Assembly: GCA_017440935.1 (NCBI GenBank) | Contig: JAFSAO010000022.1 | Coordinates: forward strand, 186,001 to 250,000 | Origin: Opitutales bacterium | Lineage (GTDB): Bacteria; Verrucomicrobiota; Verrucomicrobiia; Opitutales; UBA953 | Reading direction: 5' to 3' | DNA: 64,000 nt | In this document: piece by piece, positions 1-64,000 of the stretch | How positions within the stretch are numbered: position 1 is the stretch's first letter | Layout of the letters: every line of letters starts with the position of its first letter | The notes under the pieces: generated by a model | Databases searched by the model: none | The model's input: the letters and a program-made list of their open reading frames with translations, nothing else | What the model was told of the DNA's origin: nothing | Program-made: the position numbers and the translations under genes

Positions 1-1
1 G

Positions 2-295
2 CAGGATTGGGGACGCTGGACGCTCGACGCATTTTTTCCGATGATTTACAACGGTTTTTACGATGAAGGCGCGGCGTGGATCGGTCGCTCGGTGAAGGAA
101 AGTGTCGCCGCCGTCGGTGGGCGTGCGAAAATTTATGCCGGACTGATGTTTCCGGACATCAAAGGCGATTTCGAAGCGTGCTTGGATGCGGCGTTTGACA
201 ACGGCGCGGCGGGAGTTTCGTTTTTCGACGGTCCGGACGAAGCCTACCTGCGTCGGCTAAAATTCTATCTGCAAAAACGCGGTTTCGAGTATTAA
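2..295 (+). CDS. C-terminal end of a glycoside-hydrolase-like (TIM-barrel) protein, partial
   Basis: The reading frame is open from the first bases of the window and ends with TAA at 293-295, so only about the last 97 residues are present. An internal ATG at 41 is probably not the start, because the frame before it continues sensibly with a W-rich stretch ending FFPMIYNGFY. That stretch, followed by an amphipathic helix and later AGLMFPDIKG and GAAGVSFFDG, resembles the end of the (beta/alpha)8 barrel in GHL10-like putative glycosidases, where a late strand carries PMIYN. The substrate cannot be read. The family call is from remembered motif similarity only, and the catalytic residues lie outside the window. 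Confidence 0.5.
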   Translation, partial: QDWGRWTLDAFFPMIYNGFYDEGAAWIGRSVKESVAAVGGRAKIYAGLMFPDIKGDFEACLDAAFDNGAAGVSFFDGPDEAYLRRLKFYLQKRGFEY

Positions 296-362
296 TGCAC
301 ATCATTTCTTCGCGGTAAAAAAATCGTGCGTTCCCGGCGGAATACACGTAACATCTGTTCCC

Positions 363-947
363 ATGAAATTTGCGATACTCGGTTCGGGGACAGGAAGCAA
401 CGCGGAGGCAATTTTGAAGGCTTACCGCGCGGGAACGTTGGGCAATGCCGTTCCCGTGGGCATTTTTTGCGATATTCCCGGCGCGAAGATTCTCGAACAC
501 GGGAAAACTTATGGCGTTCCCGCCGCACAGCTCGATCCGGGTCCGTTTAAAACGAAATTTTCCCCGGAGCGAGAAATCGCATGGGCACAGGCAATCAAGG
601 ATGCCGGAGCGGAATGGATTGTGCTCGCCGGATTTATGCGTGTTCTGAAAGCGCCGCTTTTGGAGGCGTTTCCGAATCGTATCATCAATTTGCATCCGTC
701 GTTGTTGCCGTCGTTTCAAGGGCTTGACGGTATCGGGCAGGCGTGGCGCTACGGCGTCGCCGTCAGCGGGTGCACCGTGCATTACGTGAACGCGGAGCTC
801 GATCGCGGCGCGATCATCGATCAGGCGGTTGTGCGTCGTGAAAAAACGGATACACTCGAGACGTTTGCTCAAAAAATTCATGCGGAAGAACATAAAATTT
901 TGCCCGATGTCATCCGTCGGCTTTCTCTCGGAGAAGGCGTTCTTTAG
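363..947 (+). CDS. purN: Phosphoribosylglycinamide formyltransferase (GART)
   Basis: This enzyme transfers a formyl group from 10-formyltetrahydrofolate to glycinamide ribonucleotide, the third step of purine synthesis, in the cytosol. The protein is 194 residues, close to the usual length. The phosphate loop GSGTGSN is at residues 7-13, and HPSLLPSF starts at 111. N109, H111 and D147 line up with the catalytic Asn106, His108 and Asp144 of the E. coli enzyme at a constant offset of three, which makes the call firm. The gene stands 31 bp before prmA on the same strand and may be co-transcribed with it. Other purine genes are not in the window. Confidence 0.96.
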   Translation: MKFAILGSGTGSNAEAILKAYRAGTLGNAVPVGIFCDIPGAKILEHGKTYGVPAAQLDPGPFKTKFSPEREIAWAQAIKDAGAEWIVLAGFMRVLKAPLLEAFPNRIINLHPSLLPSFQGLDGIGQAWRYGVAVSGCTVHYVNAELDRGAIIDQAVVRREKTDTLETFAQKIHAEEHKILPDVIRRLSLGEGVL

Positions 948-977
948 GTTTTATCTCTCACCTTTGATTAAAAGAAA

Positions 978-1874
978 ATGATCGAAACACGTTGCCAAAT
1001 TGAGGGTTCGTTGGCTCAGCCGCTCGAAGATTTTTTTTGCGAGCTGGTGCGTTCTCCGTGGCTGATTTTTCATGAAAAAGCCGCTCATCCGCCGGTGCTG
1101 ATGGGGTATTTCGACAGCGAATCCGAGGCGCTCGACGCATGGGCGGATTTGCGCAAGGCGTTCAAAATGCTGCCGGAGCGCCCCGACATCGGGACCCTCG
1201 AAGACCGCGATTGGAAGGAAGCCTACAAAGCGAATTTGCATCCGTGGAGCTACGGGCGTTTGCACTGGGTGCCGGATTGGCGTCGCGCCGAGTATGACGT
1301 TCCCGCCGGGGCGGCGGTGGTGTATTTTGACGCGGGCTTGGCGTTCGGGACCGGAGACCACCCGACGACGCGGCTTTGCGGGCAGCGCCTTGCAGATTTT
1401 CTCGGTGCGCTTCCCGATGCGGATGCCGTCGCGGGAACGTCCGTTATCGACGCCGGATGCGGTTCCGGAATTCTCGCTATTTCTGCGGCACAGTTGGGAT
1501 GTAAAAAAGTTTACGGTTTTGACCGCGACCCCGAAGCCGTAGAGGTTTCCGCAGAAAATCGTGCGAAAAACGATTTGCCCGAAAACGCTGTGGTATTCAC
1601 GCATGACGGAATTGAAACGGGGCTCGTTAAAGCGGGAGCGTCCGATATCGTTCTCGCCAATATTATCAGCGATGTGCTTTGCATTTATGCAGATAATCTG
1701 CTCGCTGCCGTCAACAAGGGCGGAATGCTCGCACTTAGCGGGATTCTCGCCAGTGAACAGGCGACCGTGATGCGCGTTTTTGAGTCGAAAGCGCGTGCCG
1801 TTTGGGGCGGGAACGTCCGCGTCGAAGGTCGTGTTATGGGTGAGTGGTCCGACGTGGCTCTTTTCCGCGAATAA
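978..1874 (+). CDS. prmA: Ribosomal protein L11 methyltransferase
   Basis: This SAM-dependent enzyme trimethylates ribosomal protein L11. The N-terminal half is a substrate-recognition region. It is followed by the diagnostic AFGTGDHPTT at residues 122-131, the SAM-binding motif DAGCGSG at 158-164 and LANII at 226-230. The length of 298 residues is typical of the family. The last 35 coding bases, with the stop codon, are duplicated perfectly just downstream (1904-1940), so the gene's end looks like the site of a small tandem duplication. A good intrinsic terminator follows at 1963-2006. Confidence 0.95.
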   Translation: MIETRCQIEGSLAQPLEDFFCELVRSPWLIFHEKAAHPPVLMGYFDSESEALDAWADLRKAFKMLPERPDIGTLEDRDWKEAYKANLHPWSYGRLHWVPDWRRAEYDVPAGAAVVYFDAGLAFGTGDHPTTRLCGQRLADFLGALPDADAVAGTSVIDAGCGSGILAISAAQLGCKKVYGFDRDPEAVEVSAENRAKNDLPENAVVFTHDGIETGLVKAGASDIVLANIISDVLCIYADNLLAAVNKGGMLALSGILASEQATVMRVFESKARAVWGGNVRVEGRVMGEWSDVALFRE

Positions 1875-1940
1875 GCAAATACCCGCGCCGCTTAATCCCG
1901 CAAGTGAGTGGTCCGACGTGGCTCTTTTCCGCGAATAAGC
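1840..1940 (+). repeat. Perfect 37-bp tandem duplication of the prmA 3' end
   Basis: Bases 1840-1876 (the last prmA codons, the stop and two further bases) recur without mismatch at 1904-1940, 64 bp downstream. The 27 bp between the copies is unrelated. The second copy is not translated as part of prmA. It looks like a local slippage or recombination product next to the DnaA-box cluster. Confidence 0.9.
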
Positions 1941-1962
1941 CCGGAAATTTGAGTGTTTTTCG

Positions 1963-2006
1963 AGTCCTTGGGGATATGAAAATTCCTAAGGACTTTTCTC
2001 TTTTTT
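1963..2006 (+). terminator. Intrinsic terminator after prmA
   Basis: An inverted repeat GTCCTT-x-GGGA paired with TTCC-x-AAGGAC (arms at about 1964-1974 and 1983-1993) is followed by TTTTCTCTTTTTT. It should end transcripts from purN-prmA before the DnaA-box region. Confidence 0.75.
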
Positions 2007-2081
2007 GAGGTCAAAATCGGGTGAAAAATCCGATTTTGAAGTGTGTTTCCGGGCGCGGAGAGCGTGTCCCGGAAAAATTAG

Positions 2082-2253
2082 TTATTCACAGAGATATTTT
2101 CATTAGAATTTGCGGATAATTGTGAATAACTTAAAATATGCGTAAGTTGTTCCTAAAAAATTAACATTAAGATTCGTTATTTTAAAAGGTTTTTCGGGGT
2201 TATTCACAAAAAATCGCAAAGAAGGGCAATGTGAATAAAACTTTTGTGAATAA
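2082..2253. other. Cluster of five identical DnaA-box-like nonamers: candidate chromosomal origin
   Basis: The nonamer TTATTCACA occurs exactly at 2082-2090 and 2200-2208 on the plus strand, and as TGTGAATAA at 2121-2129, 2230-2238 and 2245-2253 on the minus strand. It fits the DnaA-box consensus TTATNCACA. Five perfect copies in 172 bp are far more than chance allows. The surroundings up to about 2330 are strongly AT-rich and could serve as an unwinding element. Together they fill most of the 518-bp gene-free stretch between prmA and the LysM gene. A DnaA-controlled promoter or a DnaA-titration site would look similar, and no dnaA, dnaN or gidA gene is adjacent in the window. Confidence 0.65.
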
Positions 2254-2392
2254 CTTGAAAATAGTTTCGACTTTTTCTCAGAAAAGTTTCACTATCTCTA
2301 TTATATGGAAAGGGAATTAAAATAGTAGCTTTTCATGAATACCCTTTTTTGATAAATCTATTTGGAAAAACAAAACACAGAGAACACACACT

Positions 2393-3298
2393 ATGAAATC
2401 GTTGCTCACAGTTTCCGGAGTCGTATTCGGACACATTTGCGTTTTCCTTCTTCTCGTTAACGGTTGTCGCGGTCCCGAAAACGGAGCCGACACATGGCAT
2501 AAAAACACGAGCGTCTATTCCGGCGGTGCACGTTCGGGCGTTCCCGCTGCGGCTGAACCCGCGCAGGCGGAACCTGCGGTCGCCGAACCGGCTTCCGCCG
2601 TTCCCGGGAAGGCGGCTCCGGCAAAATCGAGTCCCGCTCCGGTTGCGGACAAACCGGCGGAAAAGCCCGCCGCGTCTGCCGCTCCTGCCGCGGGAACGGA
2701 AAAAGTGTATGTGGTGCAAAAAGGCGATGTCCTTTCGACCATTGCCGTGCGCCATGGCGTGACGCCGAAAGAAATCGCGGACGCGAACGGAATTCGTCTC
2801 GACGGGACCATTTTTGAAGGGCAGAAGCTGAAAATTCCGGCGCCGAAGCCGAAAGCGAAGGAAGAAAAATCTGCTGTCGAAGGCGAAATTTATGTTGTGA
2901 AAAAAGGCGATGTGCTCGGCACGATTGCCCGTAAGCATAAAATATCCGTGGCTCAACTGAAAAAGGCAAATAACCTGAAGAAAGACACGATTTTTGTCGG
3001 ACAAAAATTGGTGATTCCGTCCAAGGATGCGAAGAAGGAAGAGCCCGCCAAGGCGAAAGAAGTTCCGGCGGACAAGGCATCGGAACCGACTAACGCTCCG
3101 GCGGAAGCGGCTCCGGCTTCGACCGAGCCCGCGACGGCGGCGCCGGAAAAATCCGAACCGGCGAAATCCGTTCCTCAGGAAAAATCTGCGGAACCCGTTA
3201 TTGACGAAAATTTCGGAATGCCCGAAGGCGGTTTCGTTGATTTCGGAAAAGATGAGCCGGCGACATCGGAACCCGCCACGGGAACTCCTGCAAATTAA
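2393..3298 (+). CDS. Putative lipoprotein with two LysM peptidoglycan-binding domains
   Basis: The protein probably binds peptidoglycan from a membrane anchor. Residues 1-24 form a hydrophobic signal ending in the lipobox-like LVNGC (C25), so a lipid anchor is likely though the -2 Asn is unusual. A Pro/Ala/Glu-rich linker leads to two LysM domains at about residues 105-149 (starting VYVVQKGDVLSTIA) and 167-209 (IYVVKKGDVLGTIA), each ending in the typical GQKLxIP. A second low-complexity Ala/Pro/Glu tail fills 210-301. No enzymatic domain is present. It lies 37 bp before ftsW and heads the cell-wall gene cluster, which suggests a role in division or wall organisation. The AT-rich region upstream holds its promoter. 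Confidence 0.85.
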   Translation: MKSLLTVSGVVFGHICVFLLLVNGCRGPENGADTWHKNTSVYSGGARSGVPAAAEPAQAEPAVAEPASAVPGKAAPAKSSPAPVADKPAEKPAASAAPAAGTEKVYVVQKGDVLSTIAVRHGVTPKEIADANGIRLDGTIFEGQKLKIPAPKPKAKEEKSAVEGEIYVVKKGDVLGTIARKHKISVAQLKKANNLKKDTIFVGQKLVIPSKDAKKEEPAKAKEVPADKASEPTNAPAEAAPASTEPATAAPEKSEPAKSVPQEKSAEPVIDENFGMPEGGFVDFGKDEPATSEPATGTPAN

Positions 3299-3335
3299 TT
3301 TTTGTTTCCGTTAAAATTCGATTGGGATTTTCGAA

Positions 3336-4622
3336 TTGATGTCTGAGCGTTCCGGCTCTTCTTCCGGCTTTCCCCGCTTCGATACAGATGCGGGGATTGT
3401 CGTTTTCTTTGTCCTCGCATTGTCGATTTTCGGCTTAGTGATTCAGACGAGTGCGGGGCAATATTTGCGTGAATCGATGCGGCTTACGCACGATCCGCTC
3501 TACACATTTCGGATGCAGTTGATATACGTCGTTCCCGCGCTGATTGCCGGATTTTTCTTTTTCCGGGTCAATTTGCAGTGGCTGCGGAAGTATGTTTGGT
3601 GGATTGTCGGTGCGGCTTGCGTTTTGCTGATTTGTGCGCGATTTGCAATCCCGGGAGTGAAATTTTTCGGATCGACGTTCCCGGGCGTGGAGGTCAACGG
3701 CTCGTGGCGGTGGATCAACCTCGGAATTTTGCGTTTACAGGCGAGCGATATCGGAAAAATTGCTCTGGTTCTGGCGCTGTCGCATTATCTCGCGGGAGCG
3801 CAGCGTTTTTTACAGCACGAAAAAATCGTTTGGTGGAAACCGAAATGTTTCGGGATTCCGACGAAAGAATTTTTTGCGGACGCGTTCTACGGATTTATTT
3901 GCCCGTGTATGATTATCGGGCTGATTGCCGGATTGGTGGCAATCGGTCCCGACCTCGGGACGATGGCACTTTGCGCGGCAGTCGGCGTCACTATGCTTTT
4001 TTTGTCGGGCGCGCGTTTGGGTTACCTCGTTCCCGTGGTCGCGGCAGGCATTTCCGCGCTTTCCGTTGTCGTTTATTTTTGGCCGAATCGTTTAAAACGT
4101 ATTTCGGCGTTTCTTGATCCGGAGGGAACCAAACTCGAGGAAGGCTACCAGCTTTGGCAGGCGCTCATCGGTTTGGGCGGCGGCGGCTGGAAAGGTGCGG
4201 GTTTGGGCGACGGCGTGCAATACCGCTACTTTTTGCCGGAGGCGCACACGGACTTCGTTTTCGCCGTGGTCGGCGAGGAACTCGGGTTTGCTCGCGCGGC
4301 GATAGTCGTGCTCGCGTTTTTGGTGCTTTTCGGCGTGGTGATCTTTCGCTTGCGGCGTATTCCGGATACGTTCCACTTCAATGTTTGTTTGGGCGCGTTG
4401 CTCTTCATCGTTTTACAGGCGTTGATTAACATGGGCGTCGTGACGGGTTTGCTTCCGACGAAAGGGATGTCGCTCCCGTTCGTCAGTTACGGCGGGAGCA
4501 ACCTTGTCGTTATGTTTTCGCTGACGGGGCTGATGCTCAACGCGATGCTTAACTGGCGCAAGAGCGTGTTCCCGTCGGTAGTAGTTCCGAGTGAGAATTT
4601 TATTTTGCAAAAGGAAATCTGA
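3336..4622 (+). CDS. ftsW: SEDS-family peptidoglycan polymerase FtsW
   Basis: This is a polytopic membrane protein of 428 residues that polymerises lipid II into septal glycan during cell division. It has about ten hydrophobic segments. The SEDS signature PTKGMSLPFVSYGGSN is at residues 374-389, and an earlier NGSWRWINLG stretch near 120 is also typical. FtsW rather than RodA is chosen because murG follows after 3 bp and murC-murB comes next, the usual arrangement in division and cell wall clusters. A partner class B penicillin-binding protein is not in the window. Confidence 0.9.
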   Translation: MMSERSGSSSGFPRFDTDAGIVVFFVLALSIFGLVIQTSAGQYLRESMRLTHDPLYTFRMQLIYVVPALIAGFFFFRVNLQWLRKYVWWIVGAACVLLICARFAIPGVKFFGSTFPGVEVNGSWRWINLGILRLQASDIGKIALVLALSHYLAGAQRFLQHEKIVWWKPKCFGIPTKEFFADAFYGFICPCMIIGLIAGLVAIGPDLGTMALCAAVGVTMLFLSGARLGYLVPVVAAGISALSVVVYFWPNRLKRISAFLDPEGTKLEEGYQLWQALIGLGGGGWKGAGLGDGVQYRYFLPEAHTDFVFAVVGEELGFARAAIVVLAFLVLFGVVIFRLRRIPDTFHFNVCLGALLFIVLQALINMGVVTGLLPTKGMSLPFVSYGGSNLVVMFSLTGLMLNAMLNWRKSVFPSVVVPSENFILQKEI

Positions 4623-4625
4623 GTT

Positions 4626-5750
4626 ATGAGAAAAACATTCGTTATTGCCTGTGGCGGGACGGGCGGGCATCTTTCTCCCGGAATTGCGCTTGCCGAGCGC
4701 CTTACGGACCTCGGCTACCGTTGTGTTCTCATCGTGAGCCGAAAGAAAATTGATGTTCGGCTTTTGGAAAAATATCCGCAGCTCGAATTCCGTCGTGCTC
4801 CCGGCGCGGGTTTGGAGTTTTCGCCGATTGGATTGTTTCGCTTCTTTTGCTCGCAGGCATCGGCAATCGGTTTTGCGTTCGCATTTCTTTTGAAAAACCG
4901 CCCGGCGGCGTATGTCAGTTTCGGCGGGTTTATGACATTGGGCATGGCGCTTGTTTGCAAATTGCTTTTCATTCCCGTGATTCTGCATGAAGCAAATCGC
5001 ATTCCGGGCAAAGCCGTGCGGTGGATTTCCCGCATTTCGACGCGTGTTTATCTGCCGCCGGGAGTGCGCGTGAAAGGGCTTTCGCCGCTCACGTTCCGTT
5101 CGGCGGGCTTTCCCGTGCGCCGTGAAATCCGCCCGCTCGACAAAGCCGCCTGCCGCACGAAGCTCGGGTTTCCCGAAACCGGAAAACTCGTGGCGATTTT
5201 CGGCGGAAGCCAAGGAGCAAAGCCGCTCAATGATTGGATTTCCTCCGCGTGGGAAAAATTTGCCGCCGCCGGTGTTTCCGTCCTTTGCGTAACGGGTCCC
5301 GGAAAAGACGCGGAATCTCCTGTTCGCGAAGCGGTTTCCGCCGCGGGAACGCCGGTCGTCGCGCGCTTTATCTCATTCTGCGATACGATGGCGGAAGCCC
5401 TTTCTGCGGCAGACGTCGTTGTCTCTCGCGCAGGCGCGGGAACGCTCGCCGAATGCATCGCGTGCCGCGTTCCCGCCGTGCTCGTTCCGTATCCGTTTGC
5501 GGCGGACGATCACCAAACGGCAAACGCAAAATATTATCAGGAAAAGGGCGCAGGCGTTTTAGTGCCGCAGAGCGAAATTGAAACCCTTACGGAAACGGTG
5601 CTCGATGTCGTTACCGACGACGAATTGTTGGCGCGTTTCCGCGACGGAACCGAAAAACTCGCTCGCGAATACGTCTGGGACAACGTCGTTTCCGACCTTG
5701 TCCAATACGCCACGAAGGAACGCAAGATCATCCGCGCGGAACAGGCGTAA
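4626..5750 (+). CDS. murG: UDP-GlcNAc:lipid I N-acetylglucosaminyltransferase MurG
   Basis: MurG adds GlcNAc to lipid I on the inner face of the membrane to make lipid II. The 374-residue length and the GT-B fold signature GGTGGH at residues 10-15 fit, as do VSFGGFMTLG near 100, IFGGSQGA near 195 and a late RAGAGTLAE motif. A start ATG at 4626 lies 3 bp after the ftsW stop, so translation is probably coupled. The substrate it makes is the one used by the FtsW encoded just upstream. Confidence 0.96.
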   Translation: MRKTFVIACGGTGGHLSPGIALAERLTDLGYRCVLIVSRKKIDVRLLEKYPQLEFRRAPGAGLEFSPIGLFRFFCSQASAIGFAFAFLLKNRPAAYVSFGGFMTLGMALVCKLLFIPVILHEANRIPGKAVRWISRISTRVYLPPGVRVKGLSPLTFRSAGFPVRREIRPLDKAACRTKLGFPETGKLVAIFGGSQGAKPLNDWISSAWEKFAAAGVSVLCVTGPGKDAESPVREAVSAAGTPVVARFISFCDTMAEALSAADVVVSRAGAGTLAECIACRVPAVLVPYPFAADDHQTANAKYYQEKGAGVLVPQSEIETLTETVLDVVTDDELLARFRDGTEKLAREYVWDNVVSDLVQYATKERKIIRAEQA

Positions 5751-5776
5751 TTTCCGGCGCTGAAAATTTTTTACAA

Positions 5777-8134
5777 ATGGACGCTTCGACAGAAAAATCC
5801 GCGTGGCTACTCGGCGTGTGCGGCATGGGTGTGGGACCTCTTGCCGTTTATATGTGCGAGGAAGGTTGGAACGTTTCCGGGTGGGACGATGCAACGGATT
5901 CGCCGATGCTGGCGTTTCTCGAAAAAGCCGGCGTGCGGCTGACGTCTTCCCCGGACTTGGATGTCGGTGTCGTCGGGCGTTCAAGCGCCGTCAAACCCGG
6001 GCATCCGCTCTACGATTTGGCGCGGGAACGCGGTATGCGCATGGTGCGCCGCGGAGAATTGCTTGCCGAACGCGTTGCCGCGAAAAAACTGATTGCCGTT
6101 TGCGGAAGCCACGGGAAGACGACGACGAGCGGAATGCTCGCGCAGTCGCTTATCGCGGCGGGAACGGACGCCGGCTACGTTCTCGGCGGGCTTTACCGGA
6201 ATCCGTCGCAGCCGCCGGCGCATTTTTCTTCAACGACGGATTGGGTCGTTGCCGAAGTTGACGAAAGCGACGGAACGATTGTGAATTTTTCTCCGGAAAT
6301 CGCCGTCGCCGTCAATCTCGATTGGGATCATCCGGACTACTATCGCAGCGAGGAGGATTTGGAAAAAACGTTTCGCGATTTGTTCCGCCGCACACGCCGT
6401 GCGATTTTTATTCCGGAAAATTCCGCGCGCTTGGAGCGCATCACGGCGGAGCTTTCCGTTCCCGTGTATAAGGTCGGGCCGAGCGGCGATTACGCGTTTC
6501 GCGTGTTGCAGGCGGGCGCTTCCGAAACGCAGGTCGAACTCGGCGGCAAATTCAACGCGGGAACGCTCACGCTTCCCGTCGCCGGGCGCTTTAATATTAT
6601 GAACGCGGTTTTGGCGCTTGCCGCGACCGCGTATGTCGGCAACGGAAAAATCGGTGTCGAGCCGCTCGGAAAATTTTCGGGAATGCGCCGCCGCCAAGAC
6701 GTGCTCTATCGCGGCGAGCGGCTGAAAGTGGTCGCCGATTACGCGCACCACCCGACGGAAATTTCCGCGCTGTTGCGCCTGTTGCGCGAAACGCATCTCG
6801 GGCGCCTCGTCGCCGTGTTTCAGCCGCACCGTTATTCCCGCACGCGGCAATACGCGGCGGAGTTTGCTCGTGCGCTTTCCGTGGCGGACGAGACGTTGCT
6901 GATGCCGGTTTATTCGGCGGGCGAAGCGCACGTTCCCGGCGGAGATGCGGCGGACATTCTCGCAAATATTCCTGCGGGAACGGGAAATATTCGCCTCTAT
7001 CCGGAAACGTCGTCGTTGCTCTCGCGTCTGCGGGACCTCGCCTCGGAATCGGCTTCCGCGGAGACGCTCGTCGCATTTGTCGGCGCGGGAGATATCGACC
7101 GCATTGCCGCGTCGGTTTTTGTTCGCGAACTTTGGTTGAGTGATGCCGCTCACGCCGGCGGGAACGCGGATGATTTTGCAAAACGCATGAAACGCCTTCT
7201 TCCGGCGGATACCGTTTTTGAAGAAGACAAATGTATCGGAAAAATGACTACGCTCGGATTGGGCGGGAACGCGCGTTACTACGCCGAACCGTCCAACGTA
7301 AACGAACTGGAAGTGCTCTTGCGCGGGGCAGCGGTGTGCGAGATTCCCGTTTTCGTGCTCGGGCGCGGGTCCAATTTGCTCGTCTCAGACGAAGGTTTTT
7401 CCGGTTTGGTGATTCGCCTCTCGCAACCGGCTTGGCGCGGCGCACGGCGTGTGCGGCGCGGGCAAAGCTCCGGCGCGGAAACGGCGGAAGACGGGCGCGA
7501 CCGCATCCGCGTCGGCGCTGGCATGAAGCTCAAAGAACTTTGCGGATTCGCGATGCGGGAAGGCTTGGGCGGATTTGAATTTCTCGAAGGCATTCCGGGA
7601 ACGCTCGGCGGCGCCTTGCGCATGAACGCGGGAGCGATGGGCGCGTCGATTTTTGATGTCGTGGAATCCGTCGAATGGATTATGCCCGACGGCACGCGCC
7701 ACGAAGCGCGGCGGGAACAGATGAATCCCGTTTATCGCGATTGTCCGGAGCTTCACGGCGCGATTGTGCTCAGCGCGGTGCTCGGCTCGAAAGAGCGGCG
7801 CACGTTGGACGAAATCAAAAAAGTAACGTCCGCTTATGCCGAAGTGCGTCGCGATTCTCAGCCGCGGGAACGCTCTGCCGGATGCACGTTTCGCAATCCC
7901 ACGGGAACGTCCGCCGGAAAGCTGATTGATCGCCTCGGGTTGAAAGGTTCGGGAATCGGCGGCGCGGAAATTTCCGAAGTTCATGCGAATTTTATTATCG
8001 CGAAAGACGGTGCGAAGGCGGCAGATGTCGTCGCGCTCGTGCGACGCGTGCACGGGATCGTCAAGGCGGAAGCCGGAGTCGACCTCGTCCCGGAAATCGT
8101 TCTTCTCGGGTCGTCTTGGGAGAAGGAACTCTAA
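5777..8134 (+). CDS. murC/murB: Fused UDP-MurNAc L-alanine ligase / UDP-GlcNAc-enolpyruvate reductase (MurC-MurB)
   Basis: One 785-residue polypeptide carries two cytosolic steps of wall precursor synthesis. Residues 1 to about 470 are MurC: the ATP loop GSHGKTTT is at 110-117, and a DYAHHPTE motif follows in the middle. From about 480 the protein is MurB: GLGGNARYYAEP near 492, GRGSNLLVSD, GIPGTLGGALRMNAGAMG near 605 and AGCTFRNP near 701, where Cys stands at the position of the catalytic Ser/Cys. A late PEI near 770 supplies the conserved Glu. MurB makes the UDP-MurNAc that MurC uses, so the fusion joins consecutive enzymes in reverse order. No frameshift separates the halves. The cluster ends here, without ddl, ftsQ, ftsA or ftsZ. 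Confidence 0.94.
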   Translation: MDASTEKSAWLLGVCGMGVGPLAVYMCEEGWNVSGWDDATDSPMLAFLEKAGVRLTSSPDLDVGVVGRSSAVKPGHPLYDLARERGMRMVRRGELLAERVAAKKLIAVCGSHGKTTTSGMLAQSLIAAGTDAGYVLGGLYRNPSQPPAHFSSTTDWVVAEVDESDGTIVNFSPEIAVAVNLDWDHPDYYRSEEDLEKTFRDLFRRTRRAIFIPENSARLERITAELSVPVYKVGPSGDYAFRVLQAGASETQVELGGKFNAGTLTLPVAGRFNIMNAVLALAATAYVGNGKIGVEPLGKFSGMRRRQDVLYRGERLKVVADYAHHPTEISALLRLLRETHLGRLVAVFQPHRYSRTRQYAAEFARALSVADETLLMPVYSAGEAHVPGGDAADILANIPAGTGNIRLYPETSSLLSRLRDLASESASAETLVAFVGAGDIDRIAASVFVRELWLSDAAHAGGNADDFAKRMKRLLPADTVFEEDKCIGKMTTLGLGGNARYYAEPSNVNELEVLLRGAAVCEIPVFVLGRGSNLLVSDEGFSGLVIRLSQPAWRGARRVRRGQSSGAETAEDGRDRIRVGAGMKLKELCGFAMREGLGGFEFLEGIPGTLGGALRMNAGAMGASIFDVVESVEWIMPDGTRHEARREQMNPVYRDCPELHGAIVLSAVLGSKERRTLDEIKKVTSAYAEVRRDSQPRERSAGCTFRNPTGTSAGKLIDRLGLKGSGIGGAEISEVHANFIIAKDGAKAADVVALVRRVHGIVKAEAGVDLVPEIVLLGSSWEKEL

Positions 8135-8142
8135 TCTATCAA

Positions 8143-8175
8143 AATCTCCCACGGAGTCACAAAGCCACAAAGTTT
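8143..8175 (+). repeat. Short CACGGAGTCAC repeat remnant (family C)
   Basis: A run of near-heptad words (CCACGGAGTCACAAAGCC then ACAAAG) matches the longer copies at about 49610 and 49995, and inverted copies at about 53760 and 54255. It lies directly after the murC-murB stop. Function unknown. Confidence 0.6.
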
Positions 8176-8190
8176 TTTTAATTTGTGAAA

Positions 8191-8230
8191 AAAAGTGCTT
8201 GCAGAGGCACTTTTTTTTTTTGCGAGAATC
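8191..8230 (+). promoter_or_regulatory. CTTGCA-T11 module upstream of a PEP-CTERM gene (promoter-like and terminator-like)
   Basis: TTGCAG at 8199-8204 is followed 19 bp later by GAGAAT at 8224-8229, with an unbroken run of eleven T in between. The same ~45-bp block recurs before the PEP-CTERM gene at 29599, and a diverged version precedes the one at 50681. AAAAGTGC (8191-8198) and GCACTTTT (8207-8214) can also pair as a hairpin with TTGCAGAG in the loop, so this copy may also terminate murC-murB transcription. Confidence 0.5.
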
Positions 8231-8312
8231 AACCTTCAATTTTGGGGCAAATTTTCAGGAATGGATCCTGAGGGTCTCAAATCTCAAAAACTAAACTCAA
8301 TAAAACAACAAC

Positions 8313-9269
8313 ATGAACAAAACATTATCTGTTGCCCTGCTTGTTTTCGCGGGAACTGTCGGCGTGATAGCGGAGAGCGATATTAGGGATGATATCTCGG
8401 GATATGATTATAAGCAGACTCGCCATCTGAACTTCAACAACATGAGACAGGTGGGGACGAAAAATACCGCGTCGTGGACGCAAAACTGGAATTGGTCTAA
8501 TTTCCAGAAACTTGATCTCGGGCTGGACAACCGCTACGAGCTAACGTTCAAAATTTACGCAAATACGTTCAACGATACGGAAGATCCTATTTTTAACATT
8601 TATCTGGCGGGGAACAACAAGTCCATTCTCTACGGGAACTACATGGATCAGTATCACAACGGGGCGTATTATTTGGACGGATGTTCCGGTGTTTATAGCG
8701 TTAACCGAGATGTTGCCGGATTCGACAATGCCCCCGGAGCTTCGACTTGCATTCTTAGCTACGATATTCACTCGTTAGCAAGCGTCGTTTCGGAGGTTGG
8801 CGCGACACGAATGGGCGATGTCACCGGACAAGGCACAGAACTCAAAACCGGCTTCCACACCTACACGATCTTTATCGAAGCGTTTTCCGATACTTCCAAG
8901 CAGGACTTGATTCATTTTAAATACAGCGGAGCGAACAACGGGAACGCCGACGCATCGCATTCCTCCAGCTGGGGAATTCAAAATATATTTGGGATTGGTC
9001 ATAGTGAGCAACTGGATGCAGGCGTATTCTTTGCAGATGACGGAGCCTACGGAGACATTGTTCTCTCCAACTACTCCGGTGTCGACTTGACCCTTGTCAC
9101 GGAAAGTCGCACGCTGACGCCTCCGCCTGAACCTCCGGCACCGCCGGTTGTGCCGGAAGTGCCGGACGTGCCTGTTGAACCCAGCGTTCCCGAGCCGTCG
9201 GCGTTTGGTTTGCTCGCGGGCTTGGGTGCGATTGCGCTTGCGGCGTCTCGCCGCCGTCGTTCCCGCTAA
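8313..9269 (+). CDS. PEP-CTERM surface protein
   Basis: A secreted protein of 318 residues, presumably processed and anchored by an exosortase encoded elsewhere. An N-terminal signal (residues 1-20) ends before AES. The middle is a beta-rich region rich in Asn, Asp and aromatic residues with no enzyme signature I recognise; it could be a lectin-like jellyroll. A Pro/Glu/Val linker (about 268-292) precedes the tail VPEPSAFGLLAG, a hydrophobic helix and RRRR. Base composition is more AT-rich than the neighbouring murC-murB. The gene has its own promoter-like element and a strong terminator behind it, so it is probably a single-gene unit. Confidence 0.85.
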   Translation: MNKTLSVALLVFAGTVGVIAESDIRDDISGYDYKQTRHLNFNNMRQVGTKNTASWTQNWNWSNFQKLDLGLDNRYELTFKIYANTFNDTEDPIFNIYLAGNNKSILYGNYMDQYHNGAYYLDGCSGVYSVNRDVAGFDNAPGASTCILSYDIHSLASVVSEVGATRMGDVTGQGTELKTGFHTYTIFIEAFSDTSKQDLIHFKYSGANNGNADASHSSSWGIQNIFGIGHSEQLDAGVFFADDGAYGDIVLSNYSGVDLTLVTESRTLTPPPEPPAPPVVPEVPDVPVEPSVPEPSAFGLLAGLGAIALAASRRRRSR

Positions 9270-9358
9270 TTAAGCGAGATTGGTTTTAAGGTTTGTCGGG
9301 TTTTCCTTAAAAATCCGACTTCATATATATTATTGTAGATTAATGTTAGTATTAGTGG

Positions 9359-9397
9359 GCGCTTCCGAGAGTTACTCTCGGGAGCGCTTTTTTTTTT
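9359..9397. terminator. Bidirectional terminator between PEP-CTERM gene and ClC channel
   Basis: A 12-bp stem GCGCTTCCGAGA paired with TCTCGGGAGCGC (one G-U pair, loop GTTAC) is followed by about ten T. It lies between converging genes and should stop the plus-strand transcript. Confidence 0.85.
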
Positions 9398-9446
9398 AGA
9401 GAGAATGAATGTCGTTCCCGCGCGTTTCACGGGAGTCGCCGGAGAT

Positions 9447-11219
9447 TTAACGCACTTTTTCGCGCCGCATGATTTCGCCGAGCGCGAGGTAAAGGTCGGA
9501 GCGGTTAACGACTCCGAGAAGTTTTTTCGAGGTTTCGTCTTCAACGAGCGCGAGCGAATCCTCGTGTTTGCGGGAAGCGAAAATTTTCAGCGCATCGGGC
9601 AATTTCATTTCCGGCAAAAGCACGGGCAAATTGTTGCGCGAGACGTCGATGGCGATAATCGCATCGGCGAGTTCCTTGTTTTGCGCAAATTGCAAAATAT
9701 CCGAAGAGACGATGGCTCCGCGGTAGCTTTCGTCTTCGCCCGTGATGAAAATTGTCTGCGCCGGGTGGCGAATGAGGACTTTGGCGACGCGACCGAAATT
9801 GTCGTTCGGGCGGACGGTCGGCGGATTTTTCCGGGCGATTTCAATGAGGCGGACTGCCGAAAGCGGTTTGGAGAAAATGCTACGCGGACCGGAGGCGAGG
9901 GCACTGTGATACATGGATTCCGTGCGCAAAAGTCGCGCGAACCCGTGAGAAACGACAACACCGATGAGCAACGGGAACATCAGCGTTCCCGCGAGCGTAA
10001 ATTCGACAACGAGAAGCAGAGACGTCATTGGCGCGCTCGCCGCCGTCGTGAAAAACGCCGCCATGCCGACGAGTGAATACGCGATGGCGTGGTCGCCGGG
10101 AACGCCGAGTTTTGTCATCAGCGCGGAAAAAAGAAATCCGATAAATGTGCCGATGGTCAGGCTCGGTGTCAGCGCCCCGCCGACGGTTCCGACGCCGAAA
10201 ACGAAAGCGACGATTCCGACTTTGAGCGCGAGCAAAATTATCGCCTGCTCCGGCGAAAATTGTTCGGCAACGATCCCGCGAATCATCGTGTAGCCGTTTC
10301 CGGTCAATTCCGGATAAAAAATAGCCGCCACGCCGACGAGCGCTCCCGCGATTGCCAAGCGCACGGGAAGCCACGCGTGTTTTCCGTTCAGCAGTTTTCG
10401 TGCTTTTTTCAAAAGCCAAAGCCAGCCTTTTGCCGCGAGCGAGGCAATCGCGCCCAGCGCGATACAACTGACGGCGACAATCAGCTGATTGGAACCGATA
10501 ATGACGTTGCCCGAAACCTCATAAATCGGGTCGACTGCGCCGAGCAGGCTCAGCGTCAGATAGCCCGCACAACTCGCCACGAGTAGCGGCGCCAGCACGT
10601 CCAGCGTTAGCGCGCCGAGAACGATTTCTCCGACAAAAAGTCCGCCGGAAAGCGGCGTGTGAAAGGTCGCCGCCATTGCCGAAGCCGCCGCGCAAGCGAC
10701 AACGAGGCGGAGACGCGGAGCCGGTAAACTGAATTTCGAGCCGAGCCACGACGCGGCAACGGCGGAAGTCTGAATAAGCGGACCTTCCCGCCCGATTGCC
10801 GCGCCCGAGCCGATGGTAAAAACCGCAGAAAGGCTTCGCAGCAAACTCGGTTTCGGCGGAACGTAGCCGTTCCCGAGCGCAATGGCTTCCATGTATTCCG
10901 TCGCTCTCACGGGAACGAATTTGTGCATGAAAAGCAAGGTCGCTCCCGCCAAAAGTCCGCCGATTGCGGGAACGAGTATGCAATGCCATTTTTGAAGTGA
11001 GGCAAACGCGTCTACCTGCGAAAGGCCGTGCGTGAGCGTAAGTCCGTCCTGCACGCCGTGAACGCAAAGGCTGAAAACCAACGCCGTCAGCGCGCCGATA
11101 AATCCCGCGCCGAGCGCCCAGATGTAAATGAGTTGCGTGTCGCCGAGCCGAAGTTTTTCGCGCAAATTAAGCGCGAAGCGTATCCGGCGGGAGAATTTAT
11201 TTTCGGCGGAGGAAGACAT
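9447..11219 (-). CDS. ClC-family chloride channel/antiporter with C-terminal CBS domains
   Basis: An integral membrane protein of 590 residues that moves chloride, probably in exchange for protons. The selectivity-filter region GSGAAIGREGP is at residues 137-147, with E145 at the position of the gating glutamate, so an exchanger is more likely than a passive channel. About ten or more hydrophobic segments fill residues 30-430. From about 450 to the end are two CBS motifs, which in this family often bind adenine nucleotides and adjust gating. The gene is transcribed against its neighbour on the left. A palindromic repeat (about 11228-11325) separates it from the PTS gene behind it. Confidence 0.92.
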   Translation of the reverse strand: MSSSAENKFSRRIRFALNLREKLRLGDTQLIYIWALGAGFIGALTALVFSLCVHGVQDGLTLTHGLSQVDAFASLQKWHCILVPAIGGLLAGATLLFMHKFVPVRATEYMEAIALGNGYVPPKPSLLRSLSAVFTIGSGAAIGREGPLIQTSAVAASWLGSKFSLPAPRLRLVVACAAASAMAATFHTPLSGGLFVGEIVLGALTLDVLAPLLVASCAGYLTLSLLGAVDPIYEVSGNVIIGSNQLIVAVSCIALGAIASLAAKGWLWLLKKARKLLNGKHAWLPVRLAIAGALVGVAAIFYPELTGNGYTMIRGIVAEQFSPEQAIILLALKVGIVAFVFGVGTVGGALTPSLTIGTFIGFLFSALMTKLGVPGDHAIAYSLVGMAAFFTTAASAPMTSLLLVVEFTLAGTLMFPLLIGVVVSHGFARLLRTESMYHSALASGPRSIFSKPLSAVRLIEIARKNPPTVRPNDNFGRVAKVLIRHPAQTIFITGEDESYRGAIVSSDILQFAQNKELADAIIAIDVSRNNLPVLLPEMKLPDALKIFASRKHEDSLALVEDETSKKLLGVVNRSDLYLALGEIMRREKVR

Positions 11220-11227
11220 AGCGTTAG

Positions 11228-11325
11228 GAGTTCAAAATATCAGGCATCAAATATCAAGCGTCCACTTCAAAGAAACCTTAGCTCGTTGCTTGATGCCTGA
11301 TGCTCGACACTTGGGGCTTTCAAAA
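11228..11325. repeat. Imperfect palindrome of the ATCAAGC/GCTTGAT family
   Basis: ATATCAGGCATCAAATATCA near 11238 and GCTTGATGCCTGATGCTC near 11288 are arms of a long imperfect hairpin. Related palindromes lie at about 40085-40190 and 54880-55010, each between genes. No coding potential. Confidence 0.7.
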
Positions 11326-11336
11326 ATTATCAATTA

Positions 11337-11783
11337 CTATGAAATGAGGCTTTTCAGCTCGGCAAGAAGCGCGGCGGGATCCGGGACGCGCCCGTCGGGA
11401 GTGACGGTTTTCGTGTCTTTGTGCCAACGCAAAATTTTCTGCATGAGCAAAAGGTAATCGCGGATCATTGCTGCGGGAACGCCGAGGAGGAGGACGAGGT
11501 GGGCGCGGTTGTCCGCATCGTCCCACGGGATTCCGGCTTCGGAAACGCCGACGGCAATGCGGATTTCGTCGAGCGCGTCCGTGCGTCCGTGCGGGAGCGC
11601 GAGTCCGCGTCCGAGAAACGTGGACGAAGTGTGTTCGCGTTCGATTGCCGCCGCTTTCATGGCTTCAATGGCTTCGGGGCTTGCGGCTTGCTCTTTTTCA
11701 AAGGCGGAAAAAAGGGATTGGAGCGCATCGTCGCGGGACGCGTTCCCGCAGAGGAGGACAGGTTGTTCGAGGACGTTCGGCAT
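11337..11783 (-). CDS. PTS IIA-type phosphotransfer protein (PtsN/fructose-like)
   Basis: A 148-residue cytosolic protein of the EIIA fructose/nitrogen family, which accepts phosphate on a histidine from HPr or NPr. The active-site stretch GRGLALPHGRTD places the phosphorylated His at 65. The downstream VLLLGVPA and the ending LLAELKSLIS fit the fold. No sugar permease or HPr gene is nearby, so a regulatory PtsN-like role is as likely as sugar transport. It is transcribed away from prmB and lies on the same strand as the ClC gene. Confidence 0.85.
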   Translation of the reverse strand: MPNVLEQPVLLCGNASRDDALQSLFSAFEKEQAASPEAIEAMKAAAIEREHTSSTFLGRGLALPHGRTDALDEIRIAVGVSEAGIPWDDADNRAHLVLLLGVPAAMIRDYLLLMQKILRWHKDTKTVTPDGRVPDPAALLAELKSLIS

Positions 11784-11837
11784 AGTCTGGGAAAACGCCC
11801 GAAAAACTAACAGAAATTTGCCTCAGGCAAAAGAGAG

Positions 11838-12062
11838 AAACCACGAATGAACACAAATAAACACGAATTATTTTTTTTTGTTTGATATAGATGTAGCAGA
11901 TTCAAACAGATGAAAAACTTCGCGATTTTGCACGATTTATTTACCGCTAAGTAATGAAGGTAAAAAAACTTTATAGTAATTTCTGTAAAAAACATCTGAT
12001 TTCATCTGTTCAATCTGTGTAAAAAATTCGTGTTAATTTGCGGTTATTCGTGGTTATATTTC
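11838..12062. repeat. Nested intergenic palindrome (CACGAAT/ATTCGTG and CAGAT/ATCTG words)
   Basis: The arm at about 11841-11871 (AACCACGAATGAACAC onward) is matched by its inverted, slightly changed copy at about 12030-12058. Inside it, CAGATTCAAACAGATGAAA near 11899 is matched by TTTCATCTGTTCAATCTG near 12000. This fills most of the 286-bp gap between the PTS IIA gene and prmB. The outer arms recur singly at 14207-14243 and 46232-46272. Confidence 0.7.
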
Positions 12063-12069
12063 CTCTTTC

Positions 12070-13014
12070 ATGAAAAATCTCAAAAACGACGAAAACATTT
12101 TTGCGGGAACGGAAGTGCTGGTTACTTTGCGCGATTGGACGCGCTTTGCCGTTTCTCTGTTTTCAAAAAGCGGACTCTTTTTCGGGCAGGGCATGAGCAC
12201 GGCTTACGACGAAGCCGTTTATCTGCTTTGCCACACGCTCGGCTTGCCGACGGACGGCGGTGTGGAAACTTTTTTTGATGCAAAGCTGACGGCGCCGGAA
12301 ATTTCCGCCGTGAAAGACGTGCTTTTCCGCCGTGCGGAAGAACGCGTTCCCGCCGCCTATATCACGCGTGAAGCGTGGCTCGGGGATTTCCGTTTTTATG
12401 TGGACGAACGCACGATTGTGCCGCGCTCGTATTTCGTGGAAATGATTCCGGAAAAAATCCTGCCGTGGATTCCGGGAATGGATGCGGAGGCGGTCGAACG
12501 CGTTGCCGACGTTTGCACGGGCGGCGCGTCGATCGCGATTTTGCTCGCGCACGCGTTCCCGAACGCGCAGGTGGACGCTTGCGATATTTCCGATGCGGCG
12601 CTTGAAGTGGCGCACAAAAACGTTTCCGACTACGGTTTGGACGAACGCGTTTCGCTGTGGAAAAGCGATGTGCTCGACGGCGTTCCCGCGGACGATGCGA
12701 GCTACGACATCATCGTCAGCAACCCGCCTTATGAGCCGGAGGAACTGCGCGAAACGCTTCCGGAGGAATTTCGCCGCGAACCCGACAACGCGCTGTTTTC
12801 CGGAGCGGACGGACTGGACGTGATTCGTAAATTGCTCCCGCAGGCGGCGAAAAAACTCAAGCGCAACGGCGTGTTGCTCATCGAAGTCGGCGGCTTGCAG
12901 GACGCGCTCGCGGAAGCGTTCCCGCAACTCGAAATTTCGTGGTTGGAAACGGCGGACGGCTCGGACTGCATTTGCGCGATTTCCGCTTCGTCCCTGCGCG
13001 AAGTTTTTGCCTGA
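12070..13014 (+). CDS. prmB: Protein-(glutamine-N5) methyltransferase, PrmB type
   Basis: A SAM-dependent enzyme that methylates a glutamine, in PrmB that of ribosomal protein L3; the related PrmC acts on release factors. The 314-residue protein has motif I DVCTGGASIA at 147-156 and the catalytic NPPY at 218-221. The N-terminal domain with RTIVPRSYFVEMI near 114 resembles the PrmB version (RTLVPRS) more than PrmC. It starts a plus-strand pair with the MBL hydrolase, 14 bp apart. PrmC cannot be fully excluded without an alignment. Confidence 0.85.
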   Translation: MKNLKNDENIFAGTEVLVTLRDWTRFAVSLFSKSGLFFGQGMSTAYDEAVYLLCHTLGLPTDGGVETFFDAKLTAPEISAVKDVLFRRAEERVPAAYITREAWLGDFRFYVDERTIVPRSYFVEMIPEKILPWIPGMDAEAVERVADVCTGGASIAILLAHAFPNAQVDACDISDAALEVAHKNVSDYGLDERVSLWKSDVLDGVPADDASYDIIVSNPPYEPEELRETLPEEFRREPDNALFSGADGLDVIRKLLPQAAKKLKRNGVLLIEVGGLQDALAEAFPQLEISWLETADGSDCICAISASSLREVFA

Positions 13015-13028
13015 ACCTACGTTCCCGT

Positions 13029-13826
13029 ATGAAAAAACTTTCGTTTCAAATCATCGGAAGCAGTTCTTCGGGAAACTGCGCCGTGTTGCGTTCGCCGAAT
13101 TGCACGCTACTCATCGATGCCGGTTTTTCCGGAAAAAAAATTAAGGAAAATCTCGCAACGCTCGGGCTTTCCCTGCGCGATATCGATGCCGTTTTTTTCA
13201 CGCACGAACACTCCGACCACAGCGAAGGCGCGCGCGGGCTTTCCCGCGAGGAACATTTGAGCTTTTTCGCAAATCGCCTGACGGCGGAAGGCATAGACCG
13301 CAAACTTTCCCGGCGCCTCGACTGGCAGTTCTTCGAGACGGGAACGACGTTTGAGTTTTGCGACTTGCGCGTGACGACGTTTGCGATTCCGCACGATACG
13401 AACGATCCCGTGGGCTTCGTTTTCTCCTGCGGGGAAACCGCGGGAACGACGGAAAAACTCGCGTGGGTTACCGATTGCGGGAAAATCACGAATCCCGTGC
13501 GCCGCGCCGTTGCCGATGTCAACGCGCTGGTGCTCGAATCCAACTATGACGAAAAAATGCTCGATGCTTCCGAGCGGCCGCTCGAACTCAAAGCGCGCAT
13601 TCGCGGCACGCACGGGCATTTGTCCAACGACGCGGCGGCGGCGTTTTTGCGGGAATACGAAAACGACAGGCTCGAACGCGTGTTTTTCGCGCACGTGAGT
13701 CGCGAGTGCAACGCTTGCGGGAACGTCGAACGCGTTTGCGTTCCCGCGCTCGGCGCGCGCGCGTCCTGCGCGACGGTCGTCGATCCGCTCGCGTTTTTGC
13801 CGAAAAACGCCGGCTGGGGATTTTAG
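13029..13826 (+). CDS. Metallo-beta-lactamase-fold hydrolase (YycJ/WalJ-like)
   Basis: The 265-residue protein starts at ATG 13029, where the beta-lactamase fold begins (FQIIGSSSSGN); an upstream in-frame start at 12939 would lie inside prmB and is not used here. The zinc-binding motif THEHSDH is at residues 58-64. A DAG near 30 and a late ESNYD are typical of the YycJ/WalJ branch, thought to be nucleases acting on DNA ends. A late H-x-S stretch completes the metal site. It follows prmB by 14 bp, so the two are probably co-transcribed. The biological substrate is not known from sequence. Confidence 0.85.
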   Translation: MKKLSFQIIGSSSSGNCAVLRSPNCTLLIDAGFSGKKIKENLATLGLSLRDIDAVFFTHEHSDHSEGARGLSREEHLSFFANRLTAEGIDRKLSRRLDWQFFETGTTFEFCDLRVTTFAIPHDTNDPVGFVFSCGETAGTTEKLAWVTDCGKITNPVRRAVADVNALVLESNYDEKMLDASERPLELKARIRGTHGHLSNDAAAAFLREYENDRLERVFFAHVSRECNACGNVERVCVPALGARASCATVVDPLAFLPKNAGWGF

Positions 13827-13841
13827 TAGGCGCGAACGCAC

Positions 13842-13884
13842 TTACTAAATTGCGAATCTCAAATCCCGAATCTCGAATTTGTTT
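13842..13884. repeat. CGAATCTC-word repeat
   Basis: GCGAATCTCAAATCCCGAATCTCGAAT is a run of related words after the MBL gene. The same vocabulary forms a full palindrome at 15105-15186. Function unknown. Confidence 0.5.
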
Positions 13885-13895
13885 TCTTTCCCAGA

Positions 13896-14189
13896 ATGAA
13901 ACCGTATTTGTGTTGGTTGCTCGGTGCTGCGTTTGCATTCTTCGCCGGATCCGTATTCGAGGAGTATTGGATTTGTGCCGTTGCGTTCGTTGTCGCCGTC
14001 GGAGTCGTTGTCGTTTGGATTTTCCGCAGATTTAGGCCGGAAGATTTGAAAAAGTTCAAAAGTTCTAAAGAAATACCGGACCCAAAAGAGCAACAGACCC
14101 GTAGAATCTTTTTTCGCATAGTCTTGGGGATTATCTCTCTAAAGATTCTCCTTTTCTTGTTCTTTCTTTACGAAAAATCGGGACATTGA
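13896..14189 (+). CDS. Small membrane protein, unknown function
   Basis: A 97-residue protein with hydrophobic segments at about residues 4-20, 25-43 and 71-90 and a charged central loop (RRFRPEDLKKFKSS). The first two helices are close enough for a hairpin. I recognise no family. It lies between the MBL hydrolase and yebC and is flanked by repeats on both sides. The start at 13896 is the first ATG. It is more AT-rich than neighbouring genes. Coding status is probable from the consistent membrane pattern but not certain. Confidence 0.5.
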   Translation: MKPYLCWLLGAAFAFFAGSVFEEYWICAVAFVVAVGVVVVWIFRRFRPEDLKKFKSSKEIPDPKEQQTRRIFFRIVLGIISLKILLFLFFLYEKSGH

Positions 14190-14206
14190 AAATTTTTCCG
14201 TTTGAA

Positions 14207-14243
14207 GAAATTCGTGTTTATCGGTGTTCATTCGTGGTTCCCG
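14207..14243. repeat. ATTCGTGTTTATCGGTGTTC repeat arm
   Basis: This matches an arm of the palindrome at 11838-12062 and the copy at 46232-46272, ending in CATTCGTGGTTC. It is located between the small membrane gene and yebC. Confidence 0.6.
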
Positions 14244-14342
14244 TTTTCTTTGTTCGCTTCGGCAAATTTCAATTTGCGAGTGCTGCGGGAACGCTTTATA
14301 AAAGGCTTCACTCAATTTTTTAACCTGTAGAATAAATTACCT

Positions 14343-15086
14343 ATGTCTGGTCACAGTAAATGGGCAACGACGAAGCGTCACAAGGGCGCAATCGACGCTA
14401 AACGCGGCAAGATTTTCAGCAATCTCGCCAAGGAAATCACCCTCGCCGCACGCGCCGGCGGCGGAGACCCGAATGCCAACGTGCGCCTGCGCTCCGTGCT
14501 TTTGCGCGCCCGCGCGGCAAATATGCCGTCGGACAATATCGACCGCGCCATCAAGAAGGGCACGGGCGAACTTCCCGGTCTCGTCTACGAAGAAATGCTT
14601 TATGAAGGCTACGCTCCGGGCGGAGTCGGGCTCATTGTCGAAGTAACGACGGACAACAAAAACCGCGCCATCGGCGAAATTCGCAGCACGTTTACGAAAA
14701 ACGGCGGCAACCTCGCAAACTCCGGTGCGCTTACGAGCTTTTTCCAACGCAAAGGGCAAATCATCATTTCCGCAGAAGTAATCGGCGAAGACGAATTGAT
14801 GGAAATCGCCCTCGAAGCGGGAGCGGAAGACATTAAAAACAACGGCGATTTTTACGAAGTCATCACCGCCGTCAGCGATTACGATTCCGTCGCCAAAGCG
14901 CTTGAAGACAAGCAAATCAAATCCGAATCCTCCGACCTCGTTTACCTGCCGAACGTCGAAGTTCCGATTTCTGATGCCGATACGGCAAAGAAAATCCAAA
15001 AACTCATCGACGCGCTCGAAGATCTCGACGACGTGAAAGCCGTTCACTCGAACGACGACATCGCCGACGGGCTTCTCGACGGATAA
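14343..15086 (+). CDS. yebC: YebC/PmpR (TACO1) family protein
   Basis: A 247-residue cytosolic protein. The start MSGHSKWATTKRHKGAIDAK is the hallmark of the family, with ARAGGGDPNAN and YEGYAPGGVG following. Family members have been described both as DNA-binding regulators and as translation factors that help ribosomes at polyproline stretches. Length is normal. It stands alone between two repeat-rich gaps. A palindrome ending in a long T run (15105-15186) follows it and may terminate its transcript. Confidence 0.95.
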   Translation: MSGHSKWATTKRHKGAIDAKRGKIFSNLAKEITLAARAGGGDPNANVRLRSVLLRARAANMPSDNIDRAIKKGTGELPGLVYEEMLYEGYAPGGVGLIVEVTTDNKNRAIGEIRSTFTKNGGNLANSGALTSFFQRKGQIIISAEVIGEDELMEIALEAGAEDIKNNGDFYEVITAVSDYDSVAKALEDKQIKSESSDLVYLPNVEVPISDADTAKKIQKLIDALEDLDDVKAVHSNDDIADGLLDG

Positions 15087-15104
15087 AAAACGAAGTATTT
15101 TATC

Positions 15105-15186
15105 CGTAATCGCGAATATCGAATTTCGAATCTCGAATGAAATAATTCGGAATTCGGGATTCGATATTCGAGATTTTTTTTTTTTT
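15105..15186 (+). repeat. Palindrome of TTCGAATCTCGAAT words ending in a T run
   Basis: AATATCGAATTTCGAATCTC near 15116 is mirrored by GGGATTCGATATTCGAGATT near 15155, followed by about twelve T. It can act as a terminator for yebC while belonging to the intergenic palindrome class seen elsewhere in the window. Confidence 0.65.
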
Positions 15187-15193
15187 CTAAAAA

Positions 15194-15706
15194 ATGCAGC
15201 CCCGTAAGCCGTTCACGAAAAAGAAAGCGCCGTTCCCGCCGTTCAATCCGATCCGGGTCGCGGCGCGTGCCGTGATTGTGCGCGACGGGAAGTTGCTCGT
15301 CGTGATTTTGCGCGACGATTCCGGTCCGTTTTACATTCTTCCCGGAGGCGGACAAAAACACGGCGAAACGCTCGCGGAAACCGTGCGGCGGGAATGTTCG
15401 GAAGAGCTCGGCATCACCGTGCGTCCGGGAAAAATGCTCTACATCCGCGAATACATCGGGCGTAACCATGCATTCAAGGCGCGCCACAAAGCATTTCATC
15501 AGGTCGAAATCGTTTTTGAGTGTGAAATCGAAAACGAAGACAACATCGGGCACGGTTCCGAAGAAGACAAACGCCAAGTCGGTTTCACTTGGGTGCCGCT
15601 TTCGGAATTGCGCGAAGCCCGCTTGTTCCCGTCCGTTTTTAAAACGTTTTTGCGGGAAGACAACACGCTCGATATTCCGCCGGGTTATCTCGGCGACATA
15701 AATTAA
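15194..15706 (+). CDS. Nudix hydrolase
   Basis: A 170-residue cytosolic hydrolase of nucleoside diphosphates linked to another moiety. The Nudix box fits G-x5-E-x7-RE-x2-EE-x-G at residues 52-74, with R66-E67 and E70-E71 as the metal-binding signature. A basic N-terminal stretch (PRKPFTKKKAPF) precedes the fold. The substrate cannot be predicted from the box. It stands upstream of pstB with a 150-bp gap, and nothing ties it to phosphate control beyond position. Confidence 0.88.
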   Translation: MQPRKPFTKKKAPFPPFNPIRVAARAVIVRDGKLLVVILRDDSGPFYILPGGGQKHGETLAETVRRECSEELGITVRPGKMLYIREYIGRNHAFKARHKAFHQVEIVFECEIENEDNIGHGSEEDKRQVGFTWVPLSELREARLFPSVFKTFLREDNTLDIPPGYLGDIN

Positions 15707-15855
15707 GACGTCCCTTTTCGGGCGTTCCCGTATTTTGCGGGAGAATTCGGTGTCCCCGTCGGGTTCGGGAAACTTAGGAAGATTTTTGTTTAACGAAAAT
15801 CTAACATTCCCCAAATACGGAACGAACATTTGCGGGGTAAGATTCGGTGACAAAA

Positions 15856-16617
15856 ATGAATACGACACCGAAAATCTCCGCGAAAAATCTGAACTTTTTC
15901 TACGGGAACCATCAGGCGCTTTTTGAAAATAATTTGGATATCGCCGCAAACCGCATCACGGCTGTCATCGGTCCGTCCGGTTGCGGAAAATCCACACATT
16001 TGCGGACATACAACCGCATTTTTGAGCTTTACCGCGAGCAACGCTGCGAGGGCGAAATCCTGCTCGACGGCGTGAACATTCTCGACAAAAGTGTCGACGT
16101 ATTGGAACTGCGACGAAAAGTCGGAATGATTTTCCAAAAACCGACGCCGTTTCCCATGTCGGTTTTCGACAATGTGGCGTATCCGCTTCGCCTGCATTTC
16201 AAAAAAACGCGCAACGAAATCGCGGACGACGTGGAGCGCGCTCTGCGCGGCGCATCGCTCTGGGACGAAGTGAAAGACAAACTTTCGGCGAGCGGACTCG
16301 CACTTTCCGGCGGACAGCAGCAGCGCCTTTGCATCGCCCGCGCCATCGCCGCCGAGCCGGAAGTTTTACTCATGGACGAACCGACAAGCGCAATCGATCC
16401 CGTGGCGACGCTTAAAATCGAGGAGCTTTTGCTCGGACTGAAAGAACGCTTCACGATTGTTATCGTCACCCACAATATGCAACAGGCGGCGCGCGTCAGC
16501 GACGACACGGCGTTTTTCTACAAAGGCAAAATCGTCGAGTTTTCCGACACGAAAACGATATTTTCCAATCCGAAAAACAGACAAACGGAAGATTACATTA
16601 CGGGACGATTCGGATAA
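15856..16617 (+). CDS. pstB: Phosphate ABC transporter ATPase PstB
   Basis: The ATPase of the high-affinity phosphate importer, 253 residues from the ATG at 15856 (a GTG at 15847 is an alternative). Walker [10 protein letters not shown] is at 39-47, followed by HLRTYNRI, where most PstB proteins have FLR. The signature LSGGQQQR is near 150 and Walker [13 protein letters not shown] near 170. The phosphate-specific stretch around [18 protein letters not shown] supports PstB over other ATPases. The permease genes pstC and pstA and the binding protein pstS are absent here, so they must lie elsewhere. phoU, phoB and phoR follow. Confidence 0.94.
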
Positions 16618-16618
16618 T

Positions 16619-16671
16619 TAAAAAGAATTAGGAATGAGAAATTAGTAATTAGGAGTAAGGAATTAGAATTT
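16619..16671. repeat. AATTAGGAAT-word repeat between pstB and phoU
   Basis: The gap is almost entirely variants of AATTAGGAATGAG. The complementary vocabulary fills 18116-18164 and a full palindrome fills 23459-23553. Being on the transcribed strand inside the operon, it would be part of the mRNA. Confidence 0.6.
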
Positions 16672-17334
16672 ATGAAAGAGCATTTTACGCAGGAAATTTC
16701 ACAGTTGAAGCGCCACTTGGCGCGTCAGGCATCGGAAGCGGAGCGCTCGCTCGGGAAAGCCTTGCGCGCCGTCGCAACGTTTGATTCCGTGCTGGCGGCG
16801 GAAGTCGCCGAAAACGATTACGCCATCGACTGCGAAGAAATTCGCATTGAGGAAGATTGCCTGAAAATACTCGCGCTTTACCAGCCGGTGGCAACGGATT
16901 TGCGCACGATTGTTACCGTGCTGAAAATTAACGCCGAAATCGAGCGTGTCGCCGACATGGCGGTCAACATTGCCGAGCGCACAAAAAGTGTCGCCGAATC
17001 CGGCGTTCCCGCAGACAAGCGCATCGATTTTTCAAAAATGGCAGCGGCGGCAACGGCGATGCTTAAAGACGCGCTCGACGCTTTCGCATACCGCGATCCC
17101 GCCGCCGCTCGCGCCGTGATTTCGCGTGACGACGAAGTGGACGCGCTCCATTCCGGAAACATCAAATGTATTCAAAAAAACATTACGGATTATCCGGAAT
17201 ACGCGTCGTATTATCTTTCCTGCATGACGATTTCAAAAAATCTCGAACGCATCGGCGATGTCGCCACCAACATTTGCGAAGACGTGATTTACCTCGAATG
17301 CGGAAACATTGTCCGCCACGGGAACGCGGGATAG
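16672..17334 (+). CDS. phoU: Phosphate signalling protein PhoU
   Basis: A 220-residue, helix-rich cytosolic protein that links the Pst transporter to the PhoR kinase and keeps the Pho response off when phosphate is plentiful. Two PhoU helical repeats are visible. The metal-binding style stretches DYAIDCEEIRIEEDCLKI near 45 and ERIGDVATNICED near 190 are typical, as are DLRTIVTVLKINAEIERV and MTISKNLERI. Its position between pstB and phoB fits its role. Start ATG at 16672 is preceded only by the AATTAGG repeat, without a strong ribosome site. Confidence 0.94.
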   Translation: MKEHFTQEISQLKRHLARQASEAERSLGKALRAVATFDSVLAAEVAENDYAIDCEEIRIEEDCLKILALYQPVATDLRTIVTVLKINAEIERVADMAVNIAERTKSVAESGVPADKRIDFSKMAAAATAMLKDALDAFAYRDPAAARAVISRDDEVDALHSGNIKCIQKNITDYPEYASYYLSCMTISKNLERIGDVATNICEDVIYLECGNIVRHGNAG

Positions 17335-17405
17335 AACTTCGCTTCCCGCTTGAAAAGACGCTTTAACCTTCGGATTTTAAGCGTTAAACTCTCACAAAAA
17401 CTTCT

Positions 17406-18086
17406 ATGAACAACCGAATTCTGATTGTCGAAGACGACGAAGCGATTCGCGACGTTGTGCGCTACGCGCTCGAAAGCAACGGTTTCAAAAATGTCCTCAC
17501 GGCGGCGGACGGCGAAGAAGGGCTTCGCCTCGCTTTGCGGGAATGCCCCGCGCTGATTTTGCTCGATTTGATGCTTCCGAAAACGGACGGTTTGGAAGTT
17601 TGCCGCCGCCTCAAGCGCGACGAATCCGTGCGCGACGTTCCCGTGATCATGCTTACCGCAAAGAGCGAGGAGAGCGATATCGTGCTCGGGCTCGAACTCG
17701 GCGCCGTCGATTACATTACGAAACCGTTTAGCACGAAAGTGCTCGTCGCGCGCGTGCGAGCGCATCTGCGGCAGGCATTCGATCAGGAAAATTCTACGGA
17801 AATCCGCCGCGACGGGCTGACGCTGAACACGGCGGAGCACACCGCGCGCCTCAACGGCGAGCTGTTGGAGCTCACGTTTACCGAATACGGAATTTTGCAG
17901 TTGCTCGCTTCGCGCCCCGGGCGCGTTTACACGCGTGACCAAATTGTTTCCCGCGTTAAAGGCGACGATTATCCCGTGACGGATCGCGCCATCGATGTGC
18001 AAATGGTAAATCTGCGGCGCAAGCTCGGCGCGTGGGCGGTCAATATCGAAACCGTGCGCGGCGTCGGCTACCGCATGAAAGCGTAG
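17406..18086 (+). CDS. phoB: PhoB-type response regulator
   Basis: An OmpR/PhoB-family transcription factor of 226 residues. The receiver domain (1-120) has D10-D11, the phosphorylated D54 in LLDLMLPKTDG and YITKPF, where the Lys is conserved. The winged-helix DNA-binding domain (about 130-226) ends with RGVGYRMKA, the standard ending of the family. The adjacent phoR and phoU make the phosphate regulator the natural assignment. It lies 72 bp after phoU. Confidence 0.92.
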   Translation: MNNRILIVEDDEAIRDVVRYALESNGFKNVLTAADGEEGLRLALRECPALILLDLMLPKTDGLEVCRRLKRDESVRDVPVIMLTAKSEESDIVLGLELGAVDYITKPFSTKVLVARVRAHLRQAFDQENSTEIRRDGLTLNTAEHTARLNGELLELTFTEYGILQLLASRPGRVYTRDQIVSRVKGDDYPVTDRAIDVQMVNLRRKLGAWAVNIETVRGVGYRMKA

Positions 18087-18115
18087 CGTTCGTTCCCGCG
18101 CATTTTCGCTGTTCT

Positions 18116-18164
18116 TACTCCTCATTCCTCATTCCTAATTCTAATTTTTAATTTCTCCCTCTCC
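18116..18164. repeat. CCTAATTC-word repeat between phoB and phoR
   Basis: Variants of TCCTCATTCCTAATTCTAAT fill the gap before phoR. They are the reverse complement vocabulary of the repeat at 16619-16671, so the two could pair across the phoU-phoB message. Confidence 0.6.
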
Positions 18165-19934
18165 ATGCGTCCCGGCGACAGAGTTCTTTTCGCGTTTCCG
18201 AGTATTTTGGGTCTGCTTGTTTTGACCATTGCGGGAACGCTTTTTTTCAGCACGCGAAGTTTTGAAAAATTTTACATCGAGGCGGAAATGCGCGATGTGA
18301 TGACGGAAGCGGGTCTCGTTGCGGACAAAATCCGTCCGATGCTCCTCGCGGGAGCAATCGACGAAGCCGCCGCCTACTGCGAACAGTTTCCGGAGCGTTC
18401 CCGTCGCGTAACGCTCGTGCGCGACGACGGAACCGTGGTTGCCGATTCCGTGGCGGAGGCGAGCGACCTTGACAACCACGCCGCCCGCGAAGAAATTGCG
18501 CCCGCGCTCACGGGAACGCCCGCCGTCAGCACGCGTTTCAGCGCTACGAACAACGCGCTCATGTGTTACTGCGCGATGCCGATCGATATCAACGGGAACG
18601 GGCATATCGAGTATGTTTTGCGCCTCGCGATTCGCAACCGCGACATGGACGACATGATTGCCGCCGCGAAATTCAGCACATGGCTTGCGCTTGCGCTCGG
18701 CGTTTCGATTGCGCTCGCAGTCGCGCTCTACATTCTGATTCGCGTGCGCATTCCTCTGGTGCGTTTGCAGGAAAGCGCAAACCGCATTGCGCGCGGCGAA
18801 CTCGACGAGCGCATTTCAATTCCGGAAAAAGGCATCGTGCGGGACCTCGCCATCACCGTCAGTCGCATGAAGGAAATTTTGAAAAGCCAGCTCGATCGGA
18901 TTACGGCGGAGCGCAACGGACGCGAACTCCTGTTTTCTGCGCTTTCGGAGGCTGTGCTTTTGATTTCGGAAAGCGGAGAAGCGCTTTACTTTAACAGCGC
19001 GGCGCGGAGGATTTTTAATGTTTCTCCGATTGCCGGACGGTTTGATCTCTCACGTTGCGGGTCTCCCGAGCTTGTCGCACTCGCGAATCGCGCATTCGCG
19101 GAAAACGTTTCGGTCGAAACGGAAATCACGCTCGAAACCGCGGGAACGCCGCGCACGCTTTTCGCCAAAGGCGGACCGATTTTCCACGGCGGGGAACGCC
19201 GTCTCCTGCTCGCCGTCACGGATTTGACGAACTTGCGCCGTCTGGAATCATTCCGGAGCGACTTTGTCGCCAATGTTTCTCACGAAATAAAAACGCCGCT
19301 TACGGGCATTCTCGGCGCGACGGACGCGTTGGAATCCGGCGCGCTCTCAGATCCGGGAATGGCGAAAAAATTCCTCGGGATTCTGTCCGCTCAGGCAAAG
19401 CGCCTGAACGCGCTCGTGCAGGACGTGCTGAGCCTCGCCGCGATTGAGCGCCGACAGGTTTCCGGCGGGAAGGATACGCTTCCGTTCCGGCTCGACGCCG
19501 CCGTCGAAAACGCCGTCAATTATTGCCGTTCCCGTGCGGAAGCGGCAAACGTTGCGCTGGAAATTACGCGTAACGATGAGACGGATTTTGAAGGCGACAG
19601 TCGCCTGATTGAGCAGGCGGTAATCAATCTCGTTTCCAATGCGATTAAATACAGCGGGAGTTCCCGCGTGGAGATTTCGCTCGAAAAAACGGGTCCCTTC
19701 GCGCTGGTTGCCGTGAAGGATTTCGGCATCGGAATTCCGCCGGAACATCAGGAGCGCATTTTCGAGCGTTTTTACAGCGTGGATAAAGCGCATTCGCGCT
19801 CCCTCGGCGGCACGGGGTTGGGTCTCGCCATCGTCAAACACATCGTGCGCCTCCACGGCGGCACGGCGTCGCTCGAAAGCGCTACCGGAAAAGGCTGTAT
19901 CTTTCGCCTCGCGTTCCCGCTGGAACCGCAATAG
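18165..19934 (+). CDS. phoR: PhoR-type sensor histidine kinase
   Basis: A membrane kinase of 589 residues that should phosphorylate the PhoB encoded upstream. Transmembrane segments lie at about 8-28 and 170-193, enclosing a periplasmic domain of about 140 residues. A HAMP linker (about 194-245) and a PAS-like domain (about 250-345) follow. The H-box VSHEIKTPLTG carries H373; the N-box NLVSNAIKYS is near 488, and DFGIGIP and GTGLGLAIVKH near 525-555 complete the ATPase. The large periplasmic domain differs from E. coli PhoR but is common in other phyla. The phosphate assignment rests on neighbours. Confidence 0.9.
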   Translation: MRPGDRVLFAFPSILGLLVLTIAGTLFFSTRSFEKFYIEAEMRDVMTEAGLVADKIRPMLLAGAIDEAAAYCEQFPERSRRVTLVRDDGTVVADSVAEASDLDNHAAREEIAPALTGTPAVSTRFSATNNALMCYCAMPIDINGNGHIEYVLRLAIRNRDMDDMIAAAKFSTWLALALGVSIALAVALYILIRVRIPLVRLQESANRIARGELDERISIPEKGIVRDLAITVSRMKEILKSQLDRITAERNGRELLFSALSEAVLLISESGEALYFNSAARRIFNVSPIAGRFDLSRCGSPELVALANRAFAENVSVETEITLETAGTPRTLFAKGGPIFHGGERRLLLAVTDLTNLRRLESFRSDFVANVSHEIKTPLTGILGATDALESGALSDPGMAKKFLGILSAQAKRLNALVQDVLSLAAIERRQVSGGKDTLPFRLDAAVENAVNYCRSRAEAANVALEITRNDETDFEGDSRLIEQAVINLVSNAIKYSGSSRVEISLEKTGPFALVAVKDFGIGIPPEHQERIFERFYSVDKAHSRSLGGTGLGLAIVKHIVRLHGGTASLESATGKGCIFRLAFPLEPQ

Positions 19935-20100
19935 GACGCCGGGGACGTAATATCTCCCTTTGATTACAAGACATCCTTTCCCCTTTGGTCCTTTCAGTTA
20001 AAAATCCGAAAAGAAACGGCGTTCCCGTGATTCGTTGCGGAGCCGGATAAACGAGATTTTTTCTTGCTCCCGTTTCTTTTGCACGCTTCATTTCTTCGGC

Positions 20101-20595
20101 ATGAGATCTAACCCCAACTCCTCGCGCGACGAAGACTCCAAGATTCCCAATCTTCCCCGCCTTCTCGCCGCGCACGGATTGCGCAACACGCAACAACGCC
20201 GCGCCATCTGGAGCGCCGCCTACGAGACGCCCGGACATTTCACGGCGGAAGAGTTGCTTCTCGCCGCACGGGAACGCGATCCGTCCGTCTCCCGCGCTAC
20301 CGTTTACCGCTCCATTCCCGCGCTTATCGCCAGCGGAATCGTCAGCGAGCTCAATGTCGGTCGCGATTTCAAATACTACGAAAGCACGCGCGGTGCGGGA
20401 ACATTCAAGGGACACATCGTCTGCGACAACTGCGATAAAATCATCGAATTCGACGCTCCGTTCATGGATTGGTACGGACGCGCCATCGCAGAAAAAAACG
20501 GGTTAAAATTCATTTCCCAGCACTTACAAATCACCGCGAGTTGCCCCAACTGCGACTGCAACGTTGCAGACCGGAAGAACTCCGAAAAAAAATAA
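20101..20595 (+). CDS. Fur-family metal-dependent regulator
   Basis: A 164-residue DNA-binding repressor. The start at ATG 20101 is chosen over an upstream ATG (20035) because the Fur fold begins soon after. The winged helix contains RNTQQRRAIW near 28 and SRATVYRSIPAL near 64, the typical recognition helix. Structural zinc sites are visible as C108-x2-C111 and C148-x2-C151. The usual HHDH motif is reduced to a single GHIVCDNC, so the regulatory metal site may differ from classical Fur. Iron, zinc or peroxide sensing cannot be told apart from sequence. It stands alone upstream of the TPR gene. Confidence 0.88.
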   Translation: MRSNPNSSRDEDSKIPNLPRLLAAHGLRNTQQRRAIWSAAYETPGHFTAEELLLAARERDPSVSRATVYRSIPALIASGIVSELNVGRDFKYYESTRGAGTFKGHIVCDNCDKIIEFDAPFMDWYGRAIAEKNGLKFISQHLQITASCPNCDCNVADRKNSEKK

Positions 20596-20725
20596 TCCGG
20601 ACGCCGCAATTTGAAATTCGGGCTCGGCGAGCGCCGTGCGTCATTTCTTCTCTTGAGATTTGATGCCCGGCGCTTGGCGCTTTTTGTTGCTCGCGAGCTG
20701 TCTTTGGGGCAAAATTCACGCAACG

Positions 20726-23452
20726 ATGTCCACTTTTTCCCGTTTTGCAGGTATTGTTTTTGCGGCGTTGGCGCTGATTCCCTTTTCCCTGTCCGGAGAG
20801 GAGCCGCGTCTTGCTCCGGCGGAAGGTTCGTTGGCGAACTTTACGCCGTTGGGATTTTTGGCGGAAAAATCGCGTGAAAAAGCGGATGCGCGCGTGCGCG
20901 GTTTGGAAGCGGAGTTGGCGTTGCTTTCCGGTTTGCCGTCGCTTGCCGAGGAGCTTTCCCGCAAGGAATTGGAGGAAAAAAGTTTGTCCAACGCAGAACG
21001 GGACCGCCTTTTGCTGACGCTTTCCGGCGCTCAGATTGCGCGCGGCGAATACGCGTTGGCGTCGGCGTCCGTCGGCGATATTTCCGGAAATTCTGCGCAA
21101 AAACATTTGCGCACGGCCTTTCTTGCCGTAACGCGCGGGGAATTTGCCGAAGCGGAAAAGCAACTTTCCGGTTTGTTCGTCGAATCGTTCCCGCGGCAGG
21201 AGCAATCGTGGTTTTTCTTTGTGCGCGCGCTGTCGGAATTTTTCCTCGGAAAAAAAGATGCGGCGAACGTGGATTTTGAAGCGGCGGAAGAAAATGCGTT
21301 GAGCGCGTCGGAGCGTGAACATATTGCGTTTGTCCGCCAATGGGCGAATGTCGTCGGCGGGGAAAGTGTTTCCGCCGAAGAGCTCGATGCGATGAGAACG
21401 GCGCGCGAAGCGGCGCGTTTTACCCCGGCGTTTGCCGAAGCGGGAAAACTTTACGCGGTGGCGCTTGCCAAGAGCGGAAATCTCGCGGGAGCGCGGGAAG
21501 CGCTGAACGAGGTTTCGCCCGTTCCCGCGAAAGAGACGGCGGATTTTGCTTTGCTCGAAGGGCTTTGGGCGGAAAATCCCGGAAGCGATGTTGCGCGGAC
21601 GGCGTTTTTGCGCGTTATCGGCGAGCGCCCGCCGCGCGCGCGCCAATCGGCGGCGCTTTCCGGGCTTTTGCGCAACGTAATCGCTTTAAACGGCGCAGGG
21701 AAAAAAGAGGAAGCGATTCTCGCCGCCAACGGAATCGAAGATTTTTTGGGCGCATTGACGCCGGACGAAAGCGTGCGCGACCTTGAGCTTTTCACGCGAG
21801 CGCGCATCGCGAGCGAGGTGGGAAATTTCCGTCGCGCGGAATCGCTGACGGAAGAGCTGATTTCGCGTTTCCCCGCGAGTCCGTTTGTTTCGGACGCTTT
21901 GCGCCTGCTCACGGGAATCGCCATTGAGGAAAAAGAATTTCGCCGCGCGGTATCATTGCTCGAACGCTTGCGCGTAACAACGCTTTCCCCGGAAGAAATT
22001 TTGCGCGCGGACATTTTGATTGCTGACTGCAACTTCCTTTCCGGGGACTACGCGCTCGCCGCCGACGCTTACGCACGCCTTTCCGAAGGGGAAACGAGCA
22101 CGATGGACAGCGAAAATCTCGGCGGAATTTTCTTCCAGCGTATTTACAGCGAAATCCGGAGCGGGAACGTTCTTGCCGCCGCCGAGCTTCTGGATTCCCC
22201 GATTGCCGCACGCGTTCCCGCAGGGTGGACGATGCGTGCGGAATGCGCCGTCATCGAAGGTTTACAACAGGCAGGTCGCTGGGAAGCCGCCGCCGCGCGC
22301 GCGAAAAAATTCTTGGCGCGAACGGATTTGCTGACGGATTTTCGCATTCGTATTCTTTGGACGCAGGCGCTTTTGGCTTTGGATTTGAATGATCCCGAAC
22401 TCGCTCTGCGCAATGCGGATTTGATTTCGGAACTCGCATCGGAACCGGATAAAATTATTTCCGAGGAGTTGCAGAGAACGGCGTCGGAACTCGTCAGTCG
22501 TTCGGTTTTGCTCAAAGCTCGCGCATTGTTTTTGCTGGGCGAGCAGGCGGAGGCGCTGAGCCTGCTTGCCGACTTGCGGGAACGCTATCCGGACAGCGCG
22601 TCCGCCGTCGTTTCATGGCTGGAGGAAGGGCGCCGTTTCCACGAATTGGGGAAGCCCGATCGCGCGCTTGTTTGCTATGAAACGCTGATCGACCGCTACG
22701 GCGCGCAGGAAAAGTTTGCGGAATATTTTTCTATTGCGGCGTTTGACGCGGCGCAGGCGGCAGCAACTATCGGGCGTCCGGAAGAAGCGGTGAAGCAAAT
22801 GCAGACGCTGATTTCGCGCTACCCGAAAAGCCCGCTCGCGTTTTATGCGCGTATGCGTCAGGCAGACTTTTTCCGCGTACTGAACGATTTCGACTCCGCA
22901 CTTGCCGTGTATGACAATTTGATTGCGGCGGAAGCGGATCGCCCCGAAATGCGTATTGTCGAAATGCGCCGTGCGGATACGCTACGCGCGCTTGCGGCGC
23001 GTGCCGAGGGCGACGCGAATTCCCGTAGCGCTTTTTTGGATGCGCTTTCCAAGGCGAAAGCCGCCTACGAGCGCCTGTTTAGCTTGCCGGATCAACCGCT
23101 TTCTCTGAAGGCGGAAGCCGGATTTAAGTGGGGCTATGCGGAGGAAGATTCCGTTCCCGAAACCGGCGATCCCGAAGAGCGGGAACGCGCGTGGGAACAG
23201 GCGCGGGCCATTTATTGGAAAACGGCATCCGAAATTATTGCCGCCGCGCAAAAGCAGGGAGAAATTACGCCGATCGAAGGCGGATATTGGGTTTCCCGCT
23301 GTCTTTTCGCGCTCGCGGGATTGTATGAAAAATCCGGAGATTACGAATCTGCCCGTAATACTTACGAAAAAGCGCGTGAGTGGGGCGAACTCGGGCTTAT
23401 CCCGGGGAAAAATTACGCCGAGCAACGCTGTCGCCGCATCTTTGAAAAGTAG
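20726..23452 (+). CDS. Secreted TPR-repeat protein
   Basis: A 908-residue protein starting at ATG 20726, which puts a clean signal peptide (RFAGIVFAALALIPFSLSG, cleavage near 24) at the N-terminus; an in-frame ATG at 20660 gives a poorer start. The rest is helical and made of many degenerate tetratricopeptide repeats, such as GKPDRALVCYETLIDRYG near 650 and GDYESARNTYEKAREWG near the end. It is likely a periplasmic scaffold. An ExbB/TolQ-like gene follows 104 bp later; in some bacteria such TPR proteins work with energised Tol/Exb complexes, but here this is inference from position. Confidence 0.8.
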   Translation: MSTFSRFAGIVFAALALIPFSLSGEEPRLAPAEGSLANFTPLGFLAEKSREKADARVRGLEAELALLSGLPSLAEELSRKELEEKSLSNAERDRLLLTLSGAQIARGEYALASASVGDISGNSAQKHLRTAFLAVTRGEFAEAEKQLSGLFVESFPRQEQSWFFFVRALSEFFLGKKDAANVDFEAAEENALSASEREHIAFVRQWANVVGGESVSAEELDAMRTAREAARFTPAFAEAGKLYAVALAKSGNLAGAREALNEVSPVPAKETADFALLEGLWAENPGSDVARTAFLRVIGERPPRARQSAALSGLLRNVIALNGAGKKEEAILAANGIEDFLGALTPDESVRDLELFTRARIASEVGNFRRAESLTEELISRFPASPFVSDALRLLTGIAIEEKEFRRAVSLLERLRVTTLSPEEILRADILIADCNFLSGDYALAADAYARLSEGETSTMDSENLGGIFFQRIYSEIRSGNVLAAAELLDSPIAARVPAGWTMRAECAVIEGLQQAGRWEAAAARAKKFLARTDLLTDFRIRILWTQALLALDLNDPELALRNADLISELASEPDKIISEELQRTASELVSRSVLLKARALFLLGEQAEALSLLADLRERYPDSASAVVSWLEEGRRFHELGKPDRALVCYETLIDRYGAQEKFAEYFSIAAFDAAQAAATIGRPEEAVKQMQTLISRYPKSPLAFYARMRQADFFRVLNDFDSALAVYDNLIAAEADRPEMRIVEMRRADTLRALAARAEGDANSRSAFLDALSKAKAAYERLFSLPDQPLSLKAEAGFKWGYAEEDSVPETGDPEERERAWEQARAIYWKTASEIIAAAQKQGEITPIEGGYWVSRCLFALAGLYEKSGDYESARNTYEKAREWGELGLIPGKNYAEQRCRRIFEK

Positions 23453-23458
23453 ACTATA

Positions 23459-23553
23459 AAAATAAAAAAATGAGGAATGAGGAATTAGAAGTTAGAAAAA
23501 ATCCTCTTTCCTCATTCCTAATTTCTAATTCTTCATTCCTAATTCTTTTTTAC
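23459..23553. repeat. Palindrome of AGGAATTAG / CTAATTCCT words
   Basis: ATGAGGAATGAGGAATTAGA near 23470 is answered by TCCTCATTCCTAATTTC and a second TTCATTCCTAATTC up to about 23545. It belongs to the same vocabulary as 16619-16671 and 18116-18164. Located between the TPR gene and the ExbB-like gene. Confidence 0.7.
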
Positions 23554-23555
23554 CA

Positions 23556-24242
23556 ATGAATCCTACTCCTGAAATTACGGTTTTGTCTTCGGCGGATTCC
23601 GCCGTGAATTTCTCCCTTGTCGCCGACGGCGGACCTTTTGTCTGGTTGCTTTTGGTGTTCGGTTTTATCGGCTTTCTTGTCATCGTGGAGCGCTCGATTT
23701 ATCTGCATCGCGGGCAGATTAACGCCGACGCGTTTGTCGAAGGAATTTGCACGAACTTGCGCAACGGGCGTTTCAACGAAGCGCTGACGGTGTGCGAGGA
23801 TTCTCCGGGACCGATCCCGCGCGTTGTCAAAGCCATTTTGCTTCATGCCAAAGAAGGCGAAGCGCGGATGCGAATCTCGGCGGAAGAGGCGGCGCTTTTG
23901 GAAATTCCGGCGCTTGAACGCCGCGCGGGAACGATTCGCGCGCTGGCAAAGATCGCTCCGTTAGTCGGGCTCGCGGGAACGGTTTTTGCCATTCTTCGGG
24001 CGTTTCTCGTGATGCGTGCTTCCGGGCACTACGCGAATGCGGACGTTTTTTCCGGTGATATCGCTTCGGCGCTCGCCGCGACGGGAGTCGGCATTTGCCT
24101 CGCGATTGTGTTTCACTTGGGCTACCACTTCGTTTGCGGGCGTATCCGCTCTATTACGTCGGATATTGAACGCGCCGCCGTCGGCATGATTAGCTTCATT
24201 TGCTACGGAAAAGATCAGGCAGAGGAAGAAGACGGCAAATAG
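23556..24242 (+). CDS. MotA/TolQ/ExbB-type proton channel protein
   Basis: A 228-residue inner-membrane protein. Hydrophobic segments at about 28-50, 140-165 and 175-200 and the conserved stretch APLVGLAGTVFAILRAF place it in the ExbB/TolQ/MotA family, which uses proton flow to power TonB, Tol or flagellar partners. The partner ExbD/TolR, normally the next gene, is missing; ispH follows instead, so the complex must use a distant partner. A strong terminator after the gene closes the unit. Confidence 0.88.
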   Translation: MNPTPEITVLSSADSAVNFSLVADGGPFVWLLLVFGFIGFLVIVERSIYLHRGQINADAFVEGICTNLRNGRFNEALTVCEDSPGPIPRVVKAILLHAKEGEARMRISAEEAALLEIPALERRAGTIRALAKIAPLVGLAGTVFAILRAFLVMRASGHYANADVFSGDIASALAATGVGICLAIVFHLGYHFVCGRIRSITSDIERAAVGMISFICYGKDQAEEEDGK

Positions 24243-24266
24243 AATTTTGCGTAAATTGTAAAATCG

Positions 24267-24300
24267 ACGAAGCGGGAATGTTTATCTCGCTTCGTTTTTT
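24267..24300 (+). terminator. Intrinsic terminator after the ExbB-like gene
   Basis: An 11-bp stem ACGAAGCGGGA paired with TCTCGCTTCGT (one G-T pair, loop ATGTTTA) followed by six T. It separates the ExbB-like gene from ispH. Confidence 0.85.
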
Positions 24301-24320
24301 CTCCTAAAAATTTTTGAAAA

Positions 24321-25205
24321 ATGAAAGTTTTGAGAGCCGAAAGCGCGGGTTTTTGTCGCGGCGTTGAGCGGGCGATTAATATCGTGCGCGATTATTTGAA
24401 AAAAGGACGCGCTCCCGTGTTTACGGACGGACCGCTCATTCACAATCGGCAAATGATGGCGGAACTTGAGGCGGAAGGCGTGCGCGAAGTCGGCGATTAC
24501 CGTTCCCGCTCAAAGTTGGATTTGAATCTTTCGCCGGAGGAAAAGGAAAACGCGGTCGTGATTGTCCGCGCGCACGGCGTTACGCCCGAGCGCCGGGAAT
24601 ACTTGAAAACGCTCGGCACGGAATTTCGCGATGCGACTTGCCCGGACGTCGGCGTAATCGCCGGGCGTGTTCGGCTTTGTGCCAAAAAAGGTTTTTCGAC
24701 GCTCGTTTTCGGCGATCCGAATCACCCGGAAGTCGTCGGGATTCTCGGCTATGCGGAAGGTCGCGGGTTTGCCGTGCGCACGGAAGCAGATTTGGCGGCG
24801 CTCCCGCCGCTCGGCGACAAAGTTTGCATGGTGTCTCAATCGACGATGTTTCCGGACGAGTTTGAAATTCTCGCGGAAAAAGTGCGGGAACGCTATCCCG
24901 ACGCGCAGATTTTCAATACCATTTGCGGGGCGACGCGTTCCCGCCAAGGTGATGTGGTTCGCCTCGCGGAGCAGGGTGCGGAGGCAATCGTCGTTATCGG
25001 CGGTCGCCACTCCGCAAACACCGTGAAGCTGGCAACGCTGGTCGAACGCCAGGGCTTGCCGTGCTACCATATCGAAACGTTGCGGGAACTCGATTTGGAG
25101 CAGATGAAACGCTACTCCGTAGTCGGCGTTACGGCGGGAGCGTCTACGCCGGGCTTCCTCATCGACGAAGTCTGCAATACGCTCGAAAACAGCAAGAATT
25201 ATTAA
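24321..25205 (+). CDS. ispH: 4-hydroxy-3-methylbut-2-enyl diphosphate reductase (IspH/LytB)
   Basis: The last enzyme of the non-mevalonate pathway, an iron-sulfur protein that makes IPP and DMAPP. The three cluster cysteines are C12 (FCRGVERAI), C107 (ATCPDV) and C202 (NTICGATRSRQ), and H41, H85 and H135-E137 (NHPE) match the substrate-binding residues of the E. coli enzyme. The length of 294 residues is normal. Its stop lies 21 bp before the AT-rich restriction-modification genes, marking the edge of an insertion. Confidence 0.96.
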   Translation: MKVLRAESAGFCRGVERAINIVRDYLKKGRAPVFTDGPLIHNRQMMAELEAEGVREVGDYRSRSKLDLNLSPEEKENAVVIVRAHGVTPERREYLKTLGTEFRDATCPDVGVIAGRVRLCAKKGFSTLVFGDPNHPEVVGILGYAEGRGFAVRTEADLAALPPLGDKVCMVSQSTMFPDEFEILAEKVRERYPDAQIFNTICGATRSRQGDVVRLAEQGAEAIVVIGGRHSANTVKLATLVERQGLPCYHIETLRELDLEQMKRYSVVGVTAGASTPGFLIDEVCNTLENSKNY

Positions 25206-25226
25206 GTATATAAACCGGAACAGAGT

Positions 25227-26102
25227 ATGAATCATATAGATTTATGTTCTTTGATCAGAGAAAAATCCGTATTGAATTTTTCTGAAGCTAGCGATGCGCT
25301 ACAGCAGATATTGTTTGGTGCAAGCAAAGCCGATGTTTTGCCCCTATTAAAACAGATAGGAACTATACCTGAAGATATTCGGCACGATTCTTCGGAGGAG
25401 AAACTATACACGAAAGCATCAGATATTCTATTCGCCAAAGTGCTTAAGGAAATGAATTTTGACGCAGTAGTGTTAAGGGAACGGTCCAATTGTGCTGACA
25501 TTGTGGCGCAAAGCAAGTATCACAACTACTCTTTGGTGGGTGATGCAAAAGCGTTTAGGTTAAGCCGGACAGCAAAAAACGCGAAAGACTTTAAGGTCGA
25601 GTCCATGGTTCATTGGAAAGGAGACAAAGATTTTTCCGTATTGGTTTGCCCTTATTTTCAATATCCGAGGGAGAGCAGTCAGATTTACCGGGCGGCGCTT
25701 AGTGGTAACGTCGCTTTGTTTTCGTGGGAATACCTCTACATTATTCTTTGCGAGGATGTGAAAGAGAGCGCAGAGGTCGATTTACGGAGTCTATGGAATC
25801 AAAGTGATAATATCATGCAGGAGACAAAGATCGTGGACGAAAATAAGTGCTTCATTAGGCAACAAGATGAGAACCTAAGAAAAATACTTGAGATAACAGA
25901 GGAACAATTTATCTCTTATTTTGATGAAATAAAAGGGGCGGTTGTTTGTCGTGGTAATGAGGAGATTCATTACTATGAGTCAGAAATAGCGAGGATTCAG
26001 AATTTGAATAGGGCGGATGCGATTAAAGAGCTTCTTGCCTCTATGAAATTAGAATCGAAGATAAAAACTATTAAAAAATTTATAAATCAGGTTCAGGGAT
26101 GA
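25227..26102 (+). CDS. HindIII-family type II restriction endonuclease
   Basis: A 291-residue endonuclease that should cut AAGCTT, judging by its close resemblance to R.HindIII as I remember it. Shared stretches include IRHDSSEEKLYTKASDI at about 52-68, YSLVGDAKAFRLSRTAKN at 101-118, DFKV at 121-124 and LVCPYFQYP at 139-147. D106-x-K108 in GDAK is the expected metal-binding pair of the PD-(D/E)xK nuclease fold. The gene is far more AT-rich than its neighbours and has different codon use. The methyltransferase start overlaps its stop (ATGA), a compact two-gene unit. The recognition sequence is inferred from family. Confidence 0.85.
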   Translation: MNHIDLCSLIREKSVLNFSEASDALQQILFGASKADVLPLLKQIGTIPEDIRHDSSEEKLYTKASDILFAKVLKEMNFDAVVLRERSNCADIVAQSKYHNYSLVGDAKAFRLSRTAKNAKDFKVESMVHWKGDKDFSVLVCPYFQYPRESSQIYRAALSGNVALFSWEYLYIILCEDVKESAEVDLRSLWNQSDNIMQETKIVDENKCFIRQQDENLRKILEITEEQFISYFDEIKGAVVCRGNEEIHYYESEIARIQNLNRADAIKELLASMKLESKIKTIKKFINQVQG

Positions 26103-26908
26103 TACACGGGTTCGTAAATAAGATTATAAATGGAAATTGTGTGGATATAATGAAGGATATGCCGGATTGCTCCATTGATATGTGTATTACGTCTCCTCCA
26201 TATGATAACTTAAGGGAGTATAAAGGTTTTGTTTTCCCCTTTGATGATATTGTTGCTCAGTTGTTTAGAGTCATGAAAAAAGGGGGGGTCGTCGTGTGGG
26301 TCGTTTCCGATGCAACAATAAATGGAAGTGAAACTTGTACGAGTTTTAAACAGGCAATGAATTTTGTTCGTGCGGGGTTTAATCTGCATGACACTATGAT
26401 ATTTCGGAAAACGAATCCTGTTCCCCAAATATACAGAAAGCGCTACAACAACGAGTTTGAATATATGTTCGTTTTCTCAAAGGGAGGGGTTGGGACGCAT
26501 CATGCATTAACGACCCCTTGCTTGCATGCTGGGTTGGAATTGAAAGGGACAACGTATAAGAATTATTCCAAAGGAGAGCAAAGGCGGGGAAAATTAGCTA
26601 ATCCTGTAAAGCCCGAAAAAATAAAAGGGAATGTATGGGAGTATGTTGTAGGGAAGAAAGCTATCGACCAAGAAGCGAAGTTTCACCCAGCACCTTTCCC
26701 CTACGCTCTCGCTAAGGATCATATTCTTTCTTGGAGCAATGAGAACGATATCATCCTTGATCCTATGTGTGGAAGTGGTACTGCATGTGTTGCCGCTTTT
26801 GACAACAATCGTAAATTCATAGGGATAGATGTTTGCCCAGAATATTGCGATTTGTCCAGAGAAAGAATTGCAAGGCATGCGCATGAGATGGAGATGTTAA
26901 TTTTTTAG
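26099..26908 (+). CDS. Adenine DNA methyltransferase of the HindIII-type system
   Basis: A SAM-dependent DNA methyltransferase of 269 residues that should protect host AAGCTT sites from the adjacent nuclease. The catalytic motif TSPPYDN (SPPY at 32-35) precedes the SAM-binding motif DPMCGSGT at 221-228, the motif order of the beta class. FIGIDVCPEYCDLSRERI follows motif I as expected. N6-adenine modification is assumed from the HindIII relative; the SPPY motif alone would also allow N4-cytosine. Its ATG overlaps the endonuclease stop by four bases. AT-rich like its partner. Confidence 0.85.
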   Translation: MIHGFVNKIINGNCVDIMKDMPDCSIDMCITSPPYDNLREYKGFVFPFDDIVAQLFRVMKKGGVVVWVVSDATINGSETCTSFKQAMNFVRAGFNLHDTMIFRKTNPVPQIYRKRYNNEFEYMFVFSKGGVGTHHALTTPCLHAGLELKGTTYKNYSKGEQRRGKLANPVKPEKIKGNVWEYVVGKKAIDQEAKFHPAPFPYALAKDHILSWSNENDIILDPMCGSGTACVAAFDNNRKFIGIDVCPEYCDLSRERIARHAHEMEMLIF

Positions 26909-26967
26909 GGCATTTGGAGGGTTAATTCCGGGCGATAGGTTAAAATTATTAGTTTGTTCTGTTTGAT

Positions 26968-26985
26968 TTGGCACGCCTTGTGCAT
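26968..26985 (+). promoter_or_regulatory. Candidate sigma-54 promoter upstream of groES-groEL
   Basis: TTGGCACGCCTTGTGCAT matches the -24/-12 consensus (TTGGCACG-N4-TTGCAT) at all but one position and has the required GG-N10-GC spacing (GG 26970-26971, GC 26982-26983). Transcription would begin near 26995, about 50 bases before groES. No CIRCE operator (TTAGCACTC inverted repeat) is seen here. No sigma-54 activator site was identified. Confidence 0.55.
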
Positions 26986-27044
26986 GAATTATGGGACATT
27001 TCTCAATTTTTATTCAAAAAAAATCAAATCTTACACATTCAAAT

Positions 27045-27380
27045 ATGAGCAAAGATAAAAAAGAAAAATGCTGCTGCAAAAAAAGCGGCTCTTCCGTTAA
27101 CGTCAAGCCGCTCGGCGATCGCGTTCTTTTGAAGCGCTGCGAATGCGCGGAAGAAATCAAGGGCGGAATCATTATTCCGGATTCGGCAAAGGAAAAACCG
27201 ATGGAAGCCAAGGTCGTCGCCCTCGGAACCGGTAAGGTTGAAGACGGTAAAAAAATCGATTTCTGCGTCGAAATCGGCGACAAGGTGCTGATCGGCAAAT
27301 ACGCGGGAACGGAAGTCAAAATCGACGACACGATGTATATCCTCGTGCGCGAAGACGAAATTCTCGCCGTGCTCGGATAA
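27045..27380 (+). CDS. groES: Co-chaperonin GroES with Cys-rich N-terminal extension
   Basis: The lid of the GroEL folding chamber, 111 residues. The start ATG at 27045 gives [15 protein letters not shown] before the usual GroES beginning ([14 protein letters not shown]). This extension of about 17 residues with three consecutive Cys (9-11) and many Lys is absent from the standard protein. An upstream ATG at 26991 would overlap the candidate promoter start and is unlikely. The mobile-loop region [17 protein letters not shown] and the ending [13 protein letters not shown] are normal. groEL follows 46 bp later. Confidence 0.94.
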
Positions 27381-27426
27381 TTTTTCCCCTCACCGTTAAA
27401 AAAATTTTTAGAAAGAAATAAAAACT

Positions 27427-29061
27427 ATGGCAAAAAAACAGATTCTTTTTGATGAAGCCGGTCGCCGCAAAATCCTCGCCGGCGTTCAGACGCTCGCGAA
27501 AGCCGTTAAAATCACGCTCGGACCGAAAGGTCGCAACGTGATGATCGACAAAAAATACGGCGCACCGAAAGTGACCAAGGACGGCGTTTCCGTCGCCAAG
27601 GAAATCGAATTGGCGGACGCGTTTGAAAACATGGGCGCGCAAATGGTGCGCGAAGTCGCCTCCAAAACCGCCGACAAAGCGGGCGACGGCACGACGACCG
27701 CCACCGTTCTCGCCGAAGCCATTTACAAAGAAGGCTTGAAGAGCGTTTCCGCGGGAGCGAACCCGATTTTCGTCAAGCGCGGGATCGATGCCGCTTGCGA
27801 AACCATCACGAAGGAACTCGCTTCCTCCGCGAAGAAAATTAAAAACAGCGACGAAATCAAGCAGGTCGCAACCGTTTCCGCCAATTGGGACGATTCCATC
27901 GGCTCCATCATTGCCGACGCGATGAGCAAGGTCGGAAAAGACGGCACGATCACGGTTGAAGAAGCCAAAACCATCGAAACGACGCTCGATGTCGTCGAAG
28001 GTATGCAGTTCGACAAAGGCTACCTTTCCCCGTATTTCTGCACGAATGCGGAATCCCTCGAATGTGTGCTCGACGACCCGTATTTGCTACTCTTTGAAAA
28101 GAAGATTTCCTCGATGAAGGACTTGCTCCCGATTCTGCAGGAAGTTGCCAAGGCAGGAAAACCGCTCGTCATCGTCGCGGAAGACGTGGACGGCGAAGCT
28201 CTCGCGACCCTCGTCGTGAACAAGATTCGCGGCACGATCAACGTTTGCGCGGTCAAGGCTCCGGGCTTTGGCGATCGCCGTAAAGCCATGATGGAAGACA
28301 TCGCCATTCTCACCGGCGGAAAATTCATTACCGAAGATCTCGGCATCAAGCTCGAAAGCATCACTATCGCCGATCTCGGCAAAGCAAAACGCGTTGTCGT
28401 CGATAAGGAAAATACAACGATTATCGAAGGCGCCGGAAAATCTTCCGATATCCAAGGTCGCGTGAAACTTATTCGCCGCCAAATCGAAGAAACGTCCTCC
28501 GATTACGATCGCGAAAAACTTCAGGAACGCCTTGCGAAGCTCGCCGGCGGTGTCGCCGTCATCAAAGTCGGTGCCGCTTCCGAAGCCGAACTCAAAGAAA
28601 AGAAAGACCGTGTTGACGACGCGCTCCACGCTACTCGCGCGGCAGTTGAAGAAGGTATCGTTCCCGGCGGCGGCGTTGCGCTCCTGCGCACGGCGAAGGC
28701 TGTGGATAAGCTCATCGAAACGCTTGACGGCGACGCGAAAACGGGCGCGAAAATCGTGCGCCGCGCGATTGAAGAACCGCTCCGCACGCTCTGCGAAAAC
28801 GCCGGCGTCGAAGGTTCGCTCATCGTGAAGGAAGTCCTCAAAGGCAAGGGCAACTTCGGCTACAACGTGGCAACGGATGTTTACGAAGATCTCGTCGCCG
28901 CCGGCGTCGTCGATCCCGCGAAGGTCACCCGCACCGCAATCGTTTCCGCTACGTCGGTCGCTTCGATGCTCCTCACCACGGAATGCCTCATCACGGACGT
29001 TCCCGAAGAGCCGAAAGCCGCGCCCGCAATGCCGGACGGCGGAATGGGCGGAATGTATTAA
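27427..29061 (+). CDS. groEL: Chaperonin GroEL
   Basis: The 60-kDa ATP-driven folding chamber, 544 residues. Diagnostic stretches are [15 protein letters not shown] near 50, [16 protein letters not shown] near 85, and [12 protein letters not shown] near 413. The C-terminal tail is GG-M repeats (DGGMGGMY), as usual. Codon use is GC-rich and like other highly expressed genes here. It is the second gene of the groES-groEL operon, which ends in a terminator built from two inverted copies of the CGGGAACG word. Confidence 0.98.
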
Positions 29062-29104
29062 TCGAAAAAAAAAGATTAGAGCTTAAAGCTTAATGCTTAA
29101 AGAT

Positions 29105-29143
29105 GCGTTCCCGTGGGGATTTTCCTCGCGGGAACGCTTTTTT
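29105..29143 (+). terminator. groEL terminator built from an inverted pair of the CGTTCCCG word
   Basis: GCGTTCCCG (29105-29113) pairs with CGGGAACGC (29129-29137), followed by six T. Both arms are copies of the iterated genome word. This is the arrangement used by DNA uptake sequences in Neisseria and Haemophilus. Confidence 0.88.
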
Positions 29144-29239
29144 GTGTCGGGAGAAGCGGGGTTTTAAAAACCACGGAAAACACGGATTTTTTTACGGAAT
29201 AAGAGAAGGACGAGATTGCTTCTTTTTATAGGTGACTCA

Positions 29240-29372
29240 AAGCTCCGGAGGAGCGTTACTTCCGTAAACCCGTGCGATGCGAGCACCGCGAGCGGAGCTT
29301 GGGGAGACAGACAAAAAACGCGCCGCGGGAACGACGCATGCGCTCCCCGATTCCCTCACGGCGCAATGGAAC
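29240..29372 (+). repeat. Dispersed ~138-bp repeat A, copy 1
   Basis: This copy begins with the hairpin GCTCC-GGA-GGAGC, continues through CGAGCGGAGCTTGGGG and a GGGAACG word, and ends in GGCGCAATGGAAC. Six more copies lie at 49354-49492, 49828-49965, 50223-50361, 53602-53738, 53823-53961 and 54099-54237. It is the most diverged copy. The rest of the 537-bp gap after groEL holds CACGGAAAACACGG word repeats (about 29170 and 29430), and I see no gene in it. Confidence 0.8.
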
Positions 29373-29469
29373 TTTGACACTCTTTCTCAATCCCAAGTTG
29401 AAAAAGGCAAGCGTGCGAAGGCTTAAGAAGCACGGAAAACACCGAAAAACACGGATTTTTCTTCAAAAT

Positions 29470-29515
29470 TTGTGAGAAAGTGCTTGCAGAGGCACTTTTT
29501 TTTTTTGCGAGAATC
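29470..29515 (+). promoter_or_regulatory. CTTGCA-T11 module upstream of a PEP-CTERM gene, second copy
   Basis: TTGCAG at 29484-29489, eleven T, then GAGAAT at 29509-29514 with a 19-bp spacing, identical to the copy at 8191-8230 over about 45 bp. No gene lies directly upstream here, which argues that the element serves the PEP-CTERM gene rather than only terminating a neighbour. Confidence 0.55.
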
Positions 29516-29598
29516 GGTAACAGGAATTGAGCCAAGTTGGCGGGAACGGTTTTCGTCAGGGTTCTATTCTTTTAACAATTAACTGATTTAAATAGTCT

Positions 29599-30360
29599 AT
29601 GAAAAAATACATCACTATTGCGGCTCTCCTCGCCGCAGGAACCGCGTTCGCGAATGCAGAAGAATCGGTAGATAGTCTCTCCGATGCTAAATTTTCAATC
29701 AAAAATCCGACGACCGGAACGTATACGCTTGGTGATACGTTTAGCTCTACAAGCTTCAGTTTCACATTCACACTTGCACCTGACGTTGTCAATGTCATCG
29801 GAGAGTCGGTTGAAACGAGTGAGGCTATGGAGATCAAGCCGACGTTGCTTTCCGTAACAGCAGGTGCAAGCCACTACGTCGGTGCAGGGGTCGGCTATTC
29901 TTCCAATGGCGAGACTAAACTGATTACAGGTGCCGGTATTTGGGGGCAAGCAACGCAAGCTTCTTCTTCGACCTCTTGCGGGACATATTTCGGAGGATCA
30001 AATATTGACAACCTCGATGATGTTAAGACCATTGCCGTTACGGTTACTCATGAGGTTAACTCCGGAACGACGTTTTATATTTCCGCTCTTTCTAATGATG
30101 GAACTTGGGCGGAATATACTCCGGCAAAAAATACGAGCTTAAAATGGAGCAGTGGTAATGCGGCTCCATCGGCTTTAGATCTCAACACAAACGCAGGAAT
30201 TTCTTCCGTGTATATTTTTGATTCTACAATTCTTTCTGCGAGCGGTGCTCAAGCAATTAACCATGCCGCAGTCGCTGCCCTTCCCGAACCGTCGGCGTTC
30301 GGTATGTTGGCGGGGCTTGGCGCTCTTGCGCTCGTGGCTTCTCGCCGCCGCCGCAAATAA
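29599..30360 (+). CDS. PEP-CTERM surface protein
   Basis: A secreted protein of 253 residues. A signal peptide (residues 1-20, LLAAGTAFANA) precedes a beta-rich, Ser/Thr-rich domain without a recognised enzyme motif. The tail LPEPSAFGMLAG, a hydrophobic segment and RRRRK form the sorting signal for an exosortase. The upstream element is shared with the PEP-CTERM gene at 8313 although the mature domains are not obviously alike. No CGGGAACG word occurs inside the gene. An inverted pair of that word forms the terminator just downstream. Confidence 0.85.
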   Translation: MKKYITIAALLAAGTAFANAEESVDSLSDAKFSIKNPTTGTYTLGDTFSSTSFSFTFTLAPDVVNVIGESVETSEAMEIKPTLLSVTAGASHYVGAGVGYSSNGETKLITGAGIWGQATQASSSTSCGTYFGGSNIDNLDDVKTIAVTVTHEVNSGTTFYISALSNDGTWAEYTPAKNTSLKWSSGNAAPSALDLNTNAGISSVYIFDSTILSASGAQAINHAAVAALPEPSAFGMLAGLGALALVASRRRRK

Positions 30361-30389
30361 TTTCTGTAATATATTGATTCATATGATAG

Positions 30390-30426
30390 GCGTTCCCGTG
30401 GCTTCGGTTACGGGAACGTTCTTTTA
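30390..30426 (+). terminator. Terminator of the second PEP-CTERM gene, from an inverted word pair
   Basis: CGTTCCCGT (30391-30399) pairs with ACGGGAACG (30410-30418), loop of ten bases, then TTCTTTT. Same construction as at 29105. Confidence 0.8.
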
Positions 30427-30616
30427 TGGGAGAAGCGGCACTCTTTCCGCTTCCGTGGGACGTGCGGTGTGAATCTGCGGGTAAAAAAACTTTGAGCGTT
30501 CCCGTGGAAGCGACAGGAGAGTCTCTTCTCCCGATAAAGACTTCGCGCATCGGTTCCGGTGTTTTAAAACTTTGTTTCTTCAAAAAAAACTTCGACGGGA
30601 GTAGAATCGGCTTGCG

Positions 30617-32371
30617 ATGAATTTCCGAAACACGAATGCGCTTTGGAGCGCGGTTTTTATGCAAACGCTGAAAAATTGCGGCGTTCGCACGGTCGTTGTT
30701 TCGCCGGGTTCGCGGTCCACGCCGCTGACGGCGGCTTCGGCGGAAATTCGTCGTTTGGAAACCGTTCCCGTGTTGGACGAGCGCTCGGCGGCGTTTTTTG
30801 CGCTCGGGTTGGCGAAAAGCACGGTGCGTCCGGTGGCGCTGGTGTGCACGTCGGGCACGGCGGCGGCGAATTATTTGCCTGCCGTTGTCGAAGCGCGAAT
30901 GTCGCGCACGCCGCTGATTGTCGTGACGGCGGACCGCCCGCCGGAATTTCAGGATTGCCACGCGGGTCAAACGATTCCGCAGGTCGGGATTTTTTCGCAT
31001 TTCCCTGTTTGGGGAAAAAACTGCGTTCCCGCGCTGACGCAGGTTTCGCTCGAAGAGGCGCGCGCAACGGCGTTGGAAGCCGTTCGCCAAAGCATGGCGC
31101 AAAGTGCTCCCGTGCACGTGAATGTGCAGTTTCGCGACCCGCTCGCGCCGTCGGTTTGGGAAAAAACTTTCCCGGGAGAAATTCCCGGAGATTTTGACGT
31201 GCAAAAGTTTTGCGTGGTTCCGCAAGCGCCGATGCGCGATTTTCTCGCGCCGGGCGAAGGCGAAGCGATTTCTCTCGACGGGAAAAAAGTGATGATCGTT
31301 GCGGGAACGGTGCCGCCCGGTCAGGACGACGCGTTTAATATCGAGCGCGTGAGCCGGAAATTCGGCGCGCCGATTCTGGCGGACGCCACGCACCCGCTAC
31401 GGCATTTCCCGCCGGCGCGGGAACGCCTGATTGAGCGTTACGATGCGATTTTCCGCAACGCGGGCAAGCCGTATTCGCCGAGCCTTGACGCGCTTCGCCC
31501 CGACATCGTTTTGCAAATCGGAACTTTGCCCGAGAGCAAATTCCTGCGCGCGTGGCTCGAATCGCTCGGCGAAACTCCGGTTTACCTTTTCAATTACTGC
31601 GGAGACAACACGGACGCGCTTCGCCGTCCGAATGCGAAAATCGTGCCGCAGCGTTTTCGTGAAATGTGGAACAATGTGTTTTGCGACAACGACGAAACCG
31701 TTCCCGCGAACACGGATTTTCTCGCTGCGTGGAAAAATGCCGACGCGCGCTTCCGCACAAAGTCCGACGCGTATTTCCGCCACGGAGCGACCGGCGCGGG
31801 AACGCCGACGGAGCCGCAAATCGCGCGTTTTCTCTGCGAAAATTTGCCCGAATCCGAGACGGCGATTTTTATCGCCAACGGAATGCCCGTGCGCGACATG
31901 AATGCGTATTGTCCGGCGGGAGCGCGCTTTTGGGCGTTTCACAATCGCGGCACCAACGGAATCGACGGCACGCTCTCGACCGCGCTCGGCGTGGCGCACG
32001 GGTGCATGGAGCAAACGATTCTCTACACGGGCGATTTATCGCTTCTGCACGATACAAACGGTTTTTTGATTGCGCCGCAGTTTTGCGGAAATTTGTGCAT
32101 CGTTTTGCAAAACAACGGCGGCGGAAACATTTTCCGGCATTTGCCCGTGGCGAAGGAAAATCCGCATTTCGAAAAATTGTGGCTCACGCCGCAACGTGCG
32201 GATTTTGAAAAAATTGCGGCGGCATACGGCGTCGACTACGCTCGCGCGGGAACGCTCGCCGAGCTCGGGGAACTGCTCGTGCGTTTCCGCTCGCGTCAGG
32301 GAATTCACCTGATAGAAATTTGCACCGACGGCGAAGCCTCCCGAAACATTCGCACGGAGCTTTCCTGCTGA
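30617..32371 (+). CDS. menD: SEPHCHC synthase MenD
   Basis: A thiamine-diphosphate enzyme that joins isochorismate and 2-oxoglutarate in menaquinone synthesis. The protein is 584 residues. The start (NTNALWSAVFMQTLKNCG) and VVVSPGSRSTPLTAA near 28 are typical of MenD, as is LTADRPPEFQ-like VTADRPPEFQDCHAGQTI near 97. The cofactor motif GDLSLLHDTNG near 472 continues to LQNNGGGNIF. Other men genes are not in the window, but menD implies a quinone based on menaquinone. It stands 48 bp before the GYF-domain membrane protein. Confidence 0.95.
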   Translation: MNFRNTNALWSAVFMQTLKNCGVRTVVVSPGSRSTPLTAASAEIRRLETVPVLDERSAAFFALGLAKSTVRPVALVCTSGTAAANYLPAVVEARMSRTPLIVVTADRPPEFQDCHAGQTIPQVGIFSHFPVWGKNCVPALTQVSLEEARATALEAVRQSMAQSAPVHVNVQFRDPLAPSVWEKTFPGEIPGDFDVQKFCVVPQAPMRDFLAPGEGEAISLDGKKVMIVAGTVPPGQDDAFNIERVSRKFGAPILADATHPLRHFPPARERLIERYDAIFRNAGKPYSPSLDALRPDIVLQIGTLPESKFLRAWLESLGETPVYLFNYCGDNTDALRRPNAKIVPQRFREMWNNVFCDNDETVPANTDFLAAWKNADARFRTKSDAYFRHGATGAGTPTEPQIARFLCENLPESETAIFIANGMPVRDMNAYCPAGARFWAFHNRGTNGIDGTLSTALGVAHGCMEQTILYTGDLSLLHDTNGFLIAPQFCGNLCIVLQNNGGGNIFRHLPVAKENPHFEKLWLTPQRADFEKIAAAYGVDYARAGTLAELGELLVRFRSRQGIHLIEICTDGEASRNIRTELSC

Positions 32372-32419
32372 TAGCGCCGTTTTTCGTCAATTCCTGTTCA
32401 TTATTCACTGAAACTTCCG

Positions 32420-33430
32420 ATGGATTATTACTACCAAAACCCTAATTCCGACCGCGTCGGACCGCTGGACGAAGCAACATTTTTCGCACACGCCAACGCG
32501 GGAACGATTCTTTTTAACGCGCTGGTTTGGCGAAGCGGAGAGGAAAATTGGGCACCTTGGGCAAATGTCGCGGCGGCGTGGATGAGTAGCGAGGGCGGCG
32601 TTCCCGACGAGGCGGAAAGCGGCGACGATGAAGGCGAGGTGATTTCCGATGATCTCGGAATCGATTCGCTTTTCGGGGACGCGTGGGAAATTTTCAAGCG
32701 ACATTGGGGAAAATTCGTATTTTTCGGGCTGATTTGCTCCGCGCTCTCGTTCGCTTCCGAGGCGGGACGCGCGTGGCTCGATTTTGCACGGGAATCTTCC
32801 GGAGAAGAACTGGCGGCGGGGGTTATTCCGGCGGTGATTGTGCTTTCGCTTTTGTCGGGCGTGGTTTCGGCCGGACTTCCGCTCGGCGCGCTGAAAATCG
32901 CGCGCAAGGAAGACACGGGAACGCACGCAGGATTCGGCGATATCTTTCCGATCGGGCGAATGTTTGTAAAATTTTTGAAATTTCTTGGTGTCGGGTGTGT
33001 TTGGTTCGCCGGCGTGTTTGTTGCGTATTTCCCGTTGGCGGTGCTTGCCGTTTCTCTTGCAGAAGCGGGAGATTCGGCGGACGGTGTTGCGACCGAGGTG
33101 CTCGGGACGGCGTTTCTATTGCTTGTCGAAGCTCCCTTGCTGATTTGGCTTTTTACGCGGCTTGCGTTTGTTGCGTATTTTATTTTCGATACGGATTGCG
33201 GCGTGTTTGTAGCGTTTAAGGCGAGCTGGCGGGCGACGCGCGGGAAATTTTGGCGAACGTTCGGCTACGGCGTTTTGTCGGCGTTGCTTGTGATGTTCGG
33301 TTCGCTTTTTACCTTGGGACTGGGCGCGATTTTGCTCATTCCGCTGGGCGCGGTTTGGTATGCCGTTTATTACGTCAAACTTTGTAAAAACTGCGACGAC
33401 GCTTTGCCCGAAAGCACGCTTCTTCGCTGA
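32420..33430 (+). CDS. Membrane protein with N-terminal GYF-like domain
   Basis: A 336-residue protein. Residues 1-55 (YYYQNPNSDRVGPLDEATFF, then WRSGEENWAPW) look like the GYF_2 domain, a small module thought to bind peptides, found at the N-terminus of many uncharacterised membrane proteins. After an acidic linker (about 58-85), five or six hydrophobic segments span 95-320, similar to DUF975-type integral membrane proteins. Function is unknown. The 131-residue membrane protein follows 51 bp later, so the two may be co-transcribed. Confidence 0.75.
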   Translation: MDYYYQNPNSDRVGPLDEATFFAHANAGTILFNALVWRSGEENWAPWANVAAAWMSSEGGVPDEAESGDDEGEVISDDLGIDSLFGDAWEIFKRHWGKFVFFGLICSALSFASEAGRAWLDFARESSGEELAAGVIPAVIVLSLLSGVVSAGLPLGALKIARKEDTGTHAGFGDIFPIGRMFVKFLKFLGVGCVWFAGVFVAYFPLAVLAVSLAEAGDSADGVATEVLGTAFLLLVEAPLLIWLFTRLAFVAYFIFDTDCGVFVAFKASWRATRGKFWRTFGYGVLSALLVMFGSLFTLGLGAILLIPLGAVWYAVYYVKLCKNCDDALPESTLLR

Positions 33431-33481
33431 GGTGCTTTTCTTTTGCGTTCCCGCGGAAAAATCGGCATAAGTTTCGTGAAA

Positions 33482-33877
33482 ATGAGCAATCCCGAAAAGC
33501 CTGTTGAACCCAAGAACCTGCCGCGCTTAGTTTGTGCTTTCGCGGGGCTTTTTGCGTTGGCGATGCCGGCGTTTGCCGTGATGGTCGGCGCGGGAACGCA
33601 GGCGGCACTCGGAGAAATCGCTATGCGCCAAAGTTATGCGGATGCGGTAAATTCCGTTTCGGTCTCGATTTTGGATGCTTGCCAAATCGCTTCGTGGGGC
33701 CTGCTCGCAGTCGGCGTAATCGCGGCGGTTTCGCTGTTTTTGCTCATGCGGAAAAATTCTGCGGCGGGAACGCTTCACGGCGCCGGGCGCATCACGCTTG
33801 CGCTCGCGGGAACCGGCGCACTTTCCGTGTTCTATTTGGCGGCGCTGATTTATGCGGCGGCATTTTCCGTGGTTTGA
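33482..33877 (+). CDS. Small three-helix membrane protein, unknown function
   Basis: A 131-residue protein starting at ATG 33482; an upstream start at 33443 gives an unlikely Arg-rich leader. Predicted membrane helices are at about 15-37, 62-90 and 103-131. I recognise no family. It follows the GYF-domain protein closely on the same strand and may be part of the same unit. Confidence 0.6.
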   Translation: MSNPEKPVEPKNLPRLVCAFAGLFALAMPAFAVMVGAGTQAALGEIAMRQSYADAVNSVSVSILDACQIASWGLLAVGVIAAVSLFLLMRKNSAAGTLHGAGRITLALAGTGALSVFYLAALIYAAAFSVV

Positions 33878-33942
33878 TTTTTTATATTTTTTTGAAAATT
33901 TTTTAAGAAACCCAAGTTTTAACCCTTAGCACAGAAAATAAA

Positions 33943-35019
33943 ATGGCTGTTGAAAAGAAAGATTTTGGCGCGGTCGAAGGTTGCGGGAACGCGACGCTTT
34001 ACACGTTGACGAACGCCGCCGGATACTCGGCTTCGTTCACCGATTACGGCGCGACTTGGGTCGCTTGGCTGACTCCGGATGCCGGAGGAACGTTTTCGGA
34101 CATCGTCCTCGGGTTCGATTCCGCGGAAAAATACGCCGAGCAAAAGGCTTATGCCGGAGCGGTTTGCGGGCGCGTTGCCAATCGCATTGCGGGCGGTAAG
34201 TTTCTTCTCGACGGGAAAGAATATCAGCTCGCCGTCAACAACGGCGAAAATCATCTCCACGGCGGAACGCGCGGCTGGAACGCTTATCTTTGGGATGCCG
34301 AAGTTTGCGGGAGCGACGACGAACCGGCGGTAAAATTTTCGCGAGTCAGCCCGGACGGCGAAGAAGGCTATCCGGGAACGGTCAAAGTTTCCGTAACGTA
34401 TACGCTTTGCGCCGACGGCGCGGTCAAGATCGACTACGCGGCGGAAAGCGATGCCGCGACGCCGATTAATTTGACGAATCACGCGTATTTCAACCTCGCC
34501 GGACACGGCACGGGAACGGTGCTCGCACAGTGGCTCAAGCTCGCTTCGGACAAGTTTTTGCCGATTAACGAAAAGAATATTCCCGACGGAGAAGTGTGGC
34601 ACGTGCGCGGGTTGGCGCCGTTTGATTTCCGCATTTTCTATCAAATCGGTTCCCGCATTGCGGCGCGCCACGCGCAACAACTCGTCTACGGCAAAGGCTA
34701 CGATCATTGCTACGTCATCAACGGGCTTGCGGGAACGCTTCGCACGGCGGCAACTTTGCTCAACGAAGCGAACGGGCGTATGCTTACCGTCGAAACAACG
34801 GAGCCGGCGATGCAGGTTTACAGCGGTAACTGGCTTGCGGACGCCATCGGGAACGTTTCCGGAAAAGACGGTGCGATTTACGGCGACCATTCCGGCATTG
34901 CGCTCGAAACGCAGCATGTGCCCGACGCGATCAATCAGGGGCAGTTCCGGGCGAATATTCTCGTTCCCGGACGCGTTTACACCAGCACGACGATTTATCG
35001 TCCCGGCATCAAGGGATAG
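33943..35019 (+). CDS. galM: Aldose 1-epimerase (galactose mutarotase)
   Basis: The enzyme interconverts the alpha and beta forms of aldoses such as galactose. The 358-residue protein shows [14 protein letters not shown] near 68, [12 protein letters not shown] near 104 with the first active-site His, [13 protein letters not shown] near 183 with the second, and [13 protein letters not shown] near 320 with the catalytic Glu. Length and motif order are normal. No galactose operon surrounds it; hisB follows 14 bp later. Confidence 0.94.
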
Positions 35020-35033
35020 TTTTTTCGATAAAA

Positions 35034-35624
35034 ATGATTCGCACCGCAAGTATTGAACGCAACACGGCGGAAACGCAGATTTGCCTCAGCCTCAACCTCG
35101 ACGGCACGGGCAAGGCGGATGTTGCAACGGGAATTCCGTTTTTTGATCATATGCTGACGCTGTTGGCGCGGCACGGATTGTTTGATTTGACTATTCGGGC
35201 AAAGGGTGACACCGACGTGGATTATCACCACACGGTGGAAGATGTCGGAATTGTTCTCGGAAATGCGTTGAAACAGGCGCTCGGCGATAAGTTGGGCATT
35301 CGGCGCTACGGATTTTTCATTGCGCCGATGGATGAATGCCTCGCGCGCGTCGCGCTCGATATCGGCGGGCGGCCGTATTTCGTTTACGAAGTTCCTGCGG
35401 CGAATCCGATGATTCGCGATTTTAACATTTGCCTCGTTCGTGAGTTTTTCCTCGCAGTTTCCAATTCTCTCGGTGCAAATCTGCACATCAAATTGGAATA
35501 CGGCGAAGAACCGCACCACATCGCGGAAGCGATTTTTAAGTGCTTTGCCAAGGCGTTGATGGGCGCTTGCGAAATCAATCCGCGTGCGGCGGGAATTTTG
35601 CCCAGCACGAAGGAGGTTTTGTGA
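35034..35624 (+). CDS. hisB: Imidazoleglycerol-phosphate dehydratase
   Basis: The sixth step of histidine synthesis. The 196-residue protein is the monofunctional form, without the phosphatase domain that E. coli HisB carries. Manganese-binding motifs are clear: [13 protein letters not shown] near 37, [11 protein letters not shown] near 63 and a late [12 protein letters not shown] near 165. It contains the ribosome site (AAGGAGG) for hisH near its end, and its stop overlaps the hisH start. Confidence 0.96.
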
Positions 35625-36265
35625 GCAACGAAAAGCGCGTTCCCGTGGCGCTGATTGACTACGGGATGGGAAATCTCCGTAGTGTGCAACGCGCGCTCGA
35701 AGCAAGCGGCGGGAACGTGAAAATCGTGCGCTCCCCGGAAGAAGTCGGCGATGCCGAAGCGCTGGTTTTTCCGGGGCAGGGGGCAATCGTCGATGCTATG
35801 CGTGAAATTAAACGTAGCGGATTTGACGTCTTTTTGAAAAATTGGATTGCCGATGACAAGCCGTTTTTCGGGATTTGTCTCGGATTGCAAATGCTTTTTG
35901 AGCATTCCGAAGAGGGCAATACGGACGGACTCGGAATCTTTCGCGGGAACGTTCGCCGCTTCGCGGAAGCGCCGGATTGTAAAGTGCCGCACATGGGCTG
36001 GAACAGCGTTTCCGTGGTCGAAAACAATGCGGGAACGCTTGTCGACGGAATCGCCCTCGCTGGCGAATCTTTTTACTTCGTGCACAGCTATTACGTGGAT
36101 ACGCCAGAGCGCGATATTGTCTGGTGCGAAACAGAATACGGCGGTGTAAAATTCGCCAGCGCAATCCGCCGCGGGAACGTTTTCGCTACGCAATTCCATC
36201 CCGAAAAATCTCAGTCAAAAGGACTGAAACTTTACGAAAATTTTCTGCGTTCTGCGGAAGCATAA
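35621..36265 (+). CDS. hisH: Imidazole glycerol phosphate synthase, glutaminase subunit
   Basis: HisH releases ammonia from glutamine for HisF in histidine synthesis. The GTG at 35621 is taken as start: AAGGAGG lies just upstream, it overlaps the hisB stop (GTGA), and the protein then opens [17 protein letters not shown] as expected. An earlier ATG (35540) would add 27 unrelated residues. The nucleophile Cys is C86 in [10 protein letters not shown], and the late FHPEKSQ provides the His and Glu of the triad. The protein has 214 residues. hisF is not next; the pair ends with a terminator. Confidence 0.95.
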
Positions 36266-36288
36266 TTTTTCAGAGGCAAAACTTTCAG

Positions 36289-36317
36289 CTCTCGGGAACA
36301 CTCCCGGGAGTTTTTTT
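36289..36317 (+). terminator. Intrinsic terminator after hisB-hisH
   Basis: A 9-bp stem CTCTCGGGA paired with TCCCGGGAG (loop ACAC, one T-G pair) followed by seven T. Confidence 0.88.
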
Positions 36318-36333
36318 GATGAAAATTTTGATA

Positions 36334-36371
36334 CAAAAAAAACTCCGGCGGGAACTACGTTTCCGCCGGAG
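36334..36371 (-). terminator. Intrinsic terminator for metY (minus strand)
   Basis: Arms CTCCGGCGG (36343-36351) and CCGCCGGAG (36363-36371) form a 9-bp stem. Read on the minus strand it is followed by a run of about eight T (the A run at 36334-36342), ending transcripts of the converging metY gene. Confidence 0.8.
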
Positions 36372-36446
36372 CTACTCTGATTTCTCTCTAACTTTAACTT
36401 CTAACTAACTTATCTCTATTAACCTCTAACTAACAAAAAATTTTTA

Positions 36447-37712
36447 TTAGACTTTTTCCAAGGCTTGGGTGAGGTCGGCGATAATATCGTCGATATTTTC
36501 CAAGCCGATGGAGATGCGGACAAGTCCTTGCGGGATGCCGGCGGCGACGAGTTGTTCGTCGGTGAGCTGGCGGTGCGTGGATGTTGCCGGGTGAAGCGCG
36601 CAGGTGCGGATGTCTGCAACGTGAACGCACTGCGTTGCCAATTGGAAAGCGTCAAGGAAGCGCGCTGCGCCGTCGCGTCCGCCCTTGATAACGACGGACA
36701 TGACGCCCGCGCAACCGTTCGGCAGATATTTTTTCGCTAACGCGTGATATTTGTCGCTTTCGAGTCCGGGATAGGAAATGGATTCGATTTTCGGATGTTT
36801 GCTGAGGAATTCCGCAGCTTTTTGTCCGTTGCGGCTGTATTGCGGCATGCGGACGGCAAGCGTTTCCAAGCCAAGGTTGAGCAGGAATGCGGAATTTGCC
36901 GCAGGGGTCATGCCGAGGTCGCGCATGAGTTGGACGCGCGCCTTGACGATAAACGCCGCGGGACCGAACGCCTTGGAATAAATTGTTCCGTGGTAGGATT
37001 CGTCCGGCTCGGTGAATTCCGGAAATTTCCCGTTGGTCCAATCAAATTTTCCGGAGTCGACAATGACACCGCCGACGCAAAGCGCGTGTCCGTCCATATA
37101 TTTCGTCGTGGAGTGAATCACGATGTCTGCGCCGAATTCGATCGGGCGGCAGAGGATCGGGGTCGGGAACGTATTGTCGATAATCAGCGGAACGCCGTTT
37201 TTGTGAGCGATCGCCGCGAGTTTTTCGATGTCGCAAACCGTGACTGCGGGATTGGCGAGAGTTTCGCCGAATACGGCTTTGGTGTTCGGACGGAAAGCTT
37301 TCTGAATTTCTTCTTCGGAGGCGTCGGCATCGACGAATGTGCATTCAATGCCGAAACGCTTCATCGTTACCGCGAAGAGATTGACGGTCCCGCCGTAAAT
37401 CGTGGCGGTGGAAATGAAATGGTCTCCCGCCTTCATGATTGTGGCAAGCGCCGTGAAAGATGCCGCTTGGCCGGAAGAGGTGCACATGGCGGCGATCCCG
37501 CCTTCGAGTGCGGCGATTTTGTTTTCGACCGCTTCAACGGTCGGGTTGGAAAGGCGTGAGTAGAAATGCCCCGCAGCCGTTAGGTCAAACAGCTTCCCGA
37601 TGTGAGTCGTGGAATCGTATTTGAACGTTGTGCTTTGGTAAATGGGCAACGCGCGCGGTTCCCCGTTTTTGGGCGAATACCCGGCGTGAAGACATTTCGT
37701 TTCCTGTTTCAT
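36447..37712 (-). CDS. metY: O-acetylhomoserine sulfhydrylase (PLP-dependent)
   Basis: The enzyme makes homocysteine from O-acetylhomoserine and sulfide for methionine synthesis. The 421-residue protein has the PLP-binding Lys at K204 in HSTTKYMDGH. The start TKCLHAGYSP and PIYQSTTFKYDS near 24 are typical, as are YSRLSNPT near 51 and TSSGQAASF near 78. The length and the insertion around 210-235 favour MetY over MetB or MetC. It faces hisH and has its own terminator. The 157-bp gap to the mutase gene is AT-rich and must hold divergent promoters; I see no SAM riboswitch there. Confidence 0.93.
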   Translation of the reverse strand: MKQETKCLHAGYSPKNGEPRALPIYQSTTFKYDSTTHIGKLFDLTAAGHFYSRLSNPTVEAVENKIAALEGGIAAMCTSSGQAASFTALATIMKAGDHFISTATIYGGTVNLFAVTMKRFGIECTFVDADASEEEIQKAFRPNTKAVFGETLANPAVTVCDIEKLAAIAHKNGVPLIIDNTFPTPILCRPIEFGADIVIHSTTKYMDGHALCVGGVIVDSGKFDWTNGKFPEFTEPDESYHGTIYSKAFGPAAFIVKARVQLMRDLGMTPAANSAFLLNLGLETLAVRMPQYSRNGQKAAEFLSKHPKIESISYPGLESDKYHALAKKYLPNGCAGVMSVVIKGGRDGAARFLDAFQLATQCVHVADIRTCALHPATSTHRQLTDEQLVAAGIPQGLVRISIGLENIDDIIADLTQALEKV

Positions 37713-37869
37713 GTTAATGTATACCTATGTAGTAGTTATTTTGAATATTGAAAAAGTTATTTATATAAATCAAGTGTAAACGTTAAAAGAAAATTTTTTG
37801 AAGTTTCGGATTTTTTCCGGGAGAAAAAAATCGCGTTCCCGCGTGAGTTTTTCTAAACTTGCGCCCGTT

Positions 37870-39804
37870 ATGATGCTTATTGACCGAGTCAAGTCCGCCT
37901 ATGAAAGCGGCAATATCACCGAAGACACGAAAAATAACCTTACGGAATGGCTTTCCGCCGACTTTCTTCCGGCTTGGGCCGTGGCGGCAATTGAAGAACT
38001 TTTTGCCGCCGGGCAGTGGAGCGAAATCAACGACCGCTTTTTCAAAAAAATCGCATTCGGCACGGGCGGAATGCGCGGACGCACCATCGGAAAAATTACG
38101 CCTGCCGCCGAGGCGGGAACGCGCGACGCGCTCGGCGCTCCCGAGCATCCGGCTGTCGGCACCGCGAATCTGAATGACTTCAACATTGTTCGCGCCACGG
38201 TCGGGCTTTTTCGCTACATTTCAAAATACCTTGCTTCGACGGGAACGACGCGTGCGCCGCGTATCGTTATCGCACACGACGTTCGCCACTTTTCCAAGCA
38301 TTTTTCGCAACTTGCGGCGAGCATTTGGACAAAGCTCGGCGGCGAAGCCTACGTTTTTGACGACGCACGCTCCGTCCCGCAGCTCAGCTTTACGATTCGC
38401 GCGCTCGGCACGGACACCGGTATCGCGCTCACGGCAAGCCACAATCCGTCGCACGACAACGGTTTCAAATGCTACTTCAACGACGGCGCGCAGGTGATTT
38501 CCCCGCACGCGGAATCCATTATCGGCGAAGTCAATGCCGTTACGCTCGCGGACATTCCGCAGTTTTTGACGAAAGATCTTTCCGCCGTGAAAATCGTTCC
38601 TGCGGAAGTCGAACAACAGTATCTCACGGACTTGGAATGTGCGATTTTGGACAAATCCGTCATTGCGCAATCACCGATTAAACTTTGCTATACGAACATT
38701 CACGGCACGGGCGATGTCATGATCGTTCCCGCGATGAAAAAATTCGGCGTGGATATTCACGTTGTCGAAGAACAGCTCCCGCACGACGGGCGTTTCCCGA
38801 CCGTGAAATCCCCGAATCCGGAAAACGCCGAAGCGTTTACGCTTTCGCTTGCAAAAGCGAAGGAAATCGGCGCGGACATCGTTATCGGAACCGACCCGGA
38901 CGACGACCGCGTCGGCATGGCGGCACGCAACCGCGACGGTTCCTACACGCTTTACTCCGGCAACCAAACCGGCACGATGCTCACGGCTTTCCGTTGCGCG
39001 CGCATGAAAGAACTCGGCATTCTCCCGCCGGACGGTTCGCCGCGTGCGACGATTATCAAAACGTTCGTCACTTCGCCGATTTGGGACGCTATCGCGGAAA
39101 AGAACGGGCTTCGTTGCGTGAATGCGCTCACGGGCTTCAAATGGATCGGCGCCAAGCTCCGCAAATATCAGCTCGAAGTCGAAAAAACCGTCCCGAATTA
39201 CACGTCGCTTCCGTGGCGGGAACGCGCCGACGCGCAACTCGCGGCGGGAACGTTCTACGTTTTCGGCGGCGAAGAAAGCTACGGCTACCTGCACTCCGAC
39301 AGCGTTCGCGATAAAGACGGGAACGCCGCCGCGCTCATGGTCGTCGAAATGGCTTCGTGGGTGAAAGCCAAAGGCATGACGCTTCCGGAATACCTTGATT
39401 CGATTTACCGCGATTACGGTTATTTCCAAGAATCTTTGCTCAACATCGTGCTCGAAGGCGCGAAAGGCGCAGCGCAAATTAAGCGCATTCTCGCTTCGCT
39501 TCGCGAAAATCCGCCGGCGGAAGTCCTCGGCAAAAAAGTCGTTTCCTTCCTTGACTTCGGTCGCGACGAGATCAAAGACTGCGACGGCGACGTCATTCCG
39601 AAAGAAGATTTCTACTTCTTCACGCTCGAAGACGGCATGAAAATCGCTGTGCGCGGAAGCGGAACCGAACCGAAAATTAAGTTCTACCTCTTCGCGACGA
39701 GCACAAATCCCGATCTCGTCGCCGCGAAAGCGGATGCCGCCGCCGCAATCGATGCGACGAAGGCGTTCCTGCAGGAAGAAGCCATGAAGCGTGCCGGTGC
39801 CTAA
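37870..39804 (+). CDS. Phosphohexomutase (phosphoglucomutase/phosphomannomutase)
   Basis: The enzyme moves phosphate between C1 and C6 of hexoses. With the start at 37870 the protein has 644 residues, in the range of bacterial PgcA-like mutases. The phosphoserine loop TASHNPSHDNG carries S190; the magnesium loop GTDPDDDRVG is near 341; the sugar loop GGEESYGYL is near 465; and the phosphate-binding RGSGTEPKIKFY is near 597. A longer reading from 37798 adds a basic, unlikely leader. Glucose versus mannose preference cannot be decided. The stop overlaps the next start (TAATG), so the small lipoprotein is translationally coupled. Confidence 0.9.
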   Translation: MMLIDRVKSAYESGNITEDTKNNLTEWLSADFLPAWAVAAIEELFAAGQWSEINDRFFKKIAFGTGGMRGRTIGKITPAAEAGTRDALGAPEHPAVGTANLNDFNIVRATVGLFRYISKYLASTGTTRAPRIVIAHDVRHFSKHFSQLAASIWTKLGGEAYVFDDARSVPQLSFTIRALGTDTGIALTASHNPSHDNGFKCYFNDGAQVISPHAESIIGEVNAVTLADIPQFLTKDLSAVKIVPAEVEQQYLTDLECAILDKSVIAQSPIKLCYTNIHGTGDVMIVPAMKKFGVDIHVVEEQLPHDGRFPTVKSPNPENAEAFTLSLAKAKEIGADIVIGTDPDDDRVGMAARNRDGSYTLYSGNQTGTMLTAFRCARMKELGILPPDGSPRATIIKTFVTSPIWDAIAEKNGLRCVNALTGFKWIGAKLRKYQLEVEKTVPNYTSLPWRERADAQLAAGTFYVFGGEESYGYLHSDSVRDKDGNAAALMVVEMASWVKAKGMTLPEYLDSIYRDYGYFQESLLNIVLEGAKGAAQIKRILASLRENPPAEVLGKKVVSFLDFGRDEIKDCDGDVIPKEDFYFFTLEDGMKIAVRGSGTEPKIKFYLFATSTNPDLVAAKADAAAAIDATKAFLQEEAMKRAGA

Positions 39805-40049
39805 TGAAATTTTTCGCGAAAAGAAAATTTCTTGTCGTTCCCGCGGTAATGTTTGCCGCGGGAGCGCTCGCGTCCTGCACGACGGCGGAAGATCCCGAAG
39901 ATCCGGGTTTTAACAAACCCGCCGTTACAGGCGTGCTCAAAGGCGAAATTACGACTTGGGAAGGCTACGGCGACGCCCTCGAAAAAGAAAACCGCCGCGC
40001 CAATCGCGACGGACCGCGCTGGAACGACGGGTTTCGCGAAGATTTTTAA
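39804..40049 (+). CDS. Small putative lipoprotein
   Basis: An 81-residue protein. A basic start (FFAKRKF) and hydrophobic core lead to the lipobox LASC with C25, followed by TTAEDPEDPG. The mature part of about 56 residues is charged and has no known domain. Its ATG overlaps the stop of the mutase gene, and a strong terminator follows immediately, so it is the last gene of that unit. The clear lipobox and coupling support a real gene. Function unknown. Confidence 0.75.
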   Translation: MKFFAKRKFLVVPAVMFAAGALASCTTAEDPEDPGFNKPAVTGVLKGEITTWEGYGDALEKENRRANRDGPRWNDGFREDF

Positions 40050-40077
40050 AAAAAAAAGCGCCTAAGGCGCTTTTTTT
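40050..40077. terminator. Intrinsic terminator after the small lipoprotein gene
   Basis: AGCGCC and GGCGCT pair around loop TAA, with A's before and seven T's after, so it can work in both directions between converging genes. Confidence 0.9.
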
Positions 40078-40084
40078 AGTGCTA

Positions 40085-40190
40085 AGTTCAAAGCATCAAA
40101 TATCAAGCAACTACTTTAAAGTTTTTGCTGAAAGCAAAAACCTTCGCAATTTGCTTGAAGCGCGATGCCTGATACTTGGCGCTTATTGCT
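40085..40190. repeat. Imperfect palindrome of the ATCAAGC/GCTTGAT family
   Basis: CATCAAATATCAAGC near 40092 is answered by GCTTGAAGCGCGATGCCTGA near 40152, and CTTTAAAGTTTTTGCTGAAAGC in the middle forms an inner hairpin. Related to 11228-11325 and 54880-55010. It lies between the lipoprotein and nucleotidyltransferase genes. Confidence 0.65.
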
Positions 40191-40968
40191 TAAAGTCGCA
40201 CTGCGCCTGCTCGTATTCGGCGAGAGTCCCGAGGTCGCGCCACGTTCCCGCGTCGTCGATGACACCGCGAATTTCGCCGTTCCCGCGCGCGATAACGCGC
40301 AAAAACGCTTCGACGACGCTTTCGATTTTTCCTGCGGGAATTTCGTCAAAAAACTTTCGCGAAACGCAATAAATTCCCGTGAATCCGCAGCGCCGCGTTC
40401 CCGCGTTGCCGAGACGGTCGCGCAAATCGACGATGGTTCCGGGCGGGTTTTCGGAGTCCGAAAAATTTACGTTCCCGCGTTCGTTCGTGCGCAAAAGTAA
40501 GGTCGCGAGCGCGCGGGAACGCAGATGCGCCGCAACGAGTTTTTCCAAATCCAAATCCGCGAGAATGTCGCCGTTGTAAACGAGCAGATTTTCGTCGGAG
40601 CTATCGAGAAATGTTTCGATATTTTTCAGTCCGCCGCCGGTGTCGAGTAAAACGGGTTCGTGGACGAGTTCGACGGGAACGCCGCGATAATTTCCTCCCG
40701 GAAATTTTTCCGCGTAAACCTGCGCTGCGTGGTGTGTGTTGACGATGAAGCGCTTTACACCGAGAGTGATCAGCGAGTCCATCGCACGGCAAATCATCGG
40801 CTTCCCGCCGAGCGGCAACAGCGGCTTCGGACAATTTTCCGTCAGCGGGCGTAACCGCGTCCCCAGTCCCGCGCCCAGCAAAAACGCGGTGCGAATCAAA
40901 GGAGAAGCGATTTTTTTGTCGTTTTCTAAAAACGCGGTTGAGGAAATTTTCGTTGTATCCGAAGCCAT
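40183..40968 (-). CDS. Sugar-phosphate nucleotidyltransferase (MurU/RfbA-like)
   Basis: The enzyme should couple a sugar 1-phosphate to a nucleoside triphosphate. From ATG 40968 the protein has 261 residues; an ATG at 41016 is the alternative start. The signature LGAGLGTRLRPLTENCPKPL is at about 31-50, and YNGDILADLDLE near 148 carries the metal-binding Asp. The compact size with little C-terminal domain resembles MurNAc-1-phosphate uridylyltransferase (MurU) and related short enzymes, which would fit wall recycling, but the substrate cannot be fixed. The region upstream turns AT-rich abruptly. Confidence 0.85.
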   Translation of the reverse strand: MASDTTKISSTAFLENDKKIASPLIRTAFLLGAGLGTRLRPLTENCPKPLLPLGGKPMICRAMDSLITLGVKRFIVNTHHAAQVYAEKFPGGNYRGVPVELVHEPVLLDTGGGLKNIETFLDSSDENLLVYNGDILADLDLEKLVAAHLRSRALATLLLRTNERGNVNFSDSENPPGTIVDLRDRLGNAGTRRCGFTGIYCVSRKFFDEIPAGKIESVVEAFLRVIARGNGEIRGVIDDAGTWRDLGTLAEYEQAQCDFKQ

Positions 40969-41178
40969 ATTTCCAATTATCTCCGCAAACGTTTCTTTAT
41001 CCACAAATTTCCGCAACCTCCCGCAATTTTTTTCGGAAACGCAGTTTTGTTAGACGAAGCGGAGAAAACCCACGAAAAATTCGTGTGCAGTATATTGATT
41101 TTACACTAATAAGAAGGCATACTAGCACCCAGAAGAGGCTTGACCCATTTAGCAACTAACACAAACGAAGAAGTTTTG

Positions 41179-41289
41179 ATGGCTAATTCGTATCGGCATA
41201 TTGCCAATCAGTATCAACGGAATATCGAAAGCGCTGGTATACTAATTAGATGCCCAGAAAGTGTCGTTCAAAATGATACAAATTGGTGA
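41179..41289 (+). CDS. Possible 36-residue ORF or gene remnant upstream of the giant helicase
   Basis: ATG at 41179 follows GAAGAAG by a normal distance and opens a 36-codon frame starting MANSYRHIANQYQRNIESAG and ending in TGA. A second short frame (41273-41332, starting MIQIGEKSQGAYLEEL) overlaps its end in another frame. Together they may be a frameshifted relic, a leader peptide, or chance in AT-rich DNA. The 396-bp gap 40969-41364 otherwise shows no recognisable element; a TTATCCACA DnaA-box-like nonamer is at about 40999. Confidence 0.25.
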   Translation: MANSYRHIANQYQRNIESAGILIRCPESVVQNDTNW

Positions 41290-41364
41290 AAAGTCCCAGG
41301 GTGCGTATTTGGAAGAATTAATAAAAAATTGAACCGGTAAGATATTAGGTTGAGGAGTCCGGAT

Positions 41365-44300
41365 ATGGCAAAAAGTATAGTGTTTTTTGATACCGAGATA
41401 GGTGTTGATGACCAAAAAATACATGACATAGGAGCAGTACGTAGCAACAAGGGAACCTTGCATACGGCATCCGTGTCAGATTTTTGTGCATTTGCGGCGG
41501 ATGCAGACTTTTTGTGCGGGCACAATGTGGTGCATCACGATATGAAATATCTCGCGCCCGTTGTGAGCGGTAGAGTTCCGAAGAGAATCATAGACACGTT
41601 GTATTTGTCCCCTCTTCTATTCCCGAGGAGACCGTATCACAAGCTGGTGAAAAATGATAAGCTTCAAGCGGAGGAATTGAACAATCCTGTAAATGACAGC
41701 TTGAAATCACAGGCGCTTTTCTTTGATGAAGTAAATGCTTTTCATCAACTCTCATTCGGAAAGAAAAAGATATTCTGCGGGCTTCTTTACAGCTTTGAAG
41801 AATTTCAAGGCTTCTTTGATTATGTAGGGTTTAAACCTTGTGCAAACGAAATGGCACAGATGATTCTTGCTGAATATAAAGGCAAACTTTGTGCCAATGC
41901 CGATATTGATATTCTTGTTAAGCATCATGCGAAGGAGGTTGCCTATGCGCTCGCTTTGATCGGATGTGAAGATTCCTACTCCGTTACGCCTCCGTGGTTG
42001 CTTTACAATTTCCCGAAGATTGAGAATGTAATCAAGCTTTTGTGCAATACCCCTTGCGCGGATGGATGCGATTATTGCAGGAACGCACTTGACGTACATA
42101 AAGGACTCAAAAAGATATTTGGGTTTGATAATTTTCGGACGTATAATGAAGAGCCGCTTCAGGAAATGGCGGCGAGGGCCGCAATGGAAGGAAAATCTTT
42201 GTTGGCTGTGTTCCCGACCGGAGGTGGTAAATCCATCACATTCCAATTGCCGGCGTTGATGGCAGGGAAGGCTACGCACGGGTTGACGGTTGTCATTTCT
42301 CCTTTACAGTCCTTGATGAAGGATCAGGTGGACAACTTGTCTGCAAAGGGAATAGCGGATGCCGTTACGGTAAACGGCATGCTTGATCCTATTGAACGAA
42401 GGGATGCTCTTATGCGAGTCTCAAGCGGACAGGCTTCGATTCTTTATATCTCGCCCGAGCAGTTGCGTTCTAAAACCATAGAGCATCTCTTGATGTCGCG
42501 TAATATAGTGAGATTCGTAATTGACGAGGCTCACTGTTTTTCGGCGTGGGGACAAGATTTTAGAGTGGATTATCTCTATATCGGAGATTTCATCCGCAAA
42601 CTCCAAGAGGAAAAGAAAGCTGACAAAAAATCGATACCTGTATCTTGCTTTACCGCAACGGCAAAGCAGAAGGTTGTTACGGACATTTGTGATTATTTCA
42701 AGAAAAAGCTAGACTTGGATCTTGAAATATTCGCGTCCTCCGCGACGAGAAAAAATCTTCACTACACGGTTTTATACAAAGAAACCGATGAGGAAAAATA
42801 TAATGAGCTACGTAGGTTGATTGTGCAGAAAAACTGTCCGACGATTGTCTATGTTTCGAGAACCAAGCGCACGTTTGATCTTGCAGGCAAATTGACAAGC
42901 GACGGACTTAGGGCTCTTCCGTACAACGGAAAGTTGGATCCCAACGAAAAAATTACCAATCAAAACGCCTTTATGAATAACGAGGTGTCAATTATTGTGG
43001 CGACCTCGGCTTTTGGAATGGGTGTTGATAAGAGTGATGTAGGGCTTGTCGTTCACTATGACATTTCTGATTCTCTCGAAAATTATGTTCAGGAAGCGGG
43101 TAGGGCGGGACGAAATCCTGCCTTACAGGCTGATTGTTACGTCCTTTTCAACGACAATGATTTGGATAAGCATTTCATCCTTCTCAATCAAACTAAGTTG
43201 AGTATCAGTGAAATACAACAGGTGTGGAAAGCGATCAAAGAGCTGACGAAGAACCGCCCCAATGTTTGTTGTTCCGCTCTTGAAATTGCGCGTCAGGCTG
43301 GTTGGGTTGATTCTGCCGGAGCTGAAATGGAGACGCGTGTCCGAACCGCTGTGTCTGCGCTTGAAACTGCAGGGTATATTGTGCGAGGACGAAACGTTCC
43401 GAAAGTATATGCAACAAGTATTCGTGCAAAGAATATGAAGGAGGCATCCGATTGTATTTGCGACTCTGACCTGTTTACGGATGAACAAAAAAATACGGCG
43501 TTGCGCATTGTGAAATCTTTGATTTCAAATCGTAGTGTCGCAACGGCAGGAAACACAGATGCCGAATCTCGTGTAGACTATCTCGCTGATATTCTTGGAA
43601 TAAAGAAAGCGGCTGTAATTGAGTCGATAAATCTTATGCGTCAGGTCGGATTGCTTGAGGATTATAGTGATATGTCCGCATATATTTATGATTCCGGCGG
43701 TCAGAATAAATCGGTTCGTATTCTTGAGAGCTTTTCAGAACTTGAAAGATTTCTTCTTTTAAAGATCACGGATGCAGGCATCACCTTTGGATTTAAAGAA
43801 CTTAATGAAGAAGCACAAAACAAAGGCATTACTACCTCTAATGTGAAGCATATCAGAACGCTTCTTCACTATCTGACAATCAAAAACTATATAACGAAAG
43901 AAGAAAATAGAGATAGCGTCTTGGTGAATCTTGTTCCGTCGTTTGATCTTAAACGACTTATGAGCAGATTTGAGCGAAGAGTGGAGATTTGTCGTTTCAT
44001 CCTTGACGAACTTTATTCAAAAGTGCTCCCGTATGGTGGATCTGATACCGAAAAGAAACCTGTTGAGTTTTCTCTTGTGGGCTTGTTTAAGGACTATCAG
44101 GCGGTCCCGAGAATGAATTTTGACGGAATTCCTGTTTCTCTTTCTGATGTGGAGGATGCTCTTTTATATCTTTCTAAAATCGGCGCACTAAAGATCGAAG
44201 GCGGTTTCCTTGTTCTTTACAATAGAATGGAAATTAAGCGGCTTGTTAAGGATAACCGTATTAAATATAAGGTAGACGATTACCGTTTGCTTGATGAGTT

Positions 44301-46194
44301 TTACAAGCAAAAGATAAGGCAAATTCACATTGTCGGCGAATATGCGAACCTTATGGTTCGTGACTATGATGCTGCATTAAAATTTGTTCAAGACTACTTC
44401 AATATGGACTTCAAGAAGTTCATTGCGACCTATTTCAAAGACGATAGAGCAAAAGAAATTGAGCGTAATATCACGCCTGAAAAATACAACCGGCTCTTTG
44501 GTGCACTTTCAGATAAGCAATCCGAGATTATAAACGATGCGGCTTCTAAATATATCGTAGTCGCGGCAGGTCCCGGAAGCGGCAAGACAAGGGTGCTTGT
44601 GCACAAGCTCGCGTCTTTGCTTCTTCTTGAAGATGTAAAACACGATCAACTGTTGATGGTGACTTTTTCTCGTGCGGCGGCTACCGAATTCAAAAAGCGG
44701 TTGATCGGTTTGATCGGTAATGCGGCAAATTTCGTGGAAATCAAAACTTTCCACTCGTATTGCTTTGATCTTCTCGGAAGGCTCGGGACTTTGGACGCAT
44801 CAAAAAATGTCGTCAAGGATGCGGTCGAAAGGATTCGAAATGGCGAAGTTGAGCAAGGAAAGATTTCAAAAAGCGTTTTGGTTATCGATGAAGCTCAGGA
44901 CATGGATGAGCACGAATTTGAGCTCGTGAAGGCTCTTATGACAATCAATGATGAGATGCGAGTTGTTGCCGTTGGTGATGATGATCAGAACATTTATGAA
45001 TTTCGGGGAGCTAATTCCAAGCATCTCGGAGCTTTGATTAAAGATTACGGTGCTCGCAAGTATGAGATGACAACGAATTACAGAAGCAATGCAACCGTTG
45101 TTGATCTAGCAAATGCTTTTGTAAAATCAATTACAAATAGAATGAAATCTGCTCCGATTGAGGCTGGGACGGATAAATCCGGAGATGTGAAAATCACTCA
45201 TCACGCCTGCGCCAATATGGAAGAAGCTGTGGTTAATGACCTGATCGCAACATACAAAGCAGGCAAGGCGTGTGTGCTTACTAATACGAACGATGAAGCA
45301 CTTTGTATACTCGGGCTTTTGTTGAAGCACGGAAAGCGAGCAAGGCTCATTCAGTCTCTTGACGGATTTAGCCTTTACAACCTTCTTGAAATCCGCGTGT
45401 TCCTCAAATCCATAGATCGAAATCTTCATTCACCTGTTATATCGGACGAAATATGGAGGAATGCGAAGGAGAAGCTGTTCTCGAGTCGTTATCGAGACAG
45501 TGCCTGCATCGATAATGTAAGGCGGTTGATATCGGATTTCGAAGCAACCCATTCGGTGAAGTATCGTTCTGATTTTGAGGAATTTTTAAATGAATCGAAA
45601 TTCGAGGACTTTTACGACGCGCACGAGCAGGGAGTCATCTGTGTTTCGACCATTCATAAAGCGAAAGGCAGAGAGTTCGATAACGTGTATATGATGCTGA
45701 AAAACTCTGCAGGCAAGACCGATGCAGAGCGCAGGGCATTGTATGTTGGTATGACGAGGGCTAAGAGCAATCTTTACATCCATACAAATACAACATTGTT
45801 CGAGCGATACCGGATTAACGGAGTTCAGCACGTGAAAGATTGCGCGAAATACGGAGAACCGACAGGAATCATGCTTCAAATGACCCACAAGGATGTAGTC
45901 CTTAGTTTCTTTAAAGATAAGAGGGAGATCATATTCAACCTTAGAAGCGGCACAAAACTGAAGCTTGACGATGTATTTCTTATCTCCGAATTGGGCGGAC
46001 AAAATATTCGCGTTGCGAAATTCTCCAAAGCTTTCATAGCAGTTCTTAGAAACCTAAAGAGTAAAGGATATTCTCCTAAATCTGCCGAGGTGCGTTTTAT
46101 CGTCGCGTGGAAAGGCAAAGAGGATACGGAAGAAACACCGGTTGTTCTTGCGGATATTTATTTTGAAAAGGAACCGGTCAAATTAATCTTCTAA
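41365..46194 (+). CDS. Giant fusion: DEDD exonuclease-like, RecQ helicase and UvrD/Rep helicase domains
   Basis: A 1609-residue protein from ATG 41365 (GAGGAG ribosome site at about 41352; a TTG at 41350 is an alternative). Residues 5-170 resemble a DEDD 3'-5' exonuclease, with FFDTE and GHNVVHHD. A Cys-rich link (CNTPCADGCDYC) near 230 leads to a RecQ-type SF2 helicase: FPTGGGKS near 283, DEAHCFSAWG near 387 and QEAGRAGR near 575. Residues 600-1050 are unrecognised, perhaps winged-helix. A UvrD-type SF1 helicase follows: GPGSGKT near 1068, DEAQD near 1173, DDDQNIYEFRGA near 1205, THKAKG-like TIHKAKG near 1428 and VGMTRAKS near 1461. All key motifs are intact. The gene is AT-rich and lacks the CGGGAACG word, so it was probably acquired. 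A role in DNA repair or defence is inference. Confidence 0.88.
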   Translation: MAKSIVFFDTEIGVDDQKIHDIGAVRSNKGTLHTASVSDFCAFAADADFLCGHNVVHHDMKYLAPVVSGRVPKRIIDTLYLSPLLFPRRPYHKLVKNDKLQAEELNNPVNDSLKSQALFFDEVNAFHQLSFGKKKIFCGLLYSFEEFQGFFDYVGFKPCANEMAQMILAEYKGKLCANADIDILVKHHAKEVAYALALIGCEDSYSVTPPWLLYNFPKIENVIKLLCNTPCADGCDYCRNALDVHKGLKKIFGFDNFRTYNEEPLQEMAARAAMEGKSLLAVFPTGGGKSITFQLPALMAGKATHGLTVVISPLQSLMKDQVDNLSAKGIADAVTVNGMLDPIERRDALMRVSSGQASILYISPEQLRSKTIEHLLMSRNIVRFVIDEAHCFSAWGQDFRVDYLYIGDFIRKLQEEKKADKKSIPVSCFTATAKQKVVTDICDYFKKKLDLDLEIFASSATRKNLHYTVLYKETDEEKYNELRRLIVQKNCPTIVYVSRTKRTFDLAGKLTSDGLRALPYNGKLDPNEKITNQNAFMNNEVSIIVATSAFGMGVDKSDVGLVVHYDISDSLENYVQEAGRAGRNPALQADCYVLFNDNDLDKHFILLNQTKLSISEIQQVWKAIKELTKNRPNVCCSALEIARQAGWVDSAGAEMETRVRTAVSALETAGYIVRGRNVPKVYATSIRAKNMKEASDCICDSDLFTDEQKNTALRIVKSLISNRSVATAGNTDAESRVDYLADILGIKKAAVIESINLMRQVGLLEDYSDMSAYIYDSGGQNKSVRILESFSELERFLLLKITDAGITFGFKELNEEAQNKGITTSNVKHIRTLLHYLTIKNYITKEENRDSVLVNLVPSFDLKRLMSRFERRVEICRFILDELYSKVLPYGGSDTEKKPVEFSLVGLFKDYQAVPRMNFDGIPVSLSDVEDALLYLSKIGALKIEGGFLVLYNRMEIKRLVKDNRIKYKVDDYRLLDEFYKQKIRQIHIVGEYANLMVRDYDAALKFVQDYFNMDFKKFIATYFKDDRAKEIERNITPEKYNRLFGALSDKQSEIINDAASKYIVVAAGPGSGKTRVLVHKLASLLLLEDVKHDQLLMVTFSRAAATEFKKRLIGLIGNAANFVEIKTFHSYCFDLLGRLGTLDASKNVVKDAVERIRNGEVEQGKISKSVLVIDEAQDMDEHEFELVKALMTINDEMRVVAVGDDDQNIYEFRGANSKHLGALIKDYGARKYEMTTNYRSNATVVDLANAFVKSITNRMKSAPIEAGTDKSGDVKITHHACANMEEAVVNDLIATYKAGKACVLTNTNDEALCILGLLLKHGKRARLIQSLDGFSLYNLLEIRVFLKSIDRNLHSPVISDEIWRNAKEKLFSSRYRDSACIDNVRRLISDFEATHSVKYRSDFEEFLNESKFEDFYDAHEQGVICVSTIHKAKGREFDNVYMMLKNSAGKTDAERRALYVGMTRAKSNLYIHTNTTLFERYRINGVQHVKDCAKYGEPTGIMLQMTHKDVVLSFFKDKREIIFNLRSGTKLKLDDVFLISELGGQNIRVAKFSKAFIAVLRNLKSKGYSPKSAEVRFIVAWKGKEDTEETPVVLADIYFEKEPVKLIF

Positions 46195-46231
46195 TGCTCG
46201 GAGATTTGAAAGGTAAAAAGGCGAAATCAGC

Positions 46232-46272
46232 ACGAAAAATTCGTGCTAATTGGTGTTTATTGGTGGTTCCGG
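46232..46272. repeat. ATTCGTG...TTGGTGTTTATTGG repeat arm
   Basis: AATTCGTGCTAATTGGTG and GTTTATTGGTGGTTC form a copy of the arm seen at 12030-12058 and 14207-14243. It marks the right edge of the helicase insertion. Confidence 0.6.
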
Positions 46273-46276
46273 GGTT

Positions 46277-47188
46277 TTAGGAAAGTTCGCGGAACATGAG
46301 CGGGAAGGTGTCGGCGGCGGGAATGCGGGTCCAGAGCTCGAAGGCGAGGGCGCCTTGCCACGCGAGCATGGAGCGACCGTCGGCGGCGGGAAGGTTGCGT
46401 TCCCGTGCGGCGGCGACGAGTGCGCTTGTGTGCGAGCCGTAAGTCGTGTCATAAACCGCCATGCCGGCGCGCAGAAGTTCCGGCGGGAACGGCGACGGAT
46501 CATCGGGTTTTAAGCCGAGCGAAGTCGCATTGACAATCAGGGCGGGCTCTTCCGTTGTTAAATTTTGAATGTCGCAACTCGAGAGAAAGGAAATTTTTTC
46601 TTTCGGAAAAAACGCGCACAAATCCGCGATGAGCGTTTCGGCGCGTTCGCGGGAACGGTTGACGATGGTCAGCGAAGCGCAATTTTGCGCGAGTGCTGTC
46701 GCCGCAATTGCGCGTGCCGCGCCGCCGGCTCCGAGCAAGACAATGTGCGTTCCCGCGAGCGTTGCGCCGAGCTGCATTTCTGCGGCGCGGGCAAAGCCGC
46801 GACCGTCGGTGTTTTCGCCGCGCCAGCCGCCGAGGGCGTCGTCGCGCACGAGCGTATTTGCCGCGCCGATGATTTCGGCTTCGGGCGAAAGTTTTTTCAA
46901 CGCCGGGAGCACGGCGACTTTGTGCGGGATCGTCAGATTGAGACCGTGAAAGTTTTTTTCAAAAAACAGCGGGAGTGTTTCGGAGAGTTCTTCCGGCGCA
47001 ATCTCAAAGCGGAAGTAGCGATATTCGGTAAGCTCCGGGCGGCGTTCCCGCGCGGCGGCGAAAGCGGCGTTGTGCATTTTCGGCGAGAGCGAATGCGCAA
47101 TCGGTTTGCCGAGGACGGCGAAACTCGGTTCGCGACGTGTCCACGTGCGCAAATCGTCCAACGAATAAACTTTCTCGAAGCAAGCCAT
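46277..47188 (-). CDS. aroE: Shikimate dehydrogenase
   Basis: An NADPH-dependent step of aromatic amino acid synthesis. The 303-residue protein is read from ATG 47188 (MACFEKVYSLDDL); an ATG at 47230 is also possible. The shikimate-binding GKPIAHSLSPKMHNAAF is near 30-46, the catalytic Lys is in LTIPHKVAVLP near 90, NTLVRDD follows, and the nucleotide loop is GAGGAARAIAATAL. An N-terminal extension of about 25 residues before the fold is unusual for E. coli-type AroE but known in other lineages. It converges on the giant helicase gene. Confidence 0.93.
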   Translation of the reverse strand: MACFEKVYSLDDLRTWTRREPSFAVLGKPIAHSLSPKMHNAAFAAARERRPELTEYRYFRFEIAPEELSETLPLFFEKNFHGLNLTIPHKVAVLPALKKLSPEAEIIGAANTLVRDDALGGWRGENTDGRGFARAAEMQLGATLAGTHIVLLGAGGAARAIAATALAQNCASLTIVNRSRERAETLIADLCAFFPKEKISFLSSCDIQNLTTEEPALIVNATSLGLKPDDPSPFPPELLRAGMAVYDTTYGSHTSALVAAARERNLPAADGRSMLAWQGALAFELWTRIPAADTFPLMFRELS

Positions 47189-47363
47189 GCGCACATTAAA
47201 AAACAGAAATTTTACATCGGCAAATTTCAAATTGGAGATCGGGGCCGGGTAACAGTAGGCGTTATTCTTTGTTCGTTACTCTCTATCCATTAACGGGAAC
47301 CAACTTTAATTTTCGTTGACTTGTCGGGCGGGAGCGCATTTCATTAGCACTTCTTTTAGCCAC

Positions 47364-47452
<89 letters not shown>

Positions 47453-47536
47453 TTTTCCCGCCGCCGTGCGGGATTTTTTGTTTTACGAAAAATGCATTTT
47501 GCGCGATTGTTTTCAGACTCTCAATTTTCTTGAAAA

Positions 47537-49174
47537 ATGTTTGCCGTTCTTGCTTTGACGCCGATTATCGCGGCGATGATTTTGATGGGTGCGCTTCGCG
47601 TTTCGCCGCCGGTTTCGCTGACTGCGGCACTTGTCGGTTCGGCGGTTCTCGGGTTCTTCGTTTGGGGAATGCCGGCGGATTTGATTGCGGGAGCGTCGGT
47701 GCTGGGCGCGCTGAAAGCGCTCGATATCATTCTGATTATTTTCGGGGCGATTCTTTTGCTGAATGTCTTGGAAAAAAGCGGCGCGTTGGAAGTGATTAAC
47801 GGTTCATTTTCAAAAATTTCTTCAGACCGCCGTATCCAAACCGTCATTTTGGCGTGGCTTTTTAGCGGTTTTATCGAAGGCGCGGCGGGCTTCGGCGCAG
47901 CGGCGGCGCTGACGGCTCCGCTTTTGGTCGGGCTCGGTTTCCCGGCGGTTGCGGCGGTGGCGGTGGCGCTGATTTGCAACTCGATGCCCGTGCCGTTCGG
48001 CGCGGCGGGAACGCCGGCGATTACGGTGGGGAAAACGCTTTCGGAAGCCCTTTCCGCCGCCGGAATCGAGCAAAGCGGATTTATGGCGCAGGTGGTAGAG
48101 CAGACGGCGGGCATTTTCGCGAGCTCCGGAACGTTTTTGCCGCTGATTGCTGTCGCGTTTCTGGTGCTGACCACTTCGCGGGAACGCCGTTTTTTTTCAA
48201 TTCTGGAAATTACGCCGTTTTGCCTATTCTCGGGCTTGGCGTTTACTGTGCCGTGGTATTTGACGGCACGTTTTTTGGGACCGGAATTGCCGTCGATGCT
48301 GGGCGTGGTGGTCGGGTTGCCGATTGTGATTTTGAGCGTGCGCACGGGATTTTTAATTCCGAAAAAAGTTTGGCGTTTTGAGAGCGACGGGAACGCGGAA
48401 ACTTCTCTTGAAGCGTCTTTGGCGAATGTGGCGGAGACTCCCGTTCCCGCGGCGCGGATTTCCGTCGTAAAAGCGTGGTTGCCCTACGCGGCGATTGCGA
48501 TGATTCTGGTGCTGACACGGCTCGAGTTTTTGCCGTTTCGGGAGTGGCTTGCGTCGTTCGGACACATCGTTGTCGAAAAAGGTTTTCTTCCGGCGAAATT
48601 TGATTGGGCATTTTTTAACAATCCCGGCGTGATTCCGTTTTTCCCGGTGGCGGTGGGTTCCGGATTGTGTTTCGGGTTGCGCTTGCGTGAGATTTTCGGC
48701 GTTTGCCGCGCTTCGGAAAAACAGATTCGCTCGGCGGCAATTGCGATTATCGCAAGCGTCGCGATGGTGCAAATCATGGTTTTCTCCGGACGCGGGAGCG
48801 GCGATATGCCGGAGATGCTGACGGCGATCGCGCAGGCGGCTGCGGCGCTGGCGGGAAGCGCGTTCCCGGTGATTTCGCCGTTGATTGGCGCGCTCGGCAC
48901 GTTTTTCTCCGGCTCGTGCACGGTTTCGAGTATCCTGTTTGTATCCATTCAGTTCGATACGGCAAAGCTCCTCGCGCTTCCGCAGGAAACGCTGGTTGCG
49001 TTGCAGCTCGTCGGCGGAGGTGTCGGGAGTATTGTGCGCATCAGCGGCGTGATCGCGGCGTGCGCGACGGTGAACGCCGGCGGCAAGGAAGGGCGGCTGA
49101 TGGCGCTCGGTTGCATTCCCGTGGTGATTTTGGCGCTACTCTCATGGCTCGCCGCAGAGATTTTTTACCTCTGA
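47537..49174 (+). CDS. lctP: L-lactate permease family transporter
   Basis: A polytopic membrane protein of 545 residues with about 13 hydrophobic segments, of the LctP/LldP family that imports lactate or glycolate with protons. Characteristic stretches are [27 protein letters not shown] near 110-135 and [20 protein letters not shown] near 147, and late [10 protein letters not shown] near 452. The gene comes directly after tRNA-Ser. No lactate dehydrogenase operon is next to it. Glycolate cannot be excluded as substrate. Confidence 0.93.
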
Positions 49175-49228
49175 CATTTCGCCCTAAAGGAGAGATTTTT
49201 CTGAACCACGGAAAACACGGGATAGTTT

Positions 49229-49310
49229 TTTTTGTTTATCCACAAATTTCACGAATTCCACGAATTTTATTTATAGGAGGACAGCCGTCTCGGCTGTCCC
49301 TTTTTTATTT
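49229..49310 (+). repeat. Repeat B, copy 1, with terminator hairpin
   Basis: The unit starts with TTTATCCACAAATTTCACG, runs through ATTTATAGGA and ends in GGACAGCCG-TCT-CGGCTGTCC (arms 49279-49287 and 49291-49299) and six T. It contains the DnaA-box-like TTATCCACA. Further copies are at 49740-49812, 50124-50210, 53511-53575 and, inverted, 53976-54056. This copy can terminate the lactate permease transcript. Confidence 0.85.
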
Positions 49311-49353
49311 TTTACGGGAAATTTAAAAATAGATGGTTCCGAATTGTGTCGGT

Positions 49354-49492
49354 GTTTCATTGCGCCGCGATGGCGTCAGGGCGCAAATTTGTTCCCGGCG
49401 CGGCGCGGTTTTGTTTTTGTCCCTGTCCCCAAGCTCCGCTTGCGTTGCTCGCTTCGCATGGGGTTACGGAAGTAACGCTCCTCCGGAGCGTT
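49354..49492 (-). repeat. Repeat A, copy 2 (inverted)
   Basis: Reverse orientation of the unit at 29240. Its terminal hairpin is ACGCTCC-TCC-GGAGCGT (about 49475-49491), with the G-C rich version of the stem. In this copy the internal iterated word is changed to TGTTCCCGG. Confidence 0.85.
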
Positions 49493-49603
49493 CAAAAATC
49501 ATTTAAAGGTAAAAACACGTGCTGAAAGCGCACAAAGAATATAGCACAGGGCAGGCGAGCGGAGCGAGTCGCGGCCCTGTGTAGCAGACTCCGCCCTCAC
49601 AGA

Positions 49604-49692
49604 AATACAAAATCTCTCACGGAGTCACCAAGCCACGGAGTTTTTGTTTATAGGAGAAGCGGGCCTCGGTCGCCCCCATGGGGGCGCGAGAG
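49604..49692 (+). repeat. Repeat C, copy with CCCCCATGGGGG palindrome
   Basis: AATCTCTCACGGAGTCACCA then AGCCACGGAG, followed by GCGGGCCTCGGTCGCC and the perfect palindrome CGCCCCCATGGGGGCG near 49671-49686. A second copy (49993-50082) has one base changed in the palindrome. Confidence 0.75.
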
Positions 49693-49739
49693 ATTTTTTT
49701 TTTGCACCACGGAATGCACGGAATACACGGAATAGTTTT

Positions 49740-49812
49740 TTTGTTTATCCACAGATTTCACGAATTTTATTTATAGGAGGACAGCCGTCTCGCCTGTCCT
49801 TTTTTTTATTTT
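49740..49812 (+). repeat. Repeat B, copy 2
   Basis: Same unit as 49229-49310, slightly shortened, with hairpin GGACAGCCG-TCT-CGCCTGTCC (one stem mismatch) and a T run. Confidence 0.8.
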
Positions 49813-49827
49813 TTTGAGGATAATTCA

Positions 49828-49965
49828 ACGCATCGGAGATGCTTCACATCCGTAACCCCATGCGGAGCGAGCAACGCGAGCGGAGCTTGGGGACAAGTCC
49901 ACCGCCCAAGCCGCGCCGCGGGAACGACTCATTCGCTCCCTGACGCGCTCGCGGCGCAATGGAAC
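49828..49965 (+). repeat. Repeat A, copy 3
   Basis: Forward copy. Its hairpin is GCATC-GGA-GATGC, where the other stem type is GCTCC-GGA-GGAGC: two positions differ and both partners changed together. It contains the word CGCGGGAACGACTC. Confidence 0.88.
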
Positions 49966-49992
49966 AATCTCGAATCAATCCGTTCCCACAGA

Positions 49993-50082
49993 AACACAAA
50001 ATCTCTCACGGAGTCACCAAGCCACAGAGTTTTTATTTATTAAAGAAGCGGGCCTCGGTCGCCCCCATGGGGACGCGAGAAA
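49993..50082 (+). repeat. Repeat C, second long copy
   Basis: Near-identical to 49604-49692: AATCTCTCACGGAGTCACCA, AGCCACAGAG and CGCCCCCATGGGGACG. It lies between repeat A copy 3 and repeat B copy 3, so the block order A-C-B is repeated along the cluster. Confidence 0.75.
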
Positions 50083-50123
50083 TTTTTTTTGAACCACGGA
50101 ATGCACGGAAAACACGGAATCGT

Positions 50124-50210
50124 TTTTTTGTTTATCCACAAATTTCACGAATTCCACGAATTTTATTTATAGGAGGACAGCCGTCTCGGCTGTCCCCTTT
50201 TTTATTTTTT
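50124..50210 (+). repeat. Repeat B, copy 3
   Basis: Full-length copy with perfect hairpin GGACAGCCG-TCT-CGGCTGTCC at 50175-50195 and a T run. Confidence 0.85.
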
Positions 50211-50222
50211 TGAGGATAATTC

Positions 50223-50361
50223 AACGCATCGGAGATGCGTCACATCCGTAACCCCATGCGAAGTGAGCAACGCGAGCGGAGCTTGGGGACAAGTCCACCG
50301 CCCAAGCCGCGCCGCGGGAACGACTCATTCGCTCCCTGACGCGCTCGCGGCGCAATGGAAC
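50223..50361 (+). repeat. Repeat A, copy 4
   Basis: Almost identical to copy 3 (49828-49965). With copies 5-7 on the far side of the PEP-CTERM gene in the opposite direction, it brackets that gene in inverted orientation. The remaining 320 bp before the gene carry CGTTCCCG words near 50501 and 50535 and no recognisable gene. Confidence 0.88.
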
Positions 50362-50610
50362 AGACAGCTCGCTTTGCTCGCTAATCTCAAATTCCGAATT
50401 AAAATTCCGTGTCTTTCCGTGCGTTCCGTGGCTCAAAAAAACACCGCATTTTTGTGTTCCCGCGCAAAAATTTCCGTAAAAAAAATAAAATATTTTTTCG
50501 CGTTCCCGCGCCAAAAACACCCCGGAATCGCCCTCGTTCCCGCATAAACACTACGTGAGATAAAACCCCATAAAAATAGTAGTCAATGGAAAATTCTTGT
50601 CTCATTTCCT

Positions 50611-50642
50611 CTTGCAAAGACGACAAAAAAAAAAACTAAGAT
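50611..50642 (+). promoter_or_regulatory. CTTGCA-A11 module upstream of the large PEP-CTERM gene
   Basis: TTGCAA at 50612-50617 is followed after 19 bp by TAAGAT at 50637-50642, with eleven A in the spacer. Box, spacing and homopolymer length match the modules at 8199 and 29484, although the run is A instead of T and no hairpin forms. Confidence 0.5.
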
Positions 50643-50680
50643 GTGAACAACTTCATTAAACACTCATCTAATTTACATCC

Positions 50681-53377
50681 ATGAAAACAACCAAATTCCT
50701 TCTTCCTACCCTCATTGCCGCCGCCGCAATGACCGCTACTGCGTTCGCTACTGATTACACATGGGACAGTTCTCAAGACTACACGTTTACATGGGATTTT
50801 TCCCAGAGCAACACTCAAAATGGACAAACCGGGGTGCTCGGTGGAACTGTATCTAATACGTTTGTTACGGAAGTCGTTGATATTATTTCCTCGACCGCGA
50901 TTAAAAAAGGTGATTCCACCGGGCAATACTGGGAAACGGGGACAAATTCATTTTTCTACGATGCGCTTAATTTTGTGACAACGTCCGGGACAACTGCGTC
51001 GCTGACATTTACAGTCGATTATTACTACACAGGGGCGCAGTGGGGAGAAAACATCCTTCATATCGGAAAAGACGGGACGGGGATTGCACTTGGTCTCGCC
51101 AAGTCCGGCTATGTTTCCTTTGGGACAGGAACAGCTACGGATAATACGTTCGTGACGAGTGATATCCAACTAGAGGCAAATACTTGGACTACGATTTCTT
51201 GGACAATCTCGAACGGGGGGTGGAGTGCAACCGTCGGTGAATCGACAAGCGATACTACCTCTATCGGAAGTATCTCCTGGGATTCTTCCGCTGATGAGCG
51301 AAACAAGTATAGTATCGGTGTTAAGGCTCCTGGGTGGAACAGTGGGGCTACTGGTTTGAATGATTCAGGATGTAAAATCGCAAATCTTTCCGTTAGTTAT
51401 TCTGGGGTTACTGTAAGAGATTTGATTTGGGGAGGAGAAGATGTCGGGACCTGGACTGATGAGTCTTGGAATTCTGGGAGCGATACAGGAGTAGCTATCA
51501 GCGAAAATTCTAATGTAACATTTAGTAAAACTGTCGCAATGACCGCAGACACCGATGTCTCTCTGCCATCCGTGACGGTTGAGAAAGATGCAACGTTGAC
51601 TCTTGCCGGCGAGGGGATCGTCTCTGCATCCACGGTAACAGTAAACGGAAATCTTTCTGTTTCAACTGATTCGACACTGGTGTCAAACAACACTATTTCT
51701 CTTGCGGAAAGTTCGATTCTTTCAGGGGGCGGGAAGATTGACCTTGGGTCAGCAGGAGTGATAACCCTCAACGGAGCTGAATTAGATCTCTCTGACTCTG
51801 GCTTCTCGGATTGGTCTGGAACAATCGTCATCTCTGAGCGGGCATCGCTCACGGACTTTTCGTTCGATAAATATGTTACAAGTGGCTCCAAAGTTGAAGT
51901 GACGGGTCTCGCCGGATGGCTTAACTCATTCACTTCCACCCTTGGGGAGGTTGTTTTGACAGACTCCTCGTCAGATTCTGCGTTTAAAGTAACCAACGGG
52001 TCGTCTAAAGGAAAATATTCTTTTGCCGGAAAAATTTCAGGCGCTGGGACGTTTGAGCATGCGTGGACTGGTGGAACAGGAGGGTGCGAATACACTTTTT
52101 CTGGAGATATTTCCGAGTGGACAGGGGCGTTTAAGCACTCTGCTTCCGGAAAAACCAATAAGGTGATTTTTTCAGAAAATATTTTGTCGATTACTACCGG
52201 AATTTCTGTAGCGGCGGGGATTTTGGAGGTTGAATTTGGTAACGATGATGCCACATATTCAGGCGAGATTTCTGGAGAAACAGGCGCGAGTATGTCCCTT
52301 AGTACATCTGGTACGCTGACGATTGACGGCTCATTTGCCAATAAAGGGACGACGGTTTTGGCGTCTGGAACAATACTTTGGAAAGCCGAAAATACACTTG
52401 GAAATACGCACCATACAGTTTCTGTCGGTAGCGATGCGCTTCTCGACTTGACGCAAGGGAGTAGCCTCTTTTCCGGAGCTGAACACGTTTCCAATGGTCG
52501 CTTAACGGTTCAAGGGAAGGTGAAGGTCGCCAACACAAATTGGGAGACTGGGACTTCTTTTGGCAAGTTACAGCACAACTCCGACACAATTTCTGTTGAC
52601 GGCGGGGAAATTGTTTACACGTTGACTCACACAGCAAGTAGAGCTCTCAATTTCACGGCAAATGGAGGAAAGATTACGATTGAAGATGGACAGTCGGTTG
52701 TGTTTGAAGGAAACGAAAATGGAGACGCTTTTATCACGGATGCCTCTGGTGGAACGCTAGCGTTCAATACCGTTGGGGATGCCGAAGTTTCTGGCACAAG
52801 AGGGGTTATTCAAGGAGGCGCTGGTATCGAAAAGACTGGCGCGGGAATGCTTACTCTTTCCGGTAGCAACAGCTATTCCGGCGGAACGACGATTTCTGCG
52901 GGTAAGTTGGTCGCGGCGAATGCAAATGCGCTTGGTGATGCCGGCGGGGCGGTAACGATTTCCGGAGGTCAGTTGAGTGTTTCTCAAAATGTCACTCTTG
53001 CACAAACCGCGATTACGATTGTGCTCAATGATGCGTACAATACGGAGAATACGGAAAAGATAGCCGCGATTTCCGGTGCGGGAGCTTTTGCGGACGGAAC
53101 GACGATTACTCTTGATAAAGCAGCAGACGCTGTCGCTCTGTCGCTCGTGGCGGAGGCACCTCAAAAATATTCCTATCAGATTTTTGATCCTACGTCTTCC
53201 TTGGTCGGAACTGACTGGACATTTGAGCTCGGATCCGCGTGGGATGGTTGGGAGCAGTCGTATGATACGACCAGCGGGGTGCTCACACTTACGATTCCTG
53301 AGCCGTCGGCGTTCGGGTTGTTGGCGGGCGTGGGTGCGCTAGCGCTTGTTGTGGCGCGCCGCAAACGCCGCAAGTAA
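50681..53377 (+). CDS. Large PEP-CTERM surface protein with autotransporter-type beta-strand repeats
   Basis: A secreted protein of 898 residues. The signal peptide (1-23, LIAAAAMTATAFA) is followed by an N-terminal domain with lectin-like features (about 25-250), then a long Ser/Thr/Gly-rich beta-helical region. Near 712-745 the stretch GVIQGGAGIEKTGAGMLTLSGSNSYSGGTTI, which I split here as GIEKTGAGMLTLSG and NSYSGGTTISAG, is the classic autotransporter-associated repeat. The tail IPEPSAFGLLAGVGALALVV and RRKRRK is the sorting signal; there is no outer-membrane barrel. The gene is AT-richer than the chromosome, lacks the CGGGAACG word, and is flanked by repeat clusters. Likely an adhesin or coat protein. 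Confidence 0.85.
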   Translation: MKTTKFLLPTLIAAAAMTATAFATDYTWDSSQDYTFTWDFSQSNTQNGQTGVLGGTVSNTFVTEVVDIISSTAIKKGDSTGQYWETGTNSFFYDALNFVTTSGTTASLTFTVDYYYTGAQWGENILHIGKDGTGIALGLAKSGYVSFGTGTATDNTFVTSDIQLEANTWTTISWTISNGGWSATVGESTSDTTSIGSISWDSSADERNKYSIGVKAPGWNSGATGLNDSGCKIANLSVSYSGVTVRDLIWGGEDVGTWTDESWNSGSDTGVAISENSNVTFSKTVAMTADTDVSLPSVTVEKDATLTLAGEGIVSASTVTVNGNLSVSTDSTLVSNNTISLAESSILSGGGKIDLGSAGVITLNGAELDLSDSGFSDWSGTIVISERASLTDFSFDKYVTSGSKVEVTGLAGWLNSFTSTLGEVVLTDSSSDSAFKVTNGSSKGKYSFAGKISGAGTFEHAWTGGTGGCEYTFSGDISEWTGAFKHSASGKTNKVIFSENILSITTGISVAAGILEVEFGNDDATYSGEISGETGASMSLSTSGTLTIDGSFANKGTTVLASGTILWKAENTLGNTHHTVSVGSDALLDLTQGSSLFSGAEHVSNGRLTVQGKVKVANTNWETGTSFGKLQHNSDTISVDGGEIVYTLTHTASRALNFTANGGKITIEDGQSVVFEGNENGDAFITDASGGTLAFNTVGDAEVSGTRGVIQGGAGIEKTGAGMLTLSGSNSYSGGTTISAGKLVAANANALGDAGGAVTISGGQLSVSQNVTLAQTAITIVLNDAYNTENTEKIAAISGAGAFADGTTITLDKAADAVALSLVAEAPQKYSYQIFDPTSSLVGTDWTFELGSAWDGWEQSYDTTSGVLTLTIPEPSAFGLLAGVGALALVVARRKRRK

Positions 53378-53445
53378 GCCGAGGCGAGAAAAGAATTTCG
53401 GGGGAAGTTTATAGCTACTTCTTCCGGAAAACAGATGAAGTACAG

Positions 53446-53482
53446 GCGTTCCCGTGATGAGTCGCGGGAACGCTTTTTTTTT
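53446..53482 (+). terminator. Terminator of the large PEP-CTERM gene, from an inverted word pair
   Basis: GCGTTCCCG (53446-53454) pairs with CGGGAACGC (53465-53473), loop TGATGAGTCG, then nine T. Clearest example of the word-pair terminator. Confidence 0.92.
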
Positions 53483-53510
53483 GAGCCTCGAAATAGGCGG
53501 GAAGATACGG

Positions 53511-53575
53511 ATTTTATTTATAGGAGGACAGCCGTCTCGGCTGTCCCTTTTTTTGTTTTTTACGGGAAATTCAAA
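53511..53575 (+). repeat. Repeat B, copy 4 (5' part missing)
   Basis: Starts at ATTTTATTTATAGGAGGACA and keeps the perfect GGACAGCCG hairpin with T run, followed by TTACGGGAAATTCAAAAATAG as in copy 1. Confidence 0.8.
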
Positions 53576-53601
53576 AATAGCGAACTCCGAATTGAGTCGG
53601 T

Positions 53602-53738
53602 GTTCCATTGCGCCGCGATGGCGTCGGGGAGCGAATGTGGCGTTCCCGCGGCGCGTTTTTTTTTGTTCGGGTTCCCCAAGCTCCGCTCGCGTTGCTCGCT
53701 CCGCATGGGGTTACGGAAGTGAAGCATCTCCGATGCTT
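53602..53738 (-). repeat. Repeat A, copy 5 (inverted)
   Basis: Reverse orientation; GGCGTTCCCGCGGCGCG inside and terminal hairpin AGCATC-TCC-GATGCT at 53723-53737. Confidence 0.88.
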
Positions 53739-53746
53739 TTGAATTT

Positions 53747-53818
53747 CCTGCAAAAAAACTTTGTGTCTTGGTGACTCCGTGAGAGATTTTGTGTTTCCGT
53801 GAGGATGGATCGATTCGA
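53747..53818 (-). repeat. Repeat C, inverted copy
   Basis: AACTTTGTGTCTTGGTGACT then CCGTGAGAGATTTTGTGTTTCC is the complement of the family C words at 49604 and 49993. Confidence 0.7.
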
Positions 53819-53822
53819 GGTC

Positions 53823-53961
53823 GTTCCATTGCGCCGCGATGGCGTCGGGGAGCGAATGTGTCGTTCCCGCGGCGCAGTTTGGGCGGTGCCCTTGTCCCCA
53901 AGCTCCGCTCGCGTTGCTCGCTTCGCATGGGGTTACGGAAGTGAAGCATCTCCGATGCTTT
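53823..53961 (-). repeat. Repeat A, copy 6 (inverted)
   Basis: Reverse orientation, nearly identical to copy 5, with the GCATC-TCC-GATGC hairpin at its end. Confidence 0.88.
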
Positions 53962-53975
53962 TGAATTTTCTGCAA

Positions 53976-54056
53976 AAAACAAAAAGGACAGGCGAGACGG
54001 CTGTCCTCCTATAATAAAATTCGTGAAATTCGTGGAATTTGTGGATAAACAAAAAA
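53976..54056 (-). repeat. Repeat B, copy 5 (inverted)
   Basis: GGACAGGCG-AGA-CGGCTGTCC followed by ATTCGTGAAATTCGTGG and TTTGTGGATAAAC: the reverse complement of copies 1-3, one stem mismatch. Confidence 0.8.
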
Positions 54057-54098
54057 ACAATTCCGTGTGTTTTTGTGAGGACGGATTGATTCGAGGTC

Positions 54099-54237
54099 GT
54101 TCCATTGCGCCGCGATGGCATCGGGGAGCGAATGAGTCGTTCCCGCGGCGCGGTTTTGTTTTGTTCGGGTTCCCCAAGCTCCGCTCGCGTTGCTCGCTTC
54201 GCATGGGGTTACGGAAGTGAAGCATCTCCGATGCTTT
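54099..54237 (-). repeat. Repeat A, copy 7 (inverted)
   Basis: Reverse orientation, same hairpin as copies 5 and 6. A family C fragment (about 54250-54287) follows and touches the end of the tatD-like gene. Open frames running through this cluster are by-products of the repeats. Confidence 0.88.
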
Positions 54238-54297
54238 TGAATTTCCTGCAAAAAAAAAACTCTGTGTCTTGGTGGCTCCGTGAGAGCTGTTTTCCCG

Positions 54298-54885
54298 TTA
54301 GCGGAGAGGGTGGTCGCTTTCGGGAACGACGAAACATTCCGGCGGGAGAGATTTTCTCGGAGAGGAAAAAACTCCGCCGAGGCGGGCAAAAATTTTTGCC
54401 TGTTCCGGGGAGCCGGCATACGCGTGAAGCAAAAACGGCGGGAGTATTCCCTCGGTGAAAAATTCGCGTAAAATTTCTTCGGTTTTTCCGAATGCGCGCA
54501 CAACGTGAATTGTTACGGGAACGCGAAATTCGGCGGCGATGGCGAGTTGTTCGCGAAAAGCGGGTTCTTGGTCGGAAAAATTGCCGCGACAGCGGTCGAG
54601 CCCGATTTCTCCGACGCTTGCGCCGGGTGTATCCGAAAGAAAATTACGTAAGATTTTTTGCGTTTCCGGATTCCATTCTTCGGCGAACCACGGGTGAATG
54701 CCGAACGCGGGAACGATTTGTTCGGGAAATTTTTTTGCGAGTTGTGCGACTCGGGGAAAATCTTCCGGGCGTGTCGAATTCAGCAAAATTTTCGCGTTTG
54801 CGGGAACGGAGATTTGCCCGTCGTTTGCGGGGTTTTCCGGCAGGTGCGCGTGCGCGTCGGTGAAGAAGCTCCAAATATCAAGCAT
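54298..54885 (-). CDS. TatD-family metal-dependent hydrolase, C-terminally shortened
   Basis: A 195-residue protein of the TatD DNase family. DAHAHL with H12 and H14, GIHPW, VGEIGLD and TIHVVRAF give the expected metal ligands in order, and LLHAYAGS follows. The last metal-binding motif (usually ETDxP) is present as PESDHP three residues before the stop. The family normally runs 250-265 residues and continues about 50 residues past this point. A family C repeat fragment begins about 10 bp beyond the stop, so the repeat cluster may have cut off the end. It may be inactive or a short subfamily. Confidence 0.8.
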   Translation of the reverse strand: MLDIWSFFTDAHAHLPENPANDGQISVPANAKILLNSTRPEDFPRVAQLAKKFPEQIVPAFGIHPWFAEEWNPETQKILRNFLSDTPGASVGEIGLDRCRGNFSDQEPAFREQLAIAAEFRVPVTIHVVRAFGKTEEILREFFTEGILPPFLLHAYAGSPEQAKIFARLGGVFSSPRKSLPPECFVVPESDHPLR

Positions 54886-55010
54886 CGAGCATCAGGCAAA
54901 GTGTTAAGGATTGTTCCTTGTCGCTTCGTTCGGCATTGCCTTCGGTAAAATCCTTAAAGTATTCACTTGATGCCTGAAGCCTGATACTTGGAACTTTCCG
55001 AAACGTTCAG
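54880..55010. repeat. Imperfect palindrome of the ATCAAGC/GCTTGAT family
   Basis: ATATCAAGCATCGAGCATCA and the later TTGATGCCTGAAGCCTGATA are the arms; TTAAGGATTGTTCC and GGTAAAATCCTTAA form an inner pair. Between the tatD-like and lipoprotein genes. Relatives at 11228 and 40085. Confidence 0.7.
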
Positions 55011-55020
55011 CTTTCATCTT

Positions 55021-55977
55021 TCAATCATCAACTTCCGTCGCGCCGCTCCACGCTTCTTCGTCTGTCCACGCGAGTGTCGGCGGGAACCAGCGCAGGTCTT
55101 GGCAATGTTGGCCGATTTCGGTTTGCGGGCAGCGAATGACGACGGATTTATAAAAAGCGTCTGCCGTTTTCGGGTCGCGGTAGCGCAGCCAAACGCCGGC
55201 GGAGCAGAGGAGGCGGGCGGTGCGTTCGTCGTTGTTCGGAAGGAGGCTTGCGGCGTTTTGCGCGAGCATGGCGGCGCGGAAGCGGCGGTCGTTGACGAAG
55301 CGCGAAATATCGCGTGATTCTACGCGGGAACGCTCTTCGGCGTTGGCGAGGTTTTCCGAAAAGCGAAGTTTCAGAATCGGATTTTCTTCCCATTCGCCGC
55401 CGGAAATGTAAATCGGGCCTGCGGCGGCGAGGAAGAGCGCGTCGCCGTCGTTGCGGACGATGAGCGCTGCGTCCCAGAATCCGCGCGCGCGTTCGGTGTC
55501 GGAAAGTTTCGGGTTGTATCCGCGTTGGATTGCGGAGACGTAGGCGTTGAAAACGGGAAGGAGGTCTTCGGGAAAATAGTTGCGAGCTTTCGCCCATTGG
55601 CCTTCGCGCAGGAGGCGGCGGGCGAGCGTGTAGCGAATTTCGCGTGCGCTTTCCGACGGGGTGTCAACGGTGTTGAGGTCGGCGGAGGTGAAATTTTTGC
55701 CCGGGAATTTTTTTTCGACGAAATTGAGCAATTCCTCGGCGGAAAGAACGTATTCCGCGAAATAGGCGGCGAGGTCCGAATCGCCGGAGACGAGCGCTTC
55801 TTCGAGAGTGCGCTCAAATTCGGCGAGGGCGTCGGGCGCGGCGGCAACGGTAATCGGTTCGTTGTCGAGCGGGCGTGCGGCGTTTTCGGCGGTTTTTTCT
55901 TCCGGCGTCGTCGTGCACGCGCAAAGCGTGCAGAGCACCAAGGCGGATAAAGCGTTTTTCAAAAAGGAGACGGGCAT
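55021..55977 (-). CDS. Putative lipoprotein, TPR-like helical
   Basis: A 318-residue protein. A signal peptide ends in LCAC, with C21 as the likely lipidated residue. The mature part is helical with pair-wise helices, such as ARRLLREGQWAKARNYFP near 120 and later AGVWLRYRDPKTADAFYKS near 272, like degenerate Sel1/TPR repeats. I recognise no specific family. The thioredoxin-like gene lies 82 bp upstream on the same strand and may be co-transcribed. Confidence 0.75.
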   Translation of the reverse strand: MPVSFLKNALSALVLCTLCACTTTPEEKTAENAARPLDNEPITVAAAPDALAEFERTLEEALVSGDSDLAAYFAEYVLSAEELLNFVEKKFPGKNFTSADLNTVDTPSESAREIRYTLARRLLREGQWAKARNYFPEDLLPVFNAYVSAIQRGYNPKLSDTERARGFWDAALIVRNDGDALFLAAAGPIYISGGEWEENPILKLRFSENLANAEERSRVESRDISRFVNDRRFRAAMLAQNAASLLPNNDERTARLLCSAGVWLRYRDPKTADAFYKSVVIRCPQTEIGQHCQDLRWFPPTLAWTDEEAWSGATEVDD

Positions 55978-56059
55978 GATTTTGTTTCGGCAAGCACGGG
56001 AAACTTGCGCGGCGGACGGCGTAATTCGCGGGGAATTGCCGTGCGCCGCGCACCGTTTG

Positions 56060-57067
56060 TCAGTCGATGTTCGGCGGCGGAGTCATCGGCAGTCCTTTAG
56101 CGGTCTGCGTCATGTAGTGAAGCTGAATCAAGATTTCCTGAAGGGGGCGGATGGCGGAAGCGCCTTTCGGGAAAAGTTTTTTCGCGGATTCGGCGCGCAC
56201 GCGAATACCGTCGAACATTTGCAGATTTTCCTTCAAAACGTTGTTCATGATGGTCATGCGTTCGCCTTTGGCTTTCGGAGAGCCGGCGGCTTTAACGGCT
56301 TCGTCGGCGAGTTTCGAGAGCTTATTCATTGTGAGGCGGAATTCCTCTTCGATGGGCATGACCGTGGTGAAATACGGATATTTTGCGCGGAGTCCGAGTT
56401 TGCCGTCGGGGTCTGCGGCGAGAATTTCCTGAATGTAGTCGATGTTGAAGAGTTGGAGGCTGAGCGGCATCGTCGCAAGAAGTTCGTCGAGCTGTTTTGC
56501 GCGGTTGGGACCTGCGGGAACGCGGGCGATTGCTTTTTGCGTTTTGTATTGAGCGGAATCTTTCCCTTCGGCGGAGATTTTTTTCAGGTGCTCAATGTAT
56601 TTTTCCGGACCGCCTTCCACGTAGCCGGTTTCGGCGAAAACGTCGCCGGCGGCGTCCATGAGCAAAACGGTGGGAAAGCCGCGAATGAGGTAGTATTGAG
56701 TGAGTGCGCCGTTTTGTTTTTTGGCGATTTCGGAAAGGCGGTTGGTGTTGTTCGGATTGTCGATGTAAACGGGAACGAAGAGTTCGGAAACTTTTTCCGT
56801 GAATCTGTCTTTGGAGAAAACTTCGTGATCGAGGCGGATACACCAGCCGCACCAGTCGGATCCGGAAAAGGCGACGAGGAGGTCTTTGCCTCCGGCGGCA
56901 GCCTGTTTTTTTGCGGCTTCAAAATCGTCTGTCCATCCGTCGGGCGTGGAGTTTTTGACGACGGCGGTCGCAGCGGGTTTTGCGGGAGCGGCGATGGGTT
57001 TTGCAATTGCGGCAAACGGGACGAGTGCGACGAGTGCAATTGCGGCAATGAGTTTTGTTTTTGTCAT
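56060..57067 (-). CDS. Secreted thioredoxin-fold protein
   Basis: A 335-residue protein read from ATG 57067, where a proper signal peptide begins (TKTKLIAAIALVALVPFAAIA, cleavage near 22). The thioredoxin-like domain (about 45-190) has the active-site motif SDWCGWC with C73 and C76, and the cis-proline region RGFPTVLLMD near 140. A helical C-terminal half (about 190-335) is unique. The WCGWC type occurs in periplasmic proteins that reduce or shuffle disulfides. The open frame extends upstream by 146 residues, but that part is out of character and not used. Confidence 0.82.
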   Translation of the reverse strand: MTKTKLIAAIALVALVPFAAIAKPIAAPAKPAATAVVKNSTPDGWTDDFEAAKKQAAAGGKDLLVAFSGSDWCGWCIRLDHEVFSKDRFTEKVSELFVPVYIDNPNNTNRLSEIAKKQNGALTQYYLIRGFPTVLLMDAAGDVFAETGYVEGGPEKYIEHLKKISAEGKDSAQYKTQKAIARVPAGPNRAKQLDELLATMPLSLQLFNIDYIQEILAADPDGKLGLRAKYPYFTTVMPIEEEFRLTMNKLSKLADEAVKAAGSPKAKGERMTIMNNVLKENLQMFDGIRVRAESAKKLFPKGASAIRPLQEILIQLHYMTQTAKGLPMTPPPNID

Positions 57068-57165
57068 ATTTGTGTGTTTTTTTAGGGAAATGGGGAATTC
57101 GCAGGGAAAACCGGGAACGGGAAACGAAAATTTGCCGAGGCTTCGGTTTCCCGTTCCCGCGAACC

Positions 57166-58161
57166 TTATTCGCCGAGGTGTTTGTCGGGAATAAGGTAGT
57201 TTTTGACGTAGTCGGTGACGGATTCTTCGAGCGGGACGAGGTATTGCGCGCCGCCCAAACGCGTCAGCTTGTCGATTTTCGCCTGCGTGAAATACTGATA
57301 CTGCGCGCGAAGCGATTCCGGCATATCGATGAATTCGATTTTTTCGGGAACGCCCATCGCGGCAAAAATCGGGCGGACGAGTTCGAGCCATGTGCGGGCT
57401 TTTCCCGCGCCGACGTTGACCAAGCCCGTCGCTTCCTCGTTTTGTGCGAGGTGCACGGTGATTGCCGCCGCTTCTTTTGCGCCGAGGAAGTCGCGCATCT
57501 GGCAACCGTCGGAGTATTCCGGTTTGTAGCTTTTGAAAAGCTTTACGCCGCCGGTTTCCCTGATTTGGTTAAACGCGCGGAAAACCATGCTGACCATGTG
57601 CGCCTTGTGGTTTTCGTTCGGACCGAAAACGTTGAAATATTTGATGCCCGTGATTTTGTTCAGGTAGCCGTTTCGCAACGCGTGCAGGTCGAAAAGATGT
57701 TTCGAGTAGCCATACATGTTGAGCGGCTTGAGCGGGAGGATGTCGCCTTCGTCGTCCATGCCGTTTTCGCCGTTCCCGTAAGTCGCGGCGGAGGAGGCGT
57801 AAACGAAGCGTGCGCCGTTTTCGAGTGCGAATTTGGCGAGCTTTTTCGTGTATTCGTAATTGTTGTGAATGAGGTAAGTGCAGTCTTTTTCCGTCGTCGC
57901 GGAGCAGGCGCCGAGGTGGAAAATCGTTTTAATATCGGCAAACTGCGCGGGATCGCTTTCAAAAGCGCGGTCAAAATCCTCGTATTCCATGTATTCGGCG
58001 AATTTGAGCGGAACGAGGTTTTTGTAGCGCAAATCCGTTCCGAGTTTGTCGGTAACGAGAATGTTTGTGTGTCCGAGTTCGTTGAGGCGGGCGATAATGG
58101 CGCTTCCGATAAGCCCGGAACCGCCGGTGACGAGAATTTTTCCTTGCGAGATATCGTGCAT
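57166..58161 (-). CDS. hldD: ADP-L-glycero-D-manno-heptose 6-epimerase
   Basis: The enzyme inverts C6 of ADP-heptose for the lipopolysaccharide inner core. The 331-residue extended short-chain dehydrogenase has VTGGSGLIGSAI at 11-22, ASSAATYGNG near 125 and YGYSKHLFD near 152 (the YxxxK pair), and KYFNVFGPNE near 175, which is characteristic of HldD. DKLGTDLRYKNL near 37 also fits. It implies an outer membrane with heptose-containing lipopolysaccharide. It lies 98 bp from the thioredoxin-like gene. Confidence 0.93.
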   Translation of the reverse strand: MHDISQGKILVTGGSGLIGSAIIARLNELGHTNILVTDKLGTDLRYKNLVPLKFAEYMEYEDFDRAFESDPAQFADIKTIFHLGACSATTEKDCTYLIHNNYEYTKKLAKFALENGARFVYASSAATYGNGENGMDDEGDILPLKPLNMYGYSKHLFDLHALRNGYLNKITGIKYFNVFGPNENHKAHMVSMVFRAFNQIRETGGVKLFKSYKPEYSDGCQMRDFLGAKEAAAITVHLAQNEEATGLVNVGAGKARTWLELVRPIFAAMGVPEKIEFIDMPESLRAQYQYFTQAKIDKLTRLGGAQYLVPLEESVTDYVKNYLIPDKHLGE

Positions 58162-58308
58162 AACGCGTCTCAGTATAAAGCGTTCCCGCGCATGAAGAAA
58201 ACTTTAAAAATGTAGGGTGACGGGATTCTCTTCTCCGGGTCGGATTTCTCTGCGAGGAGAAAACAAAAAGGCGCTCGAAAGAATCGAACGCCACCCTCAA
58301 AAAAAAAA

Positions 58309-58384
58309 TGGAGCCACTTGTCGGACTTGAACCAACGACCCTCTCATTACGAATGAGATGCTCTACCAACTGAGCTAAAGTGGC
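58309..58384 (-). tRNA. tRNA-Thr (anticodon CGU)
   Basis: On the minus strand GCCACTT opens and AAGTGGC closes the acceptor stem, followed by U and an encoded CCA. The anticodon loop TTCGTAA between CTCAT and ATGAG gives CGU, reading ACG. GGTTCAAGTCC is the T arm. Seventy-six bases. Confidence 0.97.
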
Positions 58385-58504
58385 TGAAAGAAGCACCAAC
58401 GATACGCTTTTTGTGCGTTTGTGCAAGTCTTATTTTCGGGGAAAAGTTTTTTGAGCAAAAAAACTTTGCGTTCCTGCGCGGAAAATCGAAAATGGCACGT
58501 TGTT

Positions 58505-59548
58505 ATGAGCAAAATCAAAGTCGGAATTGTCGGAGCTTCCGGTTATGCCGGAGAGGAACTTGTGCGCCTGTTGTCGCGCCACCCGAATGCGGTGCTTGCC
58601 TGCGTGTGCTCGCGCTCTCTCGCGGGAACGCCGCTGGCGGACGTGATGCCGCAGTTTCGTGAAATGATTCCCGCAGGGCTGACGTTTATTTTGGCGGATC
58701 CGCAGGCAATTTGCGCCGAGCCGATTGATGTTTGGTTTCTCGCGTTGCCGCACGGCGTGGCGGCGGAATATGCGCGTCCGCTCGTCGCGGCGGGGAAGCG
58801 GGTTTTTGATTTGTCGGCGGACTTTCGTCTGAATTCGCCGGAGGTTTACGAAGAATACTACGGCAAGCCGCATCCGGATGTTGAACTTTTGAAAAAATCG
58901 CCGTATGTCGTTCCCGAGTTGGTGCAGGGTGATGCTTGGAAATCGGCGTCGCTCGTGGCGTGCCCGGGTTGTTATCCGACGAGTATCCAAATTCCGCTGA
59001 TTCCGCTTTTGCGCGGCGGCGTGATTAAGCCGGCGGCGGGAACGTGCGTGATTAATTCGTATTCCGGCGTTTCGGGTGCGGGGAAGAAAGCGGATTTGGC
59101 GTATGCTTACTGTGAGCGCGATGAATCGGCAAAGGCTTACGGTTTGCCGAAACACCGTCATTTGTCCGAAATCGAAGAACAGCTTTCGCTCGCGGCGGGA
59201 ACGCCGATTGTCGTGCAGTTCTGCCCGCATTTGGCTCCGATGAAACGCGGAATTTCAACGACGATTACCGTTCCCGCGAACGGAGCAACCGTCGAAGACG
59301 TTTATGCGTGCTGGGAAAAAGCATACGCGGGCAAGCCGTTTGTCGCTGTTTTGAAAAGCGGAAAATTCCCCGATACGGCGCACGTCACGGGAACGAACAG
59401 AGCGGATATTTCCGCCGTTTACGACTCGCGCACGAAGAATTTTGTCATTACCTCGTGTATCGACAACGTAGTGAAAGGCGCTTCCGGGCAGGCGGTTCAG
59501 CTGATGAACCTCGCCCTCGGCTTCCCGGAGACCTCCGGGCTGATTTAA
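58505..59548 (+). CDS. argC: N-acetyl-gamma-glutamyl-phosphate reductase
   Basis: The third step of arginine synthesis. The protein has 347 residues from ATG 58505 (MSKIKVGIVGASGYAGEEL); an earlier start at 58421 adds an unlikely leader that overlaps the tRNA region. The nucleotide loop GASGYAGEE is near 9, the catalytic Cys is C156 in ACPGCYPTS, and the late KHRHLSEIEEQL with its His is also conserved. No other arg gene is adjacent. Confidence 0.95.
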   Translation: MSKIKVGIVGASGYAGEELVRLLSRHPNAVLACVCSRSLAGTPLADVMPQFREMIPAGLTFILADPQAICAEPIDVWFLALPHGVAAEYARPLVAAGKRVFDLSADFRLNSPEVYEEYYGKPHPDVELLKKSPYVVPELVQGDAWKSASLVACPGCYPTSIQIPLIPLLRGGVIKPAAGTCVINSYSGVSGAGKKADLAYAYCERDESAKAYGLPKHRHLSEIEEQLSLAAGTPIVVQFCPHLAPMKRGISTTITVPANGATVEDVYACWEKAYAGKPFVAVLKSGKFPDTAHVTGTNRADISAVYDSRTKNFVITSCIDNVVKGASGQAVQLMNLALGFPETSGLI

Positions 59549-59655
59549 AAATGGATAATTGATAGTTTCGTCCTAAAGTGGCTCCGTCGGCGGTATTTGC
59601 CTCCGACAGAAACAACGCTGAGCATTATCGATTATTAACAATTCACTATCCATTT
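59549..59655. repeat. Intergenic palindrome of ATGGATAATTGATAG words
   Basis: AAAATGGATAATTGATAG at 59549 is answered by CAATTCACTATCCATTTT near 59640, with GTCGGCGGTATTTGCCTCCGAC as an inner hairpin near 59587. It separates argC from yidC. A related half-word CTCTATCCATTAACGGG is at about 47279. Confidence 0.65.
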
Positions 59656-59708
59656 TCAATTTACCTTGATAGAGAAATCTGTTTTCCTTGTCCCATTTAG
59701 GATATTTC

Positions 59709-61592
59709 ATGGACAAGAAAAGCACGTTTATCGGAATTTTGCTGATCGGATTGGCGGTCGGGCTGATGTTTTTTAACGCGAAAAACGCTCCGCAACCCGC
59801 GCCCGCGCCTGTAGCTACGCCCGCTACTTCGACGGCGATTGCGCCTGCTCAGCCTGCCGCCGTTCCCGCAAAACCGGCTCCGGTATTTTCCGGAGAAAAG
59901 AAAATTTTTACGCTCGAAAACGGAAAAATCGCATTGCGCCTGAGCTCGTTCGGCGGCGCGATTGAGAGCGTTGAGCTCAAGGATTTCCCGCAATCTCAGG
60001 AAGATCGCAATCCGGTTGTTTTTAATGATGAATCAAGCGTTCCCGCGCTGACGCTTGCCGGAGCTCCGGCAACTCTCGGTGCGGCTCCCGCACCGTGGAA
60101 TATCGTTTTTTCCGTGGAAAGCGACGTGACGGACGATGCGGCAAAAACCCGCACGGTAACGCTGGTCGGCGCTGATTCACAAAAAACCGTGCGCCGCGTT
60201 TATACGGTTTCGCTTGATGACGAAGGGCGCGGTGCGGCAGATCCGTATTTGGTTCGCCACAATATCAAGCTGGCTCCGGTTGCCGGTGCGGATTCCGTTC
60301 CCGCGACGGATCTTTACCTTTCTACGGGAATGCTTCCGCCGACCAACGGCGATACGGCAAATCTTTTCCTGAATGCTTCGTGGTTTAACGGCGACAGCTA
60401 CGACAAAATCGACACCGGGCATTTCAAAGCCAACGGCGGTTTCCTCGGGCTCGGTGCGCATCCGGCGTATGCGTCGTATGTCGCTCCCGCCGAAGCGGGC
60501 GATCCGTTCCAATGGGTGGCGACGACGAATCAGTATTTTGCAAACATTCTCGCGTTCCCGCAGGCGGATGTGCGCCCGCTGATTTCCGAGCTCGCCGTTT
60601 TCCCGGAAAAACTCGTTCCCGCGGAAGATGCGGACAACAAAACGGACTTGTCCGTCGTCGGATTCGCGCGGGTGAAGCTTCCCGCGCTTCGTTCCCTGAA
60701 TTTGGAAACGCTTTACTACGTCGGACCGAAGGAATACACGCGTTTCGCGGATTTGCAGAGCGCGGATTTGATTGAAGATGCGGATCTCGTGGTGCAGTTT
60801 ACGAGCCTTTTCGGCTTCATCAGCATTGACTGGCTCTGCAAAATTCTCGTCGCCGTGATGAATTGGATTCACGAGCTGATTCCCGCCAACGCGTGGTCAT
60901 GGGGCTGGGTAATTGTCGTGATGACGCTCATCGTCAAAGGCATTACGTGGCCGCTCACGATGGCGCAACAGCGTTCCGCAAAAAAAATGCAGAAGTTTTC
61001 CAAGCCGATGCAGGACATTCGGGAACGCTACAAAGACAACCCGCAGAAAATGCAGCAGGAAATGATGAAGTTGTATCGCGACAACAAAATCAACCCGCTC
61101 GCGGGCTGCTTCCCGGTGCTGATTCAGATCCCGATTTTCTTCGCGATGTATTGCACGTTCCAAACCTGCGCGGAACTGCGCCTGCAGCCGTTCCTGTGGA
61201 TTCCCGACCTTTCGATGCCGGACGTTATTCCCGGACTTGAAGACTGGCGTATTCCGCTGATCGGCGCACAGATTCACATTCTCCCGATTCTCATGGGCGT
61301 AACTATGTTCCTGAACATGAAAATGACGCCGATGCCGAACGCGCAACCCGGGCAGAAAAACATGTTCTACGCAATGATGGCGATTTTCCCCATCATTTGT
61401 TACACGATGCCTTCCGCTCTCACGCTTTACTGGACGCTTCAGAACATCTTCACCATGTTCCAAACCTGGCTCGTGCGCCGCGCCCGCGACGACGAAAAGG
61501 GCGGGAACGCAAAATCCGGGAACGTGGAAATCATTCCGCCGACCAAGAAAAAAGGCCGCGGCAAAGGACGCGTTACAGGTATTAACTCTTAA
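59709..61592 (+). CDS. yidC: Membrane protein insertase YidC
   Basis: YidC inserts and folds inner-membrane proteins, alone or with SecYEG. The protein has 627 residues from ATG 59709. The first membrane helix (STFIGILLIGLAVGLMFF) leads to an Ala/Pro linker and a large periplasmic domain (about 60-360), the Gram-negative form. The conserved core follows with five-helix topology: NWSWGW-like NAWSWGWVIVV near 400, RSAKKMQKFSKPMQDIRERY near 425 and LAGCFPVLIQIPIFFAMY near 465. A basic tail (KKKGRGKGR) ends the protein. rnpA and rpmH, often upstream, are not here. Confidence 0.95.
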   Translation: MDKKSTFIGILLIGLAVGLMFFNAKNAPQPAPAPVATPATSTAIAPAQPAAVPAKPAPVFSGEKKIFTLENGKIALRLSSFGGAIESVELKDFPQSQEDRNPVVFNDESSVPALTLAGAPATLGAAPAPWNIVFSVESDVTDDAAKTRTVTLVGADSQKTVRRVYTVSLDDEGRGAADPYLVRHNIKLAPVAGADSVPATDLYLSTGMLPPTNGDTANLFLNASWFNGDSYDKIDTGHFKANGGFLGLGAHPAYASYVAPAEAGDPFQWVATTNQYFANILAFPQADVRPLISELAVFPEKLVPAEDADNKTDLSVVGFARVKLPALRSLNLETLYYVGPKEYTRFADLQSADLIEDADLVVQFTSLFGFISIDWLCKILVAVMNWIHELIPANAWSWGWVIVVMTLIVKGITWPLTMAQQRSAKKMQKFSKPMQDIRERYKDNPQKMQQEMMKLYRDNKINPLAGCFPVLIQIPIFFAMYCTFQTCAELRLQPFLWIPDLSMPDVIPGLEDWRIPLIGAQIHILPILMGVTMFLNMKMTPMPNAQPGQKNMFYAMMAIFPIICYTMPSALTLYWTLQNIFTMFQTWLVRRARDDEKGGNAKSGNVEIIPPTKKKGRGKGRVTGINS

Positions 61593-61650
61593 CTTTAAAC
61601 GGTTACGTAAAATCCGGCTTAATCGTTAAAAGTTAAAATTTAATCGTTAA

Positions 61651-62649
<999 letters not shown>

Positions 62650-62663
62650 TCGGAAAAAAAATT

Positions 62664-63047
62664 ATGGCTAAGAAAATTTCCACCGACGGAAAAACTTCCG
62701 GCGTCTCTTCCATCAACGACGCGTTCGGCTCACTTCACATCGAAAATCTTCCGCAGGCAGAGCCGCCGCAAAAACGCCGCTCCGCAAACTCCAAGCCGAG
62801 CGTTCCCGCAAAACTCGGAAAAGTCCATCTGCGTATCGAAAAATCCGGGCGTAGCGGAAAAACCGTAACGATCCTCGAAGGTCCGGGAATTGCGGCACTT
62901 CCCGCCGAGCAACGCTCGGACTTGCTCAAATCTCTCAAACAAAAATTCGCGTGCGGCGGATCCGAGGTTGACGGAAAGCTTGAATTGCAGGGCGATGACC
63001 GCGATCGCGTCCGTTTCTTTCTCCAACTCCTCGGCTACTCTGCGTAA
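62664..63047 (+). CDS. SUI1/YciH-family translation initiation factor-like protein
   Basis: A 127-residue protein from ATG 62664, preceded by a purine-rich stretch. Residues about 50-127 match the SUI1 fold found in eukaryotic eIF1 and bacterial YciH: KVHLRIEKSGRSGKTVTILEG is close to the family pattern, followed by LKSLKQKFACGGSE and GDDRDRVRFFLQLLGY. The N-terminal 45 residues are variable. In bacteria its role is linked to initiation fidelity but is poorly defined. Co-transcription with obgE supports a ribosome role. Confidence 0.88.
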   Translation: MAKKISTDGKTSGVSSINDAFGSLHIENLPQAEPPQKRRSANSKPSVPAKLGKVHLRIEKSGRSGKTVTILEGPGIAALPAEQRSDLLKSLKQKFACGGSEVDGKLELQGDDRDRVRFFLQLLGYSA

Positions 63048-63070
63048 GAAGGAGTTCGGATTGAAGAAAA

Positions 63071-63110
63071 AAAGCGTTCCCGTGAGATTTTCACGGGAAC
63101 ACTTTTTTTT
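63071..63110. terminator. Bidirectional terminator between SUI1-like gene and trpB, from a word pair
   Basis: AAAGCGTTCCCGTGA pairs with TCACGGGAACACTTT (one C-A mismatch) around a short loop, with T's on the right and A's on the left, so it works for both converging genes. One arm is a full CGTTCCCG word, the other CGGGAAC with the last base changed. Confidence 0.9.
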
Positions 63111-63136
63111 CTTTAAGCTCTAATTTTTAATCTTTC

Positions 63137-64000
63137 TTAGTATTCGCGGTCGGCGTATTCGCCGAATTTTTCCATGACGAAATCAAGGTCTTTGTCGCCG
63201 CGCCCGGAGAGATTGACGAGGATTGATTCCGTCGGGCGTTCCTTGGCGAGCTTCGTCGCAAACGCCACGGCGTGCGCGCTTTCGAGAGCGGGAATGATGC
63301 CTTCGAGTCGCGAAAGTTGGAAGAACGCCGTGACGGCTTCGTCATCGTTGATTTGAACGGCTTTTTCGCGCCCGATTTCGTGCCAGTAAGCGTGTTCCGG
63401 ACCGACGGAAGGGTAGTCCAAGCCGCTTGCCGCAGAATAAACCGGCGCGGGATTGCCGTCGGCATCTTTGAGCATGATGGAATTGAAGCCGTGCATGATA
63501 CCTTCGGTGCCGTAGGCGAGCGAGCAGGCGTGTTCGCCGAGCTTTGTGCCGCGACCGAGCGGTTCGACGCCGTAAATTTCGACGGGATCGTCAATAAACG
63601 CGTGGAAAAAGCCCGCCGCGTTGGATCCGCCGCCGACGCAGGCGCAAATATTATCCGGCATTTCGCCCGTCATTTCAAAAAACTGTTCCCGTGCTTCGAT
63701 GCCGATAACGCGTTGGAATTCGCGAACGAGAAGCGGGAACGGATGCGGACCGAGCACTGAGCCGATGCAGTAAATGGAATTGACCGGATCTTCGAGGTAG
63801 GATTCAAACGCGGAGTCGACGGCTTCTTTGAGCGTTTTATCGCCGCGCGTCACGGAAACGACCTTCGCGCCAAGCACTTTCATGCGCATGACGTTCGGAT
63901 ATTCTTTTTTGATATCGACTTCGCCCATGTGAATTTCCACGGGAATGCCGAAATACGCTCCCGCCGTTGCGAGTGCTACGCCGTGTTGTCCGGCGCCCGT
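63137..64000 (-). CDS. trpB: Tryptophan synthase beta chain, N-terminus beyond window
   Basis: The PLP enzyme that condenses indole with serine. The window holds about the last 288 residues; the frame runs off the right end, and the bases at 63941-64000 encode [18 protein letters not shown], the loop just after the PLP lysine. Further in are [14 protein letters not shown], which binds the PLP phosphate, and [16 protein letters not shown] near the end. The last residues ([15 protein letters not shown]) match the normal C-terminus. It converges on the SUI1-like gene. Confidence 0.96.

Follow-up and report, generated by a model that had tools for sequence, protein, structure and literature searches.

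A conserved cluster of five DnaA-box-type nonamers upstream of LysM-ftsW-murG-murCB, located apart from the GC-skew breakpoint in an Opitutales genome

Five copies of the nonamer TTATTCACA lie within 172 bp of AT-rich noncoding DNA upstream of the LysM-ftsW-murG-murCB genes of an Opitutales bacterium. The cluster is conserved, together with LysM-ftsW, in four species of one genus, and its position in this genome does not match that of the GC-skew breakpoint. On balance, we favor a non-origin role for the cluster, as a DnaA-binding site that controls LysM-ftsW-murG-murCB, titrates DnaA, or does both, with oriC more likely located upstream of dnaN. DnaA binding, transcriptional control, and titration at the cluster, as well as the identity of oriC, are what we infer from sequence comparisons.

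Structure and conservation of the box cluster

The analyzed genome (G000) has a length of 1.84 Mb in 22 contigs, and the window is a stretch of 64,000 nt from contig C20 (C20:186001-250000). The first-pass annotation had reported five mismatch-free nonamers in 172 bp, and these were recovered as five exact copies of TTATTCACA at positions 2082 to 2253 (Table 1), in the order +,-,+,-,- (two forward and three reverse). The Poisson expectation of a five-box cluster within 172 bp is ~5e-10 for the whole genome, which indicates that the cluster did not arise by chance. The motif TTATNCACA occurs 11 times in the window, compared with 0.59 expected from shuffles, and 43 times in the 1.84-Mb genome, with 16 of the 43 being TTATTCACA. 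Contig C20, representing 17% of the genome, carries 14 of the 43.

The setting given in the first-pass annotation was also correct. The cluster segment has an AT content of 73% throughout, compared with 57% in the 140 bp on its left, and it has the PrmA gene on its left and, on its right, genes for a LysM protein, FtsW, MurG, and fused MurC-MurB, as assigned with Pfam. The consensus scan for terminator-like sites found 2, compared with 0.6 in shuffles, and the promoter scan before the LysM gene found 1, compared with 1.2 in shuffles, which is chance level. Between the boxes, no IHF-like site scored better than shuffled sequence, although the lineage's own IHF preference may differ. At the end of prmA (window positions 1838 to 1940), approximately 38 bp are tandemly duplicated at 65-bp spacing in G000 and not in its relative G005.

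Table 1. Features of the box cluster and its surroundings (positions are those of the window)
Feature	Position	Strand	Evidence and remarks
Terminator-like hairpin and T run	1962..1995	+	14 pairs, consensus scan; behind prmA, sets prmA apart from the cluster
Probable DnaA box 1, TTATTCACA	2082..2090	+	Exact match; invariant across four species
Probable DnaA box 2, TTATTCACA	2121..2129	-	Exact match; invariant across four species
AT-rich spacer between boxes 2 and 3	2156..2189		Conserved blocks AAAAATTAACA (2156-2166) and TTATTTTAAAAGG (2177-2189), invariant in four species
Probable DnaA box 3, TTATTCACA	2200..2208	+	Exact match; invariant across four species
Probable DnaA box 4, TTATTCACA	2230..2238	-	Exact match; one variable position among four species (TTATCCACA in G003 and G007)
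Probable DnaA box 5, TTATTCACA	2245..2253	-	Exact match; invariant across four species
Weak promoter-like site	2275..2304	+	Consensus scan; between box 5 and the LysM gene
LysM-repeat protein gene	2393..3298	+	Pfam LysM, 1.7e-33; first gene downstream of the cluster; neighbor in all four species (synteny)
ftsW	3336..4622	+	Pfam FTSW_RODA_SPOVE, 9.7e-75
murG	4626..5750	+	Pfam glycosyltransferase 28 domains
murC-murB fusion	5777..8134	+	Pfam Mur ligase domains and MurB_C

The nonamer TTATTCACA is very probably the DnaA box of this lineage. The proposal had come from the first-pass annotation on the basis of a perfect consensus match, and it is now well supported by a pair of the same nonamer that is conserved ahead of dnaA throughout the order. 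In most of the order members examined, the two copies are ~290 bp apart, and the first is some 35 bp ahead of the start codon; the natural reading of such a conserved pair is autoregulation by DnaA and hence DnaA-box identity. In G000, three sites are located upstream of dnaA (C14:13043-13464), and three others are located around mraZ and between mraZ and rsmH (C7:57296-57966), another part of the division genes. The occurrence of sites at two groups of division genes would also be expected if the nonamers were bound by a different transcription factor of division genes. However, the nonamer matches the DnaA consensus perfectly and is conserved as a pair upstream of dnaA, which makes this very improbable. 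The dnaA-upstream pair itself (L012:13043-13464, L077-L106) is a candidate for order-wide dnaA autoregulation, yet dnaA lies off the skew-defined origin in G040, another member of the order.

The cluster was found in G000, G005, G003, and G007, four related species of gut bacteria belonging to one genus. All five boxes share the same orientation and spacing (39, 79, 30, and 15 bp) in the four species, and a core of ~183 bp can be aligned among them without gaps. In this core, 44 of the 45 box columns are invariant, versus 80 of the 138 spacer columns. A sequence-model search of 79 genomes of the family retrieved one strong copy each from these four species and no comparable core match from the other 75 genomes, some of which are incomplete. 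The right neighbor of the cluster is LysM-ftsW in all four species, whereas the left neighbor varies, being prmA in G000 and G005 and a gene that we take to be asmA-like in G003. A right flank that stays constant while the left flank changes indicates that the selected unit consists of the boxes together with LysM-ftsW. A mobile element at the cluster was also considered, and it was not supported because the core is single copy and travels with the LysM gene.

GC skew, the dnaN locus, and rearrangements

The first-pass annotation had proposed the cluster as a candidate oriC and had named a GC-skew minimum and a read-depth peak elsewhere, with a different box cluster, as decisive against it. 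For skew, this is the case: the minimum was found at C20:100 kb, with a different and weaker box cluster upstream of dnaN-mnmE-mnmG. The box cluster is present as described, but its role as oriC is disfavored in G000, where the skew breakpoint is elsewhere and no step occurs at 188 kb, the position of the cluster. Skew on C20 is negative before ~100 kb and positive beyond, with a contig-wide minimum at 100.1 kb. When a breakpoint was fitted to third-position skew corrected for gene strand, with bootstrap intervals, the best position was 88 kb (bootstrap 95%, 84 to 126 kb). A breakpoint placed at 188 kb was 19 log-likelihood units worse than the best, and the additional skew step there was 0.013 ± 0.028, that is, none; 188 kb is excluded as the long-term origin. 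A breakpoint at 111 kb was 4.8 log-likelihood units under the best point, with the profile being too blunt to pin the origin exactly to dnaN. The cluster thus does not coincide with the skew minimum or replichore boundary in G000 (84 to 126 versus 188 kb), as would be expected of oriC. Gene orientation does not diverge from the cluster either, since the proportion of plus-strand genes on C20 is 29% before 103 kb, 85% from 111 to 188 kb, and 83% past 188 kb.

In the sampled stretches of the other contigs, no second clear minus-to-plus switch was observed; the skew of C18 goes from plus to minus, as at a terminus, that of C7 is mostly negative, and that of C14 is negative throughout. Lineage-specific C>T versus G>A changes were tried as a test of fork direction (rightward, 112 to 188 kb) and were set aside after being split by gene strand, since the asymmetry followed transcription. 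In G005, a second minus-to-plus switch, with no DnaA-box cluster nearby, is present at ~90 kb of contig C29 (L185), and it may stem from chimeric assembly of the contig or from an inversion that occurred recently.

The breakpoint interval contains pssA, 270 bp of noncoding DNA, dnaN, mnmE, and mnmG at C20:110.1-115.7 kb, and the dnaN-mnmE-mnmG locus is a classical oriC setting. The 270 bp upstream of dnaN have an AT content of 73% and share 73% identity with those of G003, with 8 gap columns. In G000, they contain one exact box and four boxes with a single mismatch; in G003 and G007, they contain no exact box. In G000, the cluster lies ~77 kb from this region, which corresponds to 4.2% of the genome. 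In G040, which belongs to the same order and is assembled as one contig, the skew minimum is at ~2.29 Mb, and dnaN (2.2933 Mb) is less than 5 kb away. A dnaA-linked oriC was ruled out, as dnaA is located at 0.68 Mb in G040, deep inside one arm. The region ahead of dnaN, which is AT rich and has weak boxes, is the more likely chromosome origin and is regarded here as the putative oriC. Like oriC regions linked to dnaN/gidA, the cluster has DnaA boxes grouped in conserved AT-rich intergenic DNA; in contrast to them, it lies off the skew switch of G000, and it is dnaN-mnmE-mnmG, with weak boxes of its own, that sits at the switch.

The two congeners G003 and G007 have the cluster just ~8 kb away from both dnaN and the skew minimum, so skew cannot tell the two loci apart in these species. 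An assignment of the skew minimum to the cluster in G003 and G007 was revised when dnaN was found 8 kb away. The two genomes differ by an inversion whose axis, taken from the midpoints of block ends, lies at 262.9 to 267.6 kb in G003 and 67.3 kb in G007. With dnaN at 264.6 and 68.7 kb and the cluster at 256.4 and 60.6 kb in G003 and G007, respectively, the axis is nearer to dnaN, which, as a single inversion, is weak evidence in favor of dnaN as the origin. The asmA-like block found next to the cluster in G003 has its start at 103.3 kb in G000, where the cluster and LysM-ftsW are located at 188.1 kb. Both new junctions are also present in G005, which indicates that the separation predates the split of G000 and G005 (roughly 11% DNA divergence) and does not stem from misassembly of a single genome.

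These arrangements also bear on a serious, if less likely, alternative, in which the cluster is a functional oriC that replaced the dnaN site 8 kb away in an ancestor shared by the four species, a shift too short for skew to register, and was later moved with LysM-ftsW by rearrangements to as far as 77 kb in the lineage of G000 and G005. The cluster is the best box cluster of the genome, is AT rich, and has a fixed geometry; in G003 and G007, it is within 8 kb of the skew minimum. The boxes at dnaN, by comparison, are weak, and none is exact in these two species. Because skew lags behind relocation, the old place would still be indicated if the origin had moved recently, and the divergence between G000 and G005 is too small for relaxation. 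However, neither skew nor gene orientation has a step at 188 kb, the skew minimum of G040 coincides with dnaN, the inversion axis is closer to dnaN, and the noncoding stretch before dnaN is conserved as well. It is rather doubtful that the cluster serves the clade today as its working oriC, having been carried by rearrangement from the neighborhood of dnaN to as far as 77 kb and being bordered by prmA on one flank, with skew marking the former origin. If the origin did move, the disagreement between skew and boxes would record a recent relocation of oriC that is still under way.

A division of labor between the two loci is improbable. The region upstream of dnaN would then be the unwinding site, and the cluster would be a remote module for DnaA loading or regulation that is confined to the origin-proximal region. 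Both sites are conserved noncoding DNA, 8 kb apart in G003 and G007, as such a bipartite origin would suggest, but in G000 they are 77 kb apart with the cluster geometry unchanged. Origin prediction from box clusters alone would select the cluster, probably wrongly, and skew, synteny, and related genomes are needed in addition.

Comparison of G003:C10 with G000:C20 and G007:C1 revealed very heavy rearrangement around the origin within the genus, with polarity mostly kept. An interspersed repeat of ~110 bp with inverted-repeat character was found on C20 (L005:8143-8251; L003:12430-12539 and 14942-15048). It has several copies in G000 and tens in G005 and looks like a MITE or REP-type element.

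Candidate functions of the cluster and other box groups

In the favored reading of the cluster as a non-origin DnaA site, DnaA would bind five boxes of high-affinity type, whose register is fixed, and form a defined complex there, which may control the wall and division operon LysM-ftsW-murG-murCB in step with replication. Since a site near the origin is duplicated early, the cluster could in addition bind up DnaA once initiation has taken place, in the manner of datA or a titration site. Several observations count against this reading. Five perfect boxes in AT-rich DNA are the usual signature of oriC, the region upstream of dnaN is poor in canonical boxes, the cluster is within 8 kb of the skew minimum in two of the species, and the promoter scan did not rise above chance.

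The boxes are located upstream of LysM-ftsW and are conserved together with it, as is expected of a DnaA-regulated promoter. DnaA binds the ftsL promoter in Bacillus subtilis and the ftsZ promoter in Caulobacter (PMC8203912), which likewise have DnaA boxes upstream of wall or division genes. The cluster differs from these in having five boxes in strict register within 172 bp before LysM-ftsW-murG-murCB, where control is putative. In Escherichia coli, ftsZ is preceded by three DnaA boxes that have been found to play no part in its transcription (PMC8203912), so control by the cluster is put forward as a hypothesis.

With the dnaN locus taken as oriC, the cluster also consists of several boxes with fixed spacing outside oriC, as is characteristic of datA. 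The datA locus of E. coli has five boxes, is close to oriC, and keeps its box geometry in all strains (PMC4585315). The cluster resembles datA (and DARS1/2) in having five DnaA boxes with fixed geometry in a short noncoding segment near but outside the putative oriC. Unlike datA, it has no IHF-like site above shuffles, and its distance to the putative origin varies from 8 kb in G003 and G007 to 77 kb in G000. The comparison implies no homology, and datA-like ATP hydrolysis is putative here. DnaA boxes of E. coli are enriched around oriC (PMC12371093), and box density is similarly high in the part of G000 that lies no more than 5% of the genome away from its putative origin. In contrast to E. 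coli, the enrichment here is largely due to one compact conserved cluster, and titration by it is putative.

If the cluster is a true DnaA switch or sink before ftsW-murG-murCB, it would tie the initiation of replication to the expression of wall and division genes in Verrucomicrobiota. To our knowledge, such links between replication and division gene expression have been little studied in this phylum.

Two side observations concern other sites. In G007, another pair of TTATTCACA, 35 bp apart, lies inside an ORF of contig C5 (L075:7745-7788), in a region that looks like a filamentous-phage type as judged from translations with no Pfam hit. Between mraZ and rsmH in G000, there are two imperfect 30-bp repeats (TGTGAATAAC.TGTGG...TGTAA.TAA), 44 bp apart (C7:57296-57348 = L018:7296-7348). 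Their TGTG/TGTA steps of ~10 bp resemble MraZ operators, and the mraZ-rsmH sites could serve MraZ as well as DnaA.

What the first reader, a model, noticed from the sequence alone, without database searches (positions are those of the whole stretch)
41365..46194. Single protein joining an exonuclease-like domain, a RecQ helicase and a UvrD helicase
Two complete helicase motors of different superfamilies, one SF2 and one SF1A, follow an N-terminal DEDD exonuclease-like domain in one 1609-residue chain. All main ATPase motifs are intact. RecQ and Rep/UvrD both move 3' to 5', so the fused protein might process forks or recombination intermediates in a way separate enzymes do not. Similar long RecQ proteins may exist in other phyla; I know of no biochemical study. 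The gene seems transferred and stands alone, as some solitary defence genes do. The 450 residues between the motors are unrecognised.
Basis: partly seen in the sequence, partly recalled or inferred. Interest (0 to 1): 0.7.

Follow-up and report, generated by a model that had tools for sequence, protein, structure and literature searches.

The report
Mobile exonuclease–RecQ–UvrD fusion, probable anti-phage gene
A single bacterial protein joins a DNA-trimming enzyme to two different DNA-unwinding motors, is passed between distantly related gut bacteria, plasmids and phages, and probably attacks invading DNA, although nobody seems to have tested it.

Summary
ATG 41365 to stop 46194 encodes 1609 residues: DEDD-exonuclease fold (1-200), invariant four-cysteine site, RecQ core (244-610), tandem winged helices (about 611-962), and a compact UvrD/GajB-like motor (1045-1480). 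All four acidic exonuclease residues are invariant, but the motif-III His/Tyr of known DEDD enzymes is Asn (NNPxxD), so activity is likely, not shown. Full-length homologues (49-88% identity) occur in Bacillota, Bacteroidota, Fibrobacterota and Verrucomicrobiota; about 30-34% ones on proteobacterial and Campylobacterota plasmids, and seven viral contigs carry it. Carriage is patchy (16/387 genomes of the phylum), and the window copy nests within Bacillota. It is under strong purifying selection (dN/dS 0.11). It sits in a variable aroE-murU site that holds McrBC in one sister genome, McrBC plus this gene in another, a methyltransferase-like gene in a third and nothing in a fourth. A winged-helix companion gene adjoins it in about 11 other loci and also adjoins Druantia and Septu genes. 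Best reading: a solitary, mobile helicase-nuclease of the host-versus-foreign-DNA kind. Dense defence islands are the exception, and phage protection and biochemistry are untested. Databases annotate it as 'RecQ family helicase'; I found no functional study.

The parts
41352..41357 (+). Shine-Dalgarno-like gaggag, 7 bases before the ATG
   Evidence: sequence
41365..46194 (+). complete gene, 1609 aa exonuclease-RecQ-UvrD fusion
   Evidence: homologues
41365..41964 (+). DEDD exonuclease-fold domain, residues 1-200; D9, E11, D59, D111 invariant; NNPxxD in place of the DEDDh/DEDDy third motif
   Evidence: AlphaFold and PDB comparison; conservation
41890..42078 (+). putative metal site: C176, C231, C235, C238
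   Evidence: conserved in 55 aligned sequences; all four lost together in the Aliarcobacter homologue
42094..43194 (+). RecQ-type SF2 helicase core, residues 244-610
43195..44250 (+). tandem winged-helix region, residues 611-962
   Evidence: AlphaFold pLDDT 75; winged-helix matches
44251..44496 (+). helical connector, residues 963-1044, with conserved QIHIVGEYA and VxDYF stretches
44497..45804 (+). compact SF1A motor, residues 1045-1480; short 1B and 2B, collinear with GajB
45805..46191 (+). C-terminal domain, residues 1481-1609, unassigned
   Evidence: least conserved part
41071..41085 (+). left copy of the 15-base direct repeat CACGAAAAATTCGTG bounding the low-GC insert
   Evidence: 0.09 expected by chance
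46231..46245 (+). right copy of the same repeat
40183..41016 (-). left anchor of the variable site: nucleotidyltransferase (MurU-like)
46277..47230 (-). right anchor of the variable site: shikimate dehydrogenase (aroE)

Best explanation
A horizontally mobile, single-gene helicase-nuclease whose main role is probably to act against foreign or aberrant DNA such as phage or plasmid replication and recombination intermediates. Proposed mechanism, all inferred from domains: the RecQ core and winged-helix array engage forked or 3'-tailed DNA and unwind it; the compact GajB-like UvrD motor, also 3' to 5', pulls on or strips a second strand; the N-terminal DEDD exonuclease removes the 3' ends that are exposed, so the intermediate is destroyed instead of completed. 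Shown here: domain order, intact motifs, exonuclease fold, patchy transfer, purifying selection on every domain, carriage by mobile elements, a variable site shared with restriction genes, and a companion gene shared with Septu and Druantia. Not shown: any enzymatic activity, polarity, target choice or phage protection.
For: Patchy: 9/273 genomes of the order, 16/387 of the phylum, 2/8 of the genus. Window copy nested in Bacillota, 100% SH-aLRT, quick tree; GC3 0.44 against mostly 0.55-0.67 for the other long genes. The aroE-murU site holds the fusion here; the fusion with McrBC and a DUF4143 ATPase in G005/L010; McrBC in G003; a methyltransferase-like gene in G001; nothing in G006. Viral contigs: beside AlwI plus D12 methylase and serine recombinases (L139), type IIG (L142), type III restriction (L144), a phage integrase (L145). 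Plasmids: near type I restriction and CRISPR I-D. PADLOC families matched at 1e-15: 150 by 111 nearest neighbours, 24 by 111 farther genes. The companion adjoins the fusion in about 11 loci, mostly within 60 bases, and also Septu (L153) and DruE (L154). dN/dS 0.107 overall, 0.106 exonuclease, 0.074 RecQ, 0.086 UvrD.
Against: Restriction-gene homologues, sought with 11 query proteins, lie in only 3 of 75 chromosomal loci, so a defence island is not the rule. PADLOC counts are of redundant families, not genes. The gene has no full-length match in PADLOC; matches cover single modules. The companion is absent from this genome and from most loci. The closest relative carries a one-base frameshift, which may be decay or an assembly error. 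Active-site Asn may mean a weak or dead nuclease.
Confidence: 0.55

Rival explanations
1. An accessory DNA repair or fork-restart enzyme, with no special role against foreign DNA. The exonuclease, RecQ and UvrD parts act on the cell's own stalled forks, as RecQ, UvrD and DinG do.
For: All three modules belong to families with repair roles. Many chromosomal homologues sit among ordinary genes. S. aureus DinG, the nearest exonuclease structure, is linked to mitomycin C damage (PMC12345164). RNase HI genes lie close by in L161, L163 and L121.
Against: Present in about 4% of genomes of the phylum, moves between phyla, and this genome keeps its own RecQ. The occupied site is a variable restriction-gene site.
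Confidence: 0.27
2. A gene that serves the mobile elements: it helps plasmids, prophages or integrative elements replicate, recombine or integrate, or counters host defence.
For: On plasmids, in one case next to ParA/ParB, and next to integrases or serine recombinases.
Against: Most copies found are chromosomal with no recombinase recognised nearby. In the window it is alone between housekeeping genes with no mobility gene, and it stays under strong constraint there.
Confidence: 0.13
3. The exonuclease fold is a dead or sensing domain that binds 3' ends, and the protein is only a double translocase (this cuts across the other readings).
For: Known DEDD enzymes have His or Tyr in motif III; here both candidate positions (106, 107) are Asn.
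Against: The four acidic residues and H92 are invariant in 55 sequences, the acidic residues also at about 30% identity, and the domain is as constrained as the motors.
Confidence: 0.25

Closest known systems
'RecQ family ATP-dependent DNA helicase', long form of 1600-1760 aa (RefSeq name, e.g. WP_022275194.1)
   Same: Same full-length architecture, 57% identity over 99% of the query
   Different: Annotation only; no function or context described
Human WRN
   Same: N-terminal 3'-5' exonuclease followed by a RecQ helicase
   Different: WRN has a DEDDy exonuclease, an RQC domain and HRDC, and no UvrD motor (general knowledge); here NNPxxD and a UvrD motor
S. aureus DinG (PMC12345164)
   Same: DEDD exonuclease fused to a helicase; closest solved fold to residues 1-242
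   Different: DEDDh active site and a single 5'-3' XPD-like motor
Gabija GajB
   Same: Compact UvrD-like motor, collinear over 1172-1479
   Different: GajB is separate and works with GajA; here fused to RecQ and exonuclease, with no GajA-like gene recognised beside it
PsyrTA / RqlHI and DpdF
   Same: RecQ-like helicase cores used in defence (PADLOC matches)
   Different: No exonuclease or UvrD module in the matched models; a different partner
Hna (PMC13381803)
   Same: Single-gene helicase with 3'-5' ssDNA exonuclease that protects by abortive infection
   Different: No homology tested here; analogy of function only

Membership tests
RecQ helicase family | Score above the curated RecQ subfamily cut-off | tested here: met
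   TIGR00614 277 bits against 219.8; equivalog TIGR01389 311 against 640 not reached
RecQ helicase family | Walker A, DEAH and aromatic-rich loop | tested here: met
   TGGGKS, DEAHCFSAWGQDFR (sequence)
RecQ helicase family | Four-Cys zinc domain after the motor | tested here: not met
   No conserved Cys at 611-1040; the invariant Cys set lies before the motor
RecQ helicase family | RQC winged helix and HRDC | tested here: inconclusive
   Winged helices present, not assignable to RQC; HRDC not recognised
DEDD exonuclease superfamily | DnaQ/RNase H-like fold | tested here: met
   Z 13.3 to SaDinG, about 11 to DnaQ, Cap18 and ExoI
DEDD exonuclease superfamily | Four catalytic acidic residues | tested here: met
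   D9, E11, D59, D111 invariant in 55 sequences
DEDDh / DEDDy subclass | His (D-5) or Tyr (D-4) in motif III | tested here: not met
   N106 in 54 of 55 and N107 in 55 of 55
UvrD/Rep SF1A helicases | SF1A motifs I-VI | tested here: met
   Pfam UvrD-helicase 1.6e-35, UvrD_C 6.3e-21
UvrD/Rep SF1A helicases | 1B and 2B subdomains of full size | tested here: not met
   About 85 residues shorter than E. coli UvrD at each place in the phmmer alignment
Gabija | GajA partner next to GajB | tested here: not met
   The window neighbours are a nucleotidyltransferase and aroE
Anti-phage defence system | Protects a host against phage | not testable with these tools
   needs an experiment
Anti-phage defence system | Consistent location in defence islands | tested here: inconclusive
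   Variable restriction-gene site in this genus and on several mobile elements, but 3 of 75 chromosomal loci by homologue search

The most novel reading that the evidence does not exclude
A widespread, so far undescribed family of single-protein immune effectors: two 3'-5' motors of different superfamilies and a DEDD exonuclease with a new Asn-type active site on one chain, with an optional winged-helix adaptor that is exchanged between this family, Septu and Druantia.
Probability: 0.3. Interest if true: 0.75.

Novelty: new variant of a known kind. Interest (0 to 1): 0.52.

Why it matters
If it is a defence enzyme, it would be a one-gene RecBCD-like destroyer found in many gut bacteria and missed because it is filed as a RecQ helicase. 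Either way it lets one ask how two motors of the same polarity and different superfamilies share one DNA, and whether a DEDD exonuclease can work with Asn in place of His or Tyr. The companion protein, adjoining Septu, Druantia and this family, may be a shared adaptor or regulator.

Tried and rejected
Two genes misread as one by frameshift: rejected, 54 homologues of full length. Dead relic: rejected for the window copy, dN/dS 0.107. Only RecQ of the genome: rejected, a 716-aa RecQ lies on C7. Companion decayed in the window flanks: no trace and none in the genome. Rule-like presence in restriction islands: not supported. Profile search of exonuclease rows against PDB sequences found nothing relevant; the fold was needed. 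The middle-model search gave only winged-helix-level matches, Z up to 9. Paper searches found no study of this architecture; subscription journals are mostly not held. Metagenomes were not scanned.

Full report
Observation. The gene is real and complete: ATG 41365 to TAA 46194, 1609 residues, with a Shine-Dalgarno sequence. Pfam and NCBIfam find the RecQ and UvrD parts. The genome (1.84 Mb, 22 contigs) also has an ordinary RecQ on contig 7, so the fusion is an extra.

N-terminal domain. It has no Pfam match, but an AlphaFold model from 41 aligned homologues reaches pLDDT 87 and pTM 0.86. Its best solved match is the exonuclease region of S. aureus DinG (Foldseek E 3.9e-4; Z 13.3 over 214 residues), with DnaQ, Cap18, ExoI, TREX-like and DNA polymerase exonucleases at Z 10-12. 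D9, E11, D59 and D111 are invariant in 55 sequences and kept in proteobacterial homologues at about 30% identity. SaDinG uses D10, E12, D95, H149 and D154 (PMC12345164). The position of H149 (D minus 5) is N106 here, and the position of the DEDDy tyrosine (D minus 4) is N107; both are Asn throughout apart from one Ser at 106. Motif II, GHNVVHHDMKYL, resembles the family-B polymerase form GYNxxxFDxPYL (own knowledge). So the fold is established, and activity is probable but not shown. C176, C231, C235 and C238 are conserved together and are lost together in the Aliarcobacter homologue, which suggests one metal site.

Middle region. An AlphaFold model of 596-1045 (pLDDT 75, pTM 0.49) shows repeated helix-helix-strand units; the structural matches are winged helices (RPC62, PadR, MecI, cohesin and ORC winged helices). 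Their relative placement is not reliable.

UvrD part. K1074 to motif II (D1175) spans 101 residues. In the alignment to E. coli UvrD about 85 residues are missing at the 1B place and about 85 at the 2B place, while GajB aligns end to end (128-428 of the 436-residue query with 164-472).

Distribution. A scan of 84,980 species genomes gave 75 loci, nearly all from gut or rumen Bacillota, Bacteroidota and Fibrobacterota plus one Opitutales genome. The scan favours close relatives. Plasmids of Bacteroides, Aliarcobacter, Cereibacter, Rhizobium, Thiothrix and Allochromatium carry homologues. An exonuclease-domain profile finds 9 of 273 genomes of the order and 16 of 387 of the phylum, nearly all within reading frames of about 1500-1800 codons, so the fused form is the usual state.

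Transfer. The gene has GC 42.8% against 52.6% for the window and GC3 0.44 against mostly 0.55-0.67. A quick maximum-likelihood tree puts it and the one other Opitutales copy inside Bacillota with 100% SH-aLRT (no bootstrap). Both lie at the same site, and their synonymous divergence (0.57) is near that of murU (0.52) and above aroE (0.39), which suggests entry before these species split. dN/dS is 0.107, lower than aroE 0.27 and murU 0.24.

Site. In this genus the aroE-murU interval holds the fusion (window), the fusion with McrB, McrC and a DUF4143 ATPase (L010/L114), McrB and McrC (L110), a methyltransferase-like protein with an NPPY motif (L111; only a weak TIGR02987 match), or nothing (L112). 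A 15-base direct repeat bounds the low-GC insert in the window, and a 105-base repeat that includes the aroE 3' end bounds it in L010.

Context elsewhere. On viral or prophage contigs it lies beside AlwI restriction with a D12 methylase and serine recombinases (L139), a type IIG enzyme (L142), type III restriction (L144) and a phage integrase (L145). Plasmid copies lie near type I restriction (L120) and type I-D CRISPR (L119). By contrast, 11 restriction-related query proteins find homologues in only 3 of 75 chromosomal loci. The PADLOC tally, 150 families for nearest against 24 for farther neighbours, points to enrichment but counts redundant families.

Companion. A gene for a 110-340-residue protein, with an N-terminal AKxxIDxLANGINP motif and winged-helix-like repeats, adjoins the fusion in ten chromosomal loci, mostly within 60 bases, and divergently in viral contig L141. 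It has no Pfam or NCBIfam match apart from one weak chance hit. Relatives occur in L153, between Septu PtuA/PtuB and a GajB-like helicase, and in L154, directly after DruE. Two independent known defence systems beside the same companion is the best single hint that the family works in defence.

Mechanism and verdict. A mobile, usually solitary helicase-nuclease that most likely destroys intermediates of foreign DNA is favoured at 0.55 over repair (0.27) and service to mobile elements (0.13); the dead-exonuclease question (0.25) cuts across these. The architecture itself is already in the databases under a generic name. I found no paper that studies it in the held library, which lacks most subscription journals, so I rate it a new variant of a known kind.

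Noticed in passing
window 25227-26102 (+), with 24321-25205 (+) before it: Low-GC3 gene (0.418) that by eye resembles a HindIII-type restriction endonuclease, after a 294-aa gene that might be its methylase; a second possible acquired restriction locus.
   Followed up: no
window 50681-53377 (+): 898-aa autotransporter-like repeat protein with signal peptide and PEP-CTERM-like end (PEPSAFGLLAGVGALALVVARRKRRK); low GC3 0.461.
   Followed up: no
L053:5261-6277, L011:1782-2717, L141:6846-7628 (-), L153:2443-3177, L154:10909-11463: Undescribed winged-helix companion family beside the fusion, Septu and Druantia; it may be a shared adaptor.
   Followed up: partly
L161:5888-6412 (-), L163:5804-6397 (+), L121:18674-19153 (-): RNase HI genes close to the fusion in three diverged homologue loci.
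   Followed up: no
L010:7163-7756 / 7753-11970: One-base deletion splits the closest relative of the gene after about residue 186; decay or assembly error.
   Followed up: partly
L010:6282-6386 and 12025-12129: 105-base direct repeat that duplicates the aroE 3' end on both sides of the fusion gene, as after a recombination or integration event.
   Followed up: partly
L120:25611-26228 and L119:18658-19239: Separate genes annotated '3'-5' exonuclease' also lie within about 10 kb of the fusion in Allochromatium and Thiothrix plasmids.
   Followed up: no

Follow-up and report, generated by a model that had tools for sequence, protein, structure and literature searches.

The window analysed here is a stretch of 64,000 nucleotides from a member of an Opitutales genus (Verrucomicrobiota) whose nearest named relatives are metagenome-assembled genomes, several of them from the gut of sheep, deer and buffalo. 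It carries four putative terminators, each formed by two nearby, inverted copies of an iterated eight-letter word, CGTTCCCG. The first (29105-29143, forward strand) lies 44 nt past the stop of groEL (27427-29061, forward; Pfam Cpn60), which reads into it; its arms, GCGTTCCCG and CGGGAACGC, carry the word on the forward strand at 29106-29113 and on the reverse strand at 29129-29136, are followed by a T run and are kept in orthologues, and the hairpin folds at -31 kcal/mol (z -7.1). The second (30390-30426, forward; left arm CGTTCCCG at 30391-30398, right arm with the word on the reverse strand at 30411-30418; -24.1 kcal/mol, z -6.3) stands 30 nt past the gene of a PEP-CTERM-like exported protein of 253 aa (29599-30360, forward), for which no Pfam match was found and whose PEP-CTERM-like tail was read from the end of the translation, LPEPSAFGMLAGLGALALVASRRRRK. 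The third (53446-53482, forward; left arm CGTTCCCG at 53447-53454, right arm with the word on the reverse strand at 53465-53472; -23.9 kcal/mol, z -5.8) ends in a run of nine T and follows, at 69 nt from the stop, the gene of an 898-aa PEP-CTERM/PATR protein with a Pfam PEP-CTERM match (50681-53377, forward). That gene falls in a stretch without any copy of the word (50543-53446), yet its terminator has words. The fourth (63071-63110; -25.4 kcal/mol, z -7.6) consists of an A run, a hairpin and a T run and would work in both directions, since it lies in the gap between a SUI1-domain gene downstream of obgE (62664-63047, forward; Pfam), 24 nt past its stop, and a convergent trpB-like PALP gene (63137-64000, reverse; Pfam), 27 nt from its end, both of which read into it. 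Its left arm is an exact CGTTCCCG (63075-63082, forward), whereas the right arm is CGGGAACA, the changed base being a mismatch at the foot of the stem.

All four hairpins had been proposed as terminators in a preliminary description of this DNA, which also mentioned the one-base change; they are indeed present at these positions, 24 to 69 nt past the stops, and fold far better than shuffled sequences. The T run said to follow each stem is found in three of them, but at 30390-30426 it is interrupted (TTCTTTT). The only other exact pair of the same order within 20 nt in the window (23152-23187) is located inside a gene and was rejected as a terminator, as it folds no better than shuffles (z -0.5).

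The word itself is extremely abundant: 177 copies in the window against 6.5 expected, and 5,274 copies in the genome (1.835 Mb) against 85 for the reversed word, which corresponds to a mean spacing of one per 348 bp. These thousands of copies of a short word are split evenly between the strands (2620 forward, 2654 reverse); CGTTCCCG differs from its own reverse complement and thus lacks the palindromic character of the cyanobacterial HIP words. It is preferentially preceded by G and followed by C or T, then G or A, and some one-letter deviations from it are enriched as well. Detailed counts refer to 464 kb, about a quarter of the genome, made up of the window and a further 400 kb of stretches, with gene calls and a simple terminator finder of our own, while the whole-genome figures are pattern counts on assemblies derived from metagenomes. 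In the 464-kb sample, 83% of the words lie inside genes, where they occur in all reading frames, the Gly-Thr and Val-Pro frames being the commonest. Six of the eight sampled members of the genus have a dense word, with weaker abundance in G001 (1362 copies) and G006 (546), and in the family's other genera its frequency is close to background. Conservation of word sites was 0.70-0.89, compared with 0.24-0.54 for composition-matched 8-mers, in six small pairwise alignments with codon positions pooled, which argues that the word is being maintained; genus-limited abundance and site conservation are the better hints of such active upkeep. Our search of the open-access literature found nothing relevant on this word, or on uptake words in Verrucomicrobia/Opitutae. 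A stretch of 5.7 kb in the window (40682-46397) has no copy of the word; it covers a 1609-aa double helicase protein (DEAD and UvrD/Schlafen-type domains) and is probably a recent arrival.

Could inverted pairs simply arise because the word is so dense? Some of the counts look compatible with chance: over the whole genome a simple product estimate predicts about 114 pairs of each order with gaps of 1-30 nt, against 173 observed for CGTTCCCG followed by CGGGAACG and 79 for the opposite order, and inside genes the order bias is slight (11 to 7 in the 464 kb). The picture is quite different outside genes. With gaps of up to 20 nt, the 464 kb contain 49 pairs in the order CGTTCCCG then CGGGAACG, 9 in the opposite order and 28 on the same strand; outside genes these numbers become 38 and 2 for the two inverted orders. 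When the non-coding words were placed at random, their number being kept, 500 trials gave a mean of 4.5 pairs and a maximum of 14, compared with the 38 seen. Inverted pairs are therefore far commoner than the frequency of the word predicts, and most of them (38 of 49) are outside genes although 83% of the words are inside. The genome scan suggested in the preliminary description, for the word pair followed by a T run, gave 90 matches against 3 in the opposite order; as forward-strand matches of a single pattern, such counts set a minimum for terminators in either orientation. Together with the T tails and the position at gene ends, these figures refute chance for the non-coding pairs, and as a general account of the pairs we give it practically no credence.

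The anatomy of the pairs is that of intrinsic terminators. All 36 non-coding pairs with gaps of 2-20 nt have a gene reading in and ending 7-69 nt away; in 32 of the 36 the stem is directly followed by four or more consecutive T, and the 36 hairpins are stable and GC-rich, with a mean fold energy of -21.2 kcal/mol. Fourteen pairs were found in 40 gaps between convergent genes but only one in 43 gaps between divergent genes, as is expected of elements downstream of genes. The tails follow gene direction: T tails are richer than A tails in gaps between two forward genes, and the reverse holds between two backward genes. Since A/T tails flank the paired words and are absent around isolated words, they are a feature of the terminator rather than of the word. 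Our simple finder, which counts two-way hairpins on both strands, identified 129 intergenic terminator-like hairpins, of which 44 contain both arms of the word and a further 12 a single arm. The pairs are not all terminators, however, as 10 of the 46 pairs with gaps of 2-20 nt lie in genes and mostly lack terminator features. Based on these sequence statistics (location behind genes, agreement of the tails with gene direction, folding energy and the cross-species conservation of the arms described below), we conclude with high confidence that the inverted pairs function as intrinsic (Rho-independent) terminators, many of them two-way, recruited from two nearby copies of the word. The order CGTTCCCG then CGGGAACG would provide an 8-bp stem, usually extended to 10-14 bp by the preferred flanks of the word, and a T run, often with an A run on the other side, would complete a structure at which RNA polymerase is expected to stop. 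The high density of the word would have come earlier and for a different reason, DNA uptake being the most likely one, and pairs would then have been retained where they stop transcription.

The strong preference for this order is not accounted for by either of two candidate causes. An A/T-rich extension of the word was rejected, as none is seen around isolated words, and so was the general composition of terminator arms: left arms are pyrimidine-rich in 48 of 54 word pairs compared with 14 of 63 word-free terminators, in which the left arm tends instead to be rich in purines.

Other repeated elements are also present near the pairs. Two terminators located far apart, at 29106-29136 of the window and at 11777-11807 of sequence L046, share an identical 31-base core, which suggests that whole terminators are occasionally copied. 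A second terminator-like hairpin, GGACAGCCGTCTCGGCTGTCC followed by T's, is found at 50175-50195 and 53526-53546 of the window, and a variant of it lies downstream of groEL in G005; the pattern GGACAGCCG..CGGCTGTCC has eight matches counting both strands (about four places) in the 464 kb, all outside genes. Sequences resembling AGCTTAAAG or GCTTAAAG recur beside word-pair terminators, for instance at 29062-29105 of the window; TTAAAG or CTTTAA occurs within 16 nt of 10 of the 46 pairs, and AGCTTAAAG occurs 15 times, always in non-coding DNA.

The same organization extends across the genus. Pairs with a T run are biased alike in all members, the ratios of forward to opposite order being 61:3 in G002, 101:7 in G003, 91:7 in G004, 71:3 in G005, 69:4 in G007, 48:1 in G001 and 6:0 in G006. 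A hairpin built from the word follows groEL in seven of the eight species, its arms being kept while the loops differ; in G006 the 330 nt after groEL contain no word-built hairpin. Where an arm of the groEL terminator has changed (CGGGAGCG in G001 and G002, CGTTCCTG in G003), the changed base forms a G-U wobble with the intact arm, so that pairing is kept. Likewise, the SUI1/trpB gap of the relative L080 has its changed base, a wobble, in the left arm, and not in the right arm as in the window. The closest relatives by YidC (L078 and L079) could not be compared at this terminator, as their gene order differs past the SUI1-domain gene. In G001, words are four times rarer than in the host of the window, yet at least 48 T-tailed pairs are present compared with 90, about half the number; the terminators therefore persist independently of the cause that maintains a high word density. 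G001 groups with G006, and since the dense G004 adjoins this sparse pair in a rooted three-protein tree (support 80/78, modest), loss of the word in the two species is favoured over a late gain. The idea that these two low-word species use separate uptake dialects was rejected: G001 has the same word, diluted, and G006 combines a weak excess of the word with an unrelated, clustered C-rich element, with no clear dialect. In G006 (L022-L025, L068-L077), CCACCAACCC and CCACTAACCC are numerous and clustered, mostly outside called genes, at about one per kb in the sample. A search for viruses carrying the word returned four IMG/VR matches, which are word-poor and look like chance hairpins; they were not retained.

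Why the word is so dense is a separate question, which the terminators leave undecided. It may be a DNA uptake sequence, with terminators co-opted from it as in Neisseria and the Pasteurellaceae, an account that is compatible with the terminator function and that we consider about evenly balanced between true and false. The pilus that takes up DNA would carry a receptor with a preference for word-bearing DNA, and copies would spread and persist by transformation. The spacing of one per 348 bp, equally on both strands, the non-palindromic form, the use of all reading frames, the conservation of sites above matched words and the confinement of the word to one genus among those sampled are all consistent with such a role, as are the resemblance of the paired-word terminators to those of known uptake-word genomes and the presence of ComEC, DprA and PilB/PilT-type ATPases. 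These type IV pilus ATPases, ComEC and DprA occur in eight of eight members of the genus, but ComEC and DprA are near-universal in the order, in genomes with and without a dense word alike, and hence do not discriminate, and the low-word species retain the whole set. Moreover, CGTTCCCG is packed about three times as densely as the N. meningitidis uptake word, and transformation is not known from any member of the genus. Nor do the paired terminators help to decide. The preliminary description had taken them to support uptake separately from the raw count, a claim that we reject: because any dense non-palindromic word supplies ready-made hairpins, they are not separate evidence, as is apparent both from the account of Kingsford et al., in which such pairs are a by-product of a word and its complement being abundant (PMC1852404), and from the pairs of G001, which persist although words there are four times fewer. 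An uptake role is thus plausible, and the paired terminators fit it without proving it.

Some of the evidence compatible with uptake fits as well a process of internal upkeep, such as the methyltransferase and mismatch-repair bias proposed for cyanobacterial HIP1, or a site for a recombination or nucleoid protein, the terminators being again a by-product. The word exceeds the 1000-2000 per Mb of HIP words but its density is of the same order (PMC4390886), lineages likewise differ in HIP1, and some one-letter deviations from the word are enriched here; against this, HIP words are palindromic and CGTTCCCG is not, and overall strand imbalance is absent (2620 to 2654). We regard this alternative as possible, though less likely than not. 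Much less probable is the reverse order of events, in which the word spread with a terminator hairpin that was favoured or copied. Such a scenario could explain why G001 has sparse words and common T-tailed pairs, with about half of its non-coding words in the sample being members of pairs, and why two distant terminators share a 31-base core; yet pairs hold only about 7% of the words of the host genome (173 pairs with gaps of 1-30 nt for 5,274 words), 83% of the words are inside genes, the loops mostly differ, and loss is the simpler reading of the tree in which dense G004 adjoins the sparse pair. Returning to uptake, a fuller proposition would be that CGTTCCCG is a true uptake word in Verrucomicrobiota, representing an independent origin of self-DNA recognition outside the Pasteurellaceae and Neisseriaceae, at very high density, which took hold in a single Opitutales genus and later decayed in one of its sub-clades, leaving paired terminators where the word thinned; we hold this to be possible, with chances slightly short of even. 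The pairs and the word at least provide targets for work at the bench, and G001 separates two things that are usually confounded, as the word has thinned out and the terminators remain.

Terminators co-opted from an iterated word were previously known from two proteobacterial families and now extend to the Verrucomicrobiota. With cyanobacterial HIP1 (GCGATCGC), the word shares a copy density of the same order, a limitation to certain lineages and an unsettled function, but HIP1 is its own complement and is tied to methyltransferases (PMC4390886). The closer parallel, already drawn in the preliminary description, is with the uptake-word terminators of Neisseria and Haemophilus/Pasteurellaceae, and it is real (PMC1852404). 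Paired uptake signal sequences of the Pasteurellaceae (AAGTGCGGT) have the same arrangement, the word being found in 16-29% of terminators there; the order bias in H. influenzae is weaker (50 to 25) and has been explained by the AAAA with which the extended motif ends (PMC1852404). In Neisseria, paired DNA uptake sequences (GCCGTCTGAA) act as terminators (Kingsford et al. 2007, PMC1852404), and as in our genome the inverted pairs lie just past genes, have T tails and show a strong preference for one order. Within 10 nt, the ratio is 226 to 5 in N. meningitidis Z2491 (PMC1852404) and 22 to 2 here in 464 kb. Our gene-direction test of the tails is of the same kind as that applied to Neisseria by Kingsford et al. 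(PMC1852404). Terminators built on the word make up 54-57% in Neisseria (PMC1852404) and 43% here (56 of 129, counting either arm and with a different finder). In contrast to Neisseria, the word and the phylum are different, single words have about three times the density, genes hold most of the words, and uptake is only a candidate role for CGTTCCCG. The order preference of Neisseria has been attributed to A/T-rich motif ends (PMC1852404), whereas no A/T-rich extension exists here to explain it; a strong order bias without such an end would make this genus an independent replicate of the process by which an iterated word is drawn into terminators.
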